From the NCBI GenBank assembly GCA_947624065.1, contig CANQIO010000006.1, positions 1 through 57,676 on the forward strand: DNA of 57,676 bases, in the 5' to 3' direction. Every line of letters starts with the position of its first letter. The first letter of the stretch is position 1. The notes below the pieces were generated by a model, which was given only the letters and a program-made list of their open reading frames with translations, was not told the origin of the DNA and made no database searches. This document shows, piece after piece, positions 1 to 57,676 of this stretch. Made by a program: the position numbers and the translations under genes. Source of the DNA: an uncultured Oscillospiraceae bacterium (lineage in GTDB: Bacteria; Bacillota; Clostridia; Oscillospirales; Oscillospiraceae).

Positions 1-77
1 AGCAGCGCCCCCACCGCCTCCGTCACCGGCGCATATCCCGCCACGTCGTACCGCGTCTCTTTCTTCTTCTCGTCCAT
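1..77 (-). CDS. Phage head-tail/tail-terminator-like protein (partial, N-terminus only)
   Basis: Only the first 25 residues are present, starting MDEKKKETRYDVAGYAPVTE; the rest lies beyond the left edge. The ATG shares bases with the TAA of the upstream connector gene (TAATG), which suggests translational coupling. Its place directly after the minor-capsid-2-like gene is where phages of this type encode a minor capsid 3 or tail-terminator protein. The role is inferred mainly from that position. Confidence 0.5.
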   Translation of the reverse strand, partial: MDEKKKETRYDVAGYAPVTEAVGAL

Positions 78-526
78 TACCGGCCCTCCAGCGCCTTCTG
101 GGCGTTCTCCACCCATATCTTCCCGTCCCGTGCCTTGGCCGCCTCATACCACTCCGCCTGCGCATTGTGCTGGCTGTACCGCAGCCTCCGGTCGGTGACG
201 ACCTTTTTCTCGCCCTTCTTGACATAGGGCGACCCGCTCGTCTCTCCGACCATGACCTTGCCGTGGTATTGGAACCGCCCGTATTTCGTCCCGGCGGCCG
301 CATACACGTACTCGGTCCCGATCATCTCGGCATTCTTCTCTCTGGTCAGGCGTTTCAGATCCCCAACCCGCAGGGGCATGAAGTCCTGCATGGAGTTGGA
401 CATGTCCCGCTGCAGGCCGTTGTGGGCGTTCTGCACCCGCTCGGCGATGCGTTCCCCGGAAAAATGGACCTCAATGGTGTCCTCGATGATGTCCAGGTCC
501 TTGAGATGGTACAGTTTCGTCGGCAT
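77..526 (-). CDS. Minor capsid protein 2-like head-tail connector
   Basis: This 149-residue protein matches the minor capsid 2 / head-closure type by layout. A segment reading DFMPLRVGDLKR (about 48-59) is followed by YGRFQYHGKV (about 82-91) and a C-terminal part around AEWYEAAKA. In the family these resemble the 'FVPxxxGxL' and 'YARxQYYG' stretches. It probably sits at the head-tail joint of the virion. It follows the 533-997 gene after 6 nt and overlaps the next gene at TAATG, so it belongs to the late operon. Family assignment is from pattern and gene order. Confidence 0.7.
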   Translation of the reverse strand: MPTKLYHLKDLDIIEDTIEVHFSGERIAERVQNAHNGLQRDMSNSMQDFMPLRVGDLKRLTREKNAEMIGTEYVYAAAGTKYGRFQYHGKVMVGETSGSPYVKKGEKKVVTDRRLRYSQHNAQAEWYEAAKARDGKIWVENAQKALEGR

Positions 527-532
527 GGCCGG

Positions 533-997
533 TCACCTCCCCGTGATCTCAAAATGGGGGATCACGCTGAATATGGCAGCGGACGTGATGGCGTACACGC
601 CGTCCCGAGTCCGGTTCAGATGATCATAAAACCCCTGCCTGTAATCGCTGTCCTGCACCGGTGCCGTGTCCGGCCATGCCCCCACGATGAAGAAATCGAA
701 CGTCTCCCCCGGCGCGAAGGTCAGCGCCCCGGCCGGGTCCTCCCGCTGCCGCCAGAGCAGCGGCGGGTCCCAGGGCTTGTCCCCCACCAGCACCGGCGCC
801 TCCGGGCCTCCGTCCGTCCAGCGGACATGCAGGATAGCCTTGTCGGTGCAGGTATAGCCGTACCGGGCGGCGATGGCCGCCCGGTCGGTGTTGAGATCCA
901 CGCCCGCCAGCACAGTGGGATACCAGATATCCCCGGCAAAGCCGATGGGTCTTTTTCTGTTGAAGATGGTCACGATGTCGCTGTACATGCCCATCAC
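533..997 (-). CDS. Phage minor structural protein (DUF6751-like)
   Basis: The 154-residue protein lies in the connector block between the major capsid gene and the minor-capsid-2-like gene. Its N-terminal YSDIVTIFNRKR segment resembles small virion proteins of Firmicutes prophages (DUF6751-type), but I cannot name a fold. It contains no membrane segment or signal peptide. Its start overlaps the stop of the upstream connector gene by 4 nt (994-997). A head-completion or stopper role is inferred from position only. Confidence 0.6.
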   Translation of the reverse strand: MMGMYSDIVTIFNRKRPIGFAGDIWYPTVLAGVDLNTDRAAIAARYGYTCTDKAILHVRWTDGGPEAPVLVGDKPWDPPLLWRQREDPAGALTFAPGETFDFFIVGAWPDTAPVQDSDYRQGFYDHLNRTRDGVYAITSAAIFSVIPHFEITGR

Positions 998-1509
998 TCC
1001 CTCAGCCGCACGGGGTAGCGCCCCATGAACAGCAGGTTCACGCCGTTGGCGTCCGGCACGCCGGCCAGATATCGGCGCACCGTGTCGTCCAGCAGCCGCT
1101 GCCGGGCCGTCACGTCGGCCACGGCGGCGTCCACGGCGGTGCTCCCGCGTCCGGCGGAGCTGCCGGTGGCGTATGTGATGGACTCGGAGCCGGAGGACTT
1201 CGCGGCGATCTGACGGCTCTGCACGGTGCCGTCGGCGTTCTCTATGATCGACTGGCTCCGGCGGATATCCTCTGCCGCCTCGTCCAGCTGCCGGAGGGTG
1301 TCCGCCAGGGCGCAGGCGCAGCGCTTCACCGCCTCCATGGCGTATCCCTCGGCCGGCTTTGCCTCGCGCAGTTTTGCAACGCCGTCCACGCCGGTGGTAG
1401 CCTGATCCATCACCCTCTCCACCTCCCAGATGAGGCGGCCGAACCCCGCCTCATCCAGTTTCCCTTCGCCGTACAGCGCCGTATAGTCCTTGTAGGTCGC
1501 ATAGGCCAT
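994..1509 (-). CDS. Head-tail connector (gp6/adaptor-like)
   Basis: The protein has 171 residues. The N-terminal half (YKDYTALYGE, then helices rich in Glu, Arg and Ala) resembles the helical adaptors that dock under the portal in HK97- and SPP1-type phages. The middle contains a Ser/Gly-rich loop (SSGSESITYATGSSAG). The C-terminus includes NLLFMGRYPVRLRE. It follows the capsid genes, the usual place of the first connector. Adaptor function is inference from order and composition. Confidence 0.6.
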   Translation of the reverse strand: MAYATYKDYTALYGEGKLDEAGFGRLIWEVERVMDQATTGVDGVAKLREAKPAEGYAMEAVKRCACALADTLRQLDEAAEDIRRSQSIIENADGTVQSRQIAAKSSGSESITYATGSSAGRGSTAVDAAVADVTARQRLLDDTVRRYLAGVPDANGVNLLFMGRYPVRLRE

Positions 1510-1523
1510 CGCCGCCGCCTCCC

Positions 1524-1922
1524 TTATTCCTCGGTTACACCGGACAAATCCACCGTCATATACAGCTCCCCGTCCTTTTTGATGGTCAGCTTTTTCGCCT
1601 CGGTCAGATTCTCCAGCCGCTGGACCAGCAGCAGGCTCTCGTCTACCGTCACGGTCCGCGCGCCTTTCGCTCTACCCTCCATGGTGATCTTCTGACCCTT
1701 CAGCTCGGCCGGGAGCTTGATGATGGCAAAATGGCCGGTGTTGTCCGTCTCATCGAACTCCGTCCACGCCTCAGTGATGTTTTTCACATCGCCCGTAGCG
1801 GTGACGGTCTTATCAGAGACAGTAATCGCGAAATTCTCCCCGATCAGGTCCGACACCTTTTTGGTGCCGATCCCCGTCTGGTCCTGCTGGCCAGGGACAT
1901 TTACCCCATCAGGACCGATCAA
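1524..1922 (-). CDS. Head-associated virion protein, unknown fold
   Basis: This 132-residue protein is encoded immediately after the major capsid gene, overlapping its stop by 4 nt (ATGA at 1919-1922). It is mostly predicted beta strand, with alternating Thr/Val/Lys segments such as FAITVSDKTVTATGD. Head decoration or fibre proteins often occupy this slot, but no specific family is recognised. The tight coupling suggests production with the capsid protein. Confidence 0.6.
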   Translation of the reverse strand: MIGPDGVNVPGQQDQTGIGTKKVSDLIGENFAITVSDKTVTATGDVKNITEAWTEFDETDNTGHFAIIKLPAELKGQKITMEGRAKGARTVTVDESLLLVQRLENLTEAKKLTIKKDGELYMTVDLSGVTEE

Positions 1923-2791
1923 GGGTCCGCGCTGATGGTCCCCACCACCACGCCGTCCAGCTTCTCGGCGAACAGCTCAATGCCGCACACCACCGTGTCC
2001 ACCGCGGTCATGTTGGAATAATCGGCCACCTCGTGGATGCCGATATAGCCGGTCTCGTCGGTGGTGAACTCGAAGCCCTTCTCCATATCCGCGCCGTTCA
2101 CGGGGATGTAGTACAGCACCAGGTTGTCCTTGGCGGTGCCGTAGATCTTGCCCTTGGGCACGGAGCTGTTGAGGATCACCGTGCCCAGGCCCAGGAAGTT
2201 CTCGATGTAGTTCATGCCGAAGGCCGTCTGCATCGTCACCTGGGCGCTCGCCAGGTAATCCGCCACGTCCAGCGGGTTCATGAAGTACACCATGCCGTCG
2301 GCGTCGGTGTTCTCAAAGAGCACCTGCAGCTGGCCCCAGGTCTGGGCCAGCGTCTCCTGGAAGGTCTTGCCCGTGGCGGTGCCGGTACCGGTGCCCAGGA
2401 AGGTGAAAAAGTCCTTGCGGATGCCCTTCTGCACGTCCCGGAGCATCGCGTCGGTGGTCATCTCCACCGCCTGGTCGTAGCCCCGGTCCACGATGGCCTC
2501 GGCGCTGGTGCCCTTGCGCCACTTCTTCAGCGTGATCTCCTTATAGGTCACCGCCTCGGTCTGGTACTTGCTCAGGGGGATGGTCTCGCCCTCCCCGACA
2601 GTGCCTTCGCCCAGGGTGCCCTTGGCCTTGTAGGTCTTGAGGACGGTGCCCGCCTGCTTGGCCACCTTCCGGGTGACGCCCAGGGCCTCCATCAGCTTCT
2701 TGATGCCCTCCTCGAACATCAGGGTGAAGTCGATCTCCCGCACCCGTGCCAGCTGTTCTCTGGTGATCAGATTCTCGTCTGCCATTTTCAT
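1919..2791 (-). CDS. Major capsid protein (HK97-fold type)
   Basis: The 290-residue protein has the features of Firmicutes HK97-like capsid subunits. There is an N-terminal helical arm, and then the region GEGETIPLSKYQ (about 66-77) leads into an E-loop-like segment rich in Lys and Thr. A later stretch reads YFMNPLDVADYLASAQ, and the end has GIHEVADYSNMTAVD. It follows the scaffold gene with a 4-nt overlap, the standard scaffold-capsid order. It forms the icosahedral shell. Confidence 0.88.
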   Translation of the reverse strand: MKMADENLITREQLARVREIDFTLMFEEGIKKLMEALGVTRKVAKQAGTVLKTYKAKGTLGEGTVGEGETIPLSKYQTEAVTYKEITLKKWRKGTSAEAIVDRGYDQAVEMTTDAMLRDVQKGIRKDFFTFLGTGTGTATGKTFQETLAQTWGQLQVLFENTDADGMVYFMNPLDVADYLASAQVTMQTAFGMNYIENFLGLGTVILNSSVPKGKIYGTAKDNLVLYYIPVNGADMEKGFEFTTDETGYIGIHEVADYSNMTAVDTVVCGIELFAEKLDGVVVGTISADP

Positions 2792-3435
2792 TTTCCTCCA
2801 AAAAGTTCAAGATTTTCGGCGATGGCGGCCCGCCGCTGGGCCCGGTCCTTGATGCCCGCGATCTGCTCCACCGTCATGCCGCCGGACCCGGCGTCATGCG
2901 GTTCCTTCCCTGTGAATCGCGCTTTCCTCCCGTCCTGCCCCGCGGCCTTCTCATCCACGAACGCGGCGGCGTCCTTCTCCCTGATCTGGCCCAGCAGGTC
3001 AGTCAGGCCCAGGATCGCGCCGTCCTTCGCGGTCAGCCCGGCCGCCCGCACCTGGTTCTCCACGTCCCGCCGGGCCGCCTCGGATGTGAACTTGATCCCA
3101 TCCAGGGTCTTTTTCAGCGCGTCGTCGAAGTCCCTGGCGGCCGTCCGGCTGGCGAAATCGTTCTGCGCCTCCTCCAGCTGCCGCTGGGCAGCCTGCAGGG
3201 CATCCAGGAGCTTTTCCGGGTCCTGGTCCTTCGGTATCCGCTGCACGATGGCCTCTGCGGTCTCCGCCCGGCTTTTCCAGTCGTCCCGCTCGCCGGTCAA
3301 GGTGGTGATCTGGGCTCTCAGCCCGTTGATGTCGTTCCCGTTCTCCGCCATGATGGCGTCGATGACGGACTTCGGCAGCTGCACGCCCTCGCCCAGCGCG
3401 CTCAGGTCCAGGTTTCTGAGAAAATCGCGTTCCAT
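2788..3435 (-). CDS. Phage scaffold protein
   Basis: A 215-residue, highly charged, helix-rich protein just before the capsid gene, typical of an internal scaffold lost at capsid maturation. Residues about 35-110 (GLRAQITTLTGERDDW onward) form a coiled coil. The C-terminal region is basic (AGIKDRAQRRAAIAENL), as expected for binding capsid subunits. I chose the ATG at 3433-3435 (MERDFLRNLDL) because GGGAGGAAGG lies about 10 nt upstream. The open frame extends further upstream but runs through noncoding hairpin DNA. Confidence 0.82.
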   Translation of the reverse strand: MERDFLRNLDLSALGEGVQLPKSVIDAIMAENGNDINGLRAQITTLTGERDDWKSRAETAEAIVQRIPKDQDPEKLLDALQAAQRQLEEAQNDFASRTAARDFDDALKKTLDGIKFTSEAARRDVENQVRAAGLTAKDGAILGLTDLLGQIREKDAAAFVDEKAAGQDGRKARFTGKEPHDAGSGGMTVEQIAGIKDRAQRRAAIAENLELFGGK

Positions 3436-3612
3436 GTTCTTTGTCCTTCCTCCCGCTACGCCGTTTTTACGGGACGGCGCCCATGTGCGGGCCGCGCCAC
3501 GGTGACGCCCGGTGCCGGCGAAATATGGCGCCCGGAGACGGAGTCGGACCGTCCGCGGCGTGTGAAAGAGACGAAAGCCACGCCGCGCTGCCACCAGTCC
3601 GGGCATAAAAAG

Positions 3613-3637
3613 GCACAGCGCGGAGCCCGCGCTGTGC
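3613..3637. terminator. Second perfect hairpin, GC-rich
   Basis: An 11-bp perfect stem (3613-3623 with 3627-3637) and 3-nt loop directly follow the first terminator. It has no T run of its own. It may reinforce termination or stabilise the 5' end of a capsid mRNA. Confidence 0.55.
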
Positions 3638-3640
3638 ATG

Positions 3641-3679
3641 AAAAAACGCACGGTGCAAAAGCACTGTGCGCTCTTTTTT
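3641..3679. terminator. Bidirectional intrinsic terminator downstream of the toxin-domain head gene pair
   Basis: A 10-bp stem (3647-3656 with 3661-3670, one G-U pair) and AAAA loop are flanked by A6 on the left and a T-rich run on the right. It can therefore terminate in both directions. On the minus strand it lies directly after the 72-residue ORF at 3692-3910. Confidence 0.75.
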
Positions 3680-3691
3680 GTGTTGGGTTGT

Positions 3692-3910
3692 TCAGGCGTT
3701 TCCTACGACCTCTATATGGTCGATCTCATCTTCGTATAGACCATAGCAATATTCCGTTTCTCCGACCGGAAAAACAGTGATATTGGCGCCGTCATCATCG
3801 TCTGCCTCCGAGGTAAAGCCATCGTACACCCCTATGATCGGCTCTTGCCCGTCACAGAAATAGACCTTGATGATCTTTCCCTTGTATTGCTCCGGTGCTT
3901 GTATCTTCAT
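3692..3910 (-). CDS. Small acidic beta-barrel-like protein; candidate immunity protein
   Basis: The protein is 72 residues and strongly acidic, with a central DDDD. The pattern GKIIKVYFCDGQ, then GVYDGFTSEADDDD, then a hydrophobic strand and DEIDHIEVV suggests an SH3/Sm-like barrel. Its ATG overlaps the stop of the upstream minor head-toxin gene by 4 nt, so the two are translationally coupled, and a strong terminator follows. Small acidic proteins encoded just after a toxin domain are often its inhibitor; that role here is inference. It could instead be an ordinary accessory head protein. Confidence 0.6.
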   Translation of the reverse strand: MKIQAPEQYKGKIIKVYFCDGQEPIIGVYDGFTSEADDDDGANITVFPVGETEYCYGLYEDEIDHIEVVGNA

Positions 3911-5487
3911 GGATCCTCCTTTCCGGAATACGGCACGACATGTACGCCCGTCTTTCTATAGTGGATTTTAGCCTTTCTGGTCCATATTTTAGCACCATCG
4001 AGGTTCAATGTATAGCCTATTTCTTCCCCTGCGTCGATAATCTCCTTACGGTTCCACTCGCCTTTTCGATTCAGCAGCATCTCGCCAGTCCCCGCCTTTT
4101 CCAGCACGATCCGCTGAAGTTCTCCCTGTGGGACCGTGATCACGCTTTTCCCCTCTTTGGCCGTTCCCTGCATATGCTCGGCCTGTTTTCCCTCAAGGAT
4201 CTCCAGTGGGAAGTCCCCTCGCTGGATCTTCGTGCGGGCCTCATCAACAGCGCGCGCAGCGCGCTCGTTCTTTCCCCGTTCATCCCGCTCCGCTTTCCTC
4301 GCCGCCGCCGAGGCTGCCGCGGCCTGTTTACGGTCCCATCGGGCAATGGCCAGCCGCTCCTGGTAGGGCTTGAGCTCGTTCTCCCGGCAGAACTCCCGGT
4401 ATTCCTTATTCCGCTCCTGGAGGCGCAGGGCCTGTTCCCGATACCGCCGCTCCAGCTCCGACCGGGCGGCGTCGGTGCCCGCCCCGTCCACGGCCGCCTT
4501 CAGCCCCTGCACCCTGCGTTTGACGCGCCGGACCCGCCGCTCCAGCAGCCGCTGGCGCTGCTCCAGCTCTTCCCGCAGGCGGTTGGCCTCGCTGTCATAG
4601 CCCCGGAACGGGTTATGCTCTCCGTCCCCCGGCCCGATGCTGTGCCGGCAGTTGGCCCCCAGCAGCCCGTCCACATACCCGATGCCGCACACGCTCAGCG
4701 GCGGGAACCGTTTGTCTCTGCCGCTCTTGGAGTAAAACTTCCCCTGCAGCCAGAAATGGTTGGTGAAGTTCTCCCCGCCGTCGCCGGTCCGGGCCCCCAG
4801 GTGGTCGCTCACCAGCACCGTGTCCCAGTCCAGCTCATCCATCCGGGCCTCGGTGATCTCCCCGCACGCCTGGCCGACTCCTGTTCGCACCGCCCGGAAC
4901 GTGGCCGTCTCGATGGTGTCCCGGTGGCCGGAGGGATACGTGACCACCACGCCCCCGGCGGCCACGGCGTCCACCGCCCGCAGCACCGCCTGGGTGTAGC
5001 TCATCCCGCCGGAGGATACCAGATGATACGCCTTGTCGCACTCCCGGAAAAAGATCTGCTGGCTCTCATCTGCCAGTGTCCCGGTGAAGTTCAGCCACTC
5101 CCCCGCGGTCTTTTCGTACCCGCGCTGCGCCAGGCGCATGAGATGCGGCGACTGGCGAAGCGGCAGGGGGTCCAACCCCGCGGCGCGGTAGACCTCATCA
5201 TCCCACTCCACGCTCCGCACCGCCGCGTCCTCAAAGGCGTCGGCGATCTCCTGGAGCATCAACCCTGTCCGCTCCGCCAGGACCCGCTCCAGGTCCTCCC
5301 GCAGATAGCCGGCGTCCTGCAGCACCTCCAGCTCCCACCGGTCGACGGCCGTCAGCCGGTAATCGTCTCCCCGGTCCAGCCGGGCCATGATCCGCTCGAC
5401 GATGCACTCGATCAGCTCCTCGTGGAGCGCCGCCGCGATCTGCTCCGCGCCGTCCGCCACATGGCGCATATATTCCGGGTCCAGCAT
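3907..5487 (-). CDS. Minor head protein (Phage_min_cap2) with C-terminal type-50 polymorphic toxin domain
   Basis: The protein has 526 residues. The N-terminal 330 or so match the SPP1 gp7/Phage_min_cap2 type: GGVVVTYPSGHRDTIETATF, then TRTGVGQACGE and LVSDHLGARTGDGGENFTNHF, and the Cys-His stretch CGIGYVDGLLGANCRHSIGP. A charged coiled coil follows (about 300-425). The last 95 residues match the type-50 polymorphic toxin domain (Ntox50): K-x3-HMQGT, KAGTGEML, EWNRKEIIDAGEEIG and IHYRKTGVHVVP. It lies next to the portal and is probably carried in or ejected with the virion. Nuclease action is predicted for the family and not shown here. Confidence 0.87.
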   Translation of the reverse strand: MLDPEYMRHVADGAEQIAAALHEELIECIVERIMARLDRGDDYRLTAVDRWELEVLQDAGYLREDLERVLAERTGLMLQEIADAFEDAAVRSVEWDDEVYRAAGLDPLPLRQSPHLMRLAQRGYEKTAGEWLNFTGTLADESQQIFFRECDKAYHLVSSGGMSYTQAVLRAVDAVAAGGVVVTYPSGHRDTIETATFRAVRTGVGQACGEITEARMDELDWDTVLVSDHLGARTGDGGENFTNHFWLQGKFYSKSGRDKRFPPLSVCGIGYVDGLLGANCRHSIGPGDGEHNPFRGYDSEANRLREELEQRQRLLERRVRRVKRRVQGLKAAVDGAGTDAARSELERRYREQALRLQERNKEYREFCRENELKPYQERLAIARWDRKQAAAASAAARKAERDERGKNERAARAVDEARTKIQRGDFPLEILEGKQAEHMQGTAKEGKSVITVPQGELQRIVLEKAGTGEMLLNRKGEWNRKEIIDAGEEIGYTLNLDGAKIWTRKAKIHYRKTGVHVVPYSGKEDP

Positions 5488-5493
5488 GGCCCA

Positions 5494-6879
5494 TTATTCC
5501 TCACTGCCAAAGAGTGTTGGCCTCTTGATCTCGGCCTCGGCCGCCATGGCCTTGGCGTCCTCCTCGGTCATGCCCTCGAATTTGACGAAGTACCTCCACG
5601 CCGGGACCTTCCCCTGGGTCACGTAGCCCCACCACCTGGCCCGGTCCTCCTCCCGGCTGTAGGTGATGTCGCCAAAATCGTATACTGTCTCATACTCCCC
5701 CGCCGGGGCGTAGCCGTAGAGATCGGCGAACACCCCCAGGGCGTACAGCACCCCGTCCAGCGCCGCCTCCAGCCGGTCCCGCATGTCCTTGACCAGCTGG
5801 ATCGTGCGCCGGTCGTCGGCCTCGACCTGTGTGGCGGTCATCATCCCGCTCTTCTCGTTGAACACGAAGTATCCGTTGGAGAACCCGCACTTGAAACCTA
5901 CCTGACTGAGCAGGGCATTGATCCCGGCCAGCCGGGTCGACGTGTTCAGCGCCGGATTGATCTCCTGGTAATACTCGTCCGCGCCGGTGCCGAACACCTT
6001 ACGGACGAAGCGCGGCAGCCTCATCCGCCGGGGCCCGCCGCCGATCGGCGTGCCGGCCTGCTCCATGAGTCGGTCGTCCACCATCGCCAGGCGGTTGCTG
6101 TCGAATATCTCAGCGGCGTTCCGGCTGTAGGCCACGTCCAGGTCCCGCAGCTCCTCCAATGCGTCGGCGAACACCGGCATGCCCATGGGGCTGTCCGGGT
6201 CCAGGCTCGCCCCCGGCGTGCGGAACACACCGAACAGCGGCCGCTCCACGTTCTCCAGCACCGTCTCTTCCGCCAGGCCCTCCCAGGGCGTCTCCTCGAT
6301 GGCCACCGGACGGCCCCGGTCTCCGGGCGTCAACCCCACAAAGCACCGGTTCGTCACCGTGTAAGTGCCGCTGCCGGTGAATCGGTGATACTCCAGACGC
6401 GTGTAATGCTTCTCCTTCTCCTGCACGTATCGCCGGGTGATGAACACCGCTCCGGTGATCTCCCCGTTCTCGGTGTCCGTCACCGCGAAGCGGTCAGGGA
6501 GCAGCAGATCAACATCCTGTCCGTTTGGTTTTAGGATCGCCGTCCCATAGGCGCACCCCAGCTCCACCCATTTCCGCAGGCTCCAGTAGAAGCTGTCCAC
6601 CTGGCCCTGCAGCCAGTCGCCCCGGGCGGACCCGCTCACCGCGATGCTGATGCCCAGGGTGGTGAGACGGGCAGTCTCGGCGCAGATGCTTCTGGCGAAA
6701 TTCACTGTCTTGATGGTGTTCTCCGGGTCCGCATCCACCCAGTCCGGCCGGCCGCGGTAGATATTCGCGCACCGGGTGAGCATCCGTTCCATCTCCGCGG
6801 ACGACACCGGGCGGACGCCGAACACCTCTCGGGCCCTGGATACCGTCAGCGCATTTTTGACCTTGTCGATAACTCCCAT
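5494..6879 (-). CDS. Portal protein (SPP1 gp6-like)
   Basis: The 461-residue protein fits the SPP1-type portal family in size and layout. An N-terminal helical region is followed by ENTIKTVNFARSICAETARL, central beta strands around RLEYHRFTGSGTYTVTNRC, and stem/crown helices including ATQVEADDRRTIQLVKDM. It forms the DNA entry ring at one capsid vertex and binds the terminase. Its start overlaps the TAA of terL (TAATG), so synthesis is coupled to the motor subunit. The length is normal. Confidence 0.88.
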   Translation of the reverse strand: MGVIDKVKNALTVSRAREVFGVRPVSSAEMERMLTRCANIYRGRPDWVDADPENTIKTVNFARSICAETARLTTLGISIAVSGSARGDWLQGQVDSFYWSLRKWVELGCAYGTAILKPNGQDVDLLLPDRFAVTDTENGEITGAVFITRRYVQEKEKHYTRLEYHRFTGSGTYTVTNRCFVGLTPGDRGRPVAIEETPWEGLAEETVLENVERPLFGVFRTPGASLDPDSPMGMPVFADALEELRDLDVAYSRNAAEIFDSNRLAMVDDRLMEQAGTPIGGGPRRMRLPRFVRKVFGTGADEYYQEINPALNTSTRLAGINALLSQVGFKCGFSNGYFVFNEKSGMMTATQVEADDRRTIQLVKDMRDRLEAALDGVLYALGVFADLYGYAPAGEYETVYDFGDITYSREEDRARWWGYVTQGKVPAWRYFVKFEGMTEEDAKAMAAEAEIKRPTLFGSEE

Positions 6880-8117
6880 TAAGCTCTCGTTCCTCTCCTG
6901 TTGAACAGCGACTCATATGCGTACCGCAGGGCGGAGATCGCGTGGTCGTCCCGATCCGGATACCCGCTGATCACCCGGCCCTCCCTGTCCCGCTCATACT
7001 CATACCCTGTGATCTCCCGCCAGGCATTGGGCGTCCGGCGGCGATCGATGACGATGGTCCGCCCCTGCAGCCATTTGAACCCATAGTCTATGCTGCCCGG
7101 CCCTTTGACAGCGGACCGGGCCGGGATGCCAATGTCCCTGTAATCCCCCACGCTTTTCGGCTCGGCGCTGTCGCAGGTGATCGTGTAGTCCGTGTATCTC
7201 TTCTCCAGTATCCACGCGCCTGTCTGGCTGTTGGTCTGTTTGTTGACGTACAGCTCGTCCAGCAGGTAGATCCGCTCCTGTGCCGGGTCATATGCCGTGC
7301 GGAGAAACGCATATGCGTCCGGATACCAGCCCCAGTCCACGCCTTGATAGATGCGGTCGAAGGAACTGATCTGCTGGTCAGTGATCTCCCGCTCCTCGAT
7401 CCGCTCAAAGACGTTTCCGCCGGTGCCGGTGGCCTTCCCCATGTACTCATGCTGCCAGGCCCGCTCGTCCACCGCCTTGAGGTGCTCCGCCGCCGCCAGG
7501 AATTCCTCCCCCAGCCATTCCGGCGGCGCGTCCAGATAGCAGCTCTTGTGGACCATCCGGCCCGGCATATCCTCGGCGCTGTCCAGATTAGCCCAGTTGT
7601 CCCGGCTGAGTGGCGGGTTATAGCTCTCAAAATCCCAGAACATGCTCCCGCCACGCATGGTGGACTGGAGGATGTTCCGGATCTCCTGCCGGCCGGCGAA
7701 CTGGTCCTTCTCCTCAAAATGGGTGATGGCGATATAGCCGAAGGGCGCCTTGATGGACTTGATCTTCATGGGATCGTCAGCGCCCCGGAACATGATCTTC
7801 TGCCCGGTAGGCTTGTAGATCAGCTCCATGGGCGTCCGCCGGGCCTCCCACCAGTCCGCCATGCCCAACTCTCCCAGCGCCCAAATGTACTGCGCATAGA
7901 CGCTGTCCCGCAGTGTGTTGGCCACTTTCCGCAGCACCAGCGCGTGGGTGCCCGGATGCTGGATCAGCAGCAGCGGCACCAGCAGGCTCACCGTGGAGCT
8001 CTTGAGGCTGCCCCGGCCGCCGCTGAGGTCGTAATAGGTGTGTCCATGGGCGAACACGTCCCGCGCCAGGTCATAGAACGCCGGGCCAAGATGCTCGCTG
8101 AGCCTTATCTCAGACAT
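6879..8117 (-). CDS. Terminase large subunit (PBSX/Terminase_3 type)
   Basis: A 412-residue DNA-packaging motor. A Walker A motif GGRGSLKSS is at 33-41, and a Walker B-like strand IAITHFEE at about 129-136 supplies the catalytic Glu. The C-terminal RNase H-like nuclease has acidic residues D261 (GVDWGWYPDA), D316 (TITCDSAEP) and D391 (YPDRDDHAISAL). It cuts concatemeric DNA and pumps it through the portal. It overlaps terS by 8 nt and the portal gene by 1 nt. The length is complete. Confidence 0.93.
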   Translation of the reverse strand: MSEIRLSEHLGPAFYDLARDVFAHGHTYYDLSGGRGSLKSSTVSLLVPLLLIQHPGTHALVLRKVANTLRDSVYAQYIWALGELGMADWWEARRTPMELIYKPTGQKIMFRGADDPMKIKSIKAPFGYIAITHFEEKDQFAGRQEIRNILQSTMRGGSMFWDFESYNPPLSRDNWANLDSAEDMPGRMVHKSCYLDAPPEWLGEEFLAAAEHLKAVDERAWQHEYMGKATGTGGNVFERIEEREITDQQISSFDRIYQGVDWGWYPDAYAFLRTAYDPAQERIYLLDELYVNKQTNSQTGAWILEKRYTDYTITCDSAEPKSVGDYRDIGIPARSAVKGPGSIDYGFKWLQGRTIVIDRRRTPNAWREITGYEYERDREGRVISGYPDRDDHAISALRYAYESLFNRRGTRA

Positions 8118-8580
8118 CGACGATCACCCGCACCGCCTCCCGCTCCTCGGCAGATGTTCCCTCTGGTTTCAACTCCCATCGGGATCTTGCCCGGTTCGTC
8201 AGATAAAACTTATCAGCTTCCACGTTGGGAGGTACATAGATTTCCTCGGTCACCTGCTCAATGATTTCCTCATCCCGCATGCACTTTCCTGTCACCGGAT
8301 GATATTCCCTGATCCGACGCTTCATTGGCTTCATTACCGTCTTTATGCCGCCTTGAGCTGCTAGATATAACGCGTTTTCAATCTGTTCCCGCGCGCCGCC
8401 GCGCCCGCGCGTCAGTGCGTCACAAATGTCACTATAGTCCTTGAGCCACTTATAGAAGGTGTTTCGGCTGATACCCATGGCCTTGGCTAGTTCCTTATCA
8501 TCCATACCATCCCTCGCCCACGCTTCAATAAGTCCCAGCCCCTCCTGGGTCTGCCATCGCTGATATTTGCCCCTCGCCAA
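8110..8580 (-). CDS. Terminase small subunit
   Basis: The predicted protein is 156 residues from a TTG start at 8578-8580 (MARGKYQRWQTQEGL, a common opening for this family). A G-rich Shine-Dalgarno sequence lies just upstream. An in-frame ATG at 8602-8604 lies at the edge of a hairpin and has a poor binding site. An N-terminal helix-turn-helix (DDKELAKAMGISRNTFYKWL) should bind the packaging site, and the middle is the oligomerisation core. It is the first gene of the late operon, after the promoter at 8661-8690. Confidence 0.87.
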   Translation of the reverse strand: MARGKYQRWQTQEGLGLIEAWARDGMDDKELAKAMGISRNTFYKWLKDYSDICDALTRGRGGAREQIENALYLAAQGGIKTVMKPMKRRIREYHPVTGKCMRDEEIIEQVTEEIYVPPNVEADKFYLTNRARSRWELKPEGTSAEEREAVRVIVDV

Positions 8581-8609
8581 AGCCTCCGCCCCCCCTCCGG
8601 GCATAGCAA

Positions 8610-8651
8610 AGCCCCGGCGGATGCGCTCCGTCGGGGCTCTCTCGTTTTTTT
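8610..8651. terminator. Leader hairpin upstream of terS; terminator-shaped on the plus strand
   Basis: A GC-rich hairpin (8610-8621 with 8627-8638, one mismatch) lies between the late promoter and terS. A T7 run at 8645-8651 follows it on the plus strand, so it would stop plus-strand readthrough. In the late transcript it forms a 5' leader stem just after the predicted start site. Confidence 0.6.
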
Positions 8652-8660
8652 GCCGTGATT

Positions 8661-8690
8661 ATAATACCATGCCCAGAAAAAGTCTGTCAA
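8661..8690 (-). promoter_or_regulatory. Late-operon promoter (sigma-A type)
   Basis: On the minus strand there is TTGACA (8685-8690), an 18-nt spacer and TATTAT (8661-8666); an overlapping TATAAT lies at 8658-8663. It drives terS and the head genes. The adjacent ArpU-like regulator gene is a plausible activator. Confidence 0.8.
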
Positions 8691-8712
8691 CCTTCCGGTT
8701 TTTTTCCGGCCG

Positions 8713-9150
8713 TCAGCTCTCCACGCCTCCATACAGAGCAATGGTGAAGTGTCGAATAGCATTCTCTTTGCGGACATATATCTGGCTCTTCTCAAGCCCC
8801 AGCTCTTCCATGAGCTGGGAAACAGCCCCGCGATGCCCATGGATGTAGATCCGGTCCAGGACCAGGCGCTCTTCGTCATCCAGACAGGCCAGGCCCCGAT
8901 CCGTCATCTCCACCCATTCCCTCGTCCTTGCCAACTGCCTGTCGAGTTCTTCCCGCATGACGATGTTCGTCAGGAGCCTGTCCTCCCTGCGGTTCCCTCC
9001 CCCCCGGACAGGCGCACCATCCGCCATGGCGCTGCGGATGCTTGTGCGCTCCAATTCCAGCCGGTGTATCTCCGCTTGGATGTTTTCCAGGGCAGCCTTC
9101 ATCTTCTCGTACTTTTTCAACTTTTCGATGGCCTCACAATCCCACTTCAT
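8713..9150 (-). CDS. ArpU/RinA-family late transcriptional regulator (sigma-70 region 4-like)
   Basis: The 145-residue protein has an N-terminal coiled coil (EKLKKYEKMKAALENIQAEI). Its C-terminal segment begins LDDEERLVLDRIYIHG and ends LGLEKSQIYVRKENAI, a sigma-region-4-like helix-turn-helix. Proteins of this type sit just before the packaging genes and switch on late transcription. I chose ATG 9148-9150 because AGGAGG lies 6 nt upstream; the longer frame lacks such a site. The target is probably the promoter at 8661-8690. Confidence 0.8.
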   Translation of the reverse strand: MKWDCEAIEKLKKYEKMKAALENIQAEIHRLELERTSIRSAMADGAPVRGGGNRREDRLLTNIVMREELDRQLARTREWVEMTDRGLACLDDEERLVLDRIYIHGHRGAVSQLMEELGLEKSQIYVRKENAIRHFTIALYGGVES

Positions 9151-9152
9151 GT

Positions 9153-9434
9153 CTATCCTCCTATCCTCTTTTCGGCCTCGCGCAGGATGGCGCATCCGTT
9201 TTCTGCACAGTTATCCTCATACCGACACCGAGAGCAAGGGTCCTCTCCGAGGATGCCCAGCCGGCGCCCCAGGCCCCGAAGCTTTGCGGCCAAGCTCTCC
9301 GCGCGCGGCGCGAAGAACCGGCAGCCCTGTCCGTATCCGTCCACCTCCATCAGAGCGTCGCAGAGTCCTTCCCTGTTTGCCGCACAGTCTCTCCGCGGGC
9401 ACGACGGGTGCACCGCGATCCTTCTCTTCTTCAC
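9153..9434 (-). CDS. Small Cys-rich phage protein
   Basis: The 93-residue protein has two Cys clusters: C12, C17, C25 and C38, then CSRCRYEDNCAENGC near 67-81. This suggests a metal-binding fold. It overlaps the HUH-like gene upstream by 4 nt and lies 2 nt before the late-regulator gene. No family is recognised. Confidence 0.65.
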   Translation of the reverse strand: MKKRRIAVHPSCPRRDCAANREGLCDALMEVDGYGQGCRFFAPRAESLAAKLRGLGRRLGILGEDPCSRCRYEDNCAENGCAILREAEKRIGG

Positions 9435-10231
9435 GATGACGATCCACCTCCTTTCCTCCTCCGCCGTCGGCCGCCTCGCTTCTCAGGCGGGCGGTAATAC
9501 CGCAGTGTTTGGCTCATGCCCGGCGCCGTCTCGCTCCGCCAGATGAAGGTGCATCCGGCCGGCACCAGCAGCACGGCCTCCGGATTCCTCGCTGGGATCT
9601 CGCTGTATACCTCCGGCCTGACCAGCGTCCTGGATGGGTGATACCGGTGGCGACCCGGCATTAGGCGCACCTGGCCGATCATGTAGGCGGCCAGCTCCGT
9701 CAGGTCCCCATGGGCATGGCTGTACAGCGTCTTAGCCATGGCTCCCCCAGCCTTCCAGCACGACTCCGCCAGGGCCGCCGCCTCCCGGTTCACCACCAGG
9801 TGATGATGCAGCCGCGCCGGCTCATAGGTGCAGCCGTCCATATCGCTGGTCACATAGGCATAGCGCAGCGGCACCCCCACTGCTTTGCATGCCCTGCGCA
9901 GGCGCTTCGTGTAATTCTCCGCCTCCCGCTCCGCCGAGAGGTACAGCTCTTCCGGATCATCGGTCCCCGCCCTCATGACGAGCCGATCGAGGCCCTGCTC
10001 GCTGTAGTCCAACGTCAGATAGCAATCCACTCCGGCCTGGAAGTTGTTGTTGAGCCTCCCGGCCAGATCCCTGGCCGCATCCCCTGCCAGCTTCTCCGCC
10101 CGGTTGATCGCACGGCTATGTTTCCGGGTGCCCTCGCGGACAACGCCGTCGAGGGTCACCGGAAACTTGCTCTTGACGCATACGCCGTTGGCGTACCTGT
10201 ACTCCCTTATGTACCATTCAGCCCGATCCAT
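9431..10231 (-). CDS. HUH-type replication protein-like (REP_ORF2/G2P-like)
   Basis: In this 266-residue protein the core reads YLTLDYSEQGLDRL (about 71-84), then a helix with AEREAENYTKRLRRA, then YAYVTSDMDG and LHHHLVVNRE (about 141-150). That is the beta-strand plus HxH pattern of rolling-circle initiators. Y183 in ELAAYMIGQ is a candidate nicking tyrosine. The tail is very basic (RGGRRRRRKGG), suited to DNA binding. It starts after a 114-nt AT-rich gap. An HUH fold is well supported by pattern, but nicking activity is inference. Confidence 0.7.
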   Translation of the reverse strand: MDRAEWYIREYRYANGVCVKSKFPVTLDGVVREGTRKHSRAINRAEKLAGDAARDLAGRLNNNFQAGVDCYLTLDYSEQGLDRLVMRAGTDDPEELYLSAEREAENYTKRLRRACKAVGVPLRYAYVTSDMDGCTYEPARLHHHLVVNREAAALAESCWKAGGAMAKTLYSHAHGDLTELAAYMIGQVRLMPGRHRYHPSRTLVRPEVYSEIPARNPEAVLLVPAGCTFIWRSETAPGMSQTLRYYRPPEKRGGRRRRRKGGGSSS

Positions 10232-10345
10232 GTGCCGCTCCCCTCGTGTCCGTAATTCCCGCCGTTACCAAGCCGCGAAAATACGCGCGTGCGCGCGTGA
10301 AATAAAATTAAGTATGCGTTTCAAAAAGGTTCAGCCAGGGGCCCG
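10232..10345. other. Noncoding gap upstream of the HUH-like gene; possible origin
   Basis: This 114-nt gap holds a 14-nt alternating purine-pyrimidine tract near 10288-10301 beside an AT-rich stretch (about 10301-10325). Such features occur at replication origins, and the gene it precedes resembles an initiator. No iterons were found, so the origin idea is weak. Confidence 0.3.
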
Positions 10346-10564
10346 TCACCGGGCCTCCGACTCAGCCTTTTCCTCCACGACCTCGCATTCCTCGGGCTTG
10401 ACCCCGACCTGGGCCAAACCGACCTTGATGAAGAACATCTCCGGCCGCCTGATGTTCTTGTATACTGGCCCGGCCGACTGTTGGAACACCACGTCATGCA
10501 CGCTCCCGACCTCCGGCCGTGCGTTCTTCTCCACCGGCAGCTGCTTTGTGATCCGGATCTTCAC
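10346..10564 (-). CDS. Small phage protein of unknown function
   Basis: The predicted protein has 72 residues from GTG at 10562-10564, which overlaps the stop of the J-domain gene (GTGA). It starts MKIRITKQLPVEKN and has a beta-rich middle (VHDVVFQQSAGPVYK) and an acidic tail. It looks like a small single-domain protein without membrane segments or Cys. Related small ORFs occur in Clostridia prophages, but no role is known to me. Confidence 0.6.
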   Translation of the reverse strand: MKIRITKQLPVEKNARPEVGSVHDVVFQQSAGPVYKNIRRPEMFFIKVGLAQVGVKPEECEVVEEKAESEAR

Positions 10565-11082
10565 GCCTGCCCCTCCATCAGTTCCATGCACTGCCGGTAA
10601 TTCTCCTGCAGGACCGCAAATGCCGCCGAGGACCCGCCGCCGTCTGGGTGCATGGCCTTGGCAAGCTGCCTGTACCGCTCCTTCACGGCGGCGGCCGTCT
10701 CAGGACGCGAGGCGAAGCCCAGCGCCTGGAAGCACGGCTCCGCCGTGGGCGCCGCCGGCAGCGCCAGCTTCCCCTCCAGGAGCATGTCCAGTGTGAAGAT
10801 GCCCTTCTCGATGGACCTGGCCAGGTCCTCCAAGGCATACACCATCTCCGCGAACAGATCCGACGTGTAGATCAGCCCACGGCCGCAGGCGGCGGATTTG
10901 GCTGTGTCGTTGGTGAACCGGTACGCCCGGCTGTTGCACATCAGCTCCACCCAACAGCTTTTTGCCGTCTTGGTCTCGGAGTAGTCATAGTCGTATTTCT
11001 CCACGCCCATGCGCTCCATCAACCTGGCCAGCTTCCCGGCCGCGCCGTCGATGGTCAGCTGATATCGCTTTTTCTGGCTCAT
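10561..11082 (-). CDS. Phage J-domain-like protein
   Basis: A 173-residue protein from ATG 11080-11082, overlapping the upstream gene by 4 nt. The first 110 residues (CWVELMCNSRAYRFTNDT, then helices) are unfamiliar. The C-terminal 55 residues look like a J domain: FQALGFASRPETAAAVKERY, then LAKAMHPDGGGSSAAF, with the diagnostic HPD and a following helix. J domains stimulate Hsp70 ATPase, so it may recruit host DnaK to replication or head assembly. That use is inference. Confidence 0.7.
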   Translation of the reverse strand: MSQKKRYQLTIDGAAGKLARLMERMGVEKYDYDYSETKTAKSCWVELMCNSRAYRFTNDTAKSAACGRGLIYTSDLFAEMVYALEDLARSIEKGIFTLDMLLEGKLALPAAPTAEPCFQALGFASRPETAAAVKERYRQLAKAMHPDGGGSSAAFAVLQENYRQCMELMEGQA

Positions 11083-11653
11083 GCCTTCATCGCCTCCTCC
11101 TTCGTGATCCTCTCGAACTCGATCACCCACACCCAGGGGTTCGCCGCCCAGCCGTATAGGTCTCGGTCTTTCGGCTTGATTGTGCAGTCCCAAATCTCAG
11201 CAAACCGGTCTATGGCAGAACGCCGCATTTTTTCTTCAATGCCCACCTGGAAGTTTGCGCCTTCCTCCTTTGCTTGGTCATCATCGATGTTCTGCAGCCG
11301 CTCCACCCGCACGTCGGTCACGCGGAGGAACAGCCGGGCCGCCGCCCGCGGCATATGGATGGAAGGGAGCATTTTCCCCGGATTCTTCATCTCCGGCTTT
11401 TGGTCCGCTCTGTATATGTAACTTCCACAAAGTCGGGTCCACGTCTCCCGCACATAGAGGACGTCGCTGGATTGTACGGTGGCGCAAAGCGGTGCATATC
11501 TCCATCTGTCCACCAGACCCATGCCCATGAGTACCTTTCCCTTGCAATATGGCACATCGCAGGAGGCTGCGGCTTCACCACCCGCCGGGTGACGGTCTTT
11601 CGCCCCTCCAGAATGGCCCGCACCATTTCGGTGTTGAACAGGATCGGCTTCAT
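11079..11653 (-). pseudogene. Phage ASCH-like conserved protein, disrupted by a 1-nt frameshift
   Basis: Two overlapping frames make up one protein. The first begins [20 protein letters not shown] (ATG 11651-11653) and runs to APPYNP; the second continues as [16 protein letters not shown] and ends WVIEFERITKEE. In related prophage proteins these join as PPYxPGDxLYVRETW. Here the join needs one extra G in CCAGCGACG near 11465-11468. The start has a good AGGAGG. Either the gene is broken or the base is a sequencing error. No slippery sequence suggests programmed frameshifting. Confidence 0.82.
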
Positions 11654-11946
11654 GTCTGCGCCTCCTGTGGCCCGCGCCACACCGGGGCGCACACTTCACG
11701 ATCAGCACACCAGTCGCGGTCGTTTCCGCAAAACTCGCACCGAACACGCTCTCCATACAGCATCAGTTTTTCCAGGTCTGCTACCGCGGCGTCCAAGGTG
11801 GCCCGTACCTTCCGGTATTCGGCCGCCACCGTCCGAGCGGCTTCCTTGATGACCGCATCCATCTCATACCAGCCCTCTTTACGGGCGGCCATGGCCTTTA
11901 TCCGCGTCTCCGGGTCCACGATCAGCAACGCTTCATCAATATCCAT
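11650..11946 (-). CDS. Small phage protein with CxxC pair
   Basis: A 98-residue protein with a helical middle ([21 protein letters not shown]). The C-terminal region, [17 protein letters not shown], has four Cys that could bind zinc. Its stop overlaps the start of the frameshifted gene (ATGA) and it follows the DUF3102 gene by 3 nt. Function is unknown. Confidence 0.65.
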
Positions 11947-11949
11947 CGC

Positions 11950-12939
11950 TCATTGCTCCTTCCCGTCCCGGACTGCCTCCAGAAACTTCCGAAGCATCGC
12001 CACGGCGGCCCTCCGGAGCTTGGCGGCGGTGTCGACGTCCTCCACGGCCCCCATGGCCTCCATCAGCTTGTTCATCACGTCCTGGGACTGCTGATAAAGC
12101 ACGCCGAACCGGGCCACGTTGGCATCGGACATGGCCAGCTTCTTCTCCGCGGCCTGCAGCTGCTCCCGGAGCCTGTCCCGCTCCGCCAGGGCTTCGGCGG
12201 CCTCTGTTGCCTTGCTCTTGCTGTCCTCCGCCTCTCTGGCCAGCGTGTCCGCCCGCTCCTCCGCCGCTTTCAGCTTGGCACGCAGGTCCTTGGCTTTCGC
12301 CTTCTCATCCGCCATAGCCGCCTTCACGGCAGCGTCCACCTTTTCCTTGATCTCCTCCGGGGCCGGCTCCCTGACGGCTACCTCCACCGGTCGGGACTCC
12401 AGCGTCTTGACCTGCTGCGCCAGGCTGTCCCGCTCCAGGATCGCCGCTTCCAGTTTATCCTCCGCGGCAGCCTTGGCCGCCTCATACGCCGCCAGTCTCG
12501 CCTTGTAGTCCTCTATGAGCGCGTCCGTCTCCCGTGTGGAGAGCTCGTCCACATGGTTCTCCACCACGAACGTCTCCCGCTCCTCTTCGGGCACCGCCAG
12601 GAGCGCCAAAGCCTTGGAAACGCTCAGATTTTTCAACGTTGAAAATTCTGTTTCCGCGCCAAAAATACTCCCCTGCGGCGCAGCATATTCCTCAAACAGC
12701 TTCATATACCTGGTGGCCGTCACCTGGGAGAAGTCCACGGACTTCTCCAGCCACGTGCCCCACTCGCCATATGGCAATAACTCTTTGGCCTCCACCAGCC
12801 GGCGCCCCAGTTCGATGGCTATGTACAGCGCGATCTGCTGTGCCTGGCGCTTGATGGTCACGATCTCCGCCGTGATGACCTCGATGGTCCGTACCGGCTC
12901 TGCCACGCTTTCCTGAGCCTCGATGATCTCTTCGCTCAT
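11950..12939 (-). CDS. DUF3102-domain coiled-coil phage protein
   Basis: The protein has 329 residues. The N-terminal 130 match DUF3102: IALYIAIELGRRLVEAKELL, PYGEWGTWLEKSVDFSQVTA and RYMKLFEEY, a helical region with an HTH-like element. Residues about 145-280 are a long Ala/Glu/Lys coiled coil, and the end is helical. Proteins with this domain are common in Firmicutes phages and plasmids near replication or partition genes, but their role is not established. It overlaps the PcfJ-like gene by 4 nt. Confidence 0.8.
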   Translation of the reverse strand: MSEEIIEAQESVAEPVRTIEVITAEIVTIKRQAQQIALYIAIELGRRLVEAKELLPYGEWGTWLEKSVDFSQVTATRYMKLFEEYAAPQGSIFGAETEFSTLKNLSVSKALALLAVPEEERETFVVENHVDELSTRETDALIEDYKARLAAYEAAKAAAEDKLEAAILERDSLAQQVKTLESRPVEVAVREPAPEEIKEKVDAAVKAAMADEKAKAKDLRAKLKAAEERADTLAREAEDSKSKATEAAEALAERDRLREQLQAAEKKLAMSDANVARFGVLYQQSQDVMNKLMEAMGAVEDVDTAAKLRRAAVAMLRKFLEAVRDGKEQ

Positions 12940-14645
12940 GCTGCTTCGGTTCCTTTCTTTTTTCTCAGTTTCGGGGTCCCATCCTTCTTTCGGGGACTGC
13001 CACGCTTCAGCCAGTCCCGCCAGGTGTCGAAAAATGCCTTGTAGGTCACCAGCGGGGACTGCCCGAACACGTCGTTGCGGTACCCGTGGGCCTGGCGCAG
13101 CTGATCCCCGTCCATCTCCACCGTCACCAGCGGCCGCTCCGGGTGCTCAGCCTCCCGGAGAAAAAGGATCGTCGTCTTTCCCTCGATGTGCCGGGCAGCA
13201 TATCCTCCGACGCAGTGCTTGAGCACGTTTCCCTCGGCCACGACTTCCCCGTGCGTCCGTGCCACGCGGATGAACAGCCCATCCATGGCGAAATCGTATT
13301 TCAGCGCCCTATTTTCCAGGCTTTCCGCATATTCCCGCTCCTTCTCGAGCTGTCGCCGCTCAAGTTCGATCCGCTGCTTTTCCGCCGCCGCCGCGGCGGC
13401 CTCGTCGTGTCTGCGCATGAAGTCTTTCGGCAGCGCCACGGTCTCGTCCTTCAGGTCGTACCCCATCTCTGCACAGAAATCGAGGTAGTCCGTCCAGAGC
13501 TTATACCTCTGCCCACGTGTGATGCTGTATCTGGCACAAGGCGGCTTCTTGCTCAGCCAGCGCATGACGCGGGTGGGCTCCTGTCCCACGTGCCGGCACC
13601 GTTGCATGAATTTCTGGAACCCCTTGACGCCGCCGGGTACTGTGTAATCTATCTCCTTGGCCAGCGCAAAGCTGTACCGAAAACCGTTCCGACGCAGATA
13701 TTTGTAAATTTTCAGCAGGTCCAGGTCGTAATTTTCCGCGGCGAAGGCCCGCAGTTCCTGGCCGTCCAGCTCGAATGCCTTTTTCACGTCCGCCGCGCCC
13801 CATTTGTACACGTCGGCGTTTTTGCATCCCCGGTATACAAGGTCCCACACCATCTTCCCGGCCCCGCTCTTCAGCAGCATCTCCACGTCCCGCGGATAAA
13901 AGCAGCACGCGCCCAAAAAGCCCATCAGGCAGTTGTGCTTCGTCCCCTCGCCGTCCACGAACCGCTCATATCCGCAATAGCGGAATGCGCTTTTCCCGAT
14001 GGCATCCAGCCCAATCACACGGTAGGAAACATAACTGAACATACAGCCATATCCATCCGTGAACGGCTCCCTGATCCGCTGCTTTCTCGGTCTGTAATCC
14101 CCCTCGAACACCAAACGCTCTTCCCGGCCGCCGAACCAATAGCACGTAGCATCTACCCGGTCCGGCTTGAAGCTGTACGCATAGGTGATCTTGAATTCCG
14201 GCCCCAGCTGTTCCGCGCCCGGCAAATATCGCTTCCTCGCCCACGCGGCCATGGCCATAAGGCCGCCTTCCTTCTCCCGCAGGAAAACCACCGGCTCATA
14301 AACTTCTCTGCGAAAGCTGTCACGGGTACGCCCCGCGCACTTCACCGTCCCCTGTCGTCCGCAGAACGGGCAGACAGCCGTGTCGTTGTGCCGGGCGCGC
14401 ATCAGCGCCCAGAGCTCCGGCGTCTGCGTCCGCTCCAGCGCCGGATAGATGACCTCCCGCTGCCCGCAGCAGGTCGTCGTGATCCTCCGGCCGCCTTTGA
14501 CCGTTTTATAGAAGATGTACGGAGCAAACCAACTGTTGACCTCTGCGAGTTCCCTCTCTGTCGGCATCTGAAATCCTGGCAATGCCTCCAGCGTCTCCGG
14601 GAGCCTGGCCCCATAGCCGCTGATGCAATCGTCTCTTTCGACCAT
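12936..14645 (-). CDS. pcfJ: PcfJ-like protein
   Basis: A large 569-residue protein of the PcfJ family, first noted on conjugative plasmid pCF10. Cys residues around CCGQREV and CPFCGRQGTVKC (about 59-105) suggest a zinc ribbon. The C-terminal third carries the hallmark LKHCVGGYAARHIEGKTTI and then FLREAEHPERPLVTVEM. It is followed 13 nt upstream by a PcfK-like gene, as on plasmids. The biochemical function is unknown. It is the largest early gene of the phage. Confidence 0.88.
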   Translation of the reverse strand: MVERDDCISGYGARLPETLEALPGFQMPTERELAEVNSWFAPYIFYKTVKGGRRITTTCCGQREVIYPALERTQTPELWALMRARHNDTAVCPFCGRQGTVKCAGRTRDSFRREVYEPVVFLREKEGGLMAMAAWARKRYLPGAEQLGPEFKITYAYSFKPDRVDATCYWFGGREERLVFEGDYRPRKQRIREPFTDGYGCMFSYVSYRVIGLDAIGKSAFRYCGYERFVDGEGTKHNCLMGFLGACCFYPRDVEMLLKSGAGKMVWDLVYRGCKNADVYKWGAADVKKAFELDGQELRAFAAENYDLDLLKIYKYLRRNGFRYSFALAKEIDYTVPGGVKGFQKFMQRCRHVGQEPTRVMRWLSKKPPCARYSITRGQRYKLWTDYLDFCAEMGYDLKDETVALPKDFMRRHDEAAAAAAEKQRIELERRQLEKEREYAESLENRALKYDFAMDGLFIRVARTHGEVVAEGNVLKHCVGGYAARHIEGKTTILFLREAEHPERPLVTVEMDGDQLRQAHGYRNDVFGQSPLVTYKAFFDTWRDWLKRGSPRKKDGTPKLRKKKGTEAA

Positions 14646-14658
14646 CCCGCTCGCCCCC

Positions 14659-15027
14659 TCAGAAAAAGTCGCTCAGATCCAGCACCACACCCGGTGCCTT
14701 CGCCGATGCGGTCTCGCCCTTATCCCGGACACTGGCGCACAGATCTATGGCCATCTTCACGTCGATACCGGCCCCAGGAAAGTAGAACCGAACCGCCTCC
14801 ACATAGGCTTCCACGTCGCTGATGGCGTTCCCCTTGATCTTCTTGGCCACCGCCTTCATGCAGTCGGTGAAGCTTCCGCCCTGGACCACAGCCTGGGCGA
14901 ACTCCTCATTCTGGCGGCAGAAATCGATGAGCGCGTCGCGCACAGCGCCCTTCATGGCAACCCCGTAGCGGTCAAACTTCCCGCTTTTCTCCTCCTCCCG
15001 GAGCTTCTTTATAGCTTCGTTCATCAT
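14659..15027 (-). CDS. pcfK: PcfK-like protein
   Basis: The 122-residue protein starts MMNEAIKKLREEEKSGKFDR and contains IDFCRQNEEFAQAVVQGG and FTDCMKAVAKKIKGNAISD, the PcfK pattern. A helical N-terminal half is followed by an acidic end, VVLDLSDFF. It is paired with the PcfJ-like gene just downstream. This pair recurs on mobile elements, which suggests that the proteins act together, but no activity is known. Confidence 0.8.
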   Translation of the reverse strand: MMNEAIKKLREEEKSGKFDRYGVAMKGAVRDALIDFCRQNEEFAQAVVQGGSFTDCMKAVAKKIKGNAISDVEAYVEAVRFYFPGAGIDVKMAIDLCASVRDKGETASAKAPGVVLDLSDFF

Positions 15028-15069
15028 CCCTGATAGGGCCTCCTTTTCTTGATGTATGGTGGTATTCCG

Positions 15070-15279
15070 TTATAGATCCCCACCTTTACTGTCTTTGCAC
15101 TCCCGATGACGCCGGCAGCGCTCGACCTTTTCCCCGCGGCGCACTGTGCGCAGACGGCCTGTGTCGAAAAAATAAAGACACGCAAAGATGCTCCGCCCGC
15201 CGACGATAGGCCGCCAATGCCTGCATCCCTCGCATTCTGGCGAGGCGGAGCTATCTTCCCGACAGACTCCCTCGCTCAT
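15070..15279 (-). CDS. Small Cys-rich protein
   Basis: A 69-residue protein with C6, C16, C19 and C34 (SPECEGCRHWRP, FACLYFFDTGRLR) and a final CRRHRECKDSKG. The CxxC plus spaced Cys pattern matches small 'YxxDTGxxR' miniproteins of Clostridia phages. It overlaps the upstream gene by 4 nt. A zinc-binding role is likely, but the function is unknown. Confidence 0.65.
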   Translation of the reverse strand: MSEGVCREDSSASPECEGCRHWRPIVGGRSIFACLYFFDTGRLRTVRRGEKVERCRRHRECKDSKGGDL

Positions 15280-15581
15280 TGCCCCGGCTCCCGCAAATAA
15301 CGCCCGAAGGCGTTATTCAGTTCCTTGTGCTGGGCGTCCATGATTTGTGTCGCCGCAGTGAGCGTCTTTTCGATGATCGGTGTCCCGGACGGGATGAGAA
15401 CATGCTCGAAGATCTCATATCCGCTCCACCAGCACAGGGAAAACGTCCGCCCCCTGGTATAGCTGAAACTGTACTCCCGCGCGCTCTGCCGCTCGTTCTC
15501 CTGGTCGACCTGGTCGATCAGCTTGCGGAGCAATACCCGGCAGTAGTCGCGCATGACCGGCGTCTGTTTGTCTTTTCCCAT
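15276..15581 (-). CDS. Phage protein of unknown function
   Basis: A 101-residue, mostly helical protein (MRDYCRVLLRKLIDQVDQEN) with an aromatic middle (FSLCWWSGYEIFEHVL). AAGGAG lies upstream of ATG 15579-15581. It is the first gene after a 183-nt gap that contains the inverted repeat at 15614-15642. It has no recognised family. Confidence 0.6.
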   Translation of the reverse strand: MGKDKQTPVMRDYCRVLLRKLIDQVDQENERQSAREYSFSYTRGRTFSLCWWSGYEIFEHVLIPSGTPIIEKTLTAATQIMDAQHKELNNAFGRYLREPGQ

Positions 15582-15613
15582 GACTTTCTCCTTGTCCTCC
15601 CACGCTCTTCATG

Positions 15614-15642
15614 GTAAAATAGCAACGGTATTGCTATTTTAC
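15614..15642. repeat. Perfect 12-bp inverted repeat, possible operator or terminator
   Basis: GTAAAATAGCAA (15614-15625) is repeated inverted at 15631-15642 around a 5-nt loop. It is AT-rich in a GC-rich phage and lies in the noncoding gap 15582-15764, about 33 nt before an ORF start. It differs from the CI/Cro operators. The gap also has AT-rich ATAATATAA near 15692 but no convincing promoter. Confidence 0.6.
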
Positions 15643-15764
15643 AAAAATACCGGTCGCGCTCCCGGCTGACGCCGGAACCGCGCGACATGGCATAATATAA
15701 GCAAGCCGCACTTTTTCTCTGCCGCCGCCCGGTGTTCCAGCACCGGACGGCGGTATCCTTGTCC

Positions 15765-16508
15765 TTACAGGGCGATGACCACGTCGCCGTTCTTCACCTC
15801 ATCTTCGAGGCGGTCGGCCAGCCACTCCGCCACCGTCTGCCGGGCGGTCAGCTTCCACATCCCACCGTCGGCCTCGATGAAGGAGATCCCCCGTTCGTCG
15901 ATCCGGATGAGGAAAAGCCCCTCCGGCTGCTCCACCTCCTGGAAGGTCCGATAGGGCCGCAGCTTCACCAGCGGCTTGATCTGCGAATTCTCCTGCAGCA
16001 CGACCCCTTTGCTCGTCACCACGTTCGTGGCCACGCCGATGTCGTTATAAGTCACCTTCACGCCGGTGGTGATCATGCTGAGCAGCTGGATGGTATAATC
16101 CCGGTCTCCTCCTTCCTGGAACCGCGTCTGCAGCGCTACCGCCGCCTGCTCGAATGGCATTTTCACCTCCGGAGCCCAGCCCGGCACATCTGCTGCTGTG
16201 GCTTTATAAAGCATCGGCCGATGGCACTGGCATGCACTGGGCATGACGGTGCAAAAAGCTCTCACGGTCAGGGGATCCGGAACGGTGATATAGATTGGGC
16301 TCTCCGCGCGGTAGGGGCTCGACAGGCCCTCGGAGCGTACCATCTTCACCATCGCGTCCAGGCTCGTCAGCGGCAGCTCCTCCGGCACCTCCACATCCGG
16401 CTTCACCTCGCCGTATGTAGCCCCGTCCGCGAAGAACGTGTGCCCATTCACCTCAAAGATCTTCGGGCCTGCCATCTGCTCGATCTTTTCGACAAATTCT
16501 TTCAGCAT
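15765..16508 (-). CDS. Early phage protein, DUF2303/YfdQ-like
   Basis: The 247-residue protein resembles phage proteins of the DUF2303 type. An N-terminal MLKEFVEKIEQMAGP is followed by FEVNGHTFFADG, a middle with TVRAFCTVMPSACQC, and an acidic C-terminal end (WLADRLEDEVKNGD). There is no catalytic signature. It shares a block with the 125-residue gene upstream, a pairing common in Clostridia prophages. A role in early DNA metabolism is only a guess from position. Confidence 0.6.
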   Translation of the reverse strand: MLKEFVEKIEQMAGPKIFEVNGHTFFADGATYGEVKPDVEVPEELPLTSLDAMVKMVRSEGLSSPYRAESPIYITVPDPLTVRAFCTVMPSACQCHRPMLYKATAADVPGWAPEVKMPFEQAAVALQTRFQEGGDRDYTIQLLSMITTGVKVTYNDIGVATNVVTSKGVVLQENSQIKPLVKLRPYRTFQEVEQPEGLFLIRIDERGISFIEADGGMWKLTARQTVAEWLADRLEDEVKNGDVVIAL

Positions 16509-16523
16509 GTTTTATCCCTCCTG

Positions 16524-16901
16524 TTATGCGGATTTGATCACTTTCAGCTGTGGCGCCGGTCCCTGATCGCCGCCAAGCAAGCTCGTCTGTCCGGGGATCT
16601 GCGGCGTCATCTCCGTGGCAACGACGCCATCGGCGCCCGCGTGCAGGTACAGCGCCGTCCTCACGGGGCTGGTCGTCGCCAGCGCGCTCTTCACCTGGGC
16701 GGACACCTCCACCGTCTGGCGGTAGTCGTCCGGCTTGAACTCCAGTGTGACGCTCAGCTTGCGCGCGGCGGTGGCCTTGGTGTTCACGTCCAGGATATTT
16801 TCCAGGATGCGGGACATCTCATAGTCCACCAACTCCTGGATGCCCCCCCTGGCCATCTCCAGAATGCTCTTGATGTTTACCTCGTGCTTTAGCTCATCCA
16901 A
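16524..16901 (-). CDS. Early phage protein of unknown function
   Basis: The 125-residue protein starts at TTG 16899-16901, with AGGAGC 8-10 nt upstream. A first helix (IKSILEMARGGIQELVDYEM) leads to KATAARKLSVTLEFKPDD, a beta-rich region, and a Gly/Pro-rich end with QIPGQTSLLGG. This arrangement is widespread in Clostridia phages directly before DUF2303-like genes. I know no experimental function. Confidence 0.6.
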   Translation of the reverse strand: MDELKHEVNIKSILEMARGGIQELVDYEMSRILENILDVNTKATAARKLSVTLEFKPDDYRQTVEVSAQVKSALATTSPVRTALYLHAGADGVVATEMTPQIPGQTSLLGGDQGPAPQLKVIKSA

Positions 16902-17169
16902 CCTCTTTCGCTCCTTTCATCAGCATTTCCCAGTGATTCAGTCCCCTGGCTGTCCGCCGCGCGGAGAACTCGCTCTCACACCAGCCGATCTTCCCGTTGG
17001 GGTAATGATACCGGTTCTCCGGGCGGTCCGGTGCCGCCGGGTCCTTCAGCCGGTAGACCACCCACACGTGCGCCTCGCCGCTCTCATCGCGGCGAAGCAT
17101 TTTTCGGACCCGCCAAGGGCCCTCCCGCGCCGGCGGGTCATCGCCGCGCCTCATGGCCTGTCCGTCCAT
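16894..17169 (-). CDS. Small phage protein of unknown function
   Basis: The 91-residue protein starts at ATG 17167-17169, with AGAGGGGG upstream; a TTG at 17194 is a weaker option. It is basic and contains VWVVYRLKDPAAPDRPENRY and a C-terminal NHWEMLMKGAKE. The end overlaps the next gene by 8 nt. No family is recognised; it may bind nucleic acid given its charge. Confidence 0.55.
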   Translation of the reverse strand: MDGQAMRRGDDPPAREGPWRVRKMLRRDESGEAHVWVVYRLKDPAAPDRPENRYHYPNGKIGWCESEFSARRTARGLNHWEMLMKGAKEVG

Positions 17170-17182
17170 CCCGATCCCCCTC

Positions 17183-17440
17183 TCAGCCGACGCCAAAAAC
17201 GCCGGGGTAGTCGCGCTCGAAGCCGTCCCGATGGCCGGGACTCAGGGCTGCCATATTCTCCATCCACCCTCTGTATGTCGCGTCCGGCCATGGTGTGGGC
17301 GCCGGCGGCGCCGGGCGCATGGTCCAGGAGCCAGCCAGCAGCATGACCGCGGCCGCCGCGGCCAGGGCCAGCGCCTTCGCCCGCCGGCGGAGCTTCCGCC
17401 GCCTCTGGCGGGGCCCGGCTATGACTGACCGTTTGCGCAT
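17183..17440 (-). CDS. Small membrane-anchored phage protein
   Basis: The 85-residue protein starts at ATG 17438-17440 behind AGGAGGTG. A very basic N-terminus (RQRRRKLRRRAK) precedes one transmembrane segment (ALALAAAAAVMLLAGSW, about 24-40). A Pro-rich linker and a short outer domain (YRGWMENMAALSPGH) follow. It is a type II or uncleaved-signal membrane protein with unknown role. Its 5' end overlaps the Lar-like gene by 22 nt. Confidence 0.6.
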   Translation of the reverse strand: MRKRSVIAGPRQRRRKLRRRAKALALAAAAAVMLLAGSWTMRPAPPAPTPWPDATYRGWMENMAALSPGHRDGFERDYPGVFGVG

Positions 17441-17655
17441 GTGGCTCGCACCTCCTCTGCATATCGCTCCATCGCCGCCCAGGCTGTGAGCGCCTTTTCC
17501 TGCGTCAGGTGCGGGCCTGTCCTCCGGCCGCACACCGGGCACCGGATGAACCACGTCCGCGTCTCCCGCCCGTACAGCTCTTCCGCCAGGCTCCCGCATC
17601 CGCTGCACCGGGGCTGATCGAGCGCCGGTACCTCCCGCAGATCAGGCTCGTCCAT
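17419..17655 (-). CDS. Lar-like zinc-ribbon protein
   Basis: The 78-residue protein has CSGCGSLAEELYG, then WFIRCPVCGRRTGPHLTQ and AWAAMERYAEEV. This is the CxxC, CxxCG, GP, A-x-W pattern of the Lar restriction-alleviation family and related phage zinc ribbons. Lar itself relieves type I restriction; whether this protein does so is unknown, since the fold is widely reused in phages. Confidence 0.65.
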   Translation of the reverse strand: MDEPDLREVPALDQPRCSGCGSLAEELYGRETRTWFIRCPVCGRRTGPHLTQEKALTAWAAMERYAEEVRATCANGQS

Positions 17656-17806
17656 CTTCGCTGCCTCCCCGCCGGGCCCGGCCCATCAACCAGCCGATGC
17701 GCCCCACGGCCATCACCAGCGCCGCGGCGCCGATGATCGCCATCCCCGGCGCCAGCTTGTCCCATATGCCGGCAGCCGCCAGCATCAGCATCTCCCAGAT
17801 CATCAT
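17642..17806 (-). CDS. Small membrane protein
   Basis: The 54-residue protein starts at ATG 17804-17806 behind AAAGGAG. Its start overlaps the stop of the Cys-rich gene upstream (ATGA). Hydrophobic stretches WEMLMLAAAGIWDKLAPG and MAIIGAAALVMAVGRIGW suggest one or two membrane passes, followed by a basic tail. Function is unknown. Confidence 0.6.
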   Translation of the reverse strand: MMIWEMLMLAAAGIWDKLAPGMAIIGAAALVMAVGRIGWLMGRARRGGSEDGRA

Positions 17807-17982
17807 CCATTTCTCCTTTCTTTGAACACGGTACATTCCTCTCCTCGGGGGCATGTCCGCACCCGGCCTGTCCGCATCCGGTAGGTGCAGCAGAGCATCA
17901 GCTCGTGCCCGTCCCCCACCGTCACCGTCCCTCCATACCAGCACCGCCGGCATCGCTCCAGCGGGTCCTTCCGCGCCGTCAT
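17803..17982 (-). CDS. Cys-rich miniprotein (59 residues)
   Basis: A short ORF from ATG 17980-17982 with GGGAGG upstream, overlapping its neighbours by 4 nt on both sides (ATGA), which makes it a real gene. The sequence contains CRRCWYGG, LMLCCTYRMRTGRVRTCP and EECTVF, so six or seven Cys. The CxxC, CxYxLxTGxxRxCPxGxxC pattern recurs in Clostridia phage miniproteins and suggests a zinc site. Function is unknown. Confidence 0.75.
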   Translation of the reverse strand: MTARKDPLERCRRCWYGGTVTVGDGHELMLCCTYRMRTGRVRTCPRGEECTVFKERRNG

Positions 17983-18167
17983 AATGATGCCTCCCCCTGC
18001 TGAGCCGGACGGAAAACCGCCTTCCCGGCGAACATCCCGTTGAGGTAATCCACCTTCAACCGTGTGGCCAGCTCCACTTTTTTCTCGGGCGGCAGGGTGT
18101 CCACGTCCACCAGCTCGTCGCCCACATGCACAAACGCCTTCACGGTGATCTTCTGCTGCTTTTTCAT
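17979..18167 (-). CDS. Small early phage protein
   Basis: The 62-residue protein starts MKKQQKITVKAFVHVGDELV and has PPEKKVELATRLKVDYLNGM. It is a compact mixed alpha/beta protein without Cys. The ATG follows AAAGGAGG. Similar short ORFs are common near the start of early operons in Clostridia phages, with no known role. Confidence 0.65.
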   Translation of the reverse strand: MKKQQKITVKAFVHVGDELVDVDTLPPEKKVELATRLKVDYLNGMFAGKAVFRPAQQGEASL

Positions 18168-18231
18168 CCTGCCGCCCTCCTTTCTGTCAGCCTATTCGCC
18201 CGCCGGGATGTCCTATGCCCGCCGGCGGCCG

Positions 18232-18384
18232 TCAGTCCTCCGGATACGCGATCCGGCACAGCGCCACGAACTCATCGAAGGTCAGGTCGCCCTCCTGCTC
18301 CGCGCGGTGCAGGATCAGCTCCTTGAGCCTGGGCCCCGCGTGCTCCAGCTCCGCCTTGTAGGCTTCATAGGTGTTCTCTGCCAT
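18232..18384 (-). CDS. Small acidic early protein (50 residues)
   Basis: The 50-residue protein starts at ATG 18382-18384, preceded by AAAGGAGGG. It is helical and acidic (MAENTYEAYKAELEHAGPRL and FDEFVALCRIAYPED). It is the first gene of the long minus-strand early run beyond the inserted plus-strand gene. No function is known. Confidence 0.65.
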   Translation of the reverse strand: MAENTYEAYKAELEHAGPRLKELILHRAEQEGDLTFDEFVALCRIAYPED

Positions 18385-18403
18385 GTTGTCCCTCCTTTCT
18401 GTC

Positions 18404-18432
18404 TTGTCCGCCTCCCGCTCCTGTGGTAGAAT
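18404..18432 (+). promoter_or_regulatory. Promoter for the HEHYH gene
   Basis: TTGTCC (18404-18409), a 17-nt spacer and TAGAAT (18427-18432) lie 24 nt before the ATG, with AAAAGGAGG between them. It gives the plus-strand gene its own start, independent of the repressor promoter. Confidence 0.6.
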
Positions 18433-18455
18433 CGGAGCAAAAGGAGGCGTGTTGA

Positions 18456-19217
18456 ATGAATATCCTAGGCCAGGAAATTTCCAAAGAAACCGCTGCTGAA
18501 CTTGAACGTATATATGACCATATCGGCCACAAAGTCGATTACGTTCCGCTCCCTCTCGATAACCCGATTGGTTTTGGCCGCGCCGACTGGACCACTGCGC
18601 CAAATTGGACCGTTTCATCTGTTACCGATCTCCCTCAGCACTATTTCGAGGCCAACCTTTTGCATGAGCATTACCACCTATGCCAAATTGCGGAAGGCTT
18701 TCCGCGGACAAATACCAAGATTATCCCTGGTATTTCTTCGACGGACCAGCAGGCCATCGACACCGCCGGCGGGGCTCTCACCTCTGTGATCTTTGATCTT
18801 GATGTCTGCGACAGAATCGCGGCCTTCGGTCTGGACTCGGATCACTTCTTCAACGTTCGGAACCAGCAAGCCCTGAAATTTGGCCTTCCCATCGGAAATA
18901 TCTCTCGCCCTAACAAGGTCCTTTTCACAGTCCGCACTGCCGGGCTCATCCTCCAAAACCCTACCTGGCAGGTAAACATGATCCTTCCGCGCTTCCGTGC
19001 CCAAAACAGGCAGATCACTCAGCGTGCAGAGAACCTTGCCAACAGGATAAGGAAACTCGACCACAGCACACCTCTCGGCTGCTTTGAGTGTCTTGTTATT
19101 GGATACGATTACCTAAGCCTCTGGGACTGGCAGCTCATTCGATTTCATGACCACATCTTCACTTCACATGAACAGGCGCATACGTTTCTGTCGTCGTACC
19201 ATCAGGATTCCATGTGA
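18456..19217 (+). CDS. Zincin-like protein (HEHYH), candidate lysogenic-conversion gene
   Basis: The 253-residue protein has a perfect HExxH zinc motif at 70-74 (ANLLHEHYHLCQ). About 40 residues on, ALTSVIFDLDVCDRIAAFGLD could supply a third ligand (D115 or D117). There is no signal peptide or membrane segment. The gene points opposite to the early operon that flanks it on both sides, has its own promoter and is visibly AT-richer than its neighbours; all three are moron traits. It may be a metallopeptidase. Substrate and role are unknown. Confidence 0.7.
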   Translation: MNILGQEISKETAAELERIYDHIGHKVDYVPLPLDNPIGFGRADWTTAPNWTVSSVTDLPQHYFEANLLHEHYHLCQIAEGFPRTNTKIIPGISSTDQQAIDTAGGALTSVIFDLDVCDRIAAFGLDSDHFFNVRNQQALKFGLPIGNISRPNKVLFTVRTAGLILQNPTWQVNMILPRFRAQNRQITQRAENLANRIRKLDHSTPLGCFECLVIGYDYLSLWDWQLIRFHDHIFTSHEQAHTFLSSYHQDSM

Positions 19218-19344
19218 TCATGTGTCCGCATTTCGTGCAGCAGACCGCCAGGCCGAAGATCCTCTCACAGGCCACATAGTTATGCTCGCATTTCGTTGCC
19301 CGCCCCGGCCCTTCCCCGGCCGGGGCGGCCTTTTTCTCATCCAT
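19159..19344 (-). CDS. Small Cys-rich protein next to cro
   Basis: The 61-residue protein starts at ATG 19342-19344, with AAAGGAG 10 nt upstream (a GTG at 19351 is the alternative). It contains KCEHNYVACERIFGLAVCC and TKCGHMITWNPDG, so five Cys that suggest a zinc ribbon. It follows cro and overlaps the 3' end of the convergent plus-strand gene by 59 nt, so the two transcripts are partly antisense. Confidence 0.6.
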   Translation of the reverse strand: MDEKKAAPAGEGPGRATKCEHNYVACERIFGLAVCCTKCGHMITWNPDGTTTETYAPVHVK

Positions 19345-19349
19345 CCCGC

Positions 19350-19580
19350 TCACGCTCCTTTCTGCTTCTCCTCAGTGAATAAGTACTTCACATCCAACTC
19401 CGGGAAAAAGGTCTGCTGGATCAGAAAGGCCTCGTCCAGGTTGATTTGAGACCGCCTTGACAATTTTCTCGCCAGGGTGTCCCGGTTCCACCCAAGGTCC
19501 CTTGCCATCTTCACGACCCCAATATTTCGCCTACTCATCTCAGCTCGAAGGTTGGCAAATGCAATATTGCTTGCCCGCAT
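19350..19580 (-). CDS. Cro-like repressor
   Basis: The 76-residue protein is mostly an XRE-type helix-turn-helix: EMSRRNIGVVKMARDLGWNR, DTLARKLSRRSQI and LDEAFLIQQTFF. It is divergent from the CI-like gene across the operator region and its ATG overlaps one operator copy (19577-19585). By position it is the lytic repressor, first gene of the leftward early transcript. GTGA overlap links it to the next gene. Confidence 0.85.
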   Translation of the reverse strand: MRASNIAFANLRAEMSRRNIGVVKMARDLGWNRDTLARKLSRRSQINLDEAFLIQQTFFPELDVKYLFTEEKQKGA

Positions 19581-19684
19581 TGCGTATTCCTCCTTTCGCG
19601 CATTGCGTTATTTCAAGCAAAGAATATCACGCATTGCAAGATTCGTCAAGCATTTTCTTTAAAATTTTTCTTGCAATGCGTGAT
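19577..19684. promoter_or_regulatory. CI/Cro operator region with four GCATTGC sites
   Basis: Four copies of an ACGCATTGC(A/G) element are visible at 19577-19585, 19599-19608, 19629-19638 and, inverted, 19672-19681. The last two extend to a perfect 16-bp inverted pair (19626-19641 and 19669-19684). They overlap the cro start, the cro promoter spacer and the -35 of the CI promoter, as expected for a lysis-lysogeny switch. Confidence 0.85.
19621..19649 (-). promoter_or_regulatory. Leftward (cro/early) promoter
   Basis: On the minus strand: TTGACG (19644-19649), a 17-nt spacer, TATTCT (19621-19626). An operator copy fills the spacer, so repressor bound there would block the early transcript. 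Confidence 0.82.
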
Positions 19685-19699
19685 TATTCGTGCTATTGT
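19671..19699 (+). promoter_or_regulatory. Rightward (CI repressor) promoter
   Basis: TTGCAA (19671-19676), a 17-nt spacer and TATTGT (19694-19699) precede the repressor gene. The -35 lies inside an operator copy, so autoregulation is likely. Confidence 0.82.
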
Positions 19700-19722
19700 A
19701 GTTATGAAAGGTGGTCATGCTG

Positions 19723-20475
19723 ATGGAATTCTATAAGATTTTGGAGAACATCATGCTCCAAAAAGGCTTGAGTATAGCTGATGTAGCAAGAATGTGCGAT
19801 CTTTCCGATTCGACTGTCCGGAGCATCATTGATAGAAAGCAGAAGAAGGTTGCCCTAAATGTCGCCTTCAATCTATCCGATGGCCTCAATGTGCCACTCG
19901 AGAGGCTCGCAGGGATTCAAACCCCTGCCGAGAAGAAAAAAGGCCTTATTCTTTCTGACGAATCAATGGAAGTTGCAAAAAAATATAATAGCCTTGATGA
20001 CCACGGCCAAAAAGTCGTTTCTACGGTTTTGGATTATGAGGTCAAGCGCCTCTTGGAAGAAGGGCAGCGCCCGGAGAAGGTGGTGGAGCTGTTCCCAACC
20101 AGGAAGTATCTCCAGTCCGCCACCGCCGGCTATGGTGACTTCAACGACGACGCCTCCTATGAGATGGTGGATCTGGTGAAGCGCCCGCCCGTGGGGACCT
20201 CGTTCATCGTCACCGTCAACGGCGACAGCATGGAGCCCACCTACCACGACGGGGACCAACTGTTCGTCCGGGCCCAGGAGCGCGTCGAGCTTGGCGACGT
20301 TGGACTGTTCACCCAGGGACCGAAACTTTACATCAAAGAATCCGGCCCCGAAGGCCTGGTGTCCTACAATAAGGAGTACGCTCTCATCACCGGCACCGAC
20401 GACGAGCCCATTCTCGCCCAAGGCAAGATTCTGGGCGTGTGTTCAGAGGATTACTTGCCCTCATCGGCACAGTGA
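19723..20475 (+). CDS. CI/LexA-like repressor with S24 peptidase domain
   Basis: The 250-residue protein has an N-terminal XRE HTH (SIADVARMCDLSDSTVRSII, about 17-36). A C-terminal S24 autopeptidase has cleavage site A135-G136 (QSATAGYGDF), catalytic S169 (VNGDSMEPTYHDGD) and K205 (LYIKES). It maintains lysogeny and should self-cleave on RecA activation, making the phage SOS-inducible. I chose ATG 19723, since AAAGGTGG lies 8 nt upstream; ATG 19717 and GTG 19711 are too close to it. Confidence 0.93.
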   Translation: MEFYKILENIMLQKGLSIADVARMCDLSDSTVRSIIDRKQKKVALNVAFNLSDGLNVPLERLAGIQTPAEKKKGLILSDESMEVAKKYNSLDDHGQKVVSTVLDYEVKRLLEEGQRPEKVVELFPTRKYLQSATAGYGDFNDDASYEMVDLVKRPPVGTSFIVTVNGDSMEPTYHDGDQLFVRAQERVELGDVGLFTQGPKLYIKESGPEGLVSYNKEYALITGTDDEPILAQGKILGVCSEDYLPSSAQ

Positions 20476-20490
20476 GGTGAAATAGGCGCC

Positions 20491-21633
20491 ATGGCAAGAA
20501 AGAGACGCAAAAAGAAGGACGACTCCTTGATCTCAACTATCCTAGCTTATATAATCACGGCTGTGATATTCTTCTATATCCTTCGCTGGCTTCTTCGTTT
20601 GGTCTTTCACATCGTTTTCAGCCCCGCAGTCATTTTCGCCGCCATTGGCACCGCCGCAATCGTCGGAATCGCTGTGCTTATAACACGGAGGCGCGAGGCT
20701 GTTCGAAATACAGTGCAGGCTGATGGTCCCCAGAATGATGGCAGAGAAGCTTCCTTTGAAGAAGATGTCGCTCCTTTTGCCCCCATGCAGTCTGTCGAAC
20801 CTCTTACCGTAGAAGATCCCGTCCCATCGGTGCCCGTGTCCTCTGAAGCATACGTCCCTTTTGCTCCCTCACAGTCTGCCGAGCCTCTTGCCGTAGAAGA
20901 TTTCGTCCCGTCGGTGCCCGTGCAACCCTTAAAGAATCATCTCCATTATTCTGAACAGTTTGACCATCAGCAAAAGAAGAAAACTCCTCCCACCGCCCTA
21001 AGCGACGATTTTCTGGAGCAAATACGCTATGACGAGGCGATTTGGCGCCGTGAGCAAATAAAGCAAGCTTCTTTGGACCCCCCTGAAGAAGTCGTTCCCA
21101 ACTTTGTTGACTGCCCCGCATGTGGTAAACTTATCAGCACCAAGGCTCTCTTCTGCCCCCACTGCGGCTGTTCCGTCAAACAGGCGCCCCCGACAGCCAC
21201 GCCTTCCTCTCCGGTTGGTTCTTTCCTCCATATCGCGGGGCTTGACCTCCAAAAGGGCACGTTCTGCTCTCTGTCACGCTCTCCCGAGTTTATCTCCATG
21301 AATGCCCCGTCCCGCTCTTTCCACCTGTCCCAAGATAGCATTCATGACGTGTTTGTCATCCCATATAGCAAGCTTATATCCCTCTCCAACGATGTCTATA
21401 CCAATGAGCAGATCAGCCAGTCGGTCAAAGACACGTTGAAAACGACCATCGAAATTTCCTCTAAAAAGCGGTTCATCCAGCCACATACCAGGTTTATGCT
21501 CATCACCTACACCGGCGAAGATGAAGTAGATCACGTCATCACATTCCAACTAAATGACGGGAACGCCAAGGCCGCCCAGCAGTTCGCGTCCCAGTATGCC
21601 GAGCAGGCAGAGCACGATGATGTGTTCCTGTAA
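20491..21633 (+). CDS. Membrane zinc-ribbon protein, candidate lysogeny gene
   Basis: The 380-residue protein has two transmembrane segments (about 14-40 and 46-64). A Pro/acidic linker contains a 28-residue tandem repeat (VPFAPSQSAEPL type; ccttttgc recurs 84 bp apart at 20773 and 20857). Then comes a zinc ribbon, CPACGKLISTKALFCPHCG (about 210-228), and a C-terminal beta-rich domain of about 140 residues. It lies 15 nt after the repressor gene and is probably co-expressed in the lysogen. Superinfection exclusion or host modification is possible but unproven. Confidence 0.72.
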   Translation: MARKRRKKKDDSLISTILAYIITAVIFFYILRWLLRLVFHIVFSPAVIFAAIGTAAIVGIAVLITRRREAVRNTVQADGPQNDGREASFEEDVAPFAPMQSVEPLTVEDPVPSVPVSSEAYVPFAPSQSAEPLAVEDFVPSVPVQPLKNHLHYSEQFDHQQKKKTPPTALSDDFLEQIRYDEAIWRREQIKQASLDPPEEVVPNFVDCPACGKLISTKALFCPHCGCSVKQAPPTATPSSPVGSFLHIAGLDLQKGTFCSLSRSPEFISMNAPSRSFHLSQDSIHDVFVIPYSKLISLSNDVYTNEQISQSVKDTLKTTIEISSKKRFIQPHTRFMLITYTGEDEVDHVITFQLNDGNAKAAQQFASQYAEQAEHDDVFL

Positions 21634-21635
21634 AC

Positions 21636-21674
21636 AAAAAAACGCCGCCCCCGGTGGGGACCACCGGAAACGGC
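21636..21674 (-). terminator. Hairpin with A7 tract; minus-strand terminator
   Basis: The nested stem (21644-21647 with 21671-21674; 21651-21657 with 21661-21667) is preceded by A7 on the plus strand, so it is a T7 terminator for minus-strand RNA. The 20-bp start of this element recurs at 21998-22017. Confidence 0.6.
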
Positions 21675-21696
21675 ACAGCAAGAAAGGAGACCCCCC

Positions 21697-21999
21697 ATGT
21701 TAGAAAAACAAGACCTGCAGGCCATCAAGGAACTGATCGACACTTCCGTCACCACTGCCATTGCCGCCTCCGAGGAGCGCATGTCGGCAAAGATCGACGC
21801 CTCGGAAAACCGCATCATGGCCTACATCGAGAACGCCGTCATGCCGAACTTCAAGCTGCTGGCCGAAGGCCACCAGACCTTGCTGGATACTCTGGCCCGG
21901 AAAGATCGAGTGGAGGCGCTGGAAGAGGAAGTCGTGTTTTTGAAATCCGTCGTCTCCGCCCTGGCCCAGGATGTGACCGAGCTGAAAAAGGCCCAATAA
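21697..21999 (+). CDS. Small coiled-coil phage protein
   Basis: The 100-residue protein starts at ATG 21697 behind AAAGGAG. It is almost entirely helical, with heptad patterns in ASEERMSAKIDASENRIMAY and VEALEEEVVFLKSVVSALAQ. Similar small coiled-coil proteins are common next to integrases in Clostridia prophages. It could be a structural or regulatory adaptor. A role as recombination directionality factor is possible only by location. Confidence 0.65.
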   Translation: MLEKQDLQAIKELIDTSVTTAIAASEERMSAKIDASENRIMAYIENAVMPNFKLLAEGHQTLLDTLARKDRVEALEEEVVFLKSVVSALAQDVTELKKAQ

Positions 22000-22036
22000 A
22001 AAAACGCCGCCCCCGGTCTCGCACACCGGGGACGGC
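21998..22036 (-). terminator. Second copy of the A7 hairpin; minus-strand terminator
   Basis: A7 plus CGCCGCCCCCGGT (21998-22017) repeats the 21636 element exactly. It then forms its own hairpin ending at 22036 with a different loop. On the minus strand this gives a stem followed by T7. It protects the gene pair from transcripts coming from the integrase side. Confidence 0.6.
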
Positions 22037-22121
22037 AACGTAGAAAACCACCCAAACCGCCTAGGGGATCGTCTACCCCTTTATGGTACCATATCCCCTC
22101 AAAAATTGCAAGGAGGACCCC

Positions 22122-23600
22122 ATGGCTGCACCCTCTCCCCGTACCGCGGCGGCCTACATCCGTGTGTCCACCGAGGACCAAGCGGATCAGTCGCCCGAGA
22201 GCCAGCTTATTGAAATACGAAAATATGCCGCCCGGAACGGCCTCATCCTGCCGGACAACCTGGTCTTTGTCGACGAGGGCATCTCCGGCAAGCGGTCCGA
22301 GAACCGGCCGGCCTTCCAGCAGATGATCGGCACCGCCAAAGAAAAGCCCGCTCCTTTCGACGTGCTTCTCCTCTGGAAGTTCAGCCGGTTCGCCCGGAAC
22401 CAGGAAGAGAGCATCGTCTATAAGTCGCTTCTGCGGAAACAATGCGGCGTCGACGTGGTGTCCGTGTCTGAGCAGCTGCCCGAAGGCCCCTTTGCCTCCC
22501 TGATCGAGCGCATCATCGAGTGGTTCGACGAGTTTTACTCCATCCGCCTCTCTCAGGAAGTCAAGCGCACCATGGCCGTCAAAGCCGGCCGCGGGGAATT
22601 CCAATCCTCGCCTCCCTTCGGCTATCGGGCCCGGATCATCCCTGGAAAAAAAACGGTGTTGGAACCCATCCCCGAGGAAGCGGAGCTCGTTCGGCAGATC
22701 TTTGACCGGTTCAACCGCGGCGAGGGAGTATACGTCATTGCCCGGTGGCTGAACTCCCTGGGGATCACCACACACCGGGGAAACGCTTTTGAGAACCGCA
22801 CCGTGGAGTATATCCTTCGGAACCCGGTCTATATTGGAAAGCTCCGGTGGACACCCACGGGCCGCACCCGAAGGGATTTTTCCAATCCGGACACCATCCT
22901 GGCGGACGGCGAGCATGAGCCTCTCATCACCCAGGAGACCTTCGACGCCGCGCAGACGAACATTGCCCGAATCAAGGCCGTCTGGGGTTACAAAGCCCGT
23001 CCAACCTACGAGCTGAAGGACTGGCTCAGCGGTCTCGTCCGCTGCGCCGCATGCGGAGGCACTCTCATCTTCCAGAGACCTCACTACTTCAAGTGCAACA
23101 ACTACATGCGTGGGCGGTGCACCTGCTCGCAACATATTCGGATCGACTTGCTGCATGGGGCGATCACAGAACGCCTCATGCAGGACATGATCGGCAGCAA
23201 CACCCTGGACTGCGCTGTCGTGCAGTCGGAGGCAGAGCAAAGCGGAGAGCTGCCCCGGCTGCGCACTACCCTCACGGATCTCCGCCGGCGTGACGCGCGA
23301 CTGCTGGACGCATACCTGGGAGGTGCTGTCGACCTTGCACAGTTCTCCACTGCAAAGTCCAGTCTTGACTCGGAAATCGCAGACATTGAGGAAAGGATCG
23401 CTTCTCTGGAGTCCACCACCGCAGACCCGGATGCCGTCCGTGCAGCTTTGACCTCCCGCATCCGCGAGGCTTACGATACTATCTCCGCCCCAGATGCCTC
23501 TCTGGAAGAGAAAAATACTGCGCTCCGCAATATTACGGAACGCATCACCTTTGATAAAAGCCAAATGGTCATCAATATTACATACCGTGTTTTTTTGTAG
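22122..23600 (+). CDS. Large serine integrase
   Basis: The 492-residue protein starts at ATG 22122 behind AGGAGG. The N-terminal resolvase domain has AYIRVSTEDQADQSPESQ with catalytic S16, VDEGISGKRSENRPAF and LLLWKFSRFARN. A recombinase domain follows (GYRARIIPGKKTVLEPIPEE; ARWLNSLGITTHRG). The zinc-ribbon domain has CAACGGTLIF and CNNYMRGRCTCSQH, then a coiled coil (LTDLRRRDARLLDAY). It integrates the phage at the adjacent dyad inside cotJC. SpoIVCA and SprA, which excise skin and SPbeta, belong to the same family. Confidence 0.96.
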   Translation: MAAPSPRTAAAYIRVSTEDQADQSPESQLIEIRKYAARNGLILPDNLVFVDEGISGKRSENRPAFQQMIGTAKEKPAPFDVLLLWKFSRFARNQEESIVYKSLLRKQCGVDVVSVSEQLPEGPFASLIERIIEWFDEFYSIRLSQEVKRTMAVKAGRGEFQSSPPFGYRARIIPGKKTVLEPIPEEAELVRQIFDRFNRGEGVYVIARWLNSLGITTHRGNAFENRTVEYILRNPVYIGKLRWTPTGRTRRDFSNPDTILADGEHEPLITQETFDAAQTNIARIKAVWGYKARPTYELKDWLSGLVRCAACGGTLIFQRPHYFKCNNYMRGRCTCSQHIRIDLLHGAITERLMQDMIGSNTLDCAVVQSEAEQSGELPRLRTTLTDLRRRDARLLDAYLGGAVDLAQFSTAKSSLDSEIADIEERIASLESTTADPDAVRAALTSRIREAYDTISAPDASLEEKNTALRNITERITFDKSQMVINITYRVFL

Positions 23601-23606
23601 CCAGCA

Positions 23607-23720
23607 TTATAGTCTATAACAGTATGGTCCACCGTACTGGCTGATGATATACTTGGCCATGGCGGGGTTGGGATTCTTGATCCGCACGGGATACTGCAGC
23701 TTTTTTTCATATACGAACAT
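23607..23720 (-). pseudogene. cotJC: cotJC 5' fragment, interrupted by the prophage
   Basis: The first 32 codons of CotJC are present: MFVYEKKLQYPVRIKNPNPA, then MAKYIISQYGGP, matching the conserved N-terminus of this spore-coat, manganese-catalase-like protein. After GGP the frame reads YCYRL and stops, where the full protein needs about 150 more residues. The ATG overlaps the stop of cotJA-cotJB (TAATG). The break coincides with the dyad at 23620-23639, so the rest of the gene should lie past the left end of the prophage. Confidence 0.93.
23620..23639. other. Attachment site (prophage/host junction, right side)
   Basis: CAGTATGGTC (23620-23629) faces CACCGTACTG (23630-23639), an inverted repeat matching at 8 of 10 positions. 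It lies 20 nt after the integrase stop, exactly where CotJC homology ends. Serine integrases cut at the centre of such dyads. The crossover dinucleotide should be near 23629-23630. Confidence 0.8.
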
Positions 23721-24124
23721 TATTTCTTACCTGCCTTTCCGCCGTTCCAGGGCCAGGGGCCCTCGGGCCAGACCCAGCAGTCGAATTTGGCCGTGTCGGA
23801 GCGCGTCACTGGGCCGTACATCTCCACATAGCGCTTGCGTCCCTCCTTGGCCAGGGCGCTGAAGCTCTTCCAGGTCTTGAAAGCGTCCTTGTCGTCGGGA
23901 TGGGTGTCCAGGTACAGCGCCAGCTCCTGGCAGACGAAATCCAGGGCCATCAGCTCGGCCTGGGGCGTGTTCTCCACAGGACCGACGGCCACGTAATCCA
24001 TAAAGGGCAGATCCAGCCCCGGGAACAGCGTGCCCTTGGCCAGGGCGTCGGCGCTGTCGTAGGCCGGCTCGCTGCACGGCTGGGCGGCCAGCATCGGCAC
24101 GGCCAGCGGCGCGCAGGAAGGCAA
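23720..24124 (-). CDS. Fused CotJA-CotJB spore coat protein
   Basis: The 134-residue protein starts at TTG 24122-24124, with AAGGAGG 5 nt upstream; an upstream TTG at 24161 lies in the ligA terminator and is unlikely. The first part has the CotJA signature GTLFPGLDLPF (about 37-47). From ELMALDFVCQELALYLDTHP onward it is CotJB, ending YGPVTRSDTAKF and WPEGPWPWN. Normally these are two genes. There is no stop between them here, so they are one polypeptide. It forms part of the CotJ coat complex made in the mother cell. Confidence 0.87.
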   Translation of the reverse strand: MPSCAPLAVPMLAAQPCSEPAYDSADALAKGTLFPGLDLPFMDYVAVGPVENTPQAELMALDFVCQELALYLDTHPDDKDAFKTWKSFSALAKEGRKRYVEMYGPVTRSDTAKFDCWVWPEGPWPWNGGKAGKK

Positions 24125-24162
24125 GGCGCCCTCCTTATAGGTGCAGGAATCTTTATCTTGCA

Positions 24163-24203
24163 AAAAAATTTCCCCCTTTGCATGCCATACTATGCAAAGG
24201 GGG
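24163..24203 (-). terminator. ligA intrinsic terminator
   Basis: A perfect 12-bp stem (24172-24183 with 24192-24203), an 8-nt loop and, on the minus strand, AAA then T7 follow the ligA stop codon. It separates ligA from the cotJ genes, which must have their own promoter. Confidence 0.88.
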
Positions 24204-24219
24204 CTTTCGTTGTTATCCG

Positions 24220-26193
24220 TCAGTCCTTGATGAGCTCGGCGAAATCGGTCTCACTGATGATGGGGATGCCCAGGGCCTCGGCCTTGGCGAGCTTGGAGCC
24301 GGGATCGGCGCCGGCCAGCACATAGGAGGTCTTTTTGGACACGGAGCCGGAGGCCTTGCCGCCGAAGCGCTCGATGATTTCCTCCGCCTGGGAACGGGTG
24401 AAGTGCTCCAGCGCGCCGGTGAGCACAAAGGTCTTGCCGGCAAAGCGGTCGTCCGCGATCTCCTCCCGGCTCTCAAAGGACACGCCCGCCTCCCGCAGCC
24501 GCCGGATCAGGTCCTGGCTCTGGTCGGCGGCGAACCAGTCGGTCAGGTATTTGGCCGTGACGGCACCCACGTCATCGATGGCGGTCAGCTGCTCCTCGGT
24601 AGCGGCCATGAGCTCGTCCAGGGTGGCAAAGCGCCTGGCCAGGACCTTGGCCGCCTTTGCCCCCACCTGCCGAATGCCGAAGGCGCACAGCAGCCGCGCC
24701 AGTCCCCGGTCTTTGCTCTGCTCCAGATTGGCGATGAGATTCTCCGCGGACTTCTTCCCCATCCGCTCCACGGCCGCCACGGACTGGGGCTCCAGGTAAT
24801 AGAGCTCCGCGGGGGTCTTGATGAGCCCGGCCCGATCCAGGGCCTCCACCACCGCCGGGCCCAGCCCGTCGATGTCCATGGCGTCCTTGGAGGCAAAGTG
24901 GACGATATTGCGCAGCCGCTGGGCCGGGCATTCCGCGCCGGTGCAGCGGATGGCCGCGCCGTCCTCGTCCCGGACCACCGGCGCGCCGCAGGCGGGACAG
25001 ACCGTGGGGAACCGGAAGAAGCCCTCGCTGTCCTTCTTCACGACCTCCAGCACCTCGGGGATGATCTCCCCCGCCTTTTGGACCAACACCGTGTCCCCCA
25101 CGTTCACGCCCATGTTCTCGATAAAGTCCTGGTTGTGAAGGGTCGCGTTGGTCACGGTGGTGCCCGCCAGACGGATGGGCTCGATGACGGCTTTTGGCGT
25201 CAGCACACCGGTGCGCCCCACCTGGATGACGATGTCCAGCACCCGGCTGGGCTTCTTCTCCGGCGGGTATTTATAAGCCACCGCCCAGCGGGGATACTTG
25301 GCGGTGCTGCCCAGCTGCCGGCGCTGGGAAAGGTCGTTGAGCTTGACCACCGCACCGTCGATATCGAAGGGATAGCCCTCCCGCCCTTCGCCGATGGCGT
25401 CGATCGCCGCCGTGCACTCCGCCGGGGTCTTGCAAAGGGTATGGTCCACCACGGGAAAGCCCATGGCCGCCATGGCCTCCAGCGTCTCATAGTGCTCCTG
25501 ATAGGTCACGCCCTCCGCCAGCTGGATGTTGAAGAAGATCACATCCAGCATCCGCTGGGCGCAAACGGCCGGGTCCTGCTGACGCAGAGAGCCGGCGGCG
25601 GCGTTGCGGGGGTTGGCCAGGAGCGGCTGCCCTTCCAGCTCCCGCTGGGCGTTGATGGTCCGGAAGGTCTCGTGGGACATATAGACCTCCCCCCGGACGA
25701 TGAGCCGTTCAGGGGCGTTTTGGATCGTCTTGGGCAGGCTCCGGATGGTGCGCAGGTTCTCCGTCACATCTTCCCCCACCTCGCCGTTGCCCCGGGTCGC
25801 GCCCCGGAAAAAGACGCCGTTTCTGTATTCCACCGCCACGGACAGCCCGTCGATCTTCGGCTCGGTCACGTAATCGTGGGGCGCGTCGACAGCGGCGTCC
25901 ATCCGCTCCACAAAGCCTGCAACCTCTTCGAAGGAGAACACATCCTGCAGGCTCTCCAGCGGCACCTCATGGGCCACCGGCGCGAAGGCCTCGCTCACAT
26001 GCCCGCCCACATGCTGTGTCGGCGAGTCCGGCCGGATCCAATCCGGATGGGCCGCCTCCATGGCCTTGAGCTCGTTGTTCATCCGGTCATACTCAAAATC
26101 GGACACCAGCGGCGCGTCATTGTCGTAATAGGCCACGGAAAGGGCAAGCAGACGCTCCACCAGGGCGTTGTATGACTCGATCGTATAGTCCAT
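24220..26193 (-). CDS. ligA: NAD-dependent DNA ligase
   Basis: The 657-residue protein seals nicks in replication and repair using NAD. The order is the Ia domain (YYDNDAPLVSDFEYDRM), adenylation with active-site Lys in VTEPKIDGLSVAVEY (about 111-125), GATRGNGEVGEDVTEN, an OB fold and a zinc finger (CPACGAPV, CTGAECPAQ). Then come HhH repeats (KDAMDIDGLGPAVVEAL) and a C-terminal BRCT domain (FVLTGALEHFTRSQAEEIIE). The length is normal and all motifs are present. Confidence 0.97.
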   Translation of the reverse strand: MDYTIESYNALVERLLALSVAYYDNDAPLVSDFEYDRMNNELKAMEAAHPDWIRPDSPTQHVGGHVSEAFAPVAHEVPLESLQDVFSFEEVAGFVERMDAAVDAPHDYVTEPKIDGLSVAVEYRNGVFFRGATRGNGEVGEDVTENLRTIRSLPKTIQNAPERLIVRGEVYMSHETFRTINAQRELEGQPLLANPRNAAAGSLRQQDPAVCAQRMLDVIFFNIQLAEGVTYQEHYETLEAMAAMGFPVVDHTLCKTPAECTAAIDAIGEGREGYPFDIDGAVVKLNDLSQRRQLGSTAKYPRWAVAYKYPPEKKPSRVLDIVIQVGRTGVLTPKAVIEPIRLAGTTVTNATLHNQDFIENMGVNVGDTVLVQKAGEIIPEVLEVVKKDSEGFFRFPTVCPACGAPVVRDEDGAAIRCTGAECPAQRLRNIVHFASKDAMDIDGLGPAVVEALDRAGLIKTPAELYYLEPQSVAAVERMGKKSAENLIANLEQSKDRGLARLLCAFGIRQVGAKAAKVLARRFATLDELMAATEEQLTAIDDVGAVTAKYLTDWFAADQSQDLIRRLREAGVSFESREEIADDRFAGKTFVLTGALEHFTRSQAEEIIERFGGKASGSVSKKTSYVLAGADPGSKLAKAEALGIPIISETDFAELIKD

Positions 26194-26194
26194 C

Positions 26195-26854
26195 TTATCT
26201 CTCCCAGTTCAAATAGCTATCCGGCACCTGGCCCACGATCACCGTCTCGGACACCAGGATCTCGGTCTGCACGCCGGTGTCCATCTCCCGCCAGGGCAAC
26301 AGGAATGACAGCTGCACATCCAGGTCCAGGAACAGCTGGTGCAGGGTCTGGTTGATGCCCGCGCTGGTGATCTCGCTGCGAAAGCCCGCCGTGCTGGATG
26401 AGAGCACGGTCACGTCCACCGACACGCTGGGCCCCCGGTTCATGAAGAGGGCGCTGCCCAGCAGGTTCGCCAGCGGGATCTCGACGGTCAGCTCCTCCTG
26501 CTCTGTGGCGTCCACCGCCCGGCCCAGCACCTCCGATGACAGGGTGTTGACGGCCGTCACGTTGGCGGTGACGGCGGTGATGGCGCCGGCGGCGTCCCTC
26601 TCCAGCTTTACCAGTTCCTCGCCCCGAAAGGCCGGGTCCGCCATCACGTCCTTGACGATCTGGTTCACCCTCGTGACCACCATGTCCCGGGCGGCGGAGG
26701 CGGCATACTCGGTCACCATGCTGCGCAGTCCCGCGGAGAGAGCCGCGAGAGCCGCGAGGATCATGACCGCGACCAGCAGCGCAAGGGTGCGCTTGGCCCG
26801 TTTTTCCGTCCCGGGCCGGACGGCGGCCCGCCGGGGCCAGCGTCTTGGCGGCAT
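26195..26854 (-). CDS. yunB: Sporulation protein YunB-like
   Basis: A 219-residue protein from ATG 26852-26854 with GGGGGTGA upstream. A basic N-terminus precedes one membrane segment (LALLVAVMILAALAALSAG, about 25-43). The outer domain has VNQIVKDVMADPAFRGEELV, AVTANVTAVNTLSSEV and IPLANLLGSALFMNRGP, typical of YunB. In Bacillus subtilis yunB is a sigma-E gene. A matching sigma-E-like promoter is visible at 26875-26903. The exact role in spore formation is unclear. Confidence 0.85.
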   Translation of the reverse strand: MPPRRWPRRAAVRPGTEKRAKRTLALLVAVMILAALAALSAGLRSMVTEYAASAARDMVVTRVNQIVKDVMADPAFRGEELVKLERDAAGAITAVTANVTAVNTLSSEVLGRAVDATEQEELTVEIPLANLLGSALFMNRGPSVSVDVTVLSSSTAGFRSEITSAGINQTLHQLFLDLDVQLSFLLPWREMDTGVQTEILVSETVIVGQVPDSYLNWER

Positions 26855-26874
26855 GATATCACCCCCATAGGAGC

Positions 26875-26903
26875 AGTATATGCCCGCCAAAGGACGCTTA
26901 TGT
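26875..26903 (-). promoter_or_regulatory. Sigma-E-like promoter of yunB
   Basis: ACATAAG (26897-26903), 14 nt, CATATACT (26875-26882) on the minus strand. This resembles the mother-cell sigma-E consensus and has the same spacing as those at 34140 and 53223. No competing sigma-A site was seen. Confidence 0.5.
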
Positions 26904-27922
26904 CATTTTGCCATCTCCTCCAGGAACAGCCGCGCCAGCTTTACCTGGCCCTCGCACTCGGCGATCTTGGCCACGCTGGCCGGAGAGTGGATGTTCCGCA
27001 CCGGCACGGACACCGCCGCCACCTGGACGCCGCAGCCGCTGCGCTGGACAGCGGAGCCGTCGGTGCCGCCGGCGATGACCGACTTGGTCTGCCAGGGGAT
27101 GCCGTTCTCTTCCGCCAGCCGGATCAGCGTCTGGCGCAGGCCGCGGTCGTAGATGGTCCCCCGGTCCATGAACGGCAGCACCACGCCGCCGCCCACCCGG
27201 CAGATCTTGTCCGGCCCCTCCGCCGTGGGGATATCGGCGGCGGTGGTCCCCTCCAGGACCAGCGCCACGTCCGGCTGGATATTCCGCGCCGCCACGGTGG
27301 CGCCCCGGGTGCCCACCTCCTCCTGGACGGTGAACACGAACCAGCAGTCGCACGCGATCTCGTTCTCGATGAGCTCCAACATGGTGGCGCAGCCGGCCCG
27401 GTCGTCGATCGCCTTGGCCTTCACCAGACCGTCGCCGAAGCGGACCACCGTGTCGTCAAAGGCGGCCAGATCCCCCAGATGCACCAGCTTTTCCGCCTGG
27501 GCCCGGTCGGCCGCGCCGATGTCGATGTACATGTCCTTCATGGCCGGCAGGGTCTTGCGCTGCTCGGCCGTAGTCAGATGGAACGCCTTGCAGCCGATAA
27601 CGCCCAGGACCCGGTCCGGGCCCACATACACGCGCTTGCCGGGCAGGACCCGCCGGTCGATGCCGCCGGCGTTTTCAAAGTGCAGATAGCCGTCGTCGGT
27701 GATGGACGTGACGATCAGGCCCACCTCGTCCATGTGGGCGCATAGCATGATCCGGTGCTTTGGCGTCACCGCGCCCTTCTTGAACACCATCAGGTTGCCC
27801 ATGGGATCGGTGCGGATCTCATCGGCGTGGGCCATGGCTCTCTCCAGGATGTAATCCCGGACCTCTTCCTCGCCGCCGGTGACGCCGCCCAGGCAGCACA
27901 GGGTCTCTAACGTATCCAGCAT
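26903..27922 (-). CDS. M42-family metallo-aminopeptidase
   Basis: The 339-residue protein starts at ATG 27920-27922 behind GGAGGTG. M42 metal ligands appear as LCAHMDEVGLIV (H, D), AIDDRAGCATMLEL (D), TVQEEVGTRGA (the E pair) and VLEGTTAADIP (D/E region). The last His is in SVPVRNIHSPASV. It belongs to the cytosolic di-metal aminopeptidase/glucanase-like family. It follows a paralogue after 4 nt; the two may form mixed complexes, as tetrahedral M42 enzymes do elsewhere. Confidence 0.9.
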   Translation of the reverse strand: MLDTLETLCCLGGVTGGEEEVRDYILERAMAHADEIRTDPMGNLMVFKKGAVTPKHRIMLCAHMDEVGLIVTSITDDGYLHFENAGGIDRRVLPGKRVYVGPDRVLGVIGCKAFHLTTAEQRKTLPAMKDMYIDIGAADRAQAEKLVHLGDLAAFDDTVVRFGDGLVKAKAIDDRAGCATMLELIENEIACDCWFVFTVQEEVGTRGATVAARNIQPDVALVLEGTTAADIPTAEGPDKICRVGGGVVLPFMDRGTIYDRGLRQTLIRLAEENGIPWQTKSVIAGGTDGSAVQRSGCGVQVAAVSVPVRNIHSPASVAKIAECEGQVKLARLFLEEMAK

Positions 27923-27926
27923 CCCG

Positions 27927-28949
27927 TCACACCTCCCGATTCTCCACATAGGCCACCAGCAGCTCCACGATGGCCTCCATATCCGCGAGGCACACCGTCT
28001 CCACCGGCGTATGCATGTATTTCAGCGGCAGGCTCACCAGCGCCGTGGCCACGCCCTCCCGTGCCACTTGGATGGCGTGGGCGTTGGTGCCGCTGTTGCC
28101 GCCGGGGACCACCTCCGGCTGGTAGGCGATGCCCCGCTCTTTGGCCAGGTCGAACAGCTCCTGGGTGATGGGCCGGTTCATGTTGGGGCCGATGCCGATG
28201 GCCGCCCCTTTGCCGCACACGCAGGGCACGTCCCTCGCGTCCGGGGTCCTGCCGTGGGTCACATCCACCACCAGCGCCGCGTCCGGGGCCACGGCATAGG
28301 CGCCCACCGTTGCGCCCCGGTGGCCGAGCTCCTCCTGGGTGCTGACCATGCAGCACACGTCCACGTTCAGGTCCTTCCCCGCCAGGCGCTCAAAGGCCTT
28401 CATGATGATGGCCGCGCAGGCCCGGTCGTCCAGAGCCTTGCCGGTCAGCTGGCCCTCGCCCAGCGGCTCGCAGAAAGCGGAATAGACCACTGCCGTGCCC
28501 AGAGGAACGGTCTTTTCCGCCTCCTCCTGGGTCAGGCCCACGTCGATGTAGAGGTTTTTGGGATCGATGGCCTTGCCCCGCTCCTCCTGGCTCAGCACAT
28601 GGGGCGGCATGGTAGCGATGACGCCGAACATGGGCGGTTCGGTCAGCACCATCACCTCGCGGGCCGGGAGCATCCGCTGGTCCACCCCGCCCAGGGCGGC
28701 AAAGGAGAGGTATCCGTCCCGCATGCCGGTGACCACGAGACCGATCTCGTCCATGTGCGCGTCCAGCAGCACCGTCTTGGCGCCGGGCTTGCCGCAGCGC
28801 TTGAAGGCGAGGCAGTTGCCCATCACGTCGGTGCGGACCTCGTCCGCCCAGGGGTGCAGATAGGAGGCGACATACTCGCAGACCGGCTGCTCATAGCCGG
28901 AGGGGCCGGACAGGCCGGAAAGCCGCTGGGTCAATTCCAATAGTTCCAT
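27927..28949 (-). CDS. M42-family metallo-aminopeptidase (paralogue)
   Basis: The 340-residue protein starts at ATG 28947-28949 (MELLELTQRLSGLSGPSGYE) behind GGAGTGA. Metal and catalytic motifs are LLDAHMDEIGLVV, ALDDRACAAIIMKA, STQEELGHRGATVG, VVDVTHGRTPDA and LPLKYMHTPVE. It is the partner of the gene just downstream. It probably trims small peptides in the cytoplasm. The longer frame upstream overlaps murD in another frame and is not used. Confidence 0.9.
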   Translation of the reverse strand: MELLELTQRLSGLSGPSGYEQPVCEYVASYLHPWADEVRTDVMGNCLAFKRCGKPGAKTVLLDAHMDEIGLVVTGMRDGYLSFAALGGVDQRMLPAREVMVLTEPPMFGVIATMPPHVLSQEERGKAIDPKNLYIDVGLTQEEAEKTVPLGTAVVYSAFCEPLGEGQLTGKALDDRACAAIIMKAFERLAGKDLNVDVCCMVSTQEELGHRGATVGAYAVAPDAALVVDVTHGRTPDARDVPCVCGKGAAIGIGPNMNRPITQELFDLAKERGIAYQPEVVPGGNSGTNAHAIQVAREGVATALVSLPLKYMHTPVETVCLADMEAIVELLVAYVENREV

Positions 28950-28954
28950 GGCGA

Positions 28955-30340
28955 TCACTCCATTTCCTCGATGAGCCGGCGGAACCGGTCGCCCCGCTCG
29001 GCAAAGTTTTTGAATCGGTCGAAGGAGGTGCTGGCCGGGCTCAGGAGCACCGTGTCTCCCGGCTCCGCCCCGGCGGCGGCTGCCCTCACCGTCTCGTCGA
29101 AATCGTCTATCATGATGATATCCGGCGCGCCGGTCCGGTATGCCGGGGCGCTTTCCACCGCCGCGCGGATCTTCTCCGCCGTCAGCCCGGTCAGATAGAG
29201 CTTCTTCACATGCTCGCACACCGCCGGGCCCAGGCTGTCAAAGGGCACGCCCTTATCCTTGCCCCCGGCGATGAGGATCACCTTTTTCTGAAAACAGGCC
29301 AGCCCCGCGCAGGTCCTGTCCGGACTGGAGGCGATGGAGTCGTTGATATAGGTCACGCCCCGCAGCACCCGCACCGTCTCCAGGCGGTGGGCCACCCCCC
29401 GGAAGGAGCGGGCCACCTGGCGCATGGCGTCCACGGGGACCATGCCCCACACCGCCGCGAAGGCGGCCATCATGTTCTCCACATTGTGCATCCCAGGGAT
29501 CTTCATCTCCGCCGCAGGCAGCACCTCCTGCTCCTCCCCGTCGAAGCTGCCGCAGATCATCCCGTCCGGCCGCAGCCACACGCCAGGGCTCGCCTGCTCC
29601 CGCCGGCTGAACCAGCACACGAAACTGTTGGCCTCGCCGGCGCAGGCGGCGGTGACGGCGTTGTCCCGATTCAGCACCAGGCGGGCGTTCTGCCGCTGAT
29701 GCAGGAAGATCTGCTTTTTCGCGTCGATATAGTCCTGGTAGCCCTTATGGATATCCAGGTGGTTGGGGGCCATGTTGGTGATCACCGCCACGTCCGGGCT
29801 GCAGCGCATGGAGTGCAGCTGGAAGGAGCTCAGCTCCAGCACCGCCGCGTCGGACGGCGACATCTGATCCACCTCCGCCAGCAGCGGATGGCCGATGTTG
29901 CCGCCCAGCCAGACCTTCCGTCCGGCGGCCTTCAAGATCTCGGAGATCAGGGTCGTGGTGGTGGTCTTGCCGTCGGACCCGGTCGCCGCCACGATGGGGC
30001 ACGGGCACAGGGCCATGAACACCTCCATCTCGCTGGTGACCACAGCGCCGGCCTTCACGGCGGCGGCCAGCTCCGGCCGGAAGGGCAGAAAGCTGGGAGT
30101 ACGGAAGATCACGTCCCCGGTCAGGCCCTCCAGATAGTTCTCCCCCAGGTGGAACCCAACGCCCATGGCGCTGTATCGGTCGTAAAAATCCCCCAGCGCG
30201 TCGGGCGTGGACTTATCATATACCGCCGTCTCCACGCCGGCCTCGGCCAGCAGCGCGATCAGCGGCCGGTTGGACAGCCCCGCGCCCACCACGGCGACGC
30301 GCCTGCCCCGCAGAGAGGCCAGGTATTCCTTCAATGTCAA
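28955..30340 (-). CDS. murD: UDP-N-acetylmuramoyl-L-alanine--D-glutamate ligase
   Basis: A 461-residue enzyme that adds D-Glu to the peptidoglycan precursor in the cytoplasm. Motifs are VAVVGAGLSNRPLIALL (UDP site), ATGSDGKTTTTTLISEIL (ATP P-loop), ELSSFQLHSM, TNMAPNHLDIHKGYQDYI, YINDSIASSPDRTCAGL and ILIAGGKDKGVPFD. I chose TTG 30338-30340 because GAGGTG lies 7 nt upstream. The ATG at 30359-30361 coincides with the predicted transcription start, so it cannot serve. Confidence 0.93.
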   Translation of the reverse strand: MTLKEYLASLRGRRVAVVGAGLSNRPLIALLAEAGVETAVYDKSTPDALGDFYDRYSAMGVGFHLGENYLEGLTGDVIFRTPSFLPFRPELAAAVKAGAVVTSEMEVFMALCPCPIVAATGSDGKTTTTTLISEILKAAGRKVWLGGNIGHPLLAEVDQMSPSDAAVLELSSFQLHSMRCSPDVAVITNMAPNHLDIHKGYQDYIDAKKQIFLHQRQNARLVLNRDNAVTAACAGEANSFVCWFSRREQASPGVWLRPDGMICGSFDGEEQEVLPAAEMKIPGMHNVENMMAAFAAVWGMVPVDAMRQVARSFRGVAHRLETVRVLRGVTYINDSIASSPDRTCAGLACFQKKVILIAGGKDKGVPFDSLGPAVCEHVKKLYLTGLTAEKIRAAVESAPAYRTGAPDIIMIDDFDETVRAAAAGAEPGDTVLLSPASTSFDRFKNFAERGDRFRRLIEEME

Positions 30341-30365
30341 GCGCTCACACCTCACAGTCATTGCT

Positions 30366-30394
30366 ATTATAGTACAATATCTTGTGGTTTACAA
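30366..30394 (-). promoter_or_regulatory. murD promoter
   Basis: TTGTAA (30389-30394), 17 nt, TATAAT (30366-30371) on the minus strand. The predicted start site near 30359 leaves a leader of about 19 nt holding the ribosome site of the TTG start. Confidence 0.82.
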
Positions 30395-30452
30395 GATACA
30401 ATCTCTACAAGATGGTTTCAGTTGAAAAGATGCGGATGTTAATATCCGTTGC

Positions 30453-30482
30453 TTGCTTCGCCGGCAAGGTGCGGAGTATAAT
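30453..30482 (+). promoter_or_regulatory. Promoter of the XRE-SdpI gene
   Basis: TTGCTT (30453-30458), 18 nt, TATAAT (30477-30482), 22 nt before the GTG start. It is divergent from the murD promoter. Confidence 0.75.
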
Positions 30483-30504
30483 ACCGGCAAAGGGAGGTGG
30501 GCAC

Positions 30505-31365
30505 GTGCTCGGAGACAGGATACGCAGCGGCCGGACAGCGAAGGGGTTCAGCCAGGAGCAGCTGGCGGCCAGGCTGCATGTGGTCCGGCAGACGATCTCC
30601 AAATGGGAAAACGGCGTGAGCCTTCCAGACGCAGACCAGCTATTACAGCTTTCACAGGCGCTGGACATGCCGGTGGGCGAACTGCTGGGCGTCCTGCCCC
30701 GAGAACAAAACGATGACGAATTGGCCAGTCTTCGTTCTGCCCTCGCCAGTCTGGAGGATGCGCGCCTCCGTGATGCCCAGGCAGGGAAAATACGGGGGCT
30801 CATGCTTCTTATGAGCTTTGCCTCCATGTTTATCTCCCTCACTGTGCAAAACGCGGCCCTGTCCATCCTGCTGTCAGTAGGGTGCATCTTGGCTTCACTG
30901 GTGCTTCTCTACAGGCATATTCCCCTGCTCACGGCCGTCGGGACAGAGGCGCGGAAACTGGGCGCTGTAAAGATCACGACGGTCTTTGACATCGCTCTCA
31001 TTCTCCTGGCAGCCGGTTATCTGGTGCTGCGGGAGAGGTCCCTGCTCCGGCTGACACAAGAGCGCGAAAAGCTGCTCGCTTTCGCCGTCACCTGCGCCGT
31101 GATGCTCTTCGGCGGCTGGGTGTCGCCCCGGCTCCCCTACAGCCGCCATACGGGTCTGCGCCTGCCCTGGACGGTGATGGACGAGCAGACCTGGAACGCT
31201 GCCCACCGGGTGCTGGGGTATATCTCCCTGCCGCTGACACTGCTGTATGCCGCTGCGGCGTTCACGATCGGCAGCATTGAAGCGGTGACCGCTGCCGTCA
31301 TCGTGCTGTGGGTGGGCATACCGGGGGCAGTCTCGTTCATCTTCTGGTGGAAGAAATTTCACTGA
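30505..31365 (+). CDS. XRE regulator fused to an SdpI-type membrane domain
   Basis: The 286-residue protein starts at GTG 30505 with GGGAGGTGG upstream. Residues 1-60 are an XRE HTH (FSQEQLAARLHVVRQTISKW, GVSLPDADQLLQLSQAL). A short coiled coil (about 71-92) leads to membrane segments near 97-115, 117-135, 157-175, 190-206, 238-256 and 262-280. GLRLPWTVMDEQTWNAAHRV (217-236) is the SdpI/YhfL signature. SdpI gives immunity to the SdpC toxin and senses it; this protein could bind DNA and a membrane signal directly. Confidence 0.8.
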   Translation: MLGDRIRSGRTAKGFSQEQLAARLHVVRQTISKWENGVSLPDADQLLQLSQALDMPVGELLGVLPREQNDDELASLRSALASLEDARLRDAQAGKIRGLMLLMSFASMFISLTVQNAALSILLSVGCILASLVLLYRHIPLLTAVGTEARKLGAVKITTVFDIALILLAAGYLVLRERSLLRLTQEREKLLAFAVTCAVMLFGGWVSPRLPYSRHTGLRLPWTVMDEQTWNAAHRVLGYISLPLTLLYAAAAFTIGSIEAVTAAVIVLWVGIPGAVSFIFWWKKFH

Positions 31366-31383
31366 CCGGAAGGTCGTTCCAAC

Positions 31384-31418
31384 AAAAAAGAGACAGGAAA
31401 CGATCCTGTCTCTTTTTT
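31384..31418. terminator. Bidirectional terminator between the XRE-SdpI gene and rnpB
   Basis: A perfect 15-bp stem (31384-31398 with 31404-31418) has a 5-nt loop, A6 at one end and T6 at the other. It serves both convergent transcripts. Confidence 0.9.
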
Positions 31419-31424
31419 ATGATA

Positions 31425-31768
31425 CGAGTCTTCGTGTAAGCCGGATTCTGTTAAAAATGGCCATCTATCTAGGCGCAGCGTTGCCGCTGTGCTCCAGCCA
31501 CCTCCCCGGGGGAGCCGGGCCGGCCTGATCCCCCTCCACGGTGTTGCTCCGGATAGAGTTTACAGCGGCGGCCTGTCGCCAGGCCGTCGGGCGGTCTCTT
31601 ACACCGCCTTTCCACCCTTACCGCGCCAAAAGCGCGGCGGTATATCTCTGTTGCACTTGTCCTGATGTCGCCATCGGCGGGCGTTACCCGTTATCCTTGC
31701 CCTGTGGAGCCCGGACTTTCCTCACGCACAGCCTTTCGGCTCATGCCCGCGGCCATTCGGAAAACTCG
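31425..31768 (-). ncRNA. rnpB: RNase P RNA, class A
   Basis: The minus strand contains the conserved 5' core GAGGAAAGTCCGGGCTCC, AGTGCAACAGAGA, the GGTGTAAGAGACCGCC region, TAAACTCTATCCGGAGCAA and the 3' core ATAGATGG then ACAGAATCCGGCTTA. The ends are set by a 9-bp P1 helix: CGAGTTTTC (31760-31768) pairs with GAAGACTCG (31425-31433). The RNA is about 344 nt. It is the catalytic RNA that trims tRNA 5' leaders. It starts 11 nt after yebC. Confidence 0.96.
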
Positions 31769-31779
31769 GTACCTTTCGA

Positions 31780-32520
31780 TCACTCGTCGGGGTTATCCCA
31801 GTTGTGCCAGACATTCTGCACGTCCTCGTTGTCCTCGAACACGTCCAGCATCTTCTGCATATTCTTCCGGTCGCCCTCGGCGGTGAGGGTGACGTAGGTC
31901 TGCGGGACCATCTCCTCCTGGGCGGAGTCCAGCTTGTAGCCGTGAGCGGTCATGTATTCCGCCACCGCGGTCACGTCCTCCGGCGCAGTATAGAGGGTGA
32001 ACACGCCATCCTCGGTCTCCATATCCGCCGCGCCCGCCTCCATGGCGTCCATCATCACGGTGTCCTCGTCCAGATTGCCGTCCTCGTTGTCCACCACGAT
32101 GACGCCCTTGCGGTCAAAGGACCAGCTGACGCAGTTGGTGGGCCCCAGGTTGCCGTTATACTTGTCGAAGCAGTGGCGCACGTCGCTGGCAGTACGGTTG
32201 CGGTTGTCGGTCATGGCCTCCACGATGACCGCCACGCCGCTGGGGCCGTAGCCCTCGTAGGTGACGGACTCGAAGTTGGAGGTGTCGCCCGCGCCCAGAG
32301 CCTTTTCGATGGTGCGTTTGATGTTGTCGTTGGGCATGTTGGCGGCCTTGGCCTTGGTGATGACGGCGGCCAGGCGCATATTGTTCTTCGGGTCGCCGGA
32401 GCCGCCCTCTTTGACGGCCACGATCATTTCACGGGCGATCTTGGTAAAAGCCTGGGCCCGCTTGGCGTCCGCGGCGCCCTTTGTTTTTTGTATGTTGTGC
32501 CACTTGGAATGTCCGGACAT
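31780..32520 (-). CDS. yebC: YebC/PmpR-family protein
   Basis: The 246-residue protein starts MSGHSKWHNIQKTKGAADAK and contains GGSGDPKNNMRLAAVITKAK, the family opening. Other motifs are FESVTYEGYGPSGVAVIVEA and DNRNRTASDVRHCF. Family members act as regulators or, as recently shown, help ribosomes through proline runs. The length is normal. Its own promoter is at 32557-32585. It is followed at once by rnpB. Confidence 0.95.
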   Translation of the reverse strand: MSGHSKWHNIQKTKGAADAKRAQAFTKIAREMIVAVKEGGSGDPKNNMRLAAVITKAKAANMPNDNIKRTIEKALGAGDTSNFESVTYEGYGPSGVAVIVEAMTDNRNRTASDVRHCFDKYNGNLGPTNCVSWSFDRKGVIVVDNEDGNLDEDTVMMDAMEAGAADMETEDGVFTLYTAPEDVTAVAEYMTAHGYKLDSAQEEMVPQTYVTLTAEGDRKNMQKMLDVFEDNEDVQNVWHNWDNPDE

Positions 32521-32556
32521 GGTGAATATCCCCCTGTATCGTTTACGTTACAGGTC

Positions 32557-32585
32557 ATTGTACCACAACTTTTCCCCAATAGCAA
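32557..32585 (-). promoter_or_regulatory. yebC promoter
   Basis: TTGCTA (32580-32585), 17 nt, TACAAT (32557-32562) on the minus strand, 36 nt before the ATG. It may also supply rnpB by readthrough and processing. Confidence 0.75.
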
Positions 32586-32610
32586 CAGCAAACATGTCCG
32601 GATGCCGCGC

Positions 32611-34107
32611 TTATCTCGCTTTCGGCACCAGCAGCAGGCCGCTGCTTCGCTCGCCGTTGGCGGCGGCGATGGCCTCCACGGTGGAGCGATATCGCTTCGC
32701 CACGGTCCACATATCTGTGCCCGGCTCCACCCGCACCAGGGTCAGCGACGCCGGCGCGGGAGCCGCGGCAAAGCCCTCCGGGTCCTCGGTCAGGCCCGTC
32801 ATGGCGGTGATGGCCCCATTGGAGACGGCCAGCGCGTCCATCTCCAGCGCCGCCCGCACGTCCAGGCTCCCGCCAGAAGCGGAACAGTATACGTCCGCCG
32901 CGGAGACAGTCACGCCCTGCAGCGCCGTCTCCGGGCCGATATCGGTGGTGAACTCCGCCGCCAGGCGGCAGCGGGCGGCGGAAAAGCCGCCGTCCTCCCG
33001 GGCGGTGATCACGCGCACGTTCACGGTGGTCCTGACCGTCTCGTGCTCCACCGTCACGCCGCCCACGGCGGCGCTGATGGCCAGCACCTCGCCGGACCCT
33101 CCCATGAGCTCCGCCGTACCCGTCACGGTCTGGCGCATGCTCACCGCGTGCACGGCGCTGACCAGCTCTACCTGCTCCGGCTGGCCCGCCAGCGCCGTGC
33201 GGTTGCTATAGAGGTCCGCGATATAAGCCGCCTCTCCGGCCGCGTGGCACACCGTCTGCGCCGCCAGATGCAGCTCCGCCGCCACCTTTCCGTCCTCCGT
33301 CTGCCGGTCCGGCAGATCGAAATAGACGCCGGTGAAGGCCAGCGCCACCTCCGCCGTCACGTCCGGCGCCTGGGTATCCACCTCCATGATCTGGGTGAAC
33401 TCCGTCTCATACCGCCCGGCGATGGGTCCGGCCTCCCGGCAGGCAAAGACGAGCCCTGCCCGGACTCGGCCCCGGAACACCACCTTGCCGGAGGCATATT
33501 TCACGTCCTCCACCTTCACCTCCGCCCGCTGGGATAGGATCCGCTCCACTCCGCCGGCGGGCAGCGGGTATTCATCGGTGACCACGAAGGTCTTTTCCCG
33601 CACATCCGCGATCGTGACCATGGGCGCGGTCTTGGTCAGGATATGCACCCCCGCCTGCGGCGTCTCCAGCCCCGAGGGGAGCTCGATGGTCCGCCGCTGA
33701 TATACCCGCGCCTCGCAGTCCACATCCACCCGCACCGAGAGCTTCCGGCTGTTCACCGTCCGGGCGTCCAGCGCCCGGATACGCAGCCGCGCCACCGTGC
33801 GGCAGTCGGTATCCGCCCCCGGCGCGTCCGCCCGCAGCTCCACCGGCACGGTCACCGACAGGCTCTCCATCGCGCCGCCGCCCTCCGGCATGTACATCAC
33901 GGAAACGGCCACAGAGGCGGCCAGCGCCACCGCTCCCGCCTCTGTCTCCTTGCTGCGCAGGGTGATGATCCCGTCGGCATCCACCACCGCCGCCACGTCC
34001 GGCATGGCGTCCGGCACGATGCTCTCCGCCGTGAAATCCCGGCTGAATGACCCCGACCATACGGGGGCCAGCTGTTCATATCGATCCTTCTTCAGGGCCG
34101 TATCCAT
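32611..34107 (-). CDS. SPOCS (DUF3794) and LysM protein, spore-associated
   Basis: The 498-residue protein starts at ATG 34105-34107 behind AAGGAGCGA. Repeated beta-rich units resemble the DUF3794/SPOCS domain (VVFRGRVRAGLVFACREAG; LAISAAVGGVTVEHETVRTT). The C-terminus is a LysM-like domain: VRVEPGTDMWTVAKRYRSTV with LLLVPKAR. Such proteins bind peptidoglycan or the cortex of the developing spore. A sigma-E-like promoter just upstream (34140-34168) supports mother-cell expression. The precise role is unknown. Confidence 0.82.
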   Translation of the reverse strand: MDTALKKDRYEQLAPVWSGSFSRDFTAESIVPDAMPDVAAVVDADGIITLRSKETEAGAVALAASVAVSVMYMPEGGGAMESLSVTVPVELRADAPGADTDCRTVARLRIRALDARTVNSRKLSVRVDVDCEARVYQRRTIELPSGLETPQAGVHILTKTAPMVTIADVREKTFVVTDEYPLPAGGVERILSQRAEVKVEDVKYASGKVVFRGRVRAGLVFACREAGPIAGRYETEFTQIMEVDTQAPDVTAEVALAFTGVYFDLPDRQTEDGKVAAELHLAAQTVCHAAGEAAYIADLYSNRTALAGQPEQVELVSAVHAVSMRQTVTGTAELMGGSGEVLAISAAVGGVTVEHETVRTTVNVRVITAREDGGFSAARCRLAAEFTTDIGPETALQGVTVSAADVYCSASGGSLDVRAALEMDALAVSNGAITAMTGLTEDPEGFAAAPAPASLTLVRVEPGTDMWTVAKRYRSTVEAIAAANGERSSGLLLVPKAR

Positions 34108-34139
34108 GATGCATCGCTCCTTGCATGTTATTCTGTGCA

Positions 34140-34168
34140 AGGGTATGCGCCCGCCGCGGGGTTTATGC
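34140..34168 (-). promoter_or_regulatory. Sigma-E-like promoter of the SPOCS/LysM gene
   Basis: GCATAAA (34162-34168), 14 nt, CATACCCT (34140-34147) on the minus strand. It is the best sigma-E match in the window, placed 33 nt before the ATG. Confidence 0.55.
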
Positions 34169-34172
34169 CGCC

Positions 34173-34319
34173 CTAGCAGCGCGTCATCCATACGCCGCCG
34201 CACACCAAGAGCCCCGCGCATATCATCCACCAAAACCAGCTGGGCAGGATCAGCGCCATGAAGATCACCGCGCCCACCGCCACGGCCAGCTTGCCGCAGC
34301 CTCTGCCATTTCTGCGCAT
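34173..34319 (-). CDS. Small membrane protein (48 residues)
   Basis: A short ORF from ATG 34317-34319 with GGGAGG upstream. It begins MRRNGRGCGKLAVAVGAVIF and has hydrophobic segments LAVAVGAVIFMALILP and FWWMICAGLLVCGGVW, so probably two passes in a hairpin. The ribosome site lies in the 3' arm of the rsgA terminator hairpin, so translation may depend on that structure. Function is unknown. Confidence 0.65.
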   Translation of the reverse strand: MRRNGRGCGKLAVAVGAVIFMALILPSWFWWMICAGLLVCGGVWMTRC

Positions 34320-34325
34320 AGAAAA

Positions 34326-34358
34326 CCGCCTCCCGTCCATTGTATGGACGAAAGGCGG
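34326..34358 (-). terminator. rsgA terminator; its stem contains the ribosome site of the next gene
   Basis: The stem CCGCCTTTCGTCCAT / ATGGACGGGAGGCGG (two mismatched bases) has a 3-nt loop and then TTTTC on the minus strand. It ends the cdaA-rsgA unit. GGGAGG in the 3' arm is the Shine-Dalgarno of the 48-residue ORF. Confidence 0.75.
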
Positions 34359-34365
34359 GTCGTGT

Positions 34366-35253
34366 TCAGACCGTCTCGATCTCCCAGCGGCGCAGCCGGG
34401 AGGCCTCTTCGTATAAGCGCAGATAGGAGCCGTACCGGCTGGGATGGATCAGCGCCTGCTCCACCGCCTGGCGCAAAGCACATCCCGGCTCCGACCGGTG
34501 GGTACAGTCGTCGAACCGGCACTGGTCCAGATACGGCCGGAATTCCGGGAATAGCTCCGCCAGCTCCTCCGGGAGGATGGGCGGCTCTCCCTCGTCGTCG
34601 AAGGAGGCAAAGCCTGGCGTATCCGCCGCCAGGGTGCCATGGCCCAGGTCAAACAGCTCCACATGCCGGGTGGTGTGCTTTCCCCGGCCCAGCTTCTCGC
34701 TGACCTGCGCCGTGGGGATATCCAGACCGGGGGCCAGGGCGTTGAGAAGGCTGCTCTTACCAACGCCGGAGTTGCCGGTGAAGCAGCAGATCTTCCCCGC
34801 CAGGGCCTCCCGCAGCGGGCCGATCCCCTCCCCGGTGCGCGCGCTGACGCAATACACCGGATAGCCCGTGCCCGCGTAGATCGCGCGCAGCTGCTCGGCC
34901 GGGTCCAGGTCGCACTTGTTGATCACCAGCACCGCGCCGCAGCCGTTCTTCTCGCACCGCACCGTCACCCGGTCCACCAAAAACGGGTCCGTCACCGGGA
35001 TCACGGCGGAAAGGAGCATCACCAGGCAGTCCACGTTGGCCACAGCGGGTCTGGCGAAGGCGCATCGCCGGGGCAGGATGTCTATCACTGTGCCCACTTC
35101 GCCGGCAGCCTCCACCACGACCCGGTCCCCCACCAGGGGCGTCAGCCCGTCCTTCCGAAAGCGGCCCCGGGCGCGGCAGCGGACCAGCCTGTCCTCATGG
35201 CGGACATCGTAAAACCCGCTGAGCGAGCGTATGATGACCCCCTCAAAACGCAA
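34366..35253 (-). CDS. rsgA: Ribosome small-subunit-dependent GTPase A
   Basis: The 295-residue protein is a circularly permuted GTPase that aids 30S maturation. The OB fold comes first (VRCRARGRFRKDGLTPLVGD). The G motifs then run G4 VLVINKCDLDP, G5 SARTG, G1 GNSGVGKSSLLNAL, G2 TTRHVE and G3 ADTPGFASF. The C-terminal zinc site is CRFDDCTHRSEPGC. It lies directly after prkC, the usual order in Firmicutes. Confidence 0.97.
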   Translation of the reverse strand: MRFEGVIIRSLSGFYDVRHEDRLVRCRARGRFRKDGLTPLVGDRVVVEAAGEVGTVIDILPRRCAFARPAVANVDCLVMLLSAVIPVTDPFLVDRVTVRCEKNGCGAVLVINKCDLDPAEQLRAIYAGTGYPVYCVSARTGEGIGPLREALAGKICCFTGNSGVGKSSLLNALAPGLDIPTAQVSEKLGRGKHTTRHVELFDLGHGTLAADTPGFASFDDEGEPPILPEELAELFPEFRPYLDQCRFDDCTHRSEPGCALRQAVEQALIHPSRYGSYLRLYEEASRLRRWEIETV

Positions 35254-35256
35254 GCC

Positions 35257-37008
35257 TCAGCCCTGCCCTTCCGGCGGCGTGGTCTGTCCGTTGATCGTCG
35301 GTCCCGTGCCGATCTGCAGGTAAACCTGGGTGCCCATGACGACCCGCGTGCCGGCGCTGTAGCTCTGCCACATGACCCTGCCGGCCATGTCCACGGAGGA
35401 GCTGACATAGTAGATCTCCGACTCCCCGCAGACAAGTCCCGCCCGCTGCAGATCCAACAGGGCGTCCTGCTTGGTATCATTGATGAGGTCAGGCACGGTG
35501 GTATAGGTGGCGGCCGGACCGGCGCTGACCTTGATGGTGACGGTGGTGCCGCTGGAGACGCTGGCGCCCGCCATCGGATCGGAGGAGATCACGTGGTTCT
35601 GGGTCACGGAACTGGACTCCTCCCAGGTGACGATCACGTTCAGATTCAGGGCCGAGAGCCGCACCTGCACCTCGGTGTAGGGGGCGTTCACGATGTCCTC
35701 CGGGATGGTGACCAGCTGGATGCCGGAGCTGACGGTCAGATTCACCTTGATGCCCTCCGAGACGATCATGCGGCTGGACCCGGCAGCCGGGTCCTGATCG
35801 ATGATCATGCCCTTCTCGTGGTTGGCGTCGGCGGCGTAGGTCACCTCGAAGTCATAGAGCTCATTCAAGGACTCATTGGACAGCACGTCCTCGGCGGACA
35901 GGCCGATGAACGAGGACACGTCCGTCCGTTCCGCGTCCGAAAAGATGTCCCGCAGCCAGTACTGCCACACGAAAGCGAACAGCGCCAAGGCGAAAGCCGC
36001 CACCAGGGCGAACCCCAGCAGCATGCTGACGCTGCCGGCCCGCGCGCGCCGGCGGGCATACCCCTCCTTGGAGAGCTCCCCCGAGCGGCTGATCCGGGGC
36101 ACGTTCTTGGTGATGACGTGGACCTCGTCCCGCGCCGTGGGGACAGACTCGCTGACCGGCACCGCGCCGCTCTGCGCCCGGCGGAAATCCTCCAGGTCGG
36201 CCAGCATCTCGTCCGCGGACGCGTACCGCTCGTCCGGGTCCGGCTGCATGGCCCGCAGGGCGATCGCCTCCAGCTCCGGCGGCACCGCCGGGTTCAGCTC
36301 TCCCGGCGCGTCCGGCAGCACGGAGTAGTGCTGCATCGCCACCTCCGCCACGCTCTTCCCCTCAAAGGGCAGCCGTCCCGTCAGCATCTCATACATGACG
36401 ACGCCCAGGGAATAGATGTCGGATCGGTCGTCCACCGCCTCGCCGCGGGCCTGCTCAGGAGAGATATAGTGGATGCTCCCCACGGCCTCTTCGGCGCCGT
36501 CGGACTCGGCGTTGTCGATCTGCGCGATGCCAAAATCAGCGATCTTGACCGTCCCGTCCTTGGGCAGCATGATGTTCTGGGGCTTGATGTCCATATGCCG
36601 GATGCCCCGGCGATGGGCATGGCTCAGGGCCCGGGCGATCTGGGTGGTAAAGTGGAGCACCTCCTGCCAGGTCAGCACGCCCTGGGTCTTCATGTATTGC
36701 TTCAGGTTGATCCCATCCACGTACTCCATGACGATGTACTCCGTGTCCCCGGAGACCACCACGTCATAGACGGCGCGGATGTTGGGGTGGTTCAGCTTCT
36801 CCACCGCCTGGTATTCCTTGCGGAACTGCTTGCGGCTCTCCGCGTCCATGGACACGTCGTCCCGCAGCACCTTCAGCGCCACGTCCCGTTTCAATTTCAG
36901 GTCATAGGCCTGATATACCACCGCCATGCCGCCGATGCCCACCACGGACAGGATCTCATACCGGTTATCCAACGTCTTCCCGAGACGCCAATTGACTTTA
37001 TTCTCCAC
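35257..37008 (-). CDS. prkC: Ser/Thr protein kinase with PASTA domains
   Basis: The 583-residue membrane kinase has a Gly loop VVGIGGMAVVYQA (about 22-34), K46 in VALKVL, catalytic loop HMDIKPQN (138-145), and DFG at 158-160. One membrane segment is near 328-352, followed by three PASTA repeats (from about 370, 430 and 500) that bind muropeptides. The usual HRD arginine is Met (H138-M139-D140). It pairs with the PP2C phosphatase gene 2 nt upstream. Such pairs control growth, cell wall and spore germination. Confidence 0.95.
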   Translation of the reverse strand: MENKVNWRLGKTLDNRYEILSVVGIGGMAVVYQAYDLKLKRDVALKVLRDDVSMDAESRKQFRKEYQAVEKLNHPNIRAVYDVVVSGDTEYIVMEYVDGINLKQYMKTQGVLTWQEVLHFTTQIARALSHAHRRGIRHMDIKPQNIMLPKDGTVKIADFGIAQIDNAESDGAEEAVGSIHYISPEQARGEAVDDRSDIYSLGVVMYEMLTGRLPFEGKSVAEVAMQHYSVLPDAPGELNPAVPPELEAIALRAMQPDPDERYASADEMLADLEDFRRAQSGAVPVSESVPTARDEVHVITKNVPRISRSGELSKEGYARRRARAGSVSMLLGFALVAAFALALFAFVWQYWLRDIFSDAERTDVSSFIGLSAEDVLSNESLNELYDFEVTYAADANHEKGMIIDQDPAAGSSRMIVSEGIKVNLTVSSGIQLVTIPEDIVNAPYTEVQVRLSALNLNVIVTWEESSSVTQNHVISSDPMAGASVSSGTTVTIKVSAGPAATYTTVPDLINDTKQDALLDLQRAGLVCGESEIYYVSSSVDMAGRVMWQSYSAGTRVVMGTQVYLQIGTGPTINGQTTPPEGQG

Positions 37009-37010
37009 GC

Positions 37011-37751
37011 TCAGGCGCCCCCTTTCACTGCATAGATCACAACGGCTGTCACGTTGTCTCTGCTCCCATTTTCCATAGCCTCCTGCACCAGCTTCCGACA
37101 GGCCCCTTCCGCGCTGTCCTCCGCCAGGAGCACCCGGTGCAGCTCCGCGTCCTCAACGGAATTCGTCAGTCCGTCGGAGCACAGCAGGAACCTGTCCCCC
37201 TCCCGTATCGGTACGGAGAACTCGTCGCAGGTGACGAACCGCTCTCCGCCGATGGCGCGGGTGATGATGTTCCGCCGGGGGTGATGCCGGCCCTGGGCCG
37301 GGGTGATCTCCCCCTGGTCGATCATCTGCTGGACGAGGGAGTGGTCCCGCGTCACCTGCACGATGCCGTCCTTGGCCATCCGATAGGCCCGGCTGTCGCC
37401 CACGTTCACGAAAAACGCGGTGTCGCCCTGCCAGTATCCGGCCACCAGCGTCGTGCCCATGCCGGCGTACTCCTCCGACAGCTCCGCGCACCGGAACACC
37501 TTCCGGTTGGCCGCGTCCGCCGCCTGGCGAAGGGCGTCGGCCGGGTCGTCCCCGTCGGACGCTTCCAGCGCCGCCCGGGCAAAGGCCACGAACCGGGTCA
37601 CGGCCATCTCGCTGGCCATGTTCCCCCCGGCCACGCCGCCCATGCCGTCGCAGACCACCGCCAGCACGCCGCCGCTGACCGCCAATATTTCGAAGCAATC
37701 CTGGTTCTCCGTCCGGTACTGCCCCTTGTCGCTCAGTCCAAAGTAGTTCAT
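37011..37751 (-). CDS. prpC: PP2C-family Ser/Thr phosphatase
   Basis: The 246-residue protein has the metal-binding motifs SDKGQYRTENQDCFEI, AVVCDGMGGVAGGN, VNVGDSRAYRM, FLLCSDGLTNSVED and GSRDNVTAVVIYA. It removes phosphates placed by PrkC. It overlaps rlmN by 4 nt and precedes prkC by 2 nt. Confidence 0.96.
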   Translation of the reverse strand: MNYFGLSDKGQYRTENQDCFEILAVSGGVLAVVCDGMGGVAGGNMASEMAVTRFVAFARAALEASDGDDPADALRQAADAANRKVFRCAELSEEYAGMGTTLVAGYWQGDTAFFVNVGDSRAYRMAKDGIVQVTRDHSLVQQMIDQGEITPAQGRHHPRRNIITRAIGGERFVTCDEFSVPIREGDRFLLCSDGLTNSVEDAELHRVLLAEDSAEGACRKLVQEAMENGSRDNVTAVVIYAVKGGA

Positions 37752-38764
37752 GCTCTCCTCATCTCGCCCCGGCGGAGCTGGCCGCAGGCCGCGTCGATAT
37801 CGCTGCCCAGCCGCCGCCGCACCGTGACGGTCACGCCGCCGTCCTCCAGACGTCTGACAAAGTCCCGGACGGTCTGCTCCGAAGAGGGCAGCAGCCCCCG
37901 CTCGGACACATAGTTCAGCCGGATCAGGTTCACATGGGAGCCGGTCCCCCGCAGCCGCCGCACCAGCATCTGCGCGTGGCGGGGCGTGTCATTCACATCC
38001 CGGACCATGGCGTATTCAAAAGAGACCCGGCGGCCGGTAGCCGCAAAATAGCGCTCACAGGCGGCGTACAGCTCGTCCACCCCATACCGGGCGTTCACCG
38101 GCATGAGCTTGGAGCGGGTCTCGTCGTCCGGGGCATGCAGGGATACCGACAAGGTCAATTGTAAATGCTCGGCGGCCAGTTTGTCAATCTGTTCCACCAA
38201 TCCGCAGGTGGAAAGGGAGATATGGCGCATGCCGATGTCGGCGCCGTCCCGGTCGTTGACCAGGCGCAAAAACCGCATCACGCTGTCATAGTTGTCCAGC
38301 GGCTCTCCGATGCCCATCAGCACGATGCCGCCCACCGGCGCCCCGGCGGCCAGCCCGGAAAAGATCACCTCGCCCAGCATCTCCGACGGGGCCAGGTCCC
38401 GCACCTTGCCGCCGATGGTACTGGCGCAGAAGGCGCATCCCATGCGGCAGCCGACCTGGGAGGAGATGCACACGGTGTTGCCGTGCTTGTAGCGCATGAA
38501 CACCGTCTCCACGCTCTCCCCGTCCGGCAGGGCCCAGAGATACTTCTCCGTGCCGTCCTGCTGGGAGACCTGTCGGCGCAGCAGCGTCAGGGCCGGCAGA
38601 TCGTAGGCCGTGGCCAGCTGCTCCCGCAGGGGCTTGGGCAGATCGCTCATCTGCTCGAAGGACCGCACGCCCCGCCCCAGCCAGCGGAACACCTGTCCCG
38701 CCCGATAGCCCGGCAGGCCCATGTCCTGGAACTGGGCCTTCAGCTCCTGGGGCAGCAGGGACAT
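37748..38764 (-). CDS. rlmN: 23S rRNA/tRNA adenine-C2 methyltransferase
   Basis: A 338-residue radical-SAM enzyme. The cluster motif is CRMGCAFCAS, followed by GEPLDNYDSVMRFL and LSVSLHAPDDETRSKLMPVN; the reactive Cys near the C-terminus is likely in SDIDAACGQLR. It methylates A2503 of 23S rRNA and A37 of some tRNAs. I chose ATG 38762-38764, which overlaps the rsmB stop (TAATG). Confidence 0.96.
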   Translation of the reverse strand: MSLLPQELKAQFQDMGLPGYRAGQVFRWLGRGVRSFEQMSDLPKPLREQLATAYDLPALTLLRRQVSQQDGTEKYLWALPDGESVETVFMRYKHGNTVCISSQVGCRMGCAFCASTIGGKVRDLAPSEMLGEVIFSGLAAGAPVGGIVLMGIGEPLDNYDSVMRFLRLVNDRDGADIGMRHISLSTCGLVEQIDKLAAEHLQLTLSVSLHAPDDETRSKLMPVNARYGVDELYAACERYFAATGRRVSFEYAMVRDVNDTPRHAQMLVRRLRGTGSHVNLIRLNYVSERGLLPSSEQTVRDFVRRLEDGGVTVTVRRRLGSDIDAACGQLRRGEMRRA

Positions 38765-40014
38765 TATATCGCGTTTGCCCGATCCATCCGGCATAGGTAA
38801 AAACCGTCCGTTCCGTCCCGGTCAGGCCAGAAGGTCCGTTCCAGGGTCTTGGTAAAGGCGGGATGTCCCGCCAAAAAATCGGCCGCCACCGCACCGTTTT
38901 CCCTCACCCGCCAGGTGCAGGTGGAGTAAATGAGTCGTCCGCCGGGCCGCACGGCCCGCGCCGCCGCGCCCAGCAGCTCGCTCTGCAGCTGGGGCAGCGC
39001 CGCCAGCTCCCGGGGGTCCCGGTAGCGGATGTCCGGCTTTTTGCGGATGACGCCCAGTCCGCTGCAGGGCAGATCGGCGAACACTACGTCATACTGGACG
39101 CTGCCGTCGATGTCCCTGGCGTCGCCGCACTGGCAGGTGATGGACCCAAGCCCCATCCGCGCGGCGCCCTCCACCACCAGCGCCAGCTTTTTGGCCAGGA
39201 TGTCCCGCGACGTGACGGCGCCTTGATCGGCCATGGCGATGGCGGCGGCAAAGCTCTTGCCGCCCGGCGCGGCACATACGTCCAGCACTGTCATGCCGGG
39301 ACGCAGCTCCGCGGCCGAGACCACGGCGTGGGCAGCCGGGTCCTGCACATAGAAAAGCCCCTTCTCAAACGCCTCCGTCCGGGTGATGTCCCCATCCCGG
39401 TCCAGGACAAGCCCCGCCCCGGTCCGCCGGAGAGGCAGCAGTGTCATAAGCTCTTCCTCTGTGGTCCGGCAGGTGTTCGCCTGGATATAGACCGGCGGCT
39501 CGGCGTTATCCGCTTCCAGCACCTTTTCCGCGCCGTCATAGCCCCGCAGTGCCATCAGTTCTTCCACCAGCCATTTGGGGTGGCTCCAGCGCACCGCCAG
39601 ATACTCTGCCGTGCCCTCGCCGGGAACCGCCGGCAGCGCGGATCGCGCGTCGGCCAGCCTCCGCAGCACCGCGTTCACCAGGCCCGCCGCCCGGCCGTAT
39701 CCCAGGCTCCTGCACAGCGCCACCGACTCGTTCACCGCCGCGCTGGCGGGGATACGGTCCATGAACGCCAGCTGATAGGTCCCCAGCCGCAGGATGTCCC
39801 GGACCTTTGGCTCCAGCCTGCCCTTGGCAAAGCGGTCTATATAGAAGTCGCACAGGGCCATGTTTTGCAGCACGCCGTAAAACAGCCGCGCCGCCAAAGC
39901 CGTGTCCCGGCTGTCCAGCCCCGCCTTCCGGGCCAGTCCGTCCAGCACCTGCCGGCTCCAGGCGGAGTCCCGCCTGAACCGCTCCAGGGCCTCCAGCGCC
40001 GTCCGTCTGGGCAT
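38764..40014 (-). CDS. rsmB: 16S rRNA cytosine-C5 methyltransferase
   Basis: The 416-residue protein has an N-terminal NusB-like domain (ALEALERFRRDSAWSRQVLD; ARLFYGVLQN). A SAM-dependent methyltransferase follows, with VLDVCAAPGGKSFAAAIAM, VVFADLPCSGLGVIRKKPDI and the catalytic Cys in LIYSTCTWRVREN. It methylates C967 of 16S rRNA. It lies between fmt and rlmN in the conserved order. Confidence 0.96.
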   Translation of the reverse strand: MPRRTALEALERFRRDSAWSRQVLDGLARKAGLDSRDTALAARLFYGVLQNMALCDFYIDRFAKGRLEPKVRDILRLGTYQLAFMDRIPASAAVNESVALCRSLGYGRAAGLVNAVLRRLADARSALPAVPGEGTAEYLAVRWSHPKWLVEELMALRGYDGAEKVLEADNAEPPVYIQANTCRTTEEELMTLLPLRRTGAGLVLDRDGDITRTEAFEKGLFYVQDPAAHAVVSAAELRPGMTVLDVCAAPGGKSFAAAIAMADQGAVTSRDILAKKLALVVEGAARMGLGSITCQCGDARDIDGSVQYDVVFADLPCSGLGVIRKKPDIRYRDPRELAALPQLQSELLGAAARAVRPGGRLIYSTCTWRVRENGAVAADFLAGHPAFTKTLERTFWPDRDGTDGFYLCRMDRANAI

Positions 40015-40016
40015 GC

Positions 40017-40934
40017 TCAGACCTCCATGGGATGGCCCAGTAGATAGGCGCCCGCCGCCATACGCTTGCCGCCGGCCGCCTGGAGCTCGGTGATGAGGAT
40101 GCTCTCTCCCCCGCCGCAGGCCACCTCGATCCCCGCCTTCCCGGCGGAGAGCACCGTGCCGGGCACCTTGGCGGTGGGCCGGTAGGTGTAAGCGGCGGCG
40201 AAGATCTTGAACTCCGTCCCGCCCAGCGTCGCTGTGGCGCAGGGCCAGGGCTGCATGCCGTAAATATGCTTGAGCACCATGCGAGCGCTCATGGACCAGT
40301 CGATGGGCGATTCCTCCCGGCTGAGCGGGGGCGCGTAGGTGGCCTCCGCGGCGTTCTGGGGCATTCTGGGGGCCGCGCCGGTCTCAATGTCCCGGAGCGT
40401 CCGCACCAGAAGCTCCGCGCCCATGGGCGCCAGCCGGTCAAAAAGCTCCCCGCTGGTCTCCGTCTCCCCGATGGCGGTCTCGGCAGTATAGATCATGTCT
40501 CCCTCGTCCATCCCGGCGGAGAGATACATGGTGGTCACGCCGGTGATCGCGTCGCCGGCGAGCACCGCCCGCTGGATGGGGGCGCTGCCCCGGTATTTGG
40601 GCAGCAGCGAGCCGTGGACGTTAACACATCCATATTTTGGAAGAGCCAGGATGTCCTCCGGCAGGATGCGCCCATAGGCCACCACCGCGATGATGTCCGG
40701 CGCCAGCTGGCGCAGCACGGCCAGCGCCGCGCCGTCCCGCAGCTTCTCCGGCTGCCATACCGGCAGGCCGGCGGCCAGGGCCGTCTGCTTCACGGCGCAG
40801 GGGAGCAGCTTGTGCCCCCGGCTCTGGGGCTTGTCCGGCTGGCAGAACACCCCCGCCACCTCGAAGCCCTCGTCGATGAGCTTTTGCAGGGAACAGGCGG
40901 CAAAATCCGGCGTCCCCATGAACACGACTTTCAT
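40017..40934 (-). CDS. fmt: Methionyl-tRNA formyltransferase
   Basis: A 305-residue enzyme that formylates initiator Met-tRNA. It starts MKVVFMGTPDFAACSLQKL and has the formate-site motif VNVHGSLLPKYRGSAPIQRA, then GVTTMYLSAGMDEGDMI. The C-terminal OB domain is complete. The ATG overlaps the def stop by 4 nt, so the two formyl-Met genes are coupled. Confidence 0.96.
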   Translation of the reverse strand: MKVVFMGTPDFAACSLQKLIDEGFEVAGVFCQPDKPQSRGHKLLPCAVKQTALAAGLPVWQPEKLRDGAALAVLRQLAPDIIAVVAYGRILPEDILALPKYGCVNVHGSLLPKYRGSAPIQRAVLAGDAITGVTTMYLSAGMDEGDMIYTAETAIGETETSGELFDRLAPMGAELLVRTLRDIETGAAPRMPQNAAEATYAPPLSREESPIDWSMSARMVLKHIYGMQPWPCATATLGGTEFKIFAAAYTYRPTAKVPGTVLSAGKAGIEVACGGGESILITELQAAGGKRMAAGAYLLGHPMEV

Positions 40935-41440
40935 TCGTCGCCCTCGCTGCCATAATAGGCCGCCAGTTCCTCGTCGGTCATGATATGGTCGCACAGCTCT
41001 GTGAACATATGTCCGTCCAGGTGGTCCAGCTCGTGGCAGAAGGCCCTGGCGGTCAGGCCGACGCCGTCCGCCTCGAACCAGTTCCCGTCCCGGTCCTGGG
41101 CCCGGACGACCACATGATCCGGCCGCTTCACCATGCCGTAATCCCCGGGAGCGGAAAGGCACCCCTCGGGTCCCTCCTGCTCCCCCTCGGCCAGGATGAT
41201 CTCCGGGTTGACCAGCTCGATCACATGCTCCTCGCCCTCGGGCGTGTTGGTCTCCAGCACCACCACCGCCCGGCGGAGGATGCCCACCTGGGGGGCCGCC
41301 AGGCCTACGCCGTTGGCGCTCAGCATGGTCTCAGCCATATCGTCCAGCAGCTCGTGGAGCCGCCGGTTAAAGCCCGTCACCGGGCGGCAGTGCTTCCTCA
41401 GCGCCTCATCGCCCTGCATGCGGATGCTTCGCAGTGCCAT
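40931..41440 (-). CDS. def: Peptide deformylase
   Basis: A 169-residue metalloenzyme that removes the formyl group from new proteins. The three motifs are GVGLAAPQVG, EGCLSAPG and the zinc site HELDHLDG. I chose ATG 41438-41440 (MALRSIRMQGDEAL) behind GGAGAGAA. Confidence 0.95.
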   Translation of the reverse strand: MALRSIRMQGDEALRKHCRPVTGFNRRLHELLDDMAETMLSANGVGLAAPQVGILRRAVVVLETNTPEGEEHVIELVNPEIILAEGEQEGPEGCLSAPGDYGMVKRPDHVVVRAQDRDGNWFEADGVGLTARAFCHELDHLDGHMFTELCDHIMTDEELAAYYGSEGDE

Positions 41441-41457
41441 ATCGTTCTCTCCATTCG

Positions 41458-43914
41458 TCAATCTAGGGGGTCAAAGTCCGCATACACGGACACGCCCTTA
41501 TATCGTTTTCCGTCGTTGGCAAACAGCAGCGTCCGGCCCACGGCGGCGCGGATCTCCCGCGACTCCGGGCAGCTGACCGTCACCCGGTAGCGCCACGCGC
41601 CCATCACCTTCGCCACTGGCAGCGGCGCCGGGCCCAGCACCCGCGCGCCTTGGATATCCCTGGTCAGGCGGAGCATCTCCGCGCGGATATCGCCGCAGCA
41701 GCGCAGCACCGCGCTCTCGTCCTCCCCGGAGGCGGTGAGCACATACAGGTCCGCGAAGGGCGGCGAGCCCGTCATGCGCCGAAGCGCGATCTCGTCGGCA
41801 TAAAAGCTGTCATAATCCTGCTTCGCGGCCTGGAGAATGATCTGGTTGGCCGGGGTGAAGGTCTGGATCACCGCCCGGCCGGGCTTTTCAAAGCGCCCGC
41901 TGCGGCCGACGACCTGGGTGATCAGAGAGAAGGTCCGCTCCCCCGCCCGGTACTCGCTGCTATAAAGACTCTGATCGGCGTTCAGCACACCCACCAGGGT
42001 CACGTTTTCAAAGTTGAGCCCCTTGGTCACCATCTGGGTCCCCACCAGGATGGGGATGCGCTGGGCCCGGAACTGCTCGAACAGCGCCCGATGGCTGCCC
42101 ACAGGCGCCACCGCGTCGGTGTCCATCCGCAAGATGGGCGTGCCCGGAAACAGCTCCTCCAGCTCCTGGACGACCTTCTGGGTGCCGGCACCGACGAAGC
42201 TGAGCTTTCCCCCGCACTGGGGACAGGCGGCGTCCACCCGGCGCACATGGCCGCAGTAATGGCACATGAGCCGGTCGCCTACGCTGTGGTAGGTCAGGGA
42301 GGCGGAGCAGTTGGGGCACTTGTAGGTGTAGCCGCACTCGGAGCATGTCACCAGCTTGCTGGCGCCCCGGCGGTTGAGAAAGAGGATGGACTGCTCTCCC
42401 CGTTCCAGGTTCTCCGCCAGCTCCTGCCGCAGCAGCGAGGAGATGCTGCCGCCGTTGCCGGCCTTCAGCTCCCGCTTCATGTCCGCGATGCGCACCTGGG
42501 GCAGGTGCATGGCGTTGTACCGTTCCGGGAGGGTGAACAGGTGATATCTGCCCGTCTCGGCCCAATACCGGGAGCACACGTCTGGCGTGGCGCTGCCCAG
42601 CACCAGAGCGGCGTTGTGGCGGGCGCACAGGAATTTGGCCACATCGCGGGCGTGGTACCGGGGGTTGGTCTCGGATTTATAGGTATCCTCCTGCTCCTCG
42701 TCCATAATGATGATACCCAGATCGGCCACCGGCGCAAACACCGCGCTGCGGGTCCCGATGACTACCCGCGCGGCTCCGGAGCGGATGCGCTTCCACTCGT
42801 CGTAGCGCTCGCCCATGGAAAGGGACGAATGCAGCACGGCGATGCTGTCGCCGAAATGGGCGGAGAAGGTCTGCAGCATCTGAGGCGTCAGCGCGATCTC
42901 CGGCACGAGAAAGATGGCCCCCTTGCCCCGGAGCAGCATCTGATGGATCAGGTGGATATAGATCGTGGTCTTGCCCGAGCCGGTGACGCCGAACAGCAGC
43001 GCCGCCCGGGGGCTTTTCCCGTCCGCCAGGGCCAGAATGCCCTCAAAGGCCGCCTGCTGGGCGGCGTTGAGGTGTGGCAGCGGCGCCGCGGCGGTACTGT
43101 CAAAGTCCGGCCGGCGGTATACCTCCTGCCGGGACACGGTGACCAGGCCCTTTTCCGCCAGCCGCTTGACCGTCTCCCGTCCCGCGCCGGTGAAATAGCA
43201 CAGGTCCGCCACGCTGGCCCGGCCCAGCTGGGCCAGCACCCGCAGCACAGCGCCCTGCCGCACGGCACGGCCGCACCGTTCCGCCTGCCGCAGCGCTTCC
43301 TCCGGCGGTACGGCCAGTTCCGCTTGGGCGATGGTCTTGTCCCCCGCCCTGCGGGCCGCGCCGGCCTCGGCGGTCAGCACGCCCTTTTTCACCAGGCTGG
43401 CCAGGGCCGGTCCCGGATTTTTGGCGCCGAACACCGCCTCGATGTCCGCCAGCTCGCACCGGCCGCCATGGCCGGTCACCGCGTCCAGCACCAGCGCCTC
43501 CGCCCGGCTCTTGCCGGCGGCTGCATAAGCGGCGTCCCGGTCCACGCCGTTCGCGAGCCGGTATACCGGCCACACGCTGTACCAGAGCCCTGCCGGGAGC
43601 ATGGCCCGCACCGCGTCCATCACCGTGCAGAAAAACCGCTCATGCATCCACAGGGCCAGCTTCAGTTGCGTCTCGGTGAGCAGCGGCGCCTCGTCCAGCA
43701 CCTCCAGCACGCTTTTCAGCCGTCTGCCGCCGTCGCCGCCGCCGATGGCCAGCACCACGCCCTCCCGGGGACGGCTGCCGCCGAAGGGCACCGCCACGCG
43801 CACGCCGGGACGGACCCGGTCCGCCAGGTGCGCCGGCACCGCATAGGTATAGGGCCGGTCGACCCAGTAGGTCACCTCCGCGACGGCGATGCGCGCGGTC
43901 CGTTCTGTCGTCAT
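41458..43914 (-). CDS. priA: Primosomal replication-restart helicase PriA
   Basis: The 818-residue protein has an N-terminal 3' DNA-binding domain (VTYWVDRPYTYAVPAHLADR). The helicase core has Walker A GVTGSGKTTIYIHLI, motif II MDEEQEDTYKSE (DEEQ where DEEH is usual) and LGSATPDV. Eight zinc Cys lie in CSECGYTYKCPNCSASL and CHYCGHVRRVDAACPQCGG. ILVGTQMVTKGLNFENVTLV is motif V. It reloads the replisome at stalled forks. Confidence 0.95.
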   Translation of the reverse strand: MTTERTARIAVAEVTYWVDRPYTYAVPAHLADRVRPGVRVAVPFGGSRPREGVVLAIGGGDGGRRLKSVLEVLDEAPLLTETQLKLALWMHERFFCTVMDAVRAMLPAGLWYSVWPVYRLANGVDRDAAYAAAGKSRAEALVLDAVTGHGGRCELADIEAVFGAKNPGPALASLVKKGVLTAEAGAARRAGDKTIAQAELAVPPEEALRQAERCGRAVRQGAVLRVLAQLGRASVADLCYFTGAGRETVKRLAEKGLVTVSRQEVYRRPDFDSTAAAPLPHLNAAQQAAFEGILALADGKSPRAALLFGVTGSGKTTIYIHLIHQMLLRGKGAIFLVPEIALTPQMLQTFSAHFGDSIAVLHSSLSMGERYDEWKRIRSGAARVVIGTRSAVFAPVADLGIIIMDEEQEDTYKSETNPRYHARDVAKFLCARHNAALVLGSATPDVCSRYWAETGRYHLFTLPERYNAMHLPQVRIADMKRELKAGNGGSISSLLRQELAENLERGEQSILFLNRRGASKLVTCSECGYTYKCPNCSASLTYHSVGDRLMCHYCGHVRRVDAACPQCGGKLSFVGAGTQKVVQELEELFPGTPILRMDTDAVAPVGSHRALFEQFRAQRIPILVGTQMVTKGLNFENVTLVGVLNADQSLYSSEYRAGERTFSLITQVVGRSGRFEKPGRAVIQTFTPANQIILQAAKQDYDSFYADEIALRRMTGSPPFADLYVLTASGEDESAVLRCCGDIRAEMLRLTRDIQGARVLGPAPLPVAKVMGAWRYRVTVSCPESREIRAAVGRTLLFANDGKRYKGVSVYADFDPLD

Positions 43915-43936
43915 GTCCGCTGCGGGAGCGTGGCGG

Positions 43937-44143
43937 TCACTGATCGCGGCCGCTGTTATCGATGGTGAGCTTGCCGGTATACACCTCGTCGATGGCCGCA
44001 GAGACCGGCTTCTTCGTCAGGGGCTCGCCGGCGGTCTCCGCCTCGGCGGAGATGGCGCGGGCCCGCTTGGCCACCAGGTTGATCAGGGCGTAACGGCTGC
44101 CGACCTTGTCCACCAGGTCGGCCACAGGGGGATAGAGCATCAT
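43937..44143 (-). CDS. rpoZ: RNA polymerase omega subunit
   Basis: The 68-residue protein reads PPVADLVDKVGSRYALINLV then AKRARAISAEAE, the omega pattern. It helps assemble RNA polymerase. It overlaps gmk by 4 nt, the common gmk-rpoZ-priA order. Confidence 0.93.
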   Translation of the reverse strand: MMLYPPVADLVDKVGSRYALINLVAKRARAISAEAETAGEPLTKKPVSAAIDEVYTGKLTIDNSGRDQ

Positions 44144-44754
44144 ATCGATCGATCTCCTTCAACAATAAATTGACTTCTCAGCTCGCTGCGGCACAGCTGG
44201 GCGGTGATGATGGCGTCCAGCTCTCCCGCGGCCTTTTCCGCGTCGTCATTGACGACGATGTAAGCGTATTCCCCGGCCCTGGCACACTCGGCCCGGGCCG
44301 TTTCCAGGCGGCCGGCGATCTTTTCCTCAGAGTCGGTGCCCCGGCCCCGGAGACGCCGCTCCAGCTCGGCCATGCTGGGGGGCGCGAGAAACACGCTGAC
44401 GGCGTCGGGCCGCTTTGCCAGCACCTGGGCCGCGCCCTGGACCTCGATGTCCAGCAGCACGTGATATCCCTCGTCCAGCTGCCGCTGAACGGCCTGCGCC
44501 GGGGTGCCGTAGCAGTTTCCCACATACTCGGCGTGCTCCAGGAACGCGTCCTCGGCGATCATGCGCTCGAACTGCTCCCGGGTCTTGAAAAAATAGTCCT
44601 TTCCGTCCACCTCGCCCGGCCGGGGCGGTCGGGTGGTCGCCGAGACGGAGAACCGGATATCGTCCCGCCGGCGCATCAGGGCGGCGATGACCGTGCTCTT
44701 GCCGGCCCCGGAGGGCCCCGAGATCACGATCAGCAGGCCTTTCTCATTCGTCAT
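44140..44754 (-). CDS. gmk: Guanylate kinase
   Basis: The 204-residue protein has the P-loop [16 protein letters not shown] and the GMP-binding stretch [20 protein letters not shown], followed by [14 protein letters not shown] and [13 protein letters not shown]. It converts GMP to GDP. The length is normal. Confidence 0.97.
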
Positions 44755-45001
44755 CGCCGTCTCCCCCTTCCGGTCCGATCCTGGCGGCCAGCGCCTCCGG
44801 TCCCACGGGACAGAGGATCACGTGCCCGCTGTCCATGACCAGCACGGTCTCGGTCCTGCGGCCATAGGTGGCGTCCACCAGGCGGCCGGCCTCCCGCGCC
44901 TGGGTGACGACCCTCTTGATGGGATTCGACTCCGGGGCCACGGCGGCGATGATCCGCCCGGCGGAGACATAGCTGCCGAACCCGATGGGGATGAGCTTCA
45001 T
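44744..45001 (-). CDS. remA: RemA/DUF370-family DNA-binding regulator
   Basis: An 85-residue protein starting [20 protein letters not shown], with [20 protein letters not shown] and [20 protein letters not shown]. RemA activates matrix genes in Bacillus; in Clostridia its targets are not known. It overlaps gmk by 11 nt. Confidence 0.92.
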
Positions 45002-45011
45002 AGACGGCACC

Positions 45012-45890
45012 TCACTCGATGTTCTGGATCTGTTCGCGGATCTTCTCCAGCTCCGCCTTCATGTCGATGACCGTCTTGGCAATGGCACTGTCGGCACACT
45101 TCGAGCCGGTGGTATTGGCCTCCCGGTTCATCTCCTGGGTCAGGAAGTCCAGCTTCCGTCCGGCGGGAGAGCCCTGGGCCAGCAGCAGCCGGAACTGGGC
45201 GATGTGGCTTTTCAGCCGCACCATCTCCTCGTCCACCGCCACCTTGTCGGCGTAGATGGCCGCCTCCTGAAGGATGCGCGCCTCATCCACCGACGCGTCC
45301 GCCAGCACCTCTTTCATCCGGCCCAGCAGCTTCTCCCGGTACTCGGCCACCGTCTGGGGCGAGCGCGCCTCCACCGCAGCCACCATAGCCTCCAGGTTTT
45401 TGAGCTTGCCCTCGATGTCCTCCGCCAGCCGCTGGCCCTCCCGGGCGCGCATGGCGTCGAACTCCGTTAGCGCCTCGGCCAGCACCGCGCCGATGGCCTG
45501 GGCGACCGCGTCCCGGTCAGTATCGGTCTTGTCGGCGCTGAGCACCTCCGGGAACCGCAGCAGCGCCAGAGCGCTGATGTCCCCGTCCAGGCCAAAGCGC
45601 TCCGCCGTGTCCTTCACCGCTTTCAGATAGGCCGCCGCCAGATCCCCGTTGACCTTTATGACGGCTTCCTCGGCGCCGGTGGTATCCACATTGATGAACA
45701 CGTCCACCTTGCCCCGGCTGATCTTTTCCGCCACGGCGGACCGGACCGCCTCTTCCGCGAACAGACAGCTCTTGGGCAGCCGCACGGATACGTCCAGATA
45801 CCGGTTGTTGACGCTCTTCAGCTCCGCCGTCACGGCGATGGCGTTCACCTCGCCCTTGGCGCCGCCGTAACCGGTCATGCTCTTGATCAT
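45012..45890 (-). CDS. yicC: YicC/YloC-family endoribonuclease
   Basis: The 292-residue protein starts [20 protein letters not shown] and has [16 protein letters not shown]. The C-terminal end reads [20 protein letters not shown] then [20 protein letters not shown], all family hallmarks. It is an RNase linked to RNA turnover. It is followed by remA and gmk, the usual cluster. Confidence 0.95.
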
Positions 45891-46390
45891 TCAAAATACC
45901 TCGCGATCTTCACGATGTAATAGCGAATGAGCCCCGAATAGGCCCTGTCATAGAGCCAGAACACCGCCGCTCCCAGCGGGTACAGCAGATACCAGCTCAG
46001 CTCCCCGCCGGTGAAGGTGAACAGTGCTTTTGCCAGCAGCCAATAGATCACAAAGGCAAAGGTGTACAGCGCGAACTTGCACACCCATCCCGCGGCCGCG
46101 CTGTGCATCCGCTCAAAGAGGCTCTTGGCGATGGGATAATACCCAAAAAAGGCGGTATACATGATGGCCGCCGCGCCGGGGAACAGCAGCGCCCCCAGCA
46201 GGCACGTCAGGGCAAACAGCCCCAGGGACCACTTGATCCCATACATCATCAGCGCGATGCACACCGGCAGGCTGGACACCGCCACCAGCGCCAGCCGCCC
46301 CGCCGGCAGCACCGAGCCCAACAGCAGCAGCACGACCCCGATGGCCGCCAGGATGGCGAGCCGGGTCAAACGTTTCGTAGACGCTTTCAT
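45887..46390 (-). CDS. Multi-pass membrane protein, unknown
   Basis: The 167-residue protein has about five hydrophobic segments (12-28, 36-52, 55-80, 103-120, 131-146) and a basic N-terminus. The layout resembles small ECF-transporter S components and DUF2232-like proteins, but no ligand motif is clear. It overlaps yicC by 4 nt and sits in the cdaA-rsgA unit. Confidence 0.75.
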   Translation of the reverse strand: MKASTKRLTRLAILAAIGVVLLLLGSVLPAGRLALVAVSSLPVCIALMMYGIKWSLGLFALTCLLGALLFPGAAAIMYTAFFGYYPIAKSLFERMHSAAAGWVCKFALYTFAFVIYWLLAKALFTFTGGELSWYLLYPLGAAVFWLYDRAYSGLIRYYIVKIARYFE

Positions 46391-46391
46391 C

Positions 46392-47045
46392 TCACCGACA
46401 GCCGATGCAGGGGATCAGGTTGCCGCCCATCATCTCGCAGCAGCAGTCCGCGCAGATCAGGTTCTGGCACATGTTGCAGGCCGCGTCCCCGCCCATCATA
46501 TCCATGCCGCCGGAGGCCGGCCGGTAGGCCTGGCCGCCCTGGTTCATGTACTGGACCGCGTTGCGGTACTCCACGTTGGAAGGGTCCATGGTGGCGGCGG
46601 TACGGAAATACTGCCCCGCCTGATCCATCCAGCCCTTACGCCAGCATACGCTGCCCATCAGATAATACCACTCGGCGTCATGGGTCCCGATGGCGTTGAG
46701 CATGGCCTCCGCCTGGGCCAGGTTGTTGGCGTTGATCAGGTTGCGGATCTGGATATACTGGCTATTGGCCCGCTGGCCCTGGCCGGCGCCCTGGCTCTGA
46801 TAGGCGCTGCCGCCATAGCCGTAGGAATACCCCCGGGAAGCGCCGCTGCCGCCCTGCTCCCGGCTCTTGGTGATGGTGTCGTATGCCTCGTTGATCTCCT
46901 TCATCTTCTCCGAGGCCAGGTCCGCCAGAGGGTTGTCGTGGTAGTTATCGGGATGATACTTCCGCGCAAGGTCGCGGTATGCCCGCTTTACCTCTTCGTC
47001 GCTGGCCGTGGGGGCCACGCCCAAGACGCTGTATGGATCGTTCAT
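46392..47045 (-). CDS. J-domain protein with TPR-like region and Cys-rich tail
   Basis: A 217-residue protein from ATG 47043-47045. A J domain covers 1-65 (DPYSVLGVAPTASDEEVKRA, with HPD in KYHPDNYHDN). A Gly/Ser/Tyr-rich linker follows, then a TPR-like helical region (YYLMGSVCWRKGWMDQAGQY). The Cys-rich end reads CNMCQNLICADCCCEMMGG and PCIGC. It resembles Clostridia J proteins encoded next to DUF5685 genes. The client is unknown. Confidence 0.88.
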   Translation of the reverse strand: MNDPYSVLGVAPTASDEEVKRAYRDLARKYHPDNYHDNPLADLASEKMKEINEAYDTITKSREQGGSGASRGYSYGYGGSAYQSQGAGQGQRANSQYIQIRNLINANNLAQAEAMLNAIGTHDAEWYYLMGSVCWRKGWMDQAGQYFRTAATMDPSNVEYRNAVQYMNQGGQAYRPASGGMDMMGGDAACNMCQNLICADCCCEMMGGNLIPCIGCR

Positions 47046-47047
47046 AG

Positions 47048-47926
47048 TCAGCTCCGTTTCCTGTGTATTTTCGCGTCGGCCTTCCACACGCCGGCAAACA
47101 CCGCCTGCGCCGCGACGGGAAGGCCAAGGTAGATCGTGTTGGAGAGGATGCCCGCATAGTCGCCGCTCTCCAGCAGCTCAAAAGCGCTTGCCAGGGCGTT
47201 GCGGCTCAGCTGCAGCCCGGTGCGGAGGGTCCGCTCGTCCTCCTCGGACAGCTTCCCGTCCAAGACGCTGAACCGGTACCGCAAGGGGTTATAGCGCCCG
47301 GCCGCCGTATCCTCGGCCAGGTCGTCCACCGCGTCCAGGATATAGATGATCCGGCCCAGGTGGTAGAGCAGCTCTCCCAATATCCGCCCGCGGGGCCCCT
47401 TTTCCTCCGCGGCGGCGGCCCGCAGGATCAGGGCGAATTTGTCCGCCGCCTCGTCCACGCTGGGACATTTTGCCTCTTCCAGCGCGTGCAGCGCTTCCAG
47501 CTGCTGCTCCACCGAGGCGGCAAAGGCGGGCCGGGCGGCGGCCGCTTTTTTGTATGCGCCTTTCAGCGCGGCACAGGCCGCCTTACAGCCGATGCGGGCC
47601 ATGCCGGCGCTGTCCGCAGCGCCGTCCGCCAGCTTCCACCAGCCCAGGACCACGCTCATGTCCGCCGCCATGGCAAGGCTCTCGCTGCTCTCCAGACAGC
47701 TTCTCCTGCGCAGCGGATGGGGAACGCAGCGGCGGGGACAGGTCCGCCCCTCCCCGCGCCCGGCCAGGAGCATGGCCAGAAAGGTGAAGTCGTAGTTCAC
47801 CAGAAACCGGCTGAAAAAGCCGTACCGCCGGGCCAGCTCATGGCACAGCCCGCAATAGACGCCCTGAAAGCGGTCGAACTCGGCCACCTTCAGTTCGTCC
47901 TTCACCGGCCGGACATAGCCGTACAT
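47048..47926 (-). CDS. DUF5685-family protein
   Basis: The 292-residue protein starts MYGYVRPVKDELKVAEFDRF and has YCGLCHELARRYGFFSRFLV. Asp residues in YILDAVDDLAEDTAAGRYNP resemble prenyl-synthase-like helical folds. The C-terminal half is helical. It always seems to travel with the J-domain gene downstream in Clostridia. Function is unknown. Confidence 0.85.
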   Translation of the reverse strand: MYGYVRPVKDELKVAEFDRFQGVYCGLCHELARRYGFFSRFLVNYDFTFLAMLLAGRGEGRTCPRRCVPHPLRRRSCLESSESLAMAADMSVVLGWWKLADGAADSAGMARIGCKAACAALKGAYKKAAAARPAFAASVEQQLEALHALEEAKCPSVDEAADKFALILRAAAAEEKGPRGRILGELLYHLGRIIYILDAVDDLAEDTAAGRYNPLRYRFSVLDGKLSEEDERTLRTGLQLSRNALASAFELLESGDYAGILSNTIYLGLPVAAQAVFAGVWKADAKIHRKRS

Positions 47927-48324
47927 CAGCGCTTATAGCCGGTGATGGCGTAATCGATCTTCCGAAAGCGCTTGCCCAGCAGGACGCTCAGCCCCGCGCC
48001 GGCCGCCAGGCCCAAGGCGCTGGTGATGACGCATTTTTCCTGATCCAGCCCCAGCAGCGCGCCCACGCCGTACCCCAGGAAAAGCCCCGCCACCGGCAGC
48101 ATATAGATGAGCAGCGTCACCTGCAGGATGGTGCGGGTCTCGCTCTCCAGCACCACCCGCTCGCCGGGCTGCGCAAAGATCTTGTTCTGCGCCTCCACAA
48201 GGATCTCCTTGCCGTAGATGCACTCCCCGCAGCCGGCGCAGTGGGCACAGGCGGTGATCCGCTCCACGGACACCTCCGCCATGCCCTTGTCCAACAACCG
48301 TTTCACGATGCCAGTCTGGGTCAT
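47926..48324 (-). CDS. rseC: RseC/MucC-like SoxR-reducing protein
   Basis: The 132-residue protein has a Cys-rich head (CAHCAGCGECIYG, about 26-38) and two membrane segments (about 66-83 and 95-115). The pattern matches RseC/MucC (positive regulator of sigma E in proteobacteria, SoxR reduction). In Clostridia it probably has a redox role at the membrane. It overlaps cdaR by 4 nt. Confidence 0.88.
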   Translation of the reverse strand: MTQTGIVKRLLDKGMAEVSVERITACAHCAGCGECIYGKEILVEAQNKIFAQPGERVVLESETRTILQVTLLIYMLPVAGLFLGYGVGALLGLDQEKCVITSALGLAAGAGLSVLLGKRFRKIDYAITGYKR

Positions 48325-49586
48325 TGCTGTTCCTCCAGTTGCACGTATATGGGATAGTTGCCATACGCGCCGGCGCTCTCGAAGCCGTCGATGTATACTG
48401 TGGTGGGCACCCTCGACCTGCCGGGCGCGGCGTCGGTCAGGTCCGCCACGATGCGTATGTTGTTGGAGGTGATCTTGGCAAACACATCCTCCGGCGCCCG
48501 GACCGTGACCACCTTGTTCAGATCGATGATCTTGGCGTCATAGCCCTCCGGCACGTTCACGACGCTCAGGTTGGTGACGATGAAGGTATCGTAGCGCAGC
48601 CCCGTGAAGGACATCTCCACCGTGGCGCTGGTCTCGCCGGACAGGCATTCCACGCCGTTGGGCAGCACGATGTTGTAGGAGGTGGGCTCAAAGCTCAGAT
48701 AATTCGCCAGCTGTACGGTGGCCACATTGATGATGTTCAGCCCATCCAGGGTCGCCGCGTCGCCGGCCACAGTGATGCTCTTGGGCTCGATGTCCACCAG
48801 CACGTTCTGGCTGGTGGCGCCGCCGCCCGGGACAAGATCCACCCCCAGGGCGACCTCCTTGATGGTGCTGACCGGCACGTTCACCGAGAGCGTATCCACA
48901 TCGGACTGCACGTCCTCGAATTCCAAGGTATTGCCTTCGCTGTCCAGCAGCACATAGTTGCCCACGGCGGTAAAGGCGGCGCTGACCTGGTCGCGGGCCA
49001 CCACGACCTGCACCTTGGCGATCTGGTTCAGCTCCTCCTCGGGGCCGGTAAAGGTGACGCTGGCCGGATCGAAGGTCATCTCCGTGGCGTCTACCATATA
49101 CCCCTCGCTGACGGTCCCCTCGAACGCGCCGGTGACCGGATAGCTCCTGGTGGCAAGCTTGCTGATCTGCAGGCCCACGGTGGAGGGCGTGCGGCTCTCC
49201 TCCCGGATGTTGGCCTGGTTGACGCTGGACGGATAGCTCAGAGAATAGCTCATGGTCCGGTATCCGGCCATGGTGATGTTGGACAGGTTCACCACAGCAC
49301 GGATATCGGAGCTGGTCAGCTGGGCCAGATCCCGCCTGGTGCCGCTCAGCGTCACGTTAACGGCGGAGACGTCCTGATCGGAGACCACCAGGTTCAGCGT
49401 GTCCCGCATGGCGTCCTGGCCGGTGAAAGCGACCTCCACGCCATAGAAGGTCTTTTTCTCCGTGGCGCCGTAGTTCGATGTATAATATACCCATATGAGC
49501 AGCGCCAGACACAGGCTCAACAGGGCCCAGAACAGGTTGTTGTCCCGCAGGCGGCTCCGGCTTTTGGTCTCAGGATCATTTTTCAT
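48321..49586 (-). CDS. cdaR: CdaA regulatory protein, YbbR repeats
   Basis: The 421-residue protein has an N-terminal anchor (WALLSLCLALLIWVYYTS, about 20-37) and then YbbR-type outer repeats, including FTGQDAMRDTLNLVV and VTFTGPEEELNQIAKVQVVV. It binds and regulates the diadenylate cyclase CdaA, encoded just upstream with an 11-nt overlap. The usual third gene glmM is absent here. Confidence 0.92.
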   Translation of the reverse strand: MKNDPETKSRSRLRDNNLFWALLSLCLALLIWVYYTSNYGATEKKTFYGVEVAFTGQDAMRDTLNLVVSDQDVSAVNVTLSGTRRDLAQLTSSDIRAVVNLSNITMAGYRTMSYSLSYPSSVNQANIREESRTPSTVGLQISKLATRSYPVTGAFEGTVSEGYMVDATEMTFDPASVTFTGPEEELNQIAKVQVVVARDQVSAAFTAVGNYVLLDSEGNTLEFEDVQSDVDTLSVNVPVSTIKEVALGVDLVPGGGATSQNVLVDIEPKSITVAGDAATLDGLNIINVATVQLANYLSFEPTSYNIVLPNGVECLSGETSATVEMSFTGLRYDTFIVTNLSVVNVPEGYDAKIIDLNKVVTVRAPEDVFAKITSNNIRIVADLTDAAPGRSRVPTTVYIDGFESAGAYGNYPIYVQLEEQQ

Positions 49587-50448
49587 CGGTATCCCTCATT
49601 TTGCGCTTGAAAAGCTGTTTCCAACGACTGCCGCCCTCCTCGGCGGGCATGAGCTCCCGCCGGAGCAGGGTCTCGAAGGTATCGGCGGAGAGGTGGCGCT
49701 TGAGAAGGCCGTCCTCTGCCACGCTGATGCCCCCCGTCTCTTCGGACACGATCACCACCAGCGCGTCCGAGCGCTCGCTCATGCCGATGCCGGCGCGGTG
49801 GCGCATGCCGAGATCGCGGCTCAGGTGGGAATTCTCGCTCAGCGGCAGCATGCACCCGGCCGCGGCCAGCCGCCCGTCCCGGATGATCACCGCCCCGTCA
49901 TGAAGGGGGGATTTGTCGTAAAAGATGTTCTTGAGCAGCTCGCTGGTGACCAGCGCGTCCACCGGCGTCCCGGACGCCAGCCGCTCGCCCAGCCGGTTGG
50001 TCCGCTCGAACACGATCAGCGCGCCGGTGCGGCTCTTGGACATATCGGTACAGGCATAGACCGTCTGGGCGATGACCCGCTCCATAGACTGTCCGCCGGC
50101 ACTGCGCCCGAACAGGGAAAAGACGCGGTAGGAGCCCACCCGTTCCAGCGCCCGGCGGATCTCCGGCTGGAACAGGATCACCACCGCCAGCACGCCGATC
50201 TCAAACACCTGCTGCAGCAGGAAGGTGGTGACCGTCAGGTGCAGCGCGCTGGCCAGCGCCAGCGCCACCAGCAGCAGCAAAATGCCCTGCGCAAAGCGGA
50301 TGGAGTTGGTCCGGCGTATAAAGGATATGACGGCGTATACCGCCAGCCCCACCAGCAGCACGTCCACGATATCGCTCAGACCCATGGACAGGATCAGGTT
50401 GGCGGAGTCACGCAAACTTGACAGGATGTTACTCATGATCGGCACCAT
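49576..50448 (-). CDS. cdaA: Diadenylate cyclase
   Basis: A 290-residue enzyme that makes c-di-AMP from two ATP. It has three N-terminal membrane segments (about 24-100). The DAC domain has SPLHDGAVIIRDGRL (DGA motif) and LGMRHRAGIGMSERSDAL (RHR motif). ATG 50436 (MSNILSSL) is a possible shorter start. It is the first gene of the long unit, 44 nt after a sigma-A promoter. Confidence 0.95.
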   Translation of the reverse strand: MVPIMSNILSSLRDSANLILSMGLSDIVDVLLVGLAVYAVISFIRRTNSIRFAQGILLLLVALALASALHLTVTTFLLQQVFEIGVLAVVILFQPEIRRALERVGSYRVFSLFGRSAGGQSMERVIAQTVYACTDMSKSRTGALIVFERTNRLGERLASGTPVDALVTSELLKNIFYDKSPLHDGAVIIRDGRLAAAGCMLPLSENSHLSRDLGMRHRAGIGMSERSDALVVIVSEETGGISVAEDGLLKRHLSADTFETLLRRELMPAEEGGSRWKQLFKRKMRDTDEK

Positions 50449-50491
50449 TCATTCTCTCGGTAGGTTGGTGAACAAGCTATGTCAACTTAGT

Positions 50492-50520
50492 ATTATATTA
50501 CAATTCCGCGTCTTTGGCAA
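50492..50520 (-). promoter_or_regulatory. cdaA-rsgA unit promoter
   Basis: TTGCCA (50515-50520), 17 nt, TATAAT (50492-50497) on the minus strand. It is the only clear promoter seen before the 18 tightly packed genes that follow. Confidence 0.82.
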
Positions 50521-50554
50521 TATGATTTCTGTTCAAAAGCTTGTCCGCCCCGGA

Positions 50555-50586
50555 AGAAAAAATGGGCGCGGCGGTGCCCCGCCGCG
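50555..50586 (-). terminator. Terminator after the cysteine desulfurase gene
   Basis: A perfect 8-bp stem (50567-50574 with 50579-50586) and TGCC loop are followed on the minus strand by CCATTTTTT. It ends the DUF3343/desulfurase unit just before the cdaA promoter. Confidence 0.85.
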
Positions 50587-50593
50587 TCTCTTC

Positions 50594-51712
50594 TCAGGCC
50601 AGCATCTGCTCTACTGCCGCCGCCGCGTCCCGGACCTCCCGCAGGGTGTTGAAGGGCGAGAAGCTGAAGCGCACCGTGCCCTCCCGCAGGGTCCCCGCCG
50701 TGCGATGGGCCAGGGGCGCGCAGTGGAGCCCCGCCCGTACGGCCACGCCCCGCGCCCCCAGACAGGCGGCGGCGTCCTCGCAGTCCATGCCCCTGAACTG
50801 CACCGAGAGCACCCCCGCCTGGCAGCCAGGCTCCGGCGCGGCAAACCGGCGCACCCGCCTGTTCTCCGCCAGCAGCCCGGAGAACGCCGCCAGCAGCTCC
50901 CGCTCGTGGGCCAGCAGCGCCGCCGGCGTTTTCCGGCTCACCCACCGGACCCCCTCCAGGAGCCCGGCGATGCCCGGCACGTTGTGGGTCCCCGGCTCCA
51001 GCCGGTCCGGCAAGAAGTCCGGCATCTCCGCCTGATCGCTCACCGAGCCGGTTCCGCCGTACATATAGGGTGGCGGCAGAGCCGGCCCGCACAGCAGCAC
51101 CCCCGTGCCCTGGGGCCCCAGCAGTCCCTTATGGCCCGGCATGGCGGCGAAGGCGCAGCCCAGTCTGTCAAAGTCCAGCCCCACACTGCCCGCCCCCTGG
51201 GAGGCGTCCACGATCAGGGGCACGCCCTGCTCCCGGCAGGCGGCCGCGATCCGGTCCACCGGCAGGATGAATCCGAACACATTGGACACCTGGGTGCACA
51301 CCGCCGCGGCGGCCCCCGGCAGCTTCCGGCGAAAGGCCTCCAGCGCCGCGTCGGGATCGAACAGCGGCGAGGCCGCCACATCCACCCTGGCCCCCAGCCC
51401 GTGGAGCGGCCGCCAGACGGCGTTGTGCTCATAGCCCGAGATCACCACCCGGTCTCCGGGCCTTACAAGGCTCCGGATGGCGATGTTCAGCCCATGGGTG
51501 GCGCTGGAGGTGAACACTACCCGCTCCGGGTCCTTCACGCAGAAAAGGTCCGCGATGGCCGTCCGGCAGTCCAGCACCGTGTCGGCCGCCGCCATGGCGC
51601 TCTCATACCCGCCCCGGCCGGGGCTGGACATGGTCCGCAGCGCCCGACCCACGGCATAGGCCACCGCCGCCGGCTTTTGAAAGGAGGTGGCCGCACTGTC
51701 CAGATAGATCAT
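50594..51712 (-). CDS. Cysteine desulfurase-like aminotransferase class V
   Basis: The 372-residue protein starts at ATG 51710-51712 (MIYLDSAATSFQKPAAVAYA). PLP-site motifs are SSATHGLNIAI, ISGYEHNAVWRP, IVDASQGAGSVGLDF and MPGHKGLLGPQGTGVLL with the Lys. The catalytic Cys candidate is in RAGLHCAPLAHRT. It belongs to the NifS-like family that pairs with DUF3343; DUF3343 proteins are proposed sulfur or selenium carriers. The stop-start overlap with DUF3343 supports a shared role. Confidence 0.9.
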   Translation of the reverse strand: MIYLDSAATSFQKPAAVAYAVGRALRTMSSPGRGGYESAMAAADTVLDCRTAIADLFCVKDPERVVFTSSATHGLNIAIRSLVRPGDRVVISGYEHNAVWRPLHGLGARVDVAASPLFDPDAALEAFRRKLPGAAAAVCTQVSNVFGFILPVDRIAAACREQGVPLIVDASQGAGSVGLDFDRLGCAFAAMPGHKGLLGPQGTGVLLCGPALPPPYMYGGTGSVSDQAEMPDFLPDRLEPGTHNVPGIAGLLEGVRWVSRKTPAALLAHERELLAAFSGLLAENRRVRRFAAPEPGCQAGVLSVQFRGMDCEDAAACLGARGVAVRAGLHCAPLAHRTAGTLREGTVRFSFSPFNTLREVRDAAAAVEQMLA

Positions 51713-51960
51713 GGGCCCACCGCCTCCCACGTGCCGTCGTCATGGCGCAGCAGCACCCGCTCCGGGCTGAGCCCCGCCCCTCGGAGGACCGCCAGCGCCC
51801 GGTCCCGGTGGCGGGGCGCCACGGTCACGCAGTAGGCGCAGCCCCGCTTGGCCGCGTCCTTGGGCACCCGGGACAGAGCGCCGGTGACCCCCGCTCTCTC
51901 CAGGACCCGCGCCGCCCGCTGGGCATAGGTCAGGCTGCGATAAGTCAGCAGATAGTGCAA
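51709..51960 (-). CDS. DUF3343-family small protein (putative Se/S carrier)
   Basis: The 83-residue protein starts at TTG 51958-51960 (MHYLLTYRSLTYAQRAARVL), behind GGGGAGGGG. CAYCVTVAPRHRD carries two conserved Cys. It is the probable partner of the desulfurase downstream (4-nt overlap). Its ribosome site and start lie in the 3' arm of the ispF terminator hairpin, so translation may be conditional. Confidence 0.8.
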   Translation of the reverse strand: MHYLLTYRSLTYAQRAARVLERAGVTGALSRVPKDAAKRGCAYCVTVAPRHRDRALAVLRGAGLSPERVLLRHDDGTWEAVGP

Positions 51961-52014
51961 AAAGATCCCCTCCCCAATGGTCACAGGCCATTGTATGCGG
52001 GAGGGGATCTTTTT
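51959..52014. terminator. Long bidirectional hairpin after ispF
   Basis: A perfect 16-bp outer stem (51959-51974 with 51999-52014) contains a small inner stem (CAATGG / CCATTG). A and T runs flank it, so it can terminate in both directions. On the minus strand the 3' arm holds the ribosome site and TTG of the DUF3343 gene. Confidence 0.85.
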
Positions 52015-52023
52015 GGTCCCGGG

Positions 52024-52491
52024 TCAGCGCAGCAGCACCACCGCGTGGGCGCTGATGCCCTCGCCGGCGCCGGTGAAGCCCATTTTTTCCTCGGTGGTGG
52101 CTTTCACGCTGACGGCGCCGATGTCCAAACCCAGGTCCGCGGCGATGTTGGCGCGCATCCGGTCGATGTACGGCGCCAGCTTGGGCCGCTGGGCGATGAC
52201 GGTCACGTCGCAGTTTTCCGGCGCGTAGCCCGCCTTTGCCGCCGCCTCTGCCGCCGCCCGCAGGATCAAGCGGCTCGAGACGCCCTCCGTGGCCGGGTCA
52301 TTGTCGGGGAAGAGCTTTCCGATGTCCCCCAGCGCCGCAGCCCCCAGGATGGCGTCCGCCAGGGCGTGCAGCAGCACGTCCGCGTCCGAGTGGCCCAAGA
52401 GCCCCTTTTCATAGGGGATCTCCACCCCGCCCAGGATGAGCTTACGGCCCTCCGTCAGGCGGTGGGCGTCATATCCGTGTCCGATCCTCAT
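52024..52491 (-). CDS. ispF: 2-C-methyl-D-erythritol 2,4-cyclodiphosphate synthase
   Basis: The 155-residue protein starts [12 protein letters not shown] (zinc D and H) and has [20 protein letters not shown] and [38 protein letters not shown] and a Thr motif in [12 protein letters not shown] follow. It is the fifth enzyme of the MEP isoprenoid pathway. It overlaps ispD by 4 nt. Confidence 0.97.
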
Positions 52492-53210
52492 GTGCCGGTC
52501 CTCTCCTTCCATATGAGCTCCGCCAGACGCAGGTCCAGCGGCGTGGTGATCTTGATGTTCTCCTCGCTGCCGGCGGAGAGGGCGACGCGCCCGCCGATGC
52601 GCTCCACCGCCCGGCAGTCGTCCGTCACCTCCGGGGCCTTCTCCGCCGCGTCCGTCAGCGCCGCCCGGATCAGGTCCGCCTGGAAGCACTGGGGCGTCTG
52701 CACCGCATAGAGCGCCGAGCGGTCCGGCGTGGATATCACCACCCCGTCATGGGCTACCTTCACCGTGTCCCGCACCGGGATGGCCGGCGCCGCGGCCGTA
52801 TGGCGGTATGCGGTCCAGAGCGCGTCCCGGATGATCTGGCCTGTCACCAGGGGCCGGGCCCCGTCATGGATGGCGATGAGCTCCGCCCGGGGCGAGACAC
52901 GCATCACCCCGTTCAGGCAGGACTGCGCCCGCGTCTCCCCGCCGGGCACCACCGCTGTGACTTTCCCCAGGCCGTTGTCCGCGCAGAGGGCCGTCACGGT
53001 CCCGACCCGGTCCTCCCGCGTCACCACCACGATCTCCCCCACGGTCTCCGCCGCCTGGAACGCGCGCAGCGTCCGGAGGATCACCGGCTCCCCGGCCAGG
53101 TCCGCCATCAGCTTGTCGCTCCCAAAGCGGCTGGACGACCCCGCCGCCACGATCACCGCCGCGGCATAGGGCAGCCGCGCCTGCTTCAGTTTTTCCGCCG
53201 CAGCACCCAT
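52488..53210 (-). CDS. ispD: 2-C-methyl-D-erythritol 4-phosphate cytidylyltransferase
   Basis: The 240-residue protein starts at ATG 53208-53210 and has the CTP loop [50 protein letters not shown] and [14 protein letters not shown]. It is the third enzyme of the MEP pathway. Its promoter is at 53253-53281. Confidence 0.97.
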
Positions 53211-53222
53211 GGACGCTCCTCC

Positions 53223-53251
53223 ACATATCCGGCGTATTTGTCCCATATAGT
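53223..53251 (+). promoter_or_regulatory. Sigma-E-like promoter of the flippase gene
   Basis: ACATATC (53223-53229), 14 nt, CATATAGT (53244-53251). It would start transcription about 70 nt before the TTG start. The -10 is a weaker match than in the other two cases. Confidence 0.4.
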
Positions 53252-53252
53252 G

Positions 53253-53281
53253 ATTATACCCGTTTCCGGTCGCTTCTGCAA
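53253..53281 (-). promoter_or_regulatory. ispDF promoter
   Basis: TTGCAG (53276-53281), 17 nt, TATAAT (53253-53258) on the minus strand, 43 nt before the ispD ATG. Confidence 0.8.
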
Positions 53282-53329
53282 CCCGATTCCGGGCCGTCGC
53301 TGGTATCTTCGCTATGGGGAGGGATCCAT

Positions 53330-54826
53330 TTGCTGCGGGATAAGACCCTGGCTCGCAACACCGCGCTGCTCACTGTCTCGGGCCTGGCCATGCGGTTCGT
53401 GGGGATGCTCTGGCAGGTCTGGCTGGTGGGACACATCGGCGAGGCGGGCATCGGCCTTTTTCAGCTGGTGATGAGCGTGAACGCCCTGGCCGCCACCGTC
53501 GCCGTCTCCGGCGGACGGTACGCCGTGACCCGGCTGCTGGCGGAGGAAAAGGGCATGGACCGGCCGTCCGGGGCCGCCCAGGCGCTGGGGGAATGCCTCG
53601 TGTACGGGCTGCTGTTCGGCATCGGCGCCGGCTCGCTCATGCTCTTTACAGCCCGGCCGCTGGGCTTTCTGTGGCTGGAGGACGCCCGCACCGTGCGGCC
53701 GCTGATGCTGCTGGCGCTGACCATGCCCCTCACCGGCGTCGACGCGGTGCTCCACGGCTACTTCACCGCCGTGGGGCGGGTGTGGAAGAGCGTGGCGGTG
53801 TCCGTCTGCCAGCAGCTGGCCACCATCACCGCCACGGCGGCGCTGCTGCTCCTGTCCCCCGCCGGCGATCTGGAGCGGGCGGCGGCCGTCATCGCCGCCG
53901 GGACACTGATCGGCGACTGCCTGGGCGTGGCGGCCCTGGGCGTGCTCTGCGAGGCGGACCGGCGCGCCCACGGCATCCGCCGGGACAGGACCGCCCCGCC
54001 GCTGAAGGGCATAGGAAAACGGCTGCTGCGCCTGGCGCTGCCCCTGGCGGCGGCGTCCTACGCCCGGAGCGGCCTGTCAACCCTGCAGCATCTGCTGGTG
54101 CCCCGCGGGCTGCGGGCGTCCGGCCTCACGGCCGACGCGGCCCTGGCCTCCTACGGCGTGATCCAGGGCATGGCCCTGCCCACGGTGCTGTTTCCCTCCT
54201 GCCTGATGATGGCGGTGGCGGAGCTGATCGTGCCCAAGCTCACGGAAAAGCAGATCCGGGGCAAGGGCGATTCCATCCGCCGGATCACGGAGGACGTGCT
54301 GTATAAGAGCCTGCTCTTCTGCGCCGTCACAGCGGGGCTCCTGCTGGGAGTGGGGGACAGCCTGGGCCGGGTCTTGTTCAGCTCGGAGGAGGCCGGCCGG
54401 GCCATCCAGATCTTCGCGCTGATCGTACCGGTGATGTACATGGACATGGCCACGGACGGCTGTCTGCGGGGCCTGGGCGAGATGATGTACTGCATGGGCG
54501 TGAACATCGCCGACGTGGGGCTTTCGGCGGTGCTGGTATGGCTGCTGCTGCCCCGATGGGGCGTGGGGGCCTATATCTTCGTGATCTGCTTCACGGAGGC
54601 CTTCAACTTCGCCCTCAGCATGGGCCGGCTGAAGAAGGTCACCGGCTTCGTCCTCCCCTGGCGGGAGCTGGGCCGGGCGGGACTGTGGGCGGCTCTGGCG
54701 GGGTCCGCGGCGCGGCTGGCCGGGCTCTATACCGGCGCGGCGGTACGCCCCGTGGCCCTGGCCTTCGCGCTGCTCACGGGCCTGGCCGTCTACTGCGCCG
54801 CCATGGGAAAGCATATAAGCCTTTGA
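53330..54826 (+). CDS. Polysaccharide flippase, SpoVB-like
   Basis: The 498-residue protein starts at TTG 53330 (MLRDKTLARNTALLTVSGLA) behind GGGGAGGG. It has about 12-14 membrane segments of the MOP exporter fold, with RFVGMLWQVWLVGHIGEAGI and PTVLFPSCLMMAVAELIVPK as family marks. SpoVB moves lipid-linked wall precursors for spore cortex. A sigma-E-like promoter fits that, but paralogues serve other polymers. Confidence 0.85.
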   Translation: MLRDKTLARNTALLTVSGLAMRFVGMLWQVWLVGHIGEAGIGLFQLVMSVNALAATVAVSGGRYAVTRLLAEEKGMDRPSGAAQALGECLVYGLLFGIGAGSLMLFTARPLGFLWLEDARTVRPLMLLALTMPLTGVDAVLHGYFTAVGRVWKSVAVSVCQQLATITATAALLLLSPAGDLERAAAVIAAGTLIGDCLGVAALGVLCEADRRAHGIRRDRTAPPLKGIGKRLLRLALPLAAASYARSGLSTLQHLLVPRGLRASGLTADAALASYGVIQGMALPTVLFPSCLMMAVAELIVPKLTEKQIRGKGDSIRRITEDVLYKSLLFCAVTAGLLLGVGDSLGRVLFSSEEAGRAIQIFALIVPVMYMDMATDGCLRGLGEMMYCMGVNIADVGLSAVLVWLLLPRWGVGAYIFVICFTEAFNFALSMGRLKKVTGFVLPWRELGRAGLWAALAGSAARLAGLYTGAAVRPVALAFALLTGLAVYCAAMGKHISL

Positions 54827-54871
54827 CAGCGGGGCCGAACTCTGGTAAACTGGCCCTGGGAAGTGATACGA

Positions 54872-55645
54872 ATGATACTCACAGTGGACTTATCCAACAG
54901 CCGCATCACCATGGCCGGCGTATCAGACGGCCATGTCCTCTTCTCCTGCCACATGGCCACGGTGAAGAGCCGCACCTCGGATGAATACGCCGCGCTGATG
55001 GGCCTGCTGCTGGACCGGCAGGGCGAAGCGCGCGCCGCCCTGGAGGGCTGCATCCTCTCCTCAGTGGTGCCGGAGCTGACGCTGCCCGTGACGCGGGCGC
55101 TGGAGCAGCTCACCGGCCAGTGCCCCATGGTGGTGGGGCCGGGGGTAAAGACCGGGCTCAACATCCGCCTGGACGATCCCTCCCAGCTGGGCAGCGATTT
55201 TGTGGCAAACGCGGTGGCCGCCCAGGCGGCCTATCCCCTGCCGGTGATCACCGTGGAGATGGACACCGCCATCGGCCTGGGCGTCACCGACGGCGAGGGC
55301 CGGTACATCGGCGGCGTCATCGCCCCGGGCATCATGGCCTCCGCCGCCGCGCTCACCAGCCGGGCGTCTCTGCTGCATGACGTGCTGCCCCAGGCGCCGG
55401 GGAGCATCATCTGCCGCAACACCGACGAGAGCATGCGCTCGGGCATCATCTACGGCGCCGCCGCCATGCTGGACGGCCTGTTGGCGGGCATGGAGGAGGA
55501 GCTGGGCCAGAGCGCCCAGGTGGTGGCCACCGGGCCCTGGGCCCCCGTGGTGATCCCCCACTGCCGCCGGGCCGACATCCATGTGGACGGGGAGCTCATC
55601 CACAAGGGCCTGTGGCTCATCTGGAAGAAGAACCAGCGGCGCTGA
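54872..55645 (+). CDS. CoaX-like (type III pantothenate kinase family), diverged
   Basis: The 257-residue protein starts at ATG 54872 (GTG 54863 possible), with GGGAAG 8 nt upstream. The fold pattern is that of CoaX: MILTVDLSNSRITM (residues 1-14), LGSDFVANAVAA (106-117) and GGVIAPGIMASAAAL (147-161). Key residues differ. DxGNT is D6-L-S-N-S10, the Arg after D109 is Phe, and the DxGTATT loop is E129-M-D-T-A-I-G135. It may have lost kinase activity. Acetate-kinase-like folds are also used as sensors. Confidence 0.75.
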   Translation: MILTVDLSNSRITMAGVSDGHVLFSCHMATVKSRTSDEYAALMGLLLDRQGEARAALEGCILSSVVPELTLPVTRALEQLTGQCPMVVGPGVKTGLNIRLDDPSQLGSDFVANAVAAQAAYPLPVITVEMDTAIGLGVTDGEGRYIGGVIAPGIMASAAALTSRASLLHDVLPQAPGSIICRNTDESMRSGIIYGAAAMLDGLLAGMEEELGQSAQVVATGPWAPVVIPHCRRADIHVDGELIHKGLWLIWKKNQRR

Positions 55646-55701
55646 CCGTGCCGCCACAGTCAACTCAGCCGCATTTGCGTAAATGCCGGCGGGACGCCAT
55701 C

Positions 55702-55742
55702 AAAGCAAAAGCCAGACGGGAGGCCCGTCTGGCTTTTGCTTT
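55702..55742. terminator. Bidirectional terminator, coaX/nfnB
   Basis: A perfect 19-bp stem (55702-55720 with 55724-55742) and 3-nt loop, with further T residues to 55745, separates the convergent genes. Confidence 0.92.
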
Positions 55743-55750
55743 TTTATCTG

Positions 55751-57145
55751 TCATTTGCCCATGATGTACTGGTCGATGCCCGCGGCGGCAGCCTTGCCGG
55801 CGCCCATGGCCTTGATGACCGTGGCCGCGCCCGTCACCGCGTCGCCGCCGGCGAACACGCCCGCGCGGGAGGTGGCGCCCGTGGCGTCGTCCGCCACGAT
55901 GCCGCCCTTCTTCGTGGCCTCCAGGCCCGGCGTGGTGCTGAGGATCAGCGGGTTGGGGCTGGTGCCGATGGCGATGATCACCGAGTCCACGTCGATGACG
56001 TACTCGCTGCCGGGCACCTCCACCGGACGGCGGCGGCCGCTGGCGTCCGGCTCGCCCAGCTCCATCTTGATGACCTTGATGCCGGTCACGTGGCCGGTCT
56101 CGTCCCCCACGATCCCCACGGGGTTGTTGAGCAGCTTGAAGATGATCTCCTCCGCCTCGGCGTGGTGGACCTCTTCCTTCCGGGCGGGCAGCTCGTCCAT
56201 GCTCCGGCGGTAGATGACATACACCTCGTCCGCGCCCAGACGCTTGGCCGTGCGGGCCGCGTCCATGGCCACGTTGCCGCCGCCCACGATGGCGACGCGC
56301 TTGCCCAGCTTGATGGGCGTGTCGTACTCGGGCAGGTATGCCTTCATCAGGTTGGACCGGGTCAGGATCTCGTTGGCGGAGAACACGCCCAGCAGATTCT
56401 CCCCGGGGATGTGCAAAAACTGGGGCAGGCCCGCGCCGGTGCCGATGAACACCGCTTCGAAGCCCTGCTCGAAGAGCTCGTCGATGCTCTCCGCCCGGCC
56501 GATGACCGCGTCGGTGACGATCTGCACGCCGAAGTATTCCAGCTTGGCGATCTCCTTGGCCACGATGGCCTTGGGCAGACGGAACTCCGGGATGCCGTAT
56601 ACCAGCACGCCGCCGGCCTTGTGGAAGGCCTCGTACACCGTCACCTCATAGCCCTTCCGGGCCAGGTCGCCGGCGCAGGTCAGGCCCGCCGGGCCGGAGC
56701 CCACCACCGCCACCTTGTGGCCGTTGGGCTCGGGGCGCTGGGGCGCGCCGTCCTTATGGCCGTCGGTCATGTGGTAGTCCGCCACGAACCGCTCCAGCCG
56801 GCCGATGCCCACGCTCTCGCCCTTGATGCCCCGCACGCACTTGCCCTCGCACTGGTTCTCCTGGGGGCACACGCGCCCGCAGATGGCCGGCAGGCTGTTG
56901 GTGGAGGTGATGACCTTATAGGCGCCGTCAAAGTCCCCCTCGGCCACCTTGGCGATGAACTGGGGGATATGTACGTTCACCGGGCACCCCTCCACGCAGG
57001 CGGGACGCTTGCAGTTGAGGCACCGCTTGGCCTCGTCGATGGCCATCTCGGCGGTATAGCCCAGGGCCACCTCGTCAAAGTTCTTGTTCCGTACCAGAGG
57101 GTCCTGCTCCGGCATGGGGTTTTTGTCCATGCGCATATTAGCCAT
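55751..57145 (-). CDS. nfnB: NfnB / glutamate synthase small-subunit-like flavoprotein
   Basis: A 464-residue protein. N-terminal Cys clusters CLNCKRPACVEGCPVNVHIP and CGRVCPQENQCEGKC bind FeS clusters. An FAD site VAVVGSGPAGLTCAGDLA (about 144-161) and NADP site VAIVGGGNVAMDAARTAKRL follow. It ends in the FAD motif GVFAGGDAVTGAATVI. The gene next to it encodes the FAD/FeS partner, so NfnAB (ferredoxin-NADP bifurcation) is more likely than glutamate synthase. Confidence 0.88.
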   Translation of the reverse strand: MANMRMDKNPMPEQDPLVRNKNFDEVALGYTAEMAIDEAKRCLNCKRPACVEGCPVNVHIPQFIAKVAEGDFDGAYKVITSTNSLPAICGRVCPQENQCEGKCVRGIKGESVGIGRLERFVADYHMTDGHKDGAPQRPEPNGHKVAVVGSGPAGLTCAGDLARKGYEVTVYEAFHKAGGVLVYGIPEFRLPKAIVAKEIAKLEYFGVQIVTDAVIGRAESIDELFEQGFEAVFIGTGAGLPQFLHIPGENLLGVFSANEILTRSNLMKAYLPEYDTPIKLGKRVAIVGGGNVAMDAARTAKRLGADEVYVIYRRSMDELPARKEEVHHAEAEEIIFKLLNNPVGIVGDETGHVTGIKVIKMELGEPDASGRRRPVEVPGSEYVIDVDSVIIAIGTSPNPLILSTTPGLEATKKGGIVADDATGATSRAGVFAGGDAVTGAATVIKAMGAGKAAAAGIDQYIMGK

Positions 57146-57676
57146 GTTCTCTCACACCTCCCGTGATGCGGCAGATATGTTTCTCCGCCTCTTTCTCCTC
57201 CTCGGCGTAAAACGTGCTGCGCTGGATGATGCCGTCCCAATCCACCAGGTGGCCGTCGAATTCCGGGCCATCTACGCAGGCGAACTTGGTCTCGCCGCCC
57301 ACGGTGAGCCGGCAGGCGCCGCACATGCCCGTGCCGTCCAGCATGATGGGGTTCATGGAGGCAATGGTCTTGATCCCATAGGGCTTGGTGGCCTCGCAGA
57401 CCCGCTGCATCATCCGGGTGGGCCCCACGCACATGATCTCGTCATACTGCTCGCCGGCGTCCAGCAGGGCTTTCAGCTTGGTGACGTTGAAGCCCGCCTC
57501 GCCATAAGAGCCGTCGTCCGTGGTGATATACAGGTGGGTGGTGCCGGCGCGCATCTCTTCCTCCAAGATCACGATGTCCTTGGAGCGGAAGCCCGCGATC
57601 ATATCCACCTGGATGCCCCGGTCGTGCATGCCCTTGGCCACGGGATAGGCGATGGCGTTGCCCACGCCGCCGCCCA
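57138..57676 (-). CDS. nfnA: NfnA / sulfide dehydrogenase-like subunit (partial, C-terminal part)
   Basis: The frame runs off the right edge, so the N-terminus is missing. The visible part starts GGGVGNAIAYPVAKGMHD, an NAD-binding motif, and then has VDMIAGFRSKDIVILEEEM. The [2Fe-2S] Cys site is GTGMCGACRLTVGGETKFAC. It overlaps nfnB by 8 nt. Family members use FAD and a 2Fe-2S centre in the NADH arm of NfnAB. Confidence 0.85.
   Translation of the reverse strand, partial: GGGVGNAIAYPVAKGMHDRGIQVDMIAGFRSKDIVILEEEMRAGTTHLYITTDDGSYGEAGFNVTKLKALLDAGEQYDEIMCVGPTRMMQRVCEATKPYGIKTIASMNPIMLDGTGMCGACRLTVGGETKFACVDGPEFDGHLVDWDGIIQRSTFYAEEEKEAEKHICRITGGVREHG

Follow-up and report, generated by a model that had tools for sequence, protein, structure and literature searches.

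A prophage and a second small recombinase element divide the spore-coat gene cotJC in an uncultured Oscillospiraceae bacterium

The stretch of DNA analysed here (the window) is an entire contig, C6, of 57,676 bp, from a draft assembly of 81 contigs that is 75% complete. On its minus strand, an open reading frame (ORF) running from 23720 to 23607 reads MFVYEKKLQYPVRIKNPNPAMAKYIISQYGGPYCYRL* directly from the sequence and consists of cotJC codons 1-32 followed by phage codons up to the stop. The following features lie at and around this frame:

1..23624, no strand assigned: one end of a prophage, recognised by its phage genes; the contig stops inside the phage, and the other end is L004:10860-14423 on contig C49
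994-1509: head-tail adaptor, prophage gene
1919-2791: capsid, prophage gene
3907-5487, minus strand: minor capsid (Phage_min_cap2)
6879-8117: terminase, prophage gene
17982..18191, minus strand: small ORF, by guess a candidate accessory or directionality factor; ORF clustering shows it conserved in 5 of the 16 stretches of site-1 elements
19711-20475: CI-like repressor, prophage gene
22083..23600, plus strand: large serine integrase of the site-1 clade, 505 aa, likely start 22122 (Pfam Resolvase/Recombinase/Zn_ribbon_recom; tree)
23607..23624, minus strand: phage-derived codons past the junction (YCYRL, then stop), read from the sequence, without cotJC homology
23625..23633, minus strand: attachment core GGTGGACCA, codons 30-32; the cotJC remainder on contig C49 opens with the same core
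23625..23720, minus strand: cotJC 5' piece, codons 1-32 (MFVYEKKL...SQYGGP); cotJC profile positions 1-32, 54.3 bits; PF05067 E 1.5e-7
23720..24163, minus strand: fused cotJA-cotJB ORF directly upstream of cotJC (Pfam CotJA 19-54, CotJB 70-140)
24220..26193, minus strand: ligA, chromosomal flank (tblastn 82% to L116/L117)

An earlier note on this DNA had claimed that cotJC is split by a prophage carrying a serine integrase and that the homology stops at the phage boundary after SQYGGP, and both claims were borne out. A cotJC profile made from 20 intact relatives matches codons 1-32 only, the Pfam family Mn_catalase (PF05067) matches the same stretch (E 1.5e-7), and the profile comparison places the end of the homology after GGP. 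The 5' piece is followed by phage genes, and the integrase ends 24 bp away from it on the opposite strand; many of the named closest relatives of this integrase are Oscillospiraceae. Terminase, capsid, repressor, integrase and lysis gene together form the gene set of a tailed temperate phage with a serine integrase. The tape-measure family PF10145 gave no match in the phage, the middle of which is either unassembled or unrecognised. The minor capsid protein has an Ntox50 domain at its C terminus (Pfam E 1.1e-22), and the small ORF at 17982..18191 matched no Pfam or NCBIfam family convincingly.

When the entire assembly was searched with PF05067, three places were found (C6:23625-23720, C49:10512-10853 and C49:7205-7360) and no intact second cotJC elsewhere in the 75% complete assembly. 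The note had expected the rest of the gene beyond the left end of the window. A remainder in frame at the same core does exist, but the window is the whole contig, and the remainder was found on C49 instead of to the left. This second piece (L004:10859->10518, minus strand) is in frame from the same GGTGGACC core, follows a phage amidase gene of the same strand at a distance of 73 bp, and is broken again at codon ~135, where an element of 3.2 kb separates it from the last piece (L004:7363->7166). The 3.2 kb element encodes a second serine recombinase (L004:7378-8958) with a DUF4368 domain and 23% identity to the window integrase, and also a metallo-beta-lactamase-fold protein. Across this element the residues ..DMGAEQKAR.. 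stand in register and are the same as in the intact congener G095, and frame and length of the junction match the intact congener; the core shared in register is 2 bp only (GA). Both prophage junctions carry GGTGGACCA at identical codons. Joining the pieces at the cores restores the frame at both breaks and gives a gene of 198 codons. The cotJC of this genome is present in three in-frame pieces, cut once by a prophage and once more by a small second element. The idea that a single phage excision would restore the gene had to be given up, because the second element, with another recombinase, splits it too.

Two intact congeners (G095, G163) have cotJABC between ligA and pfk; here, ligA stands beside the 5' piece on C6 and pfk beside the 3' piece on C49. 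Towards the C6 end the phage genes are ordered terminase, capsid, head-tail adaptor, and the amidase gene is on C49. C6 and C49 tie to one locus because ligA and pfk flank cotJABC in the intact congeners and the phage gene order is plausible. Compared with both congeners L116/L117, the cotJABC block is inverted relative to ligA (24220-26193) and pfk (L004:5850-7157). The same two congeners match the CotJA-CotJB fusion ORF (23720-24163) over all 147 residues.

Split copies of cotJC are widespread in the family. In a sample of 200 genomes, PF05067 matched 161; G003 and G056, with weak matches around profile positions 12-83 judged from the match table to be a Pfam match and not cotJC, were dropped, leaving 159. 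At least 54 of these 159 cotJC-bearing genomes (about a third) have a split gene, with four recurrent break places at codons ~31, ~62-66, ~135 and ~175 (sites 1 to 4), which account for 18, 32, 11 and at least 8 splits, respectively. At least 15 of the 54 genomes are split at two sites, and two of sites 1-3 are split in seven genomes (G024, G029, G052, G111, G142, G143, G150), the other eight being those with a displaced 3' end at site 4. All split genomes were counted from fetched stretches (53 of 54) except G132, which was counted from the re-search for whole pieces, its stretch not having been fetched. This re-search for all pieces covered 69 of the 161 matched genomes (57 + 12), and the rest were judged from the first search table. 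Left out of the counts were G023 and G165 (breaks at contig ends) and G173 (second copy ambiguous). The split counts are lower bounds, because splits at site 4 only fall outside the search. The absence of stops in the pieces was not counted as evidence, since the pieces were sought in open frames. An intact cotJC is also present in 5 of the 54 split genomes (G001, G038, G061, G132, G193), and a serine recombinase lies in the fetched stretch of 50 of 53, in G193 outside the element.

Two loci deserve separate mention. In G143 (L063, L064, L065), cotJC is in three pieces, the last of which is inverted and lies 17 kb from the first, by inversion or assembly error. G061 (L051) has the smallest site-1 element (1.9 kb) with a short recombinase ORF of 337 aa; this genome has an intact cotJC too, and its split copy is possibly freed from selection.

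Site 4 corresponds to codons 172-176 (RFGEA). Among 11 split genomes with an early-stopping gene, a displaced 3' end was found in eight (G017, G039, G053, G058, G061, G067, G091, G189), seven of which have the shared site-4 core, the body in G189 being without the core motif. The search for displaced ends found none in G198 and G024, and the piece in G001 stops at the contig end. In two genomes with an intact 3' end (G000, G150) the end proved to be in place. In four genomes a recombinase of another group lies beside the displaced end; the loci with a recombinase group of their own at this site are L038:7444-9033, L100/L322, L050/L325, L102/L327 and L059/L329.

As a control, the spoIVA ATPase domain (237 positions, about half of the protein) was internally interrupted in none of 114 matches among 140 family genomes, the partial matches being three contig ends and one frameshift. 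In a class-wide sample, PF05067 was present in 105 of 147 genomes, among the matches listed. In 15 of the 31 class-wide genomes from which stretches were fetched, a recombinase of the group expected for the site lies at most 250 bp from the break (17 breaks); for G213 and G314 the identity is as low as 34% and 29%. Splits also occur in single-contig genomes (G098, G229, G315) and in named isolates, and the loci with cotJC pieces include Pseudoflavonifractor gallinarum DSM 107456, P. phocaeensis An569 and Petroclostridium sp. X23. For the genome studied here, an assembly or binning artefact, that is chimeric contigs or contaminating phage, might be suspected in a draft of 81 contigs and 75% completeness with the two halves on different contigs. 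With similar splits in so many genomes, including single-contig ones and named isolates, and with cores and flanking genes in agreement, we regard such an artefact as scarcely credible.

We compared 49 junctions of sites 1-3, this genome included, for the longest run of nucleotides shared in register. The medians are 5.5 (site 1), 6.5 (site 2) and 5 (site 3), compared to a mean longest run of 1.75-1.93 in controls slid in frame, and 30 of the 49 junctions exceed every slid control. Runs are shorter than 5 in 14 of 49 junctions; in several of these the residues encoded are the same and the differences sit at third codon positions, which is what drift of the two ends after insertion would produce, and one (G181) was misplaced by the alignment. 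The shared cores are not chance, because GGTGGACCA stands at the same codons on both sides and the runs beat the slid controls.

In a tree of 60 recombinases, labelled by the adjoining break, the recombinases group by break site. Those of site 1 form one clade (18 rows, support 100/99), and 9 of 10 rows of site 3 form another (100/100), the tenth (L090, G099) being badly aligned (18% of columns). A single clade for site 2 had to be rejected, as five rows (100/100) form a second lineage beside the 25 rows (97/91) of the first; for this five-row lineage the core lies a few codons further on. Two further recombinases, traced to site 4, pair at 98/100. G188 (L106, L107) has recombinases of both site-2 lineages, one on each side of the break, which suggests two elements a few codons apart within one gene. 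In a longer list of site-1 integrase relatives on genome contigs, 62 of the best 80 lie at most 200 bp from a cotJC piece and 18 lie elsewhere, some of them because the contig ends; L128 and L130, with integrases 62% and 57% identical, adjoin other sequence than cotJC. From these numbers, the site-1 integrase family prefers cotJC without being restricted to it.

A search for directionality factors by ORF clustering returned mostly overlapping or antisense frames of the recombinase, and one small ORF family for each of the site classes 1-3. Besides the site-1 ORF listed above, small conserved ORFs lie near site-2 recombinases (L044:3565-3780 and relatives, 14 of 29 element stretches) and near site-3 recombinases (L073:5653-5802, 5 of 11 element stretches). 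Both are candidate directionality factors, and neither matched Pfam or NCBIfam above the cut-off. A promoter scan with a sigma-E consensus, taken from general knowledge, had low power: hits were found in 1 of 16 (site 1), 4 of 30 (site 2; shuffled mean 0.6) and 0 of 9 (site 3) cases, and in only 10 of 81 for cotJ as positive control (shuffled mean 3.6).

The reading that we favour, with a probability of roughly 0.7, is that cotJC is put together again by site-specific excision when the cells sporulate, probably in the mother cell. A different view would take cotJC as a plain hotspot for prophages and mobile elements, that is a conserved but dispensable gene, with excision at induction or rarely, and without a role in sporulation. 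The window phage with its head, packaging, repressor and integrase genes fits this view, and so do the viral contigs. Seven IMG/VR contigs (L209-L212, L214, L215, L217) encode integrases 49-50% identical to that of the window and have, by eye, a closed symmetric attP beside the integrase, so that phages of the family excise anyway; these are other phages than the present one. No cotJC piece was found in the stretches of these seven contigs, which run 6 kb past attP, and in the two tested (L209, L217) the far side of attP encodes proteins of phage families of unknown function. Other viral contigs carry cotJC pieces. Therefore, such phages occur both integrated in cotJC and with attP closed. Also, C. 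difficile mutants in two CotJC-like genes are stated to have less catalase activity and no significant coat defect (PMC11222575).

Size and conservation of the elements point the other way. Many elements are only 2-10 kb long, by their size too short for a complete tailed phage, yet keep a full-length recombinase ORF; just 2 of the 60 recombinases in the tree are clearly short. In the sister species G053/G198 the element is 85.6% identical end to end (4,756 aligned bp), while cotJC has 100% protein identity over 158 codons and pN/pS 0.008. For G098/G166 the whole element aligns at 64% (cotJC pN/pS 0.168), and for G131/G192 the recombinase half only aligns well, with dS 0.47 for the recombinase and 0.46 for cotJC (pN/pS 0.141). 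The other cotJC values are 0.026 (G066/G145), 0.059 (G075/G151), 0.196 (G024/G183) and 0.087-0.161 in three pairs of genus g38. These nine pairs are same-genus and split at the same site, with synonymous sites near or past saturation in 4 of 9. Five intact same-genus pairs gave 0.011-0.209, and two cross-genus comparisons gave higher values of 0.33 (39 codons) and 0.41. The cotJC studied here is 83% identical to intact congeners (pN/pS 0.15-0.165). Copies of cotJC that seem to have been split for long are under purifying selection. For the shared elements, the best explanation is that the common ancestor already had the split and that selection on the gene has continued; renewed infection by related elements is a conceivable alternative. 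With elements shared by sister species and selection on cotJC within the range of intact copies, we consider a mere hotspot unlikely.

Besides the PF05067 family match, the cotJC pieces have conserved metal-ligand columns, which we take to be E35, E65, H68, E136 and H169. Split pieces keep E35 (45/45), H68 (45/45) and H169 (47/47), and nearly always E65 (43/45) and E136 (42/48), with the exceptions at junctions. As site-1 splits leave all presumed ligands in the 3' part, one could imagine that the downstream piece works alone, translated from a start within the element, and in several site-1 3' pieces an ATG or TTG does lie a few codons ahead of codon 30. However, the 5' pieces are conserved too, with a mean agreement with the consensus of 0.80 in 17 site-1 split copies vs 0.71 in 32 intact ones, and splits at sites 2 and 3 separate the ligands, this genome having a site-3 split as well. 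A downstream piece acting on its own is therefore very improbable.

Excision that restores the whole gene during sporulation remains the explanation we prefer. The earlier suggestion of restoration survives in so far as the comparative evidence favours maintained, excision-restored genes; one excision is insufficient here. In the proposed course of events, cotJC, which encodes a manganese-catalase-like protein of the spore coat, would be a preferred target of several large serine recombinase lineages. The prophage would have integrated at codons 30-32 and the 3.2 kb element at codon ~135, giving three in-frame pieces, and as long as both are in place no complete CotJC protein should be made. 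During sporulation, each recombinase together with a directionality factor would excise its own element precisely at the core. Both excisions would then rebuild the 198-codon gene, most likely in the mother cell only, and thereby the forespore chromosome would keep the elements. Timing, cell type and directionality factor are proposed by analogy with skin, SPbeta and gin. The genome encodes spo0A and spoIVA as well as a sigK-like gene that is unsplit and scores below its curated cut-off.

With somewhat less confidence, we also think that the cotJC of Clostridia is probably a standing split gene. Four or more recombinase lineages, unrelated or distantly related, would use the stretches of it that are most conserved and presumably bind metal, often two of them within a single gene; the hosts would depend on precise excision, and the elements would shrink while the gene is kept. 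Should excision rebuild cotJC in about one third of the sampled species, programmed excision would be common in clostridial sporulation, different mobile elements would have converged on a single host gene and been drawn into its expression, and tests would be possible in named isolates. The result also yields several serine recombinase families with mapped attachment sites, and it is a warning that annotation can miss coat genes that lie in pieces.

DNA rearrangement during the development of spore-formers is on record for a handful of genes. The cotJC elements belong to a known kind, the intervening elements of sporulation genes; the literature searched (open-licence papers, without supplements) contained no account of such an element within cotJC, and this variant is absent from it. 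The C. difficile phage phi027 was considered as a precedent and rejected, as its attP has none of the present cores and the catalase gene, according to the description, is adjacent. A close parallel is skin, a serine recombinase element in the mother-cell gene sigK of B. subtilis and C. difficile that is excised precisely, which rebuilds the gene (PMC5025042, PMC4191935). Like skin, the cotJC elements are serine recombinase elements inside a sporulation gene; they differ in that two elements with unrelated recombinases are present here and that several sites recur in many genera. SPbeta is a prophage integrated in a spore-surface gene as in cotJC, namely spsM of B. subtilis, and its excision has been demonstrated (PMC4191935), whereas gene and integrase are others here and excision from cotJC is proposed. 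Intervening elements have also been described in gerE (gin), spoVFB (vfbin), spoVR (vrin) and yabG (yin), and gin shows that elements other than phages can act in this way (PMC5595907, PMC10747680, PMC4191935). Those cases concern particular strains and other genes, whereas about one in three of the sampled cotJC-bearing genomes of the family has a split cotJC. In heterocysts, excision of interruption elements at differentiation restores the host genes nifD, fdxN and hupL (PMC4874684, PMC4191935), in Cyanobacteria and in other genes than cotJC.
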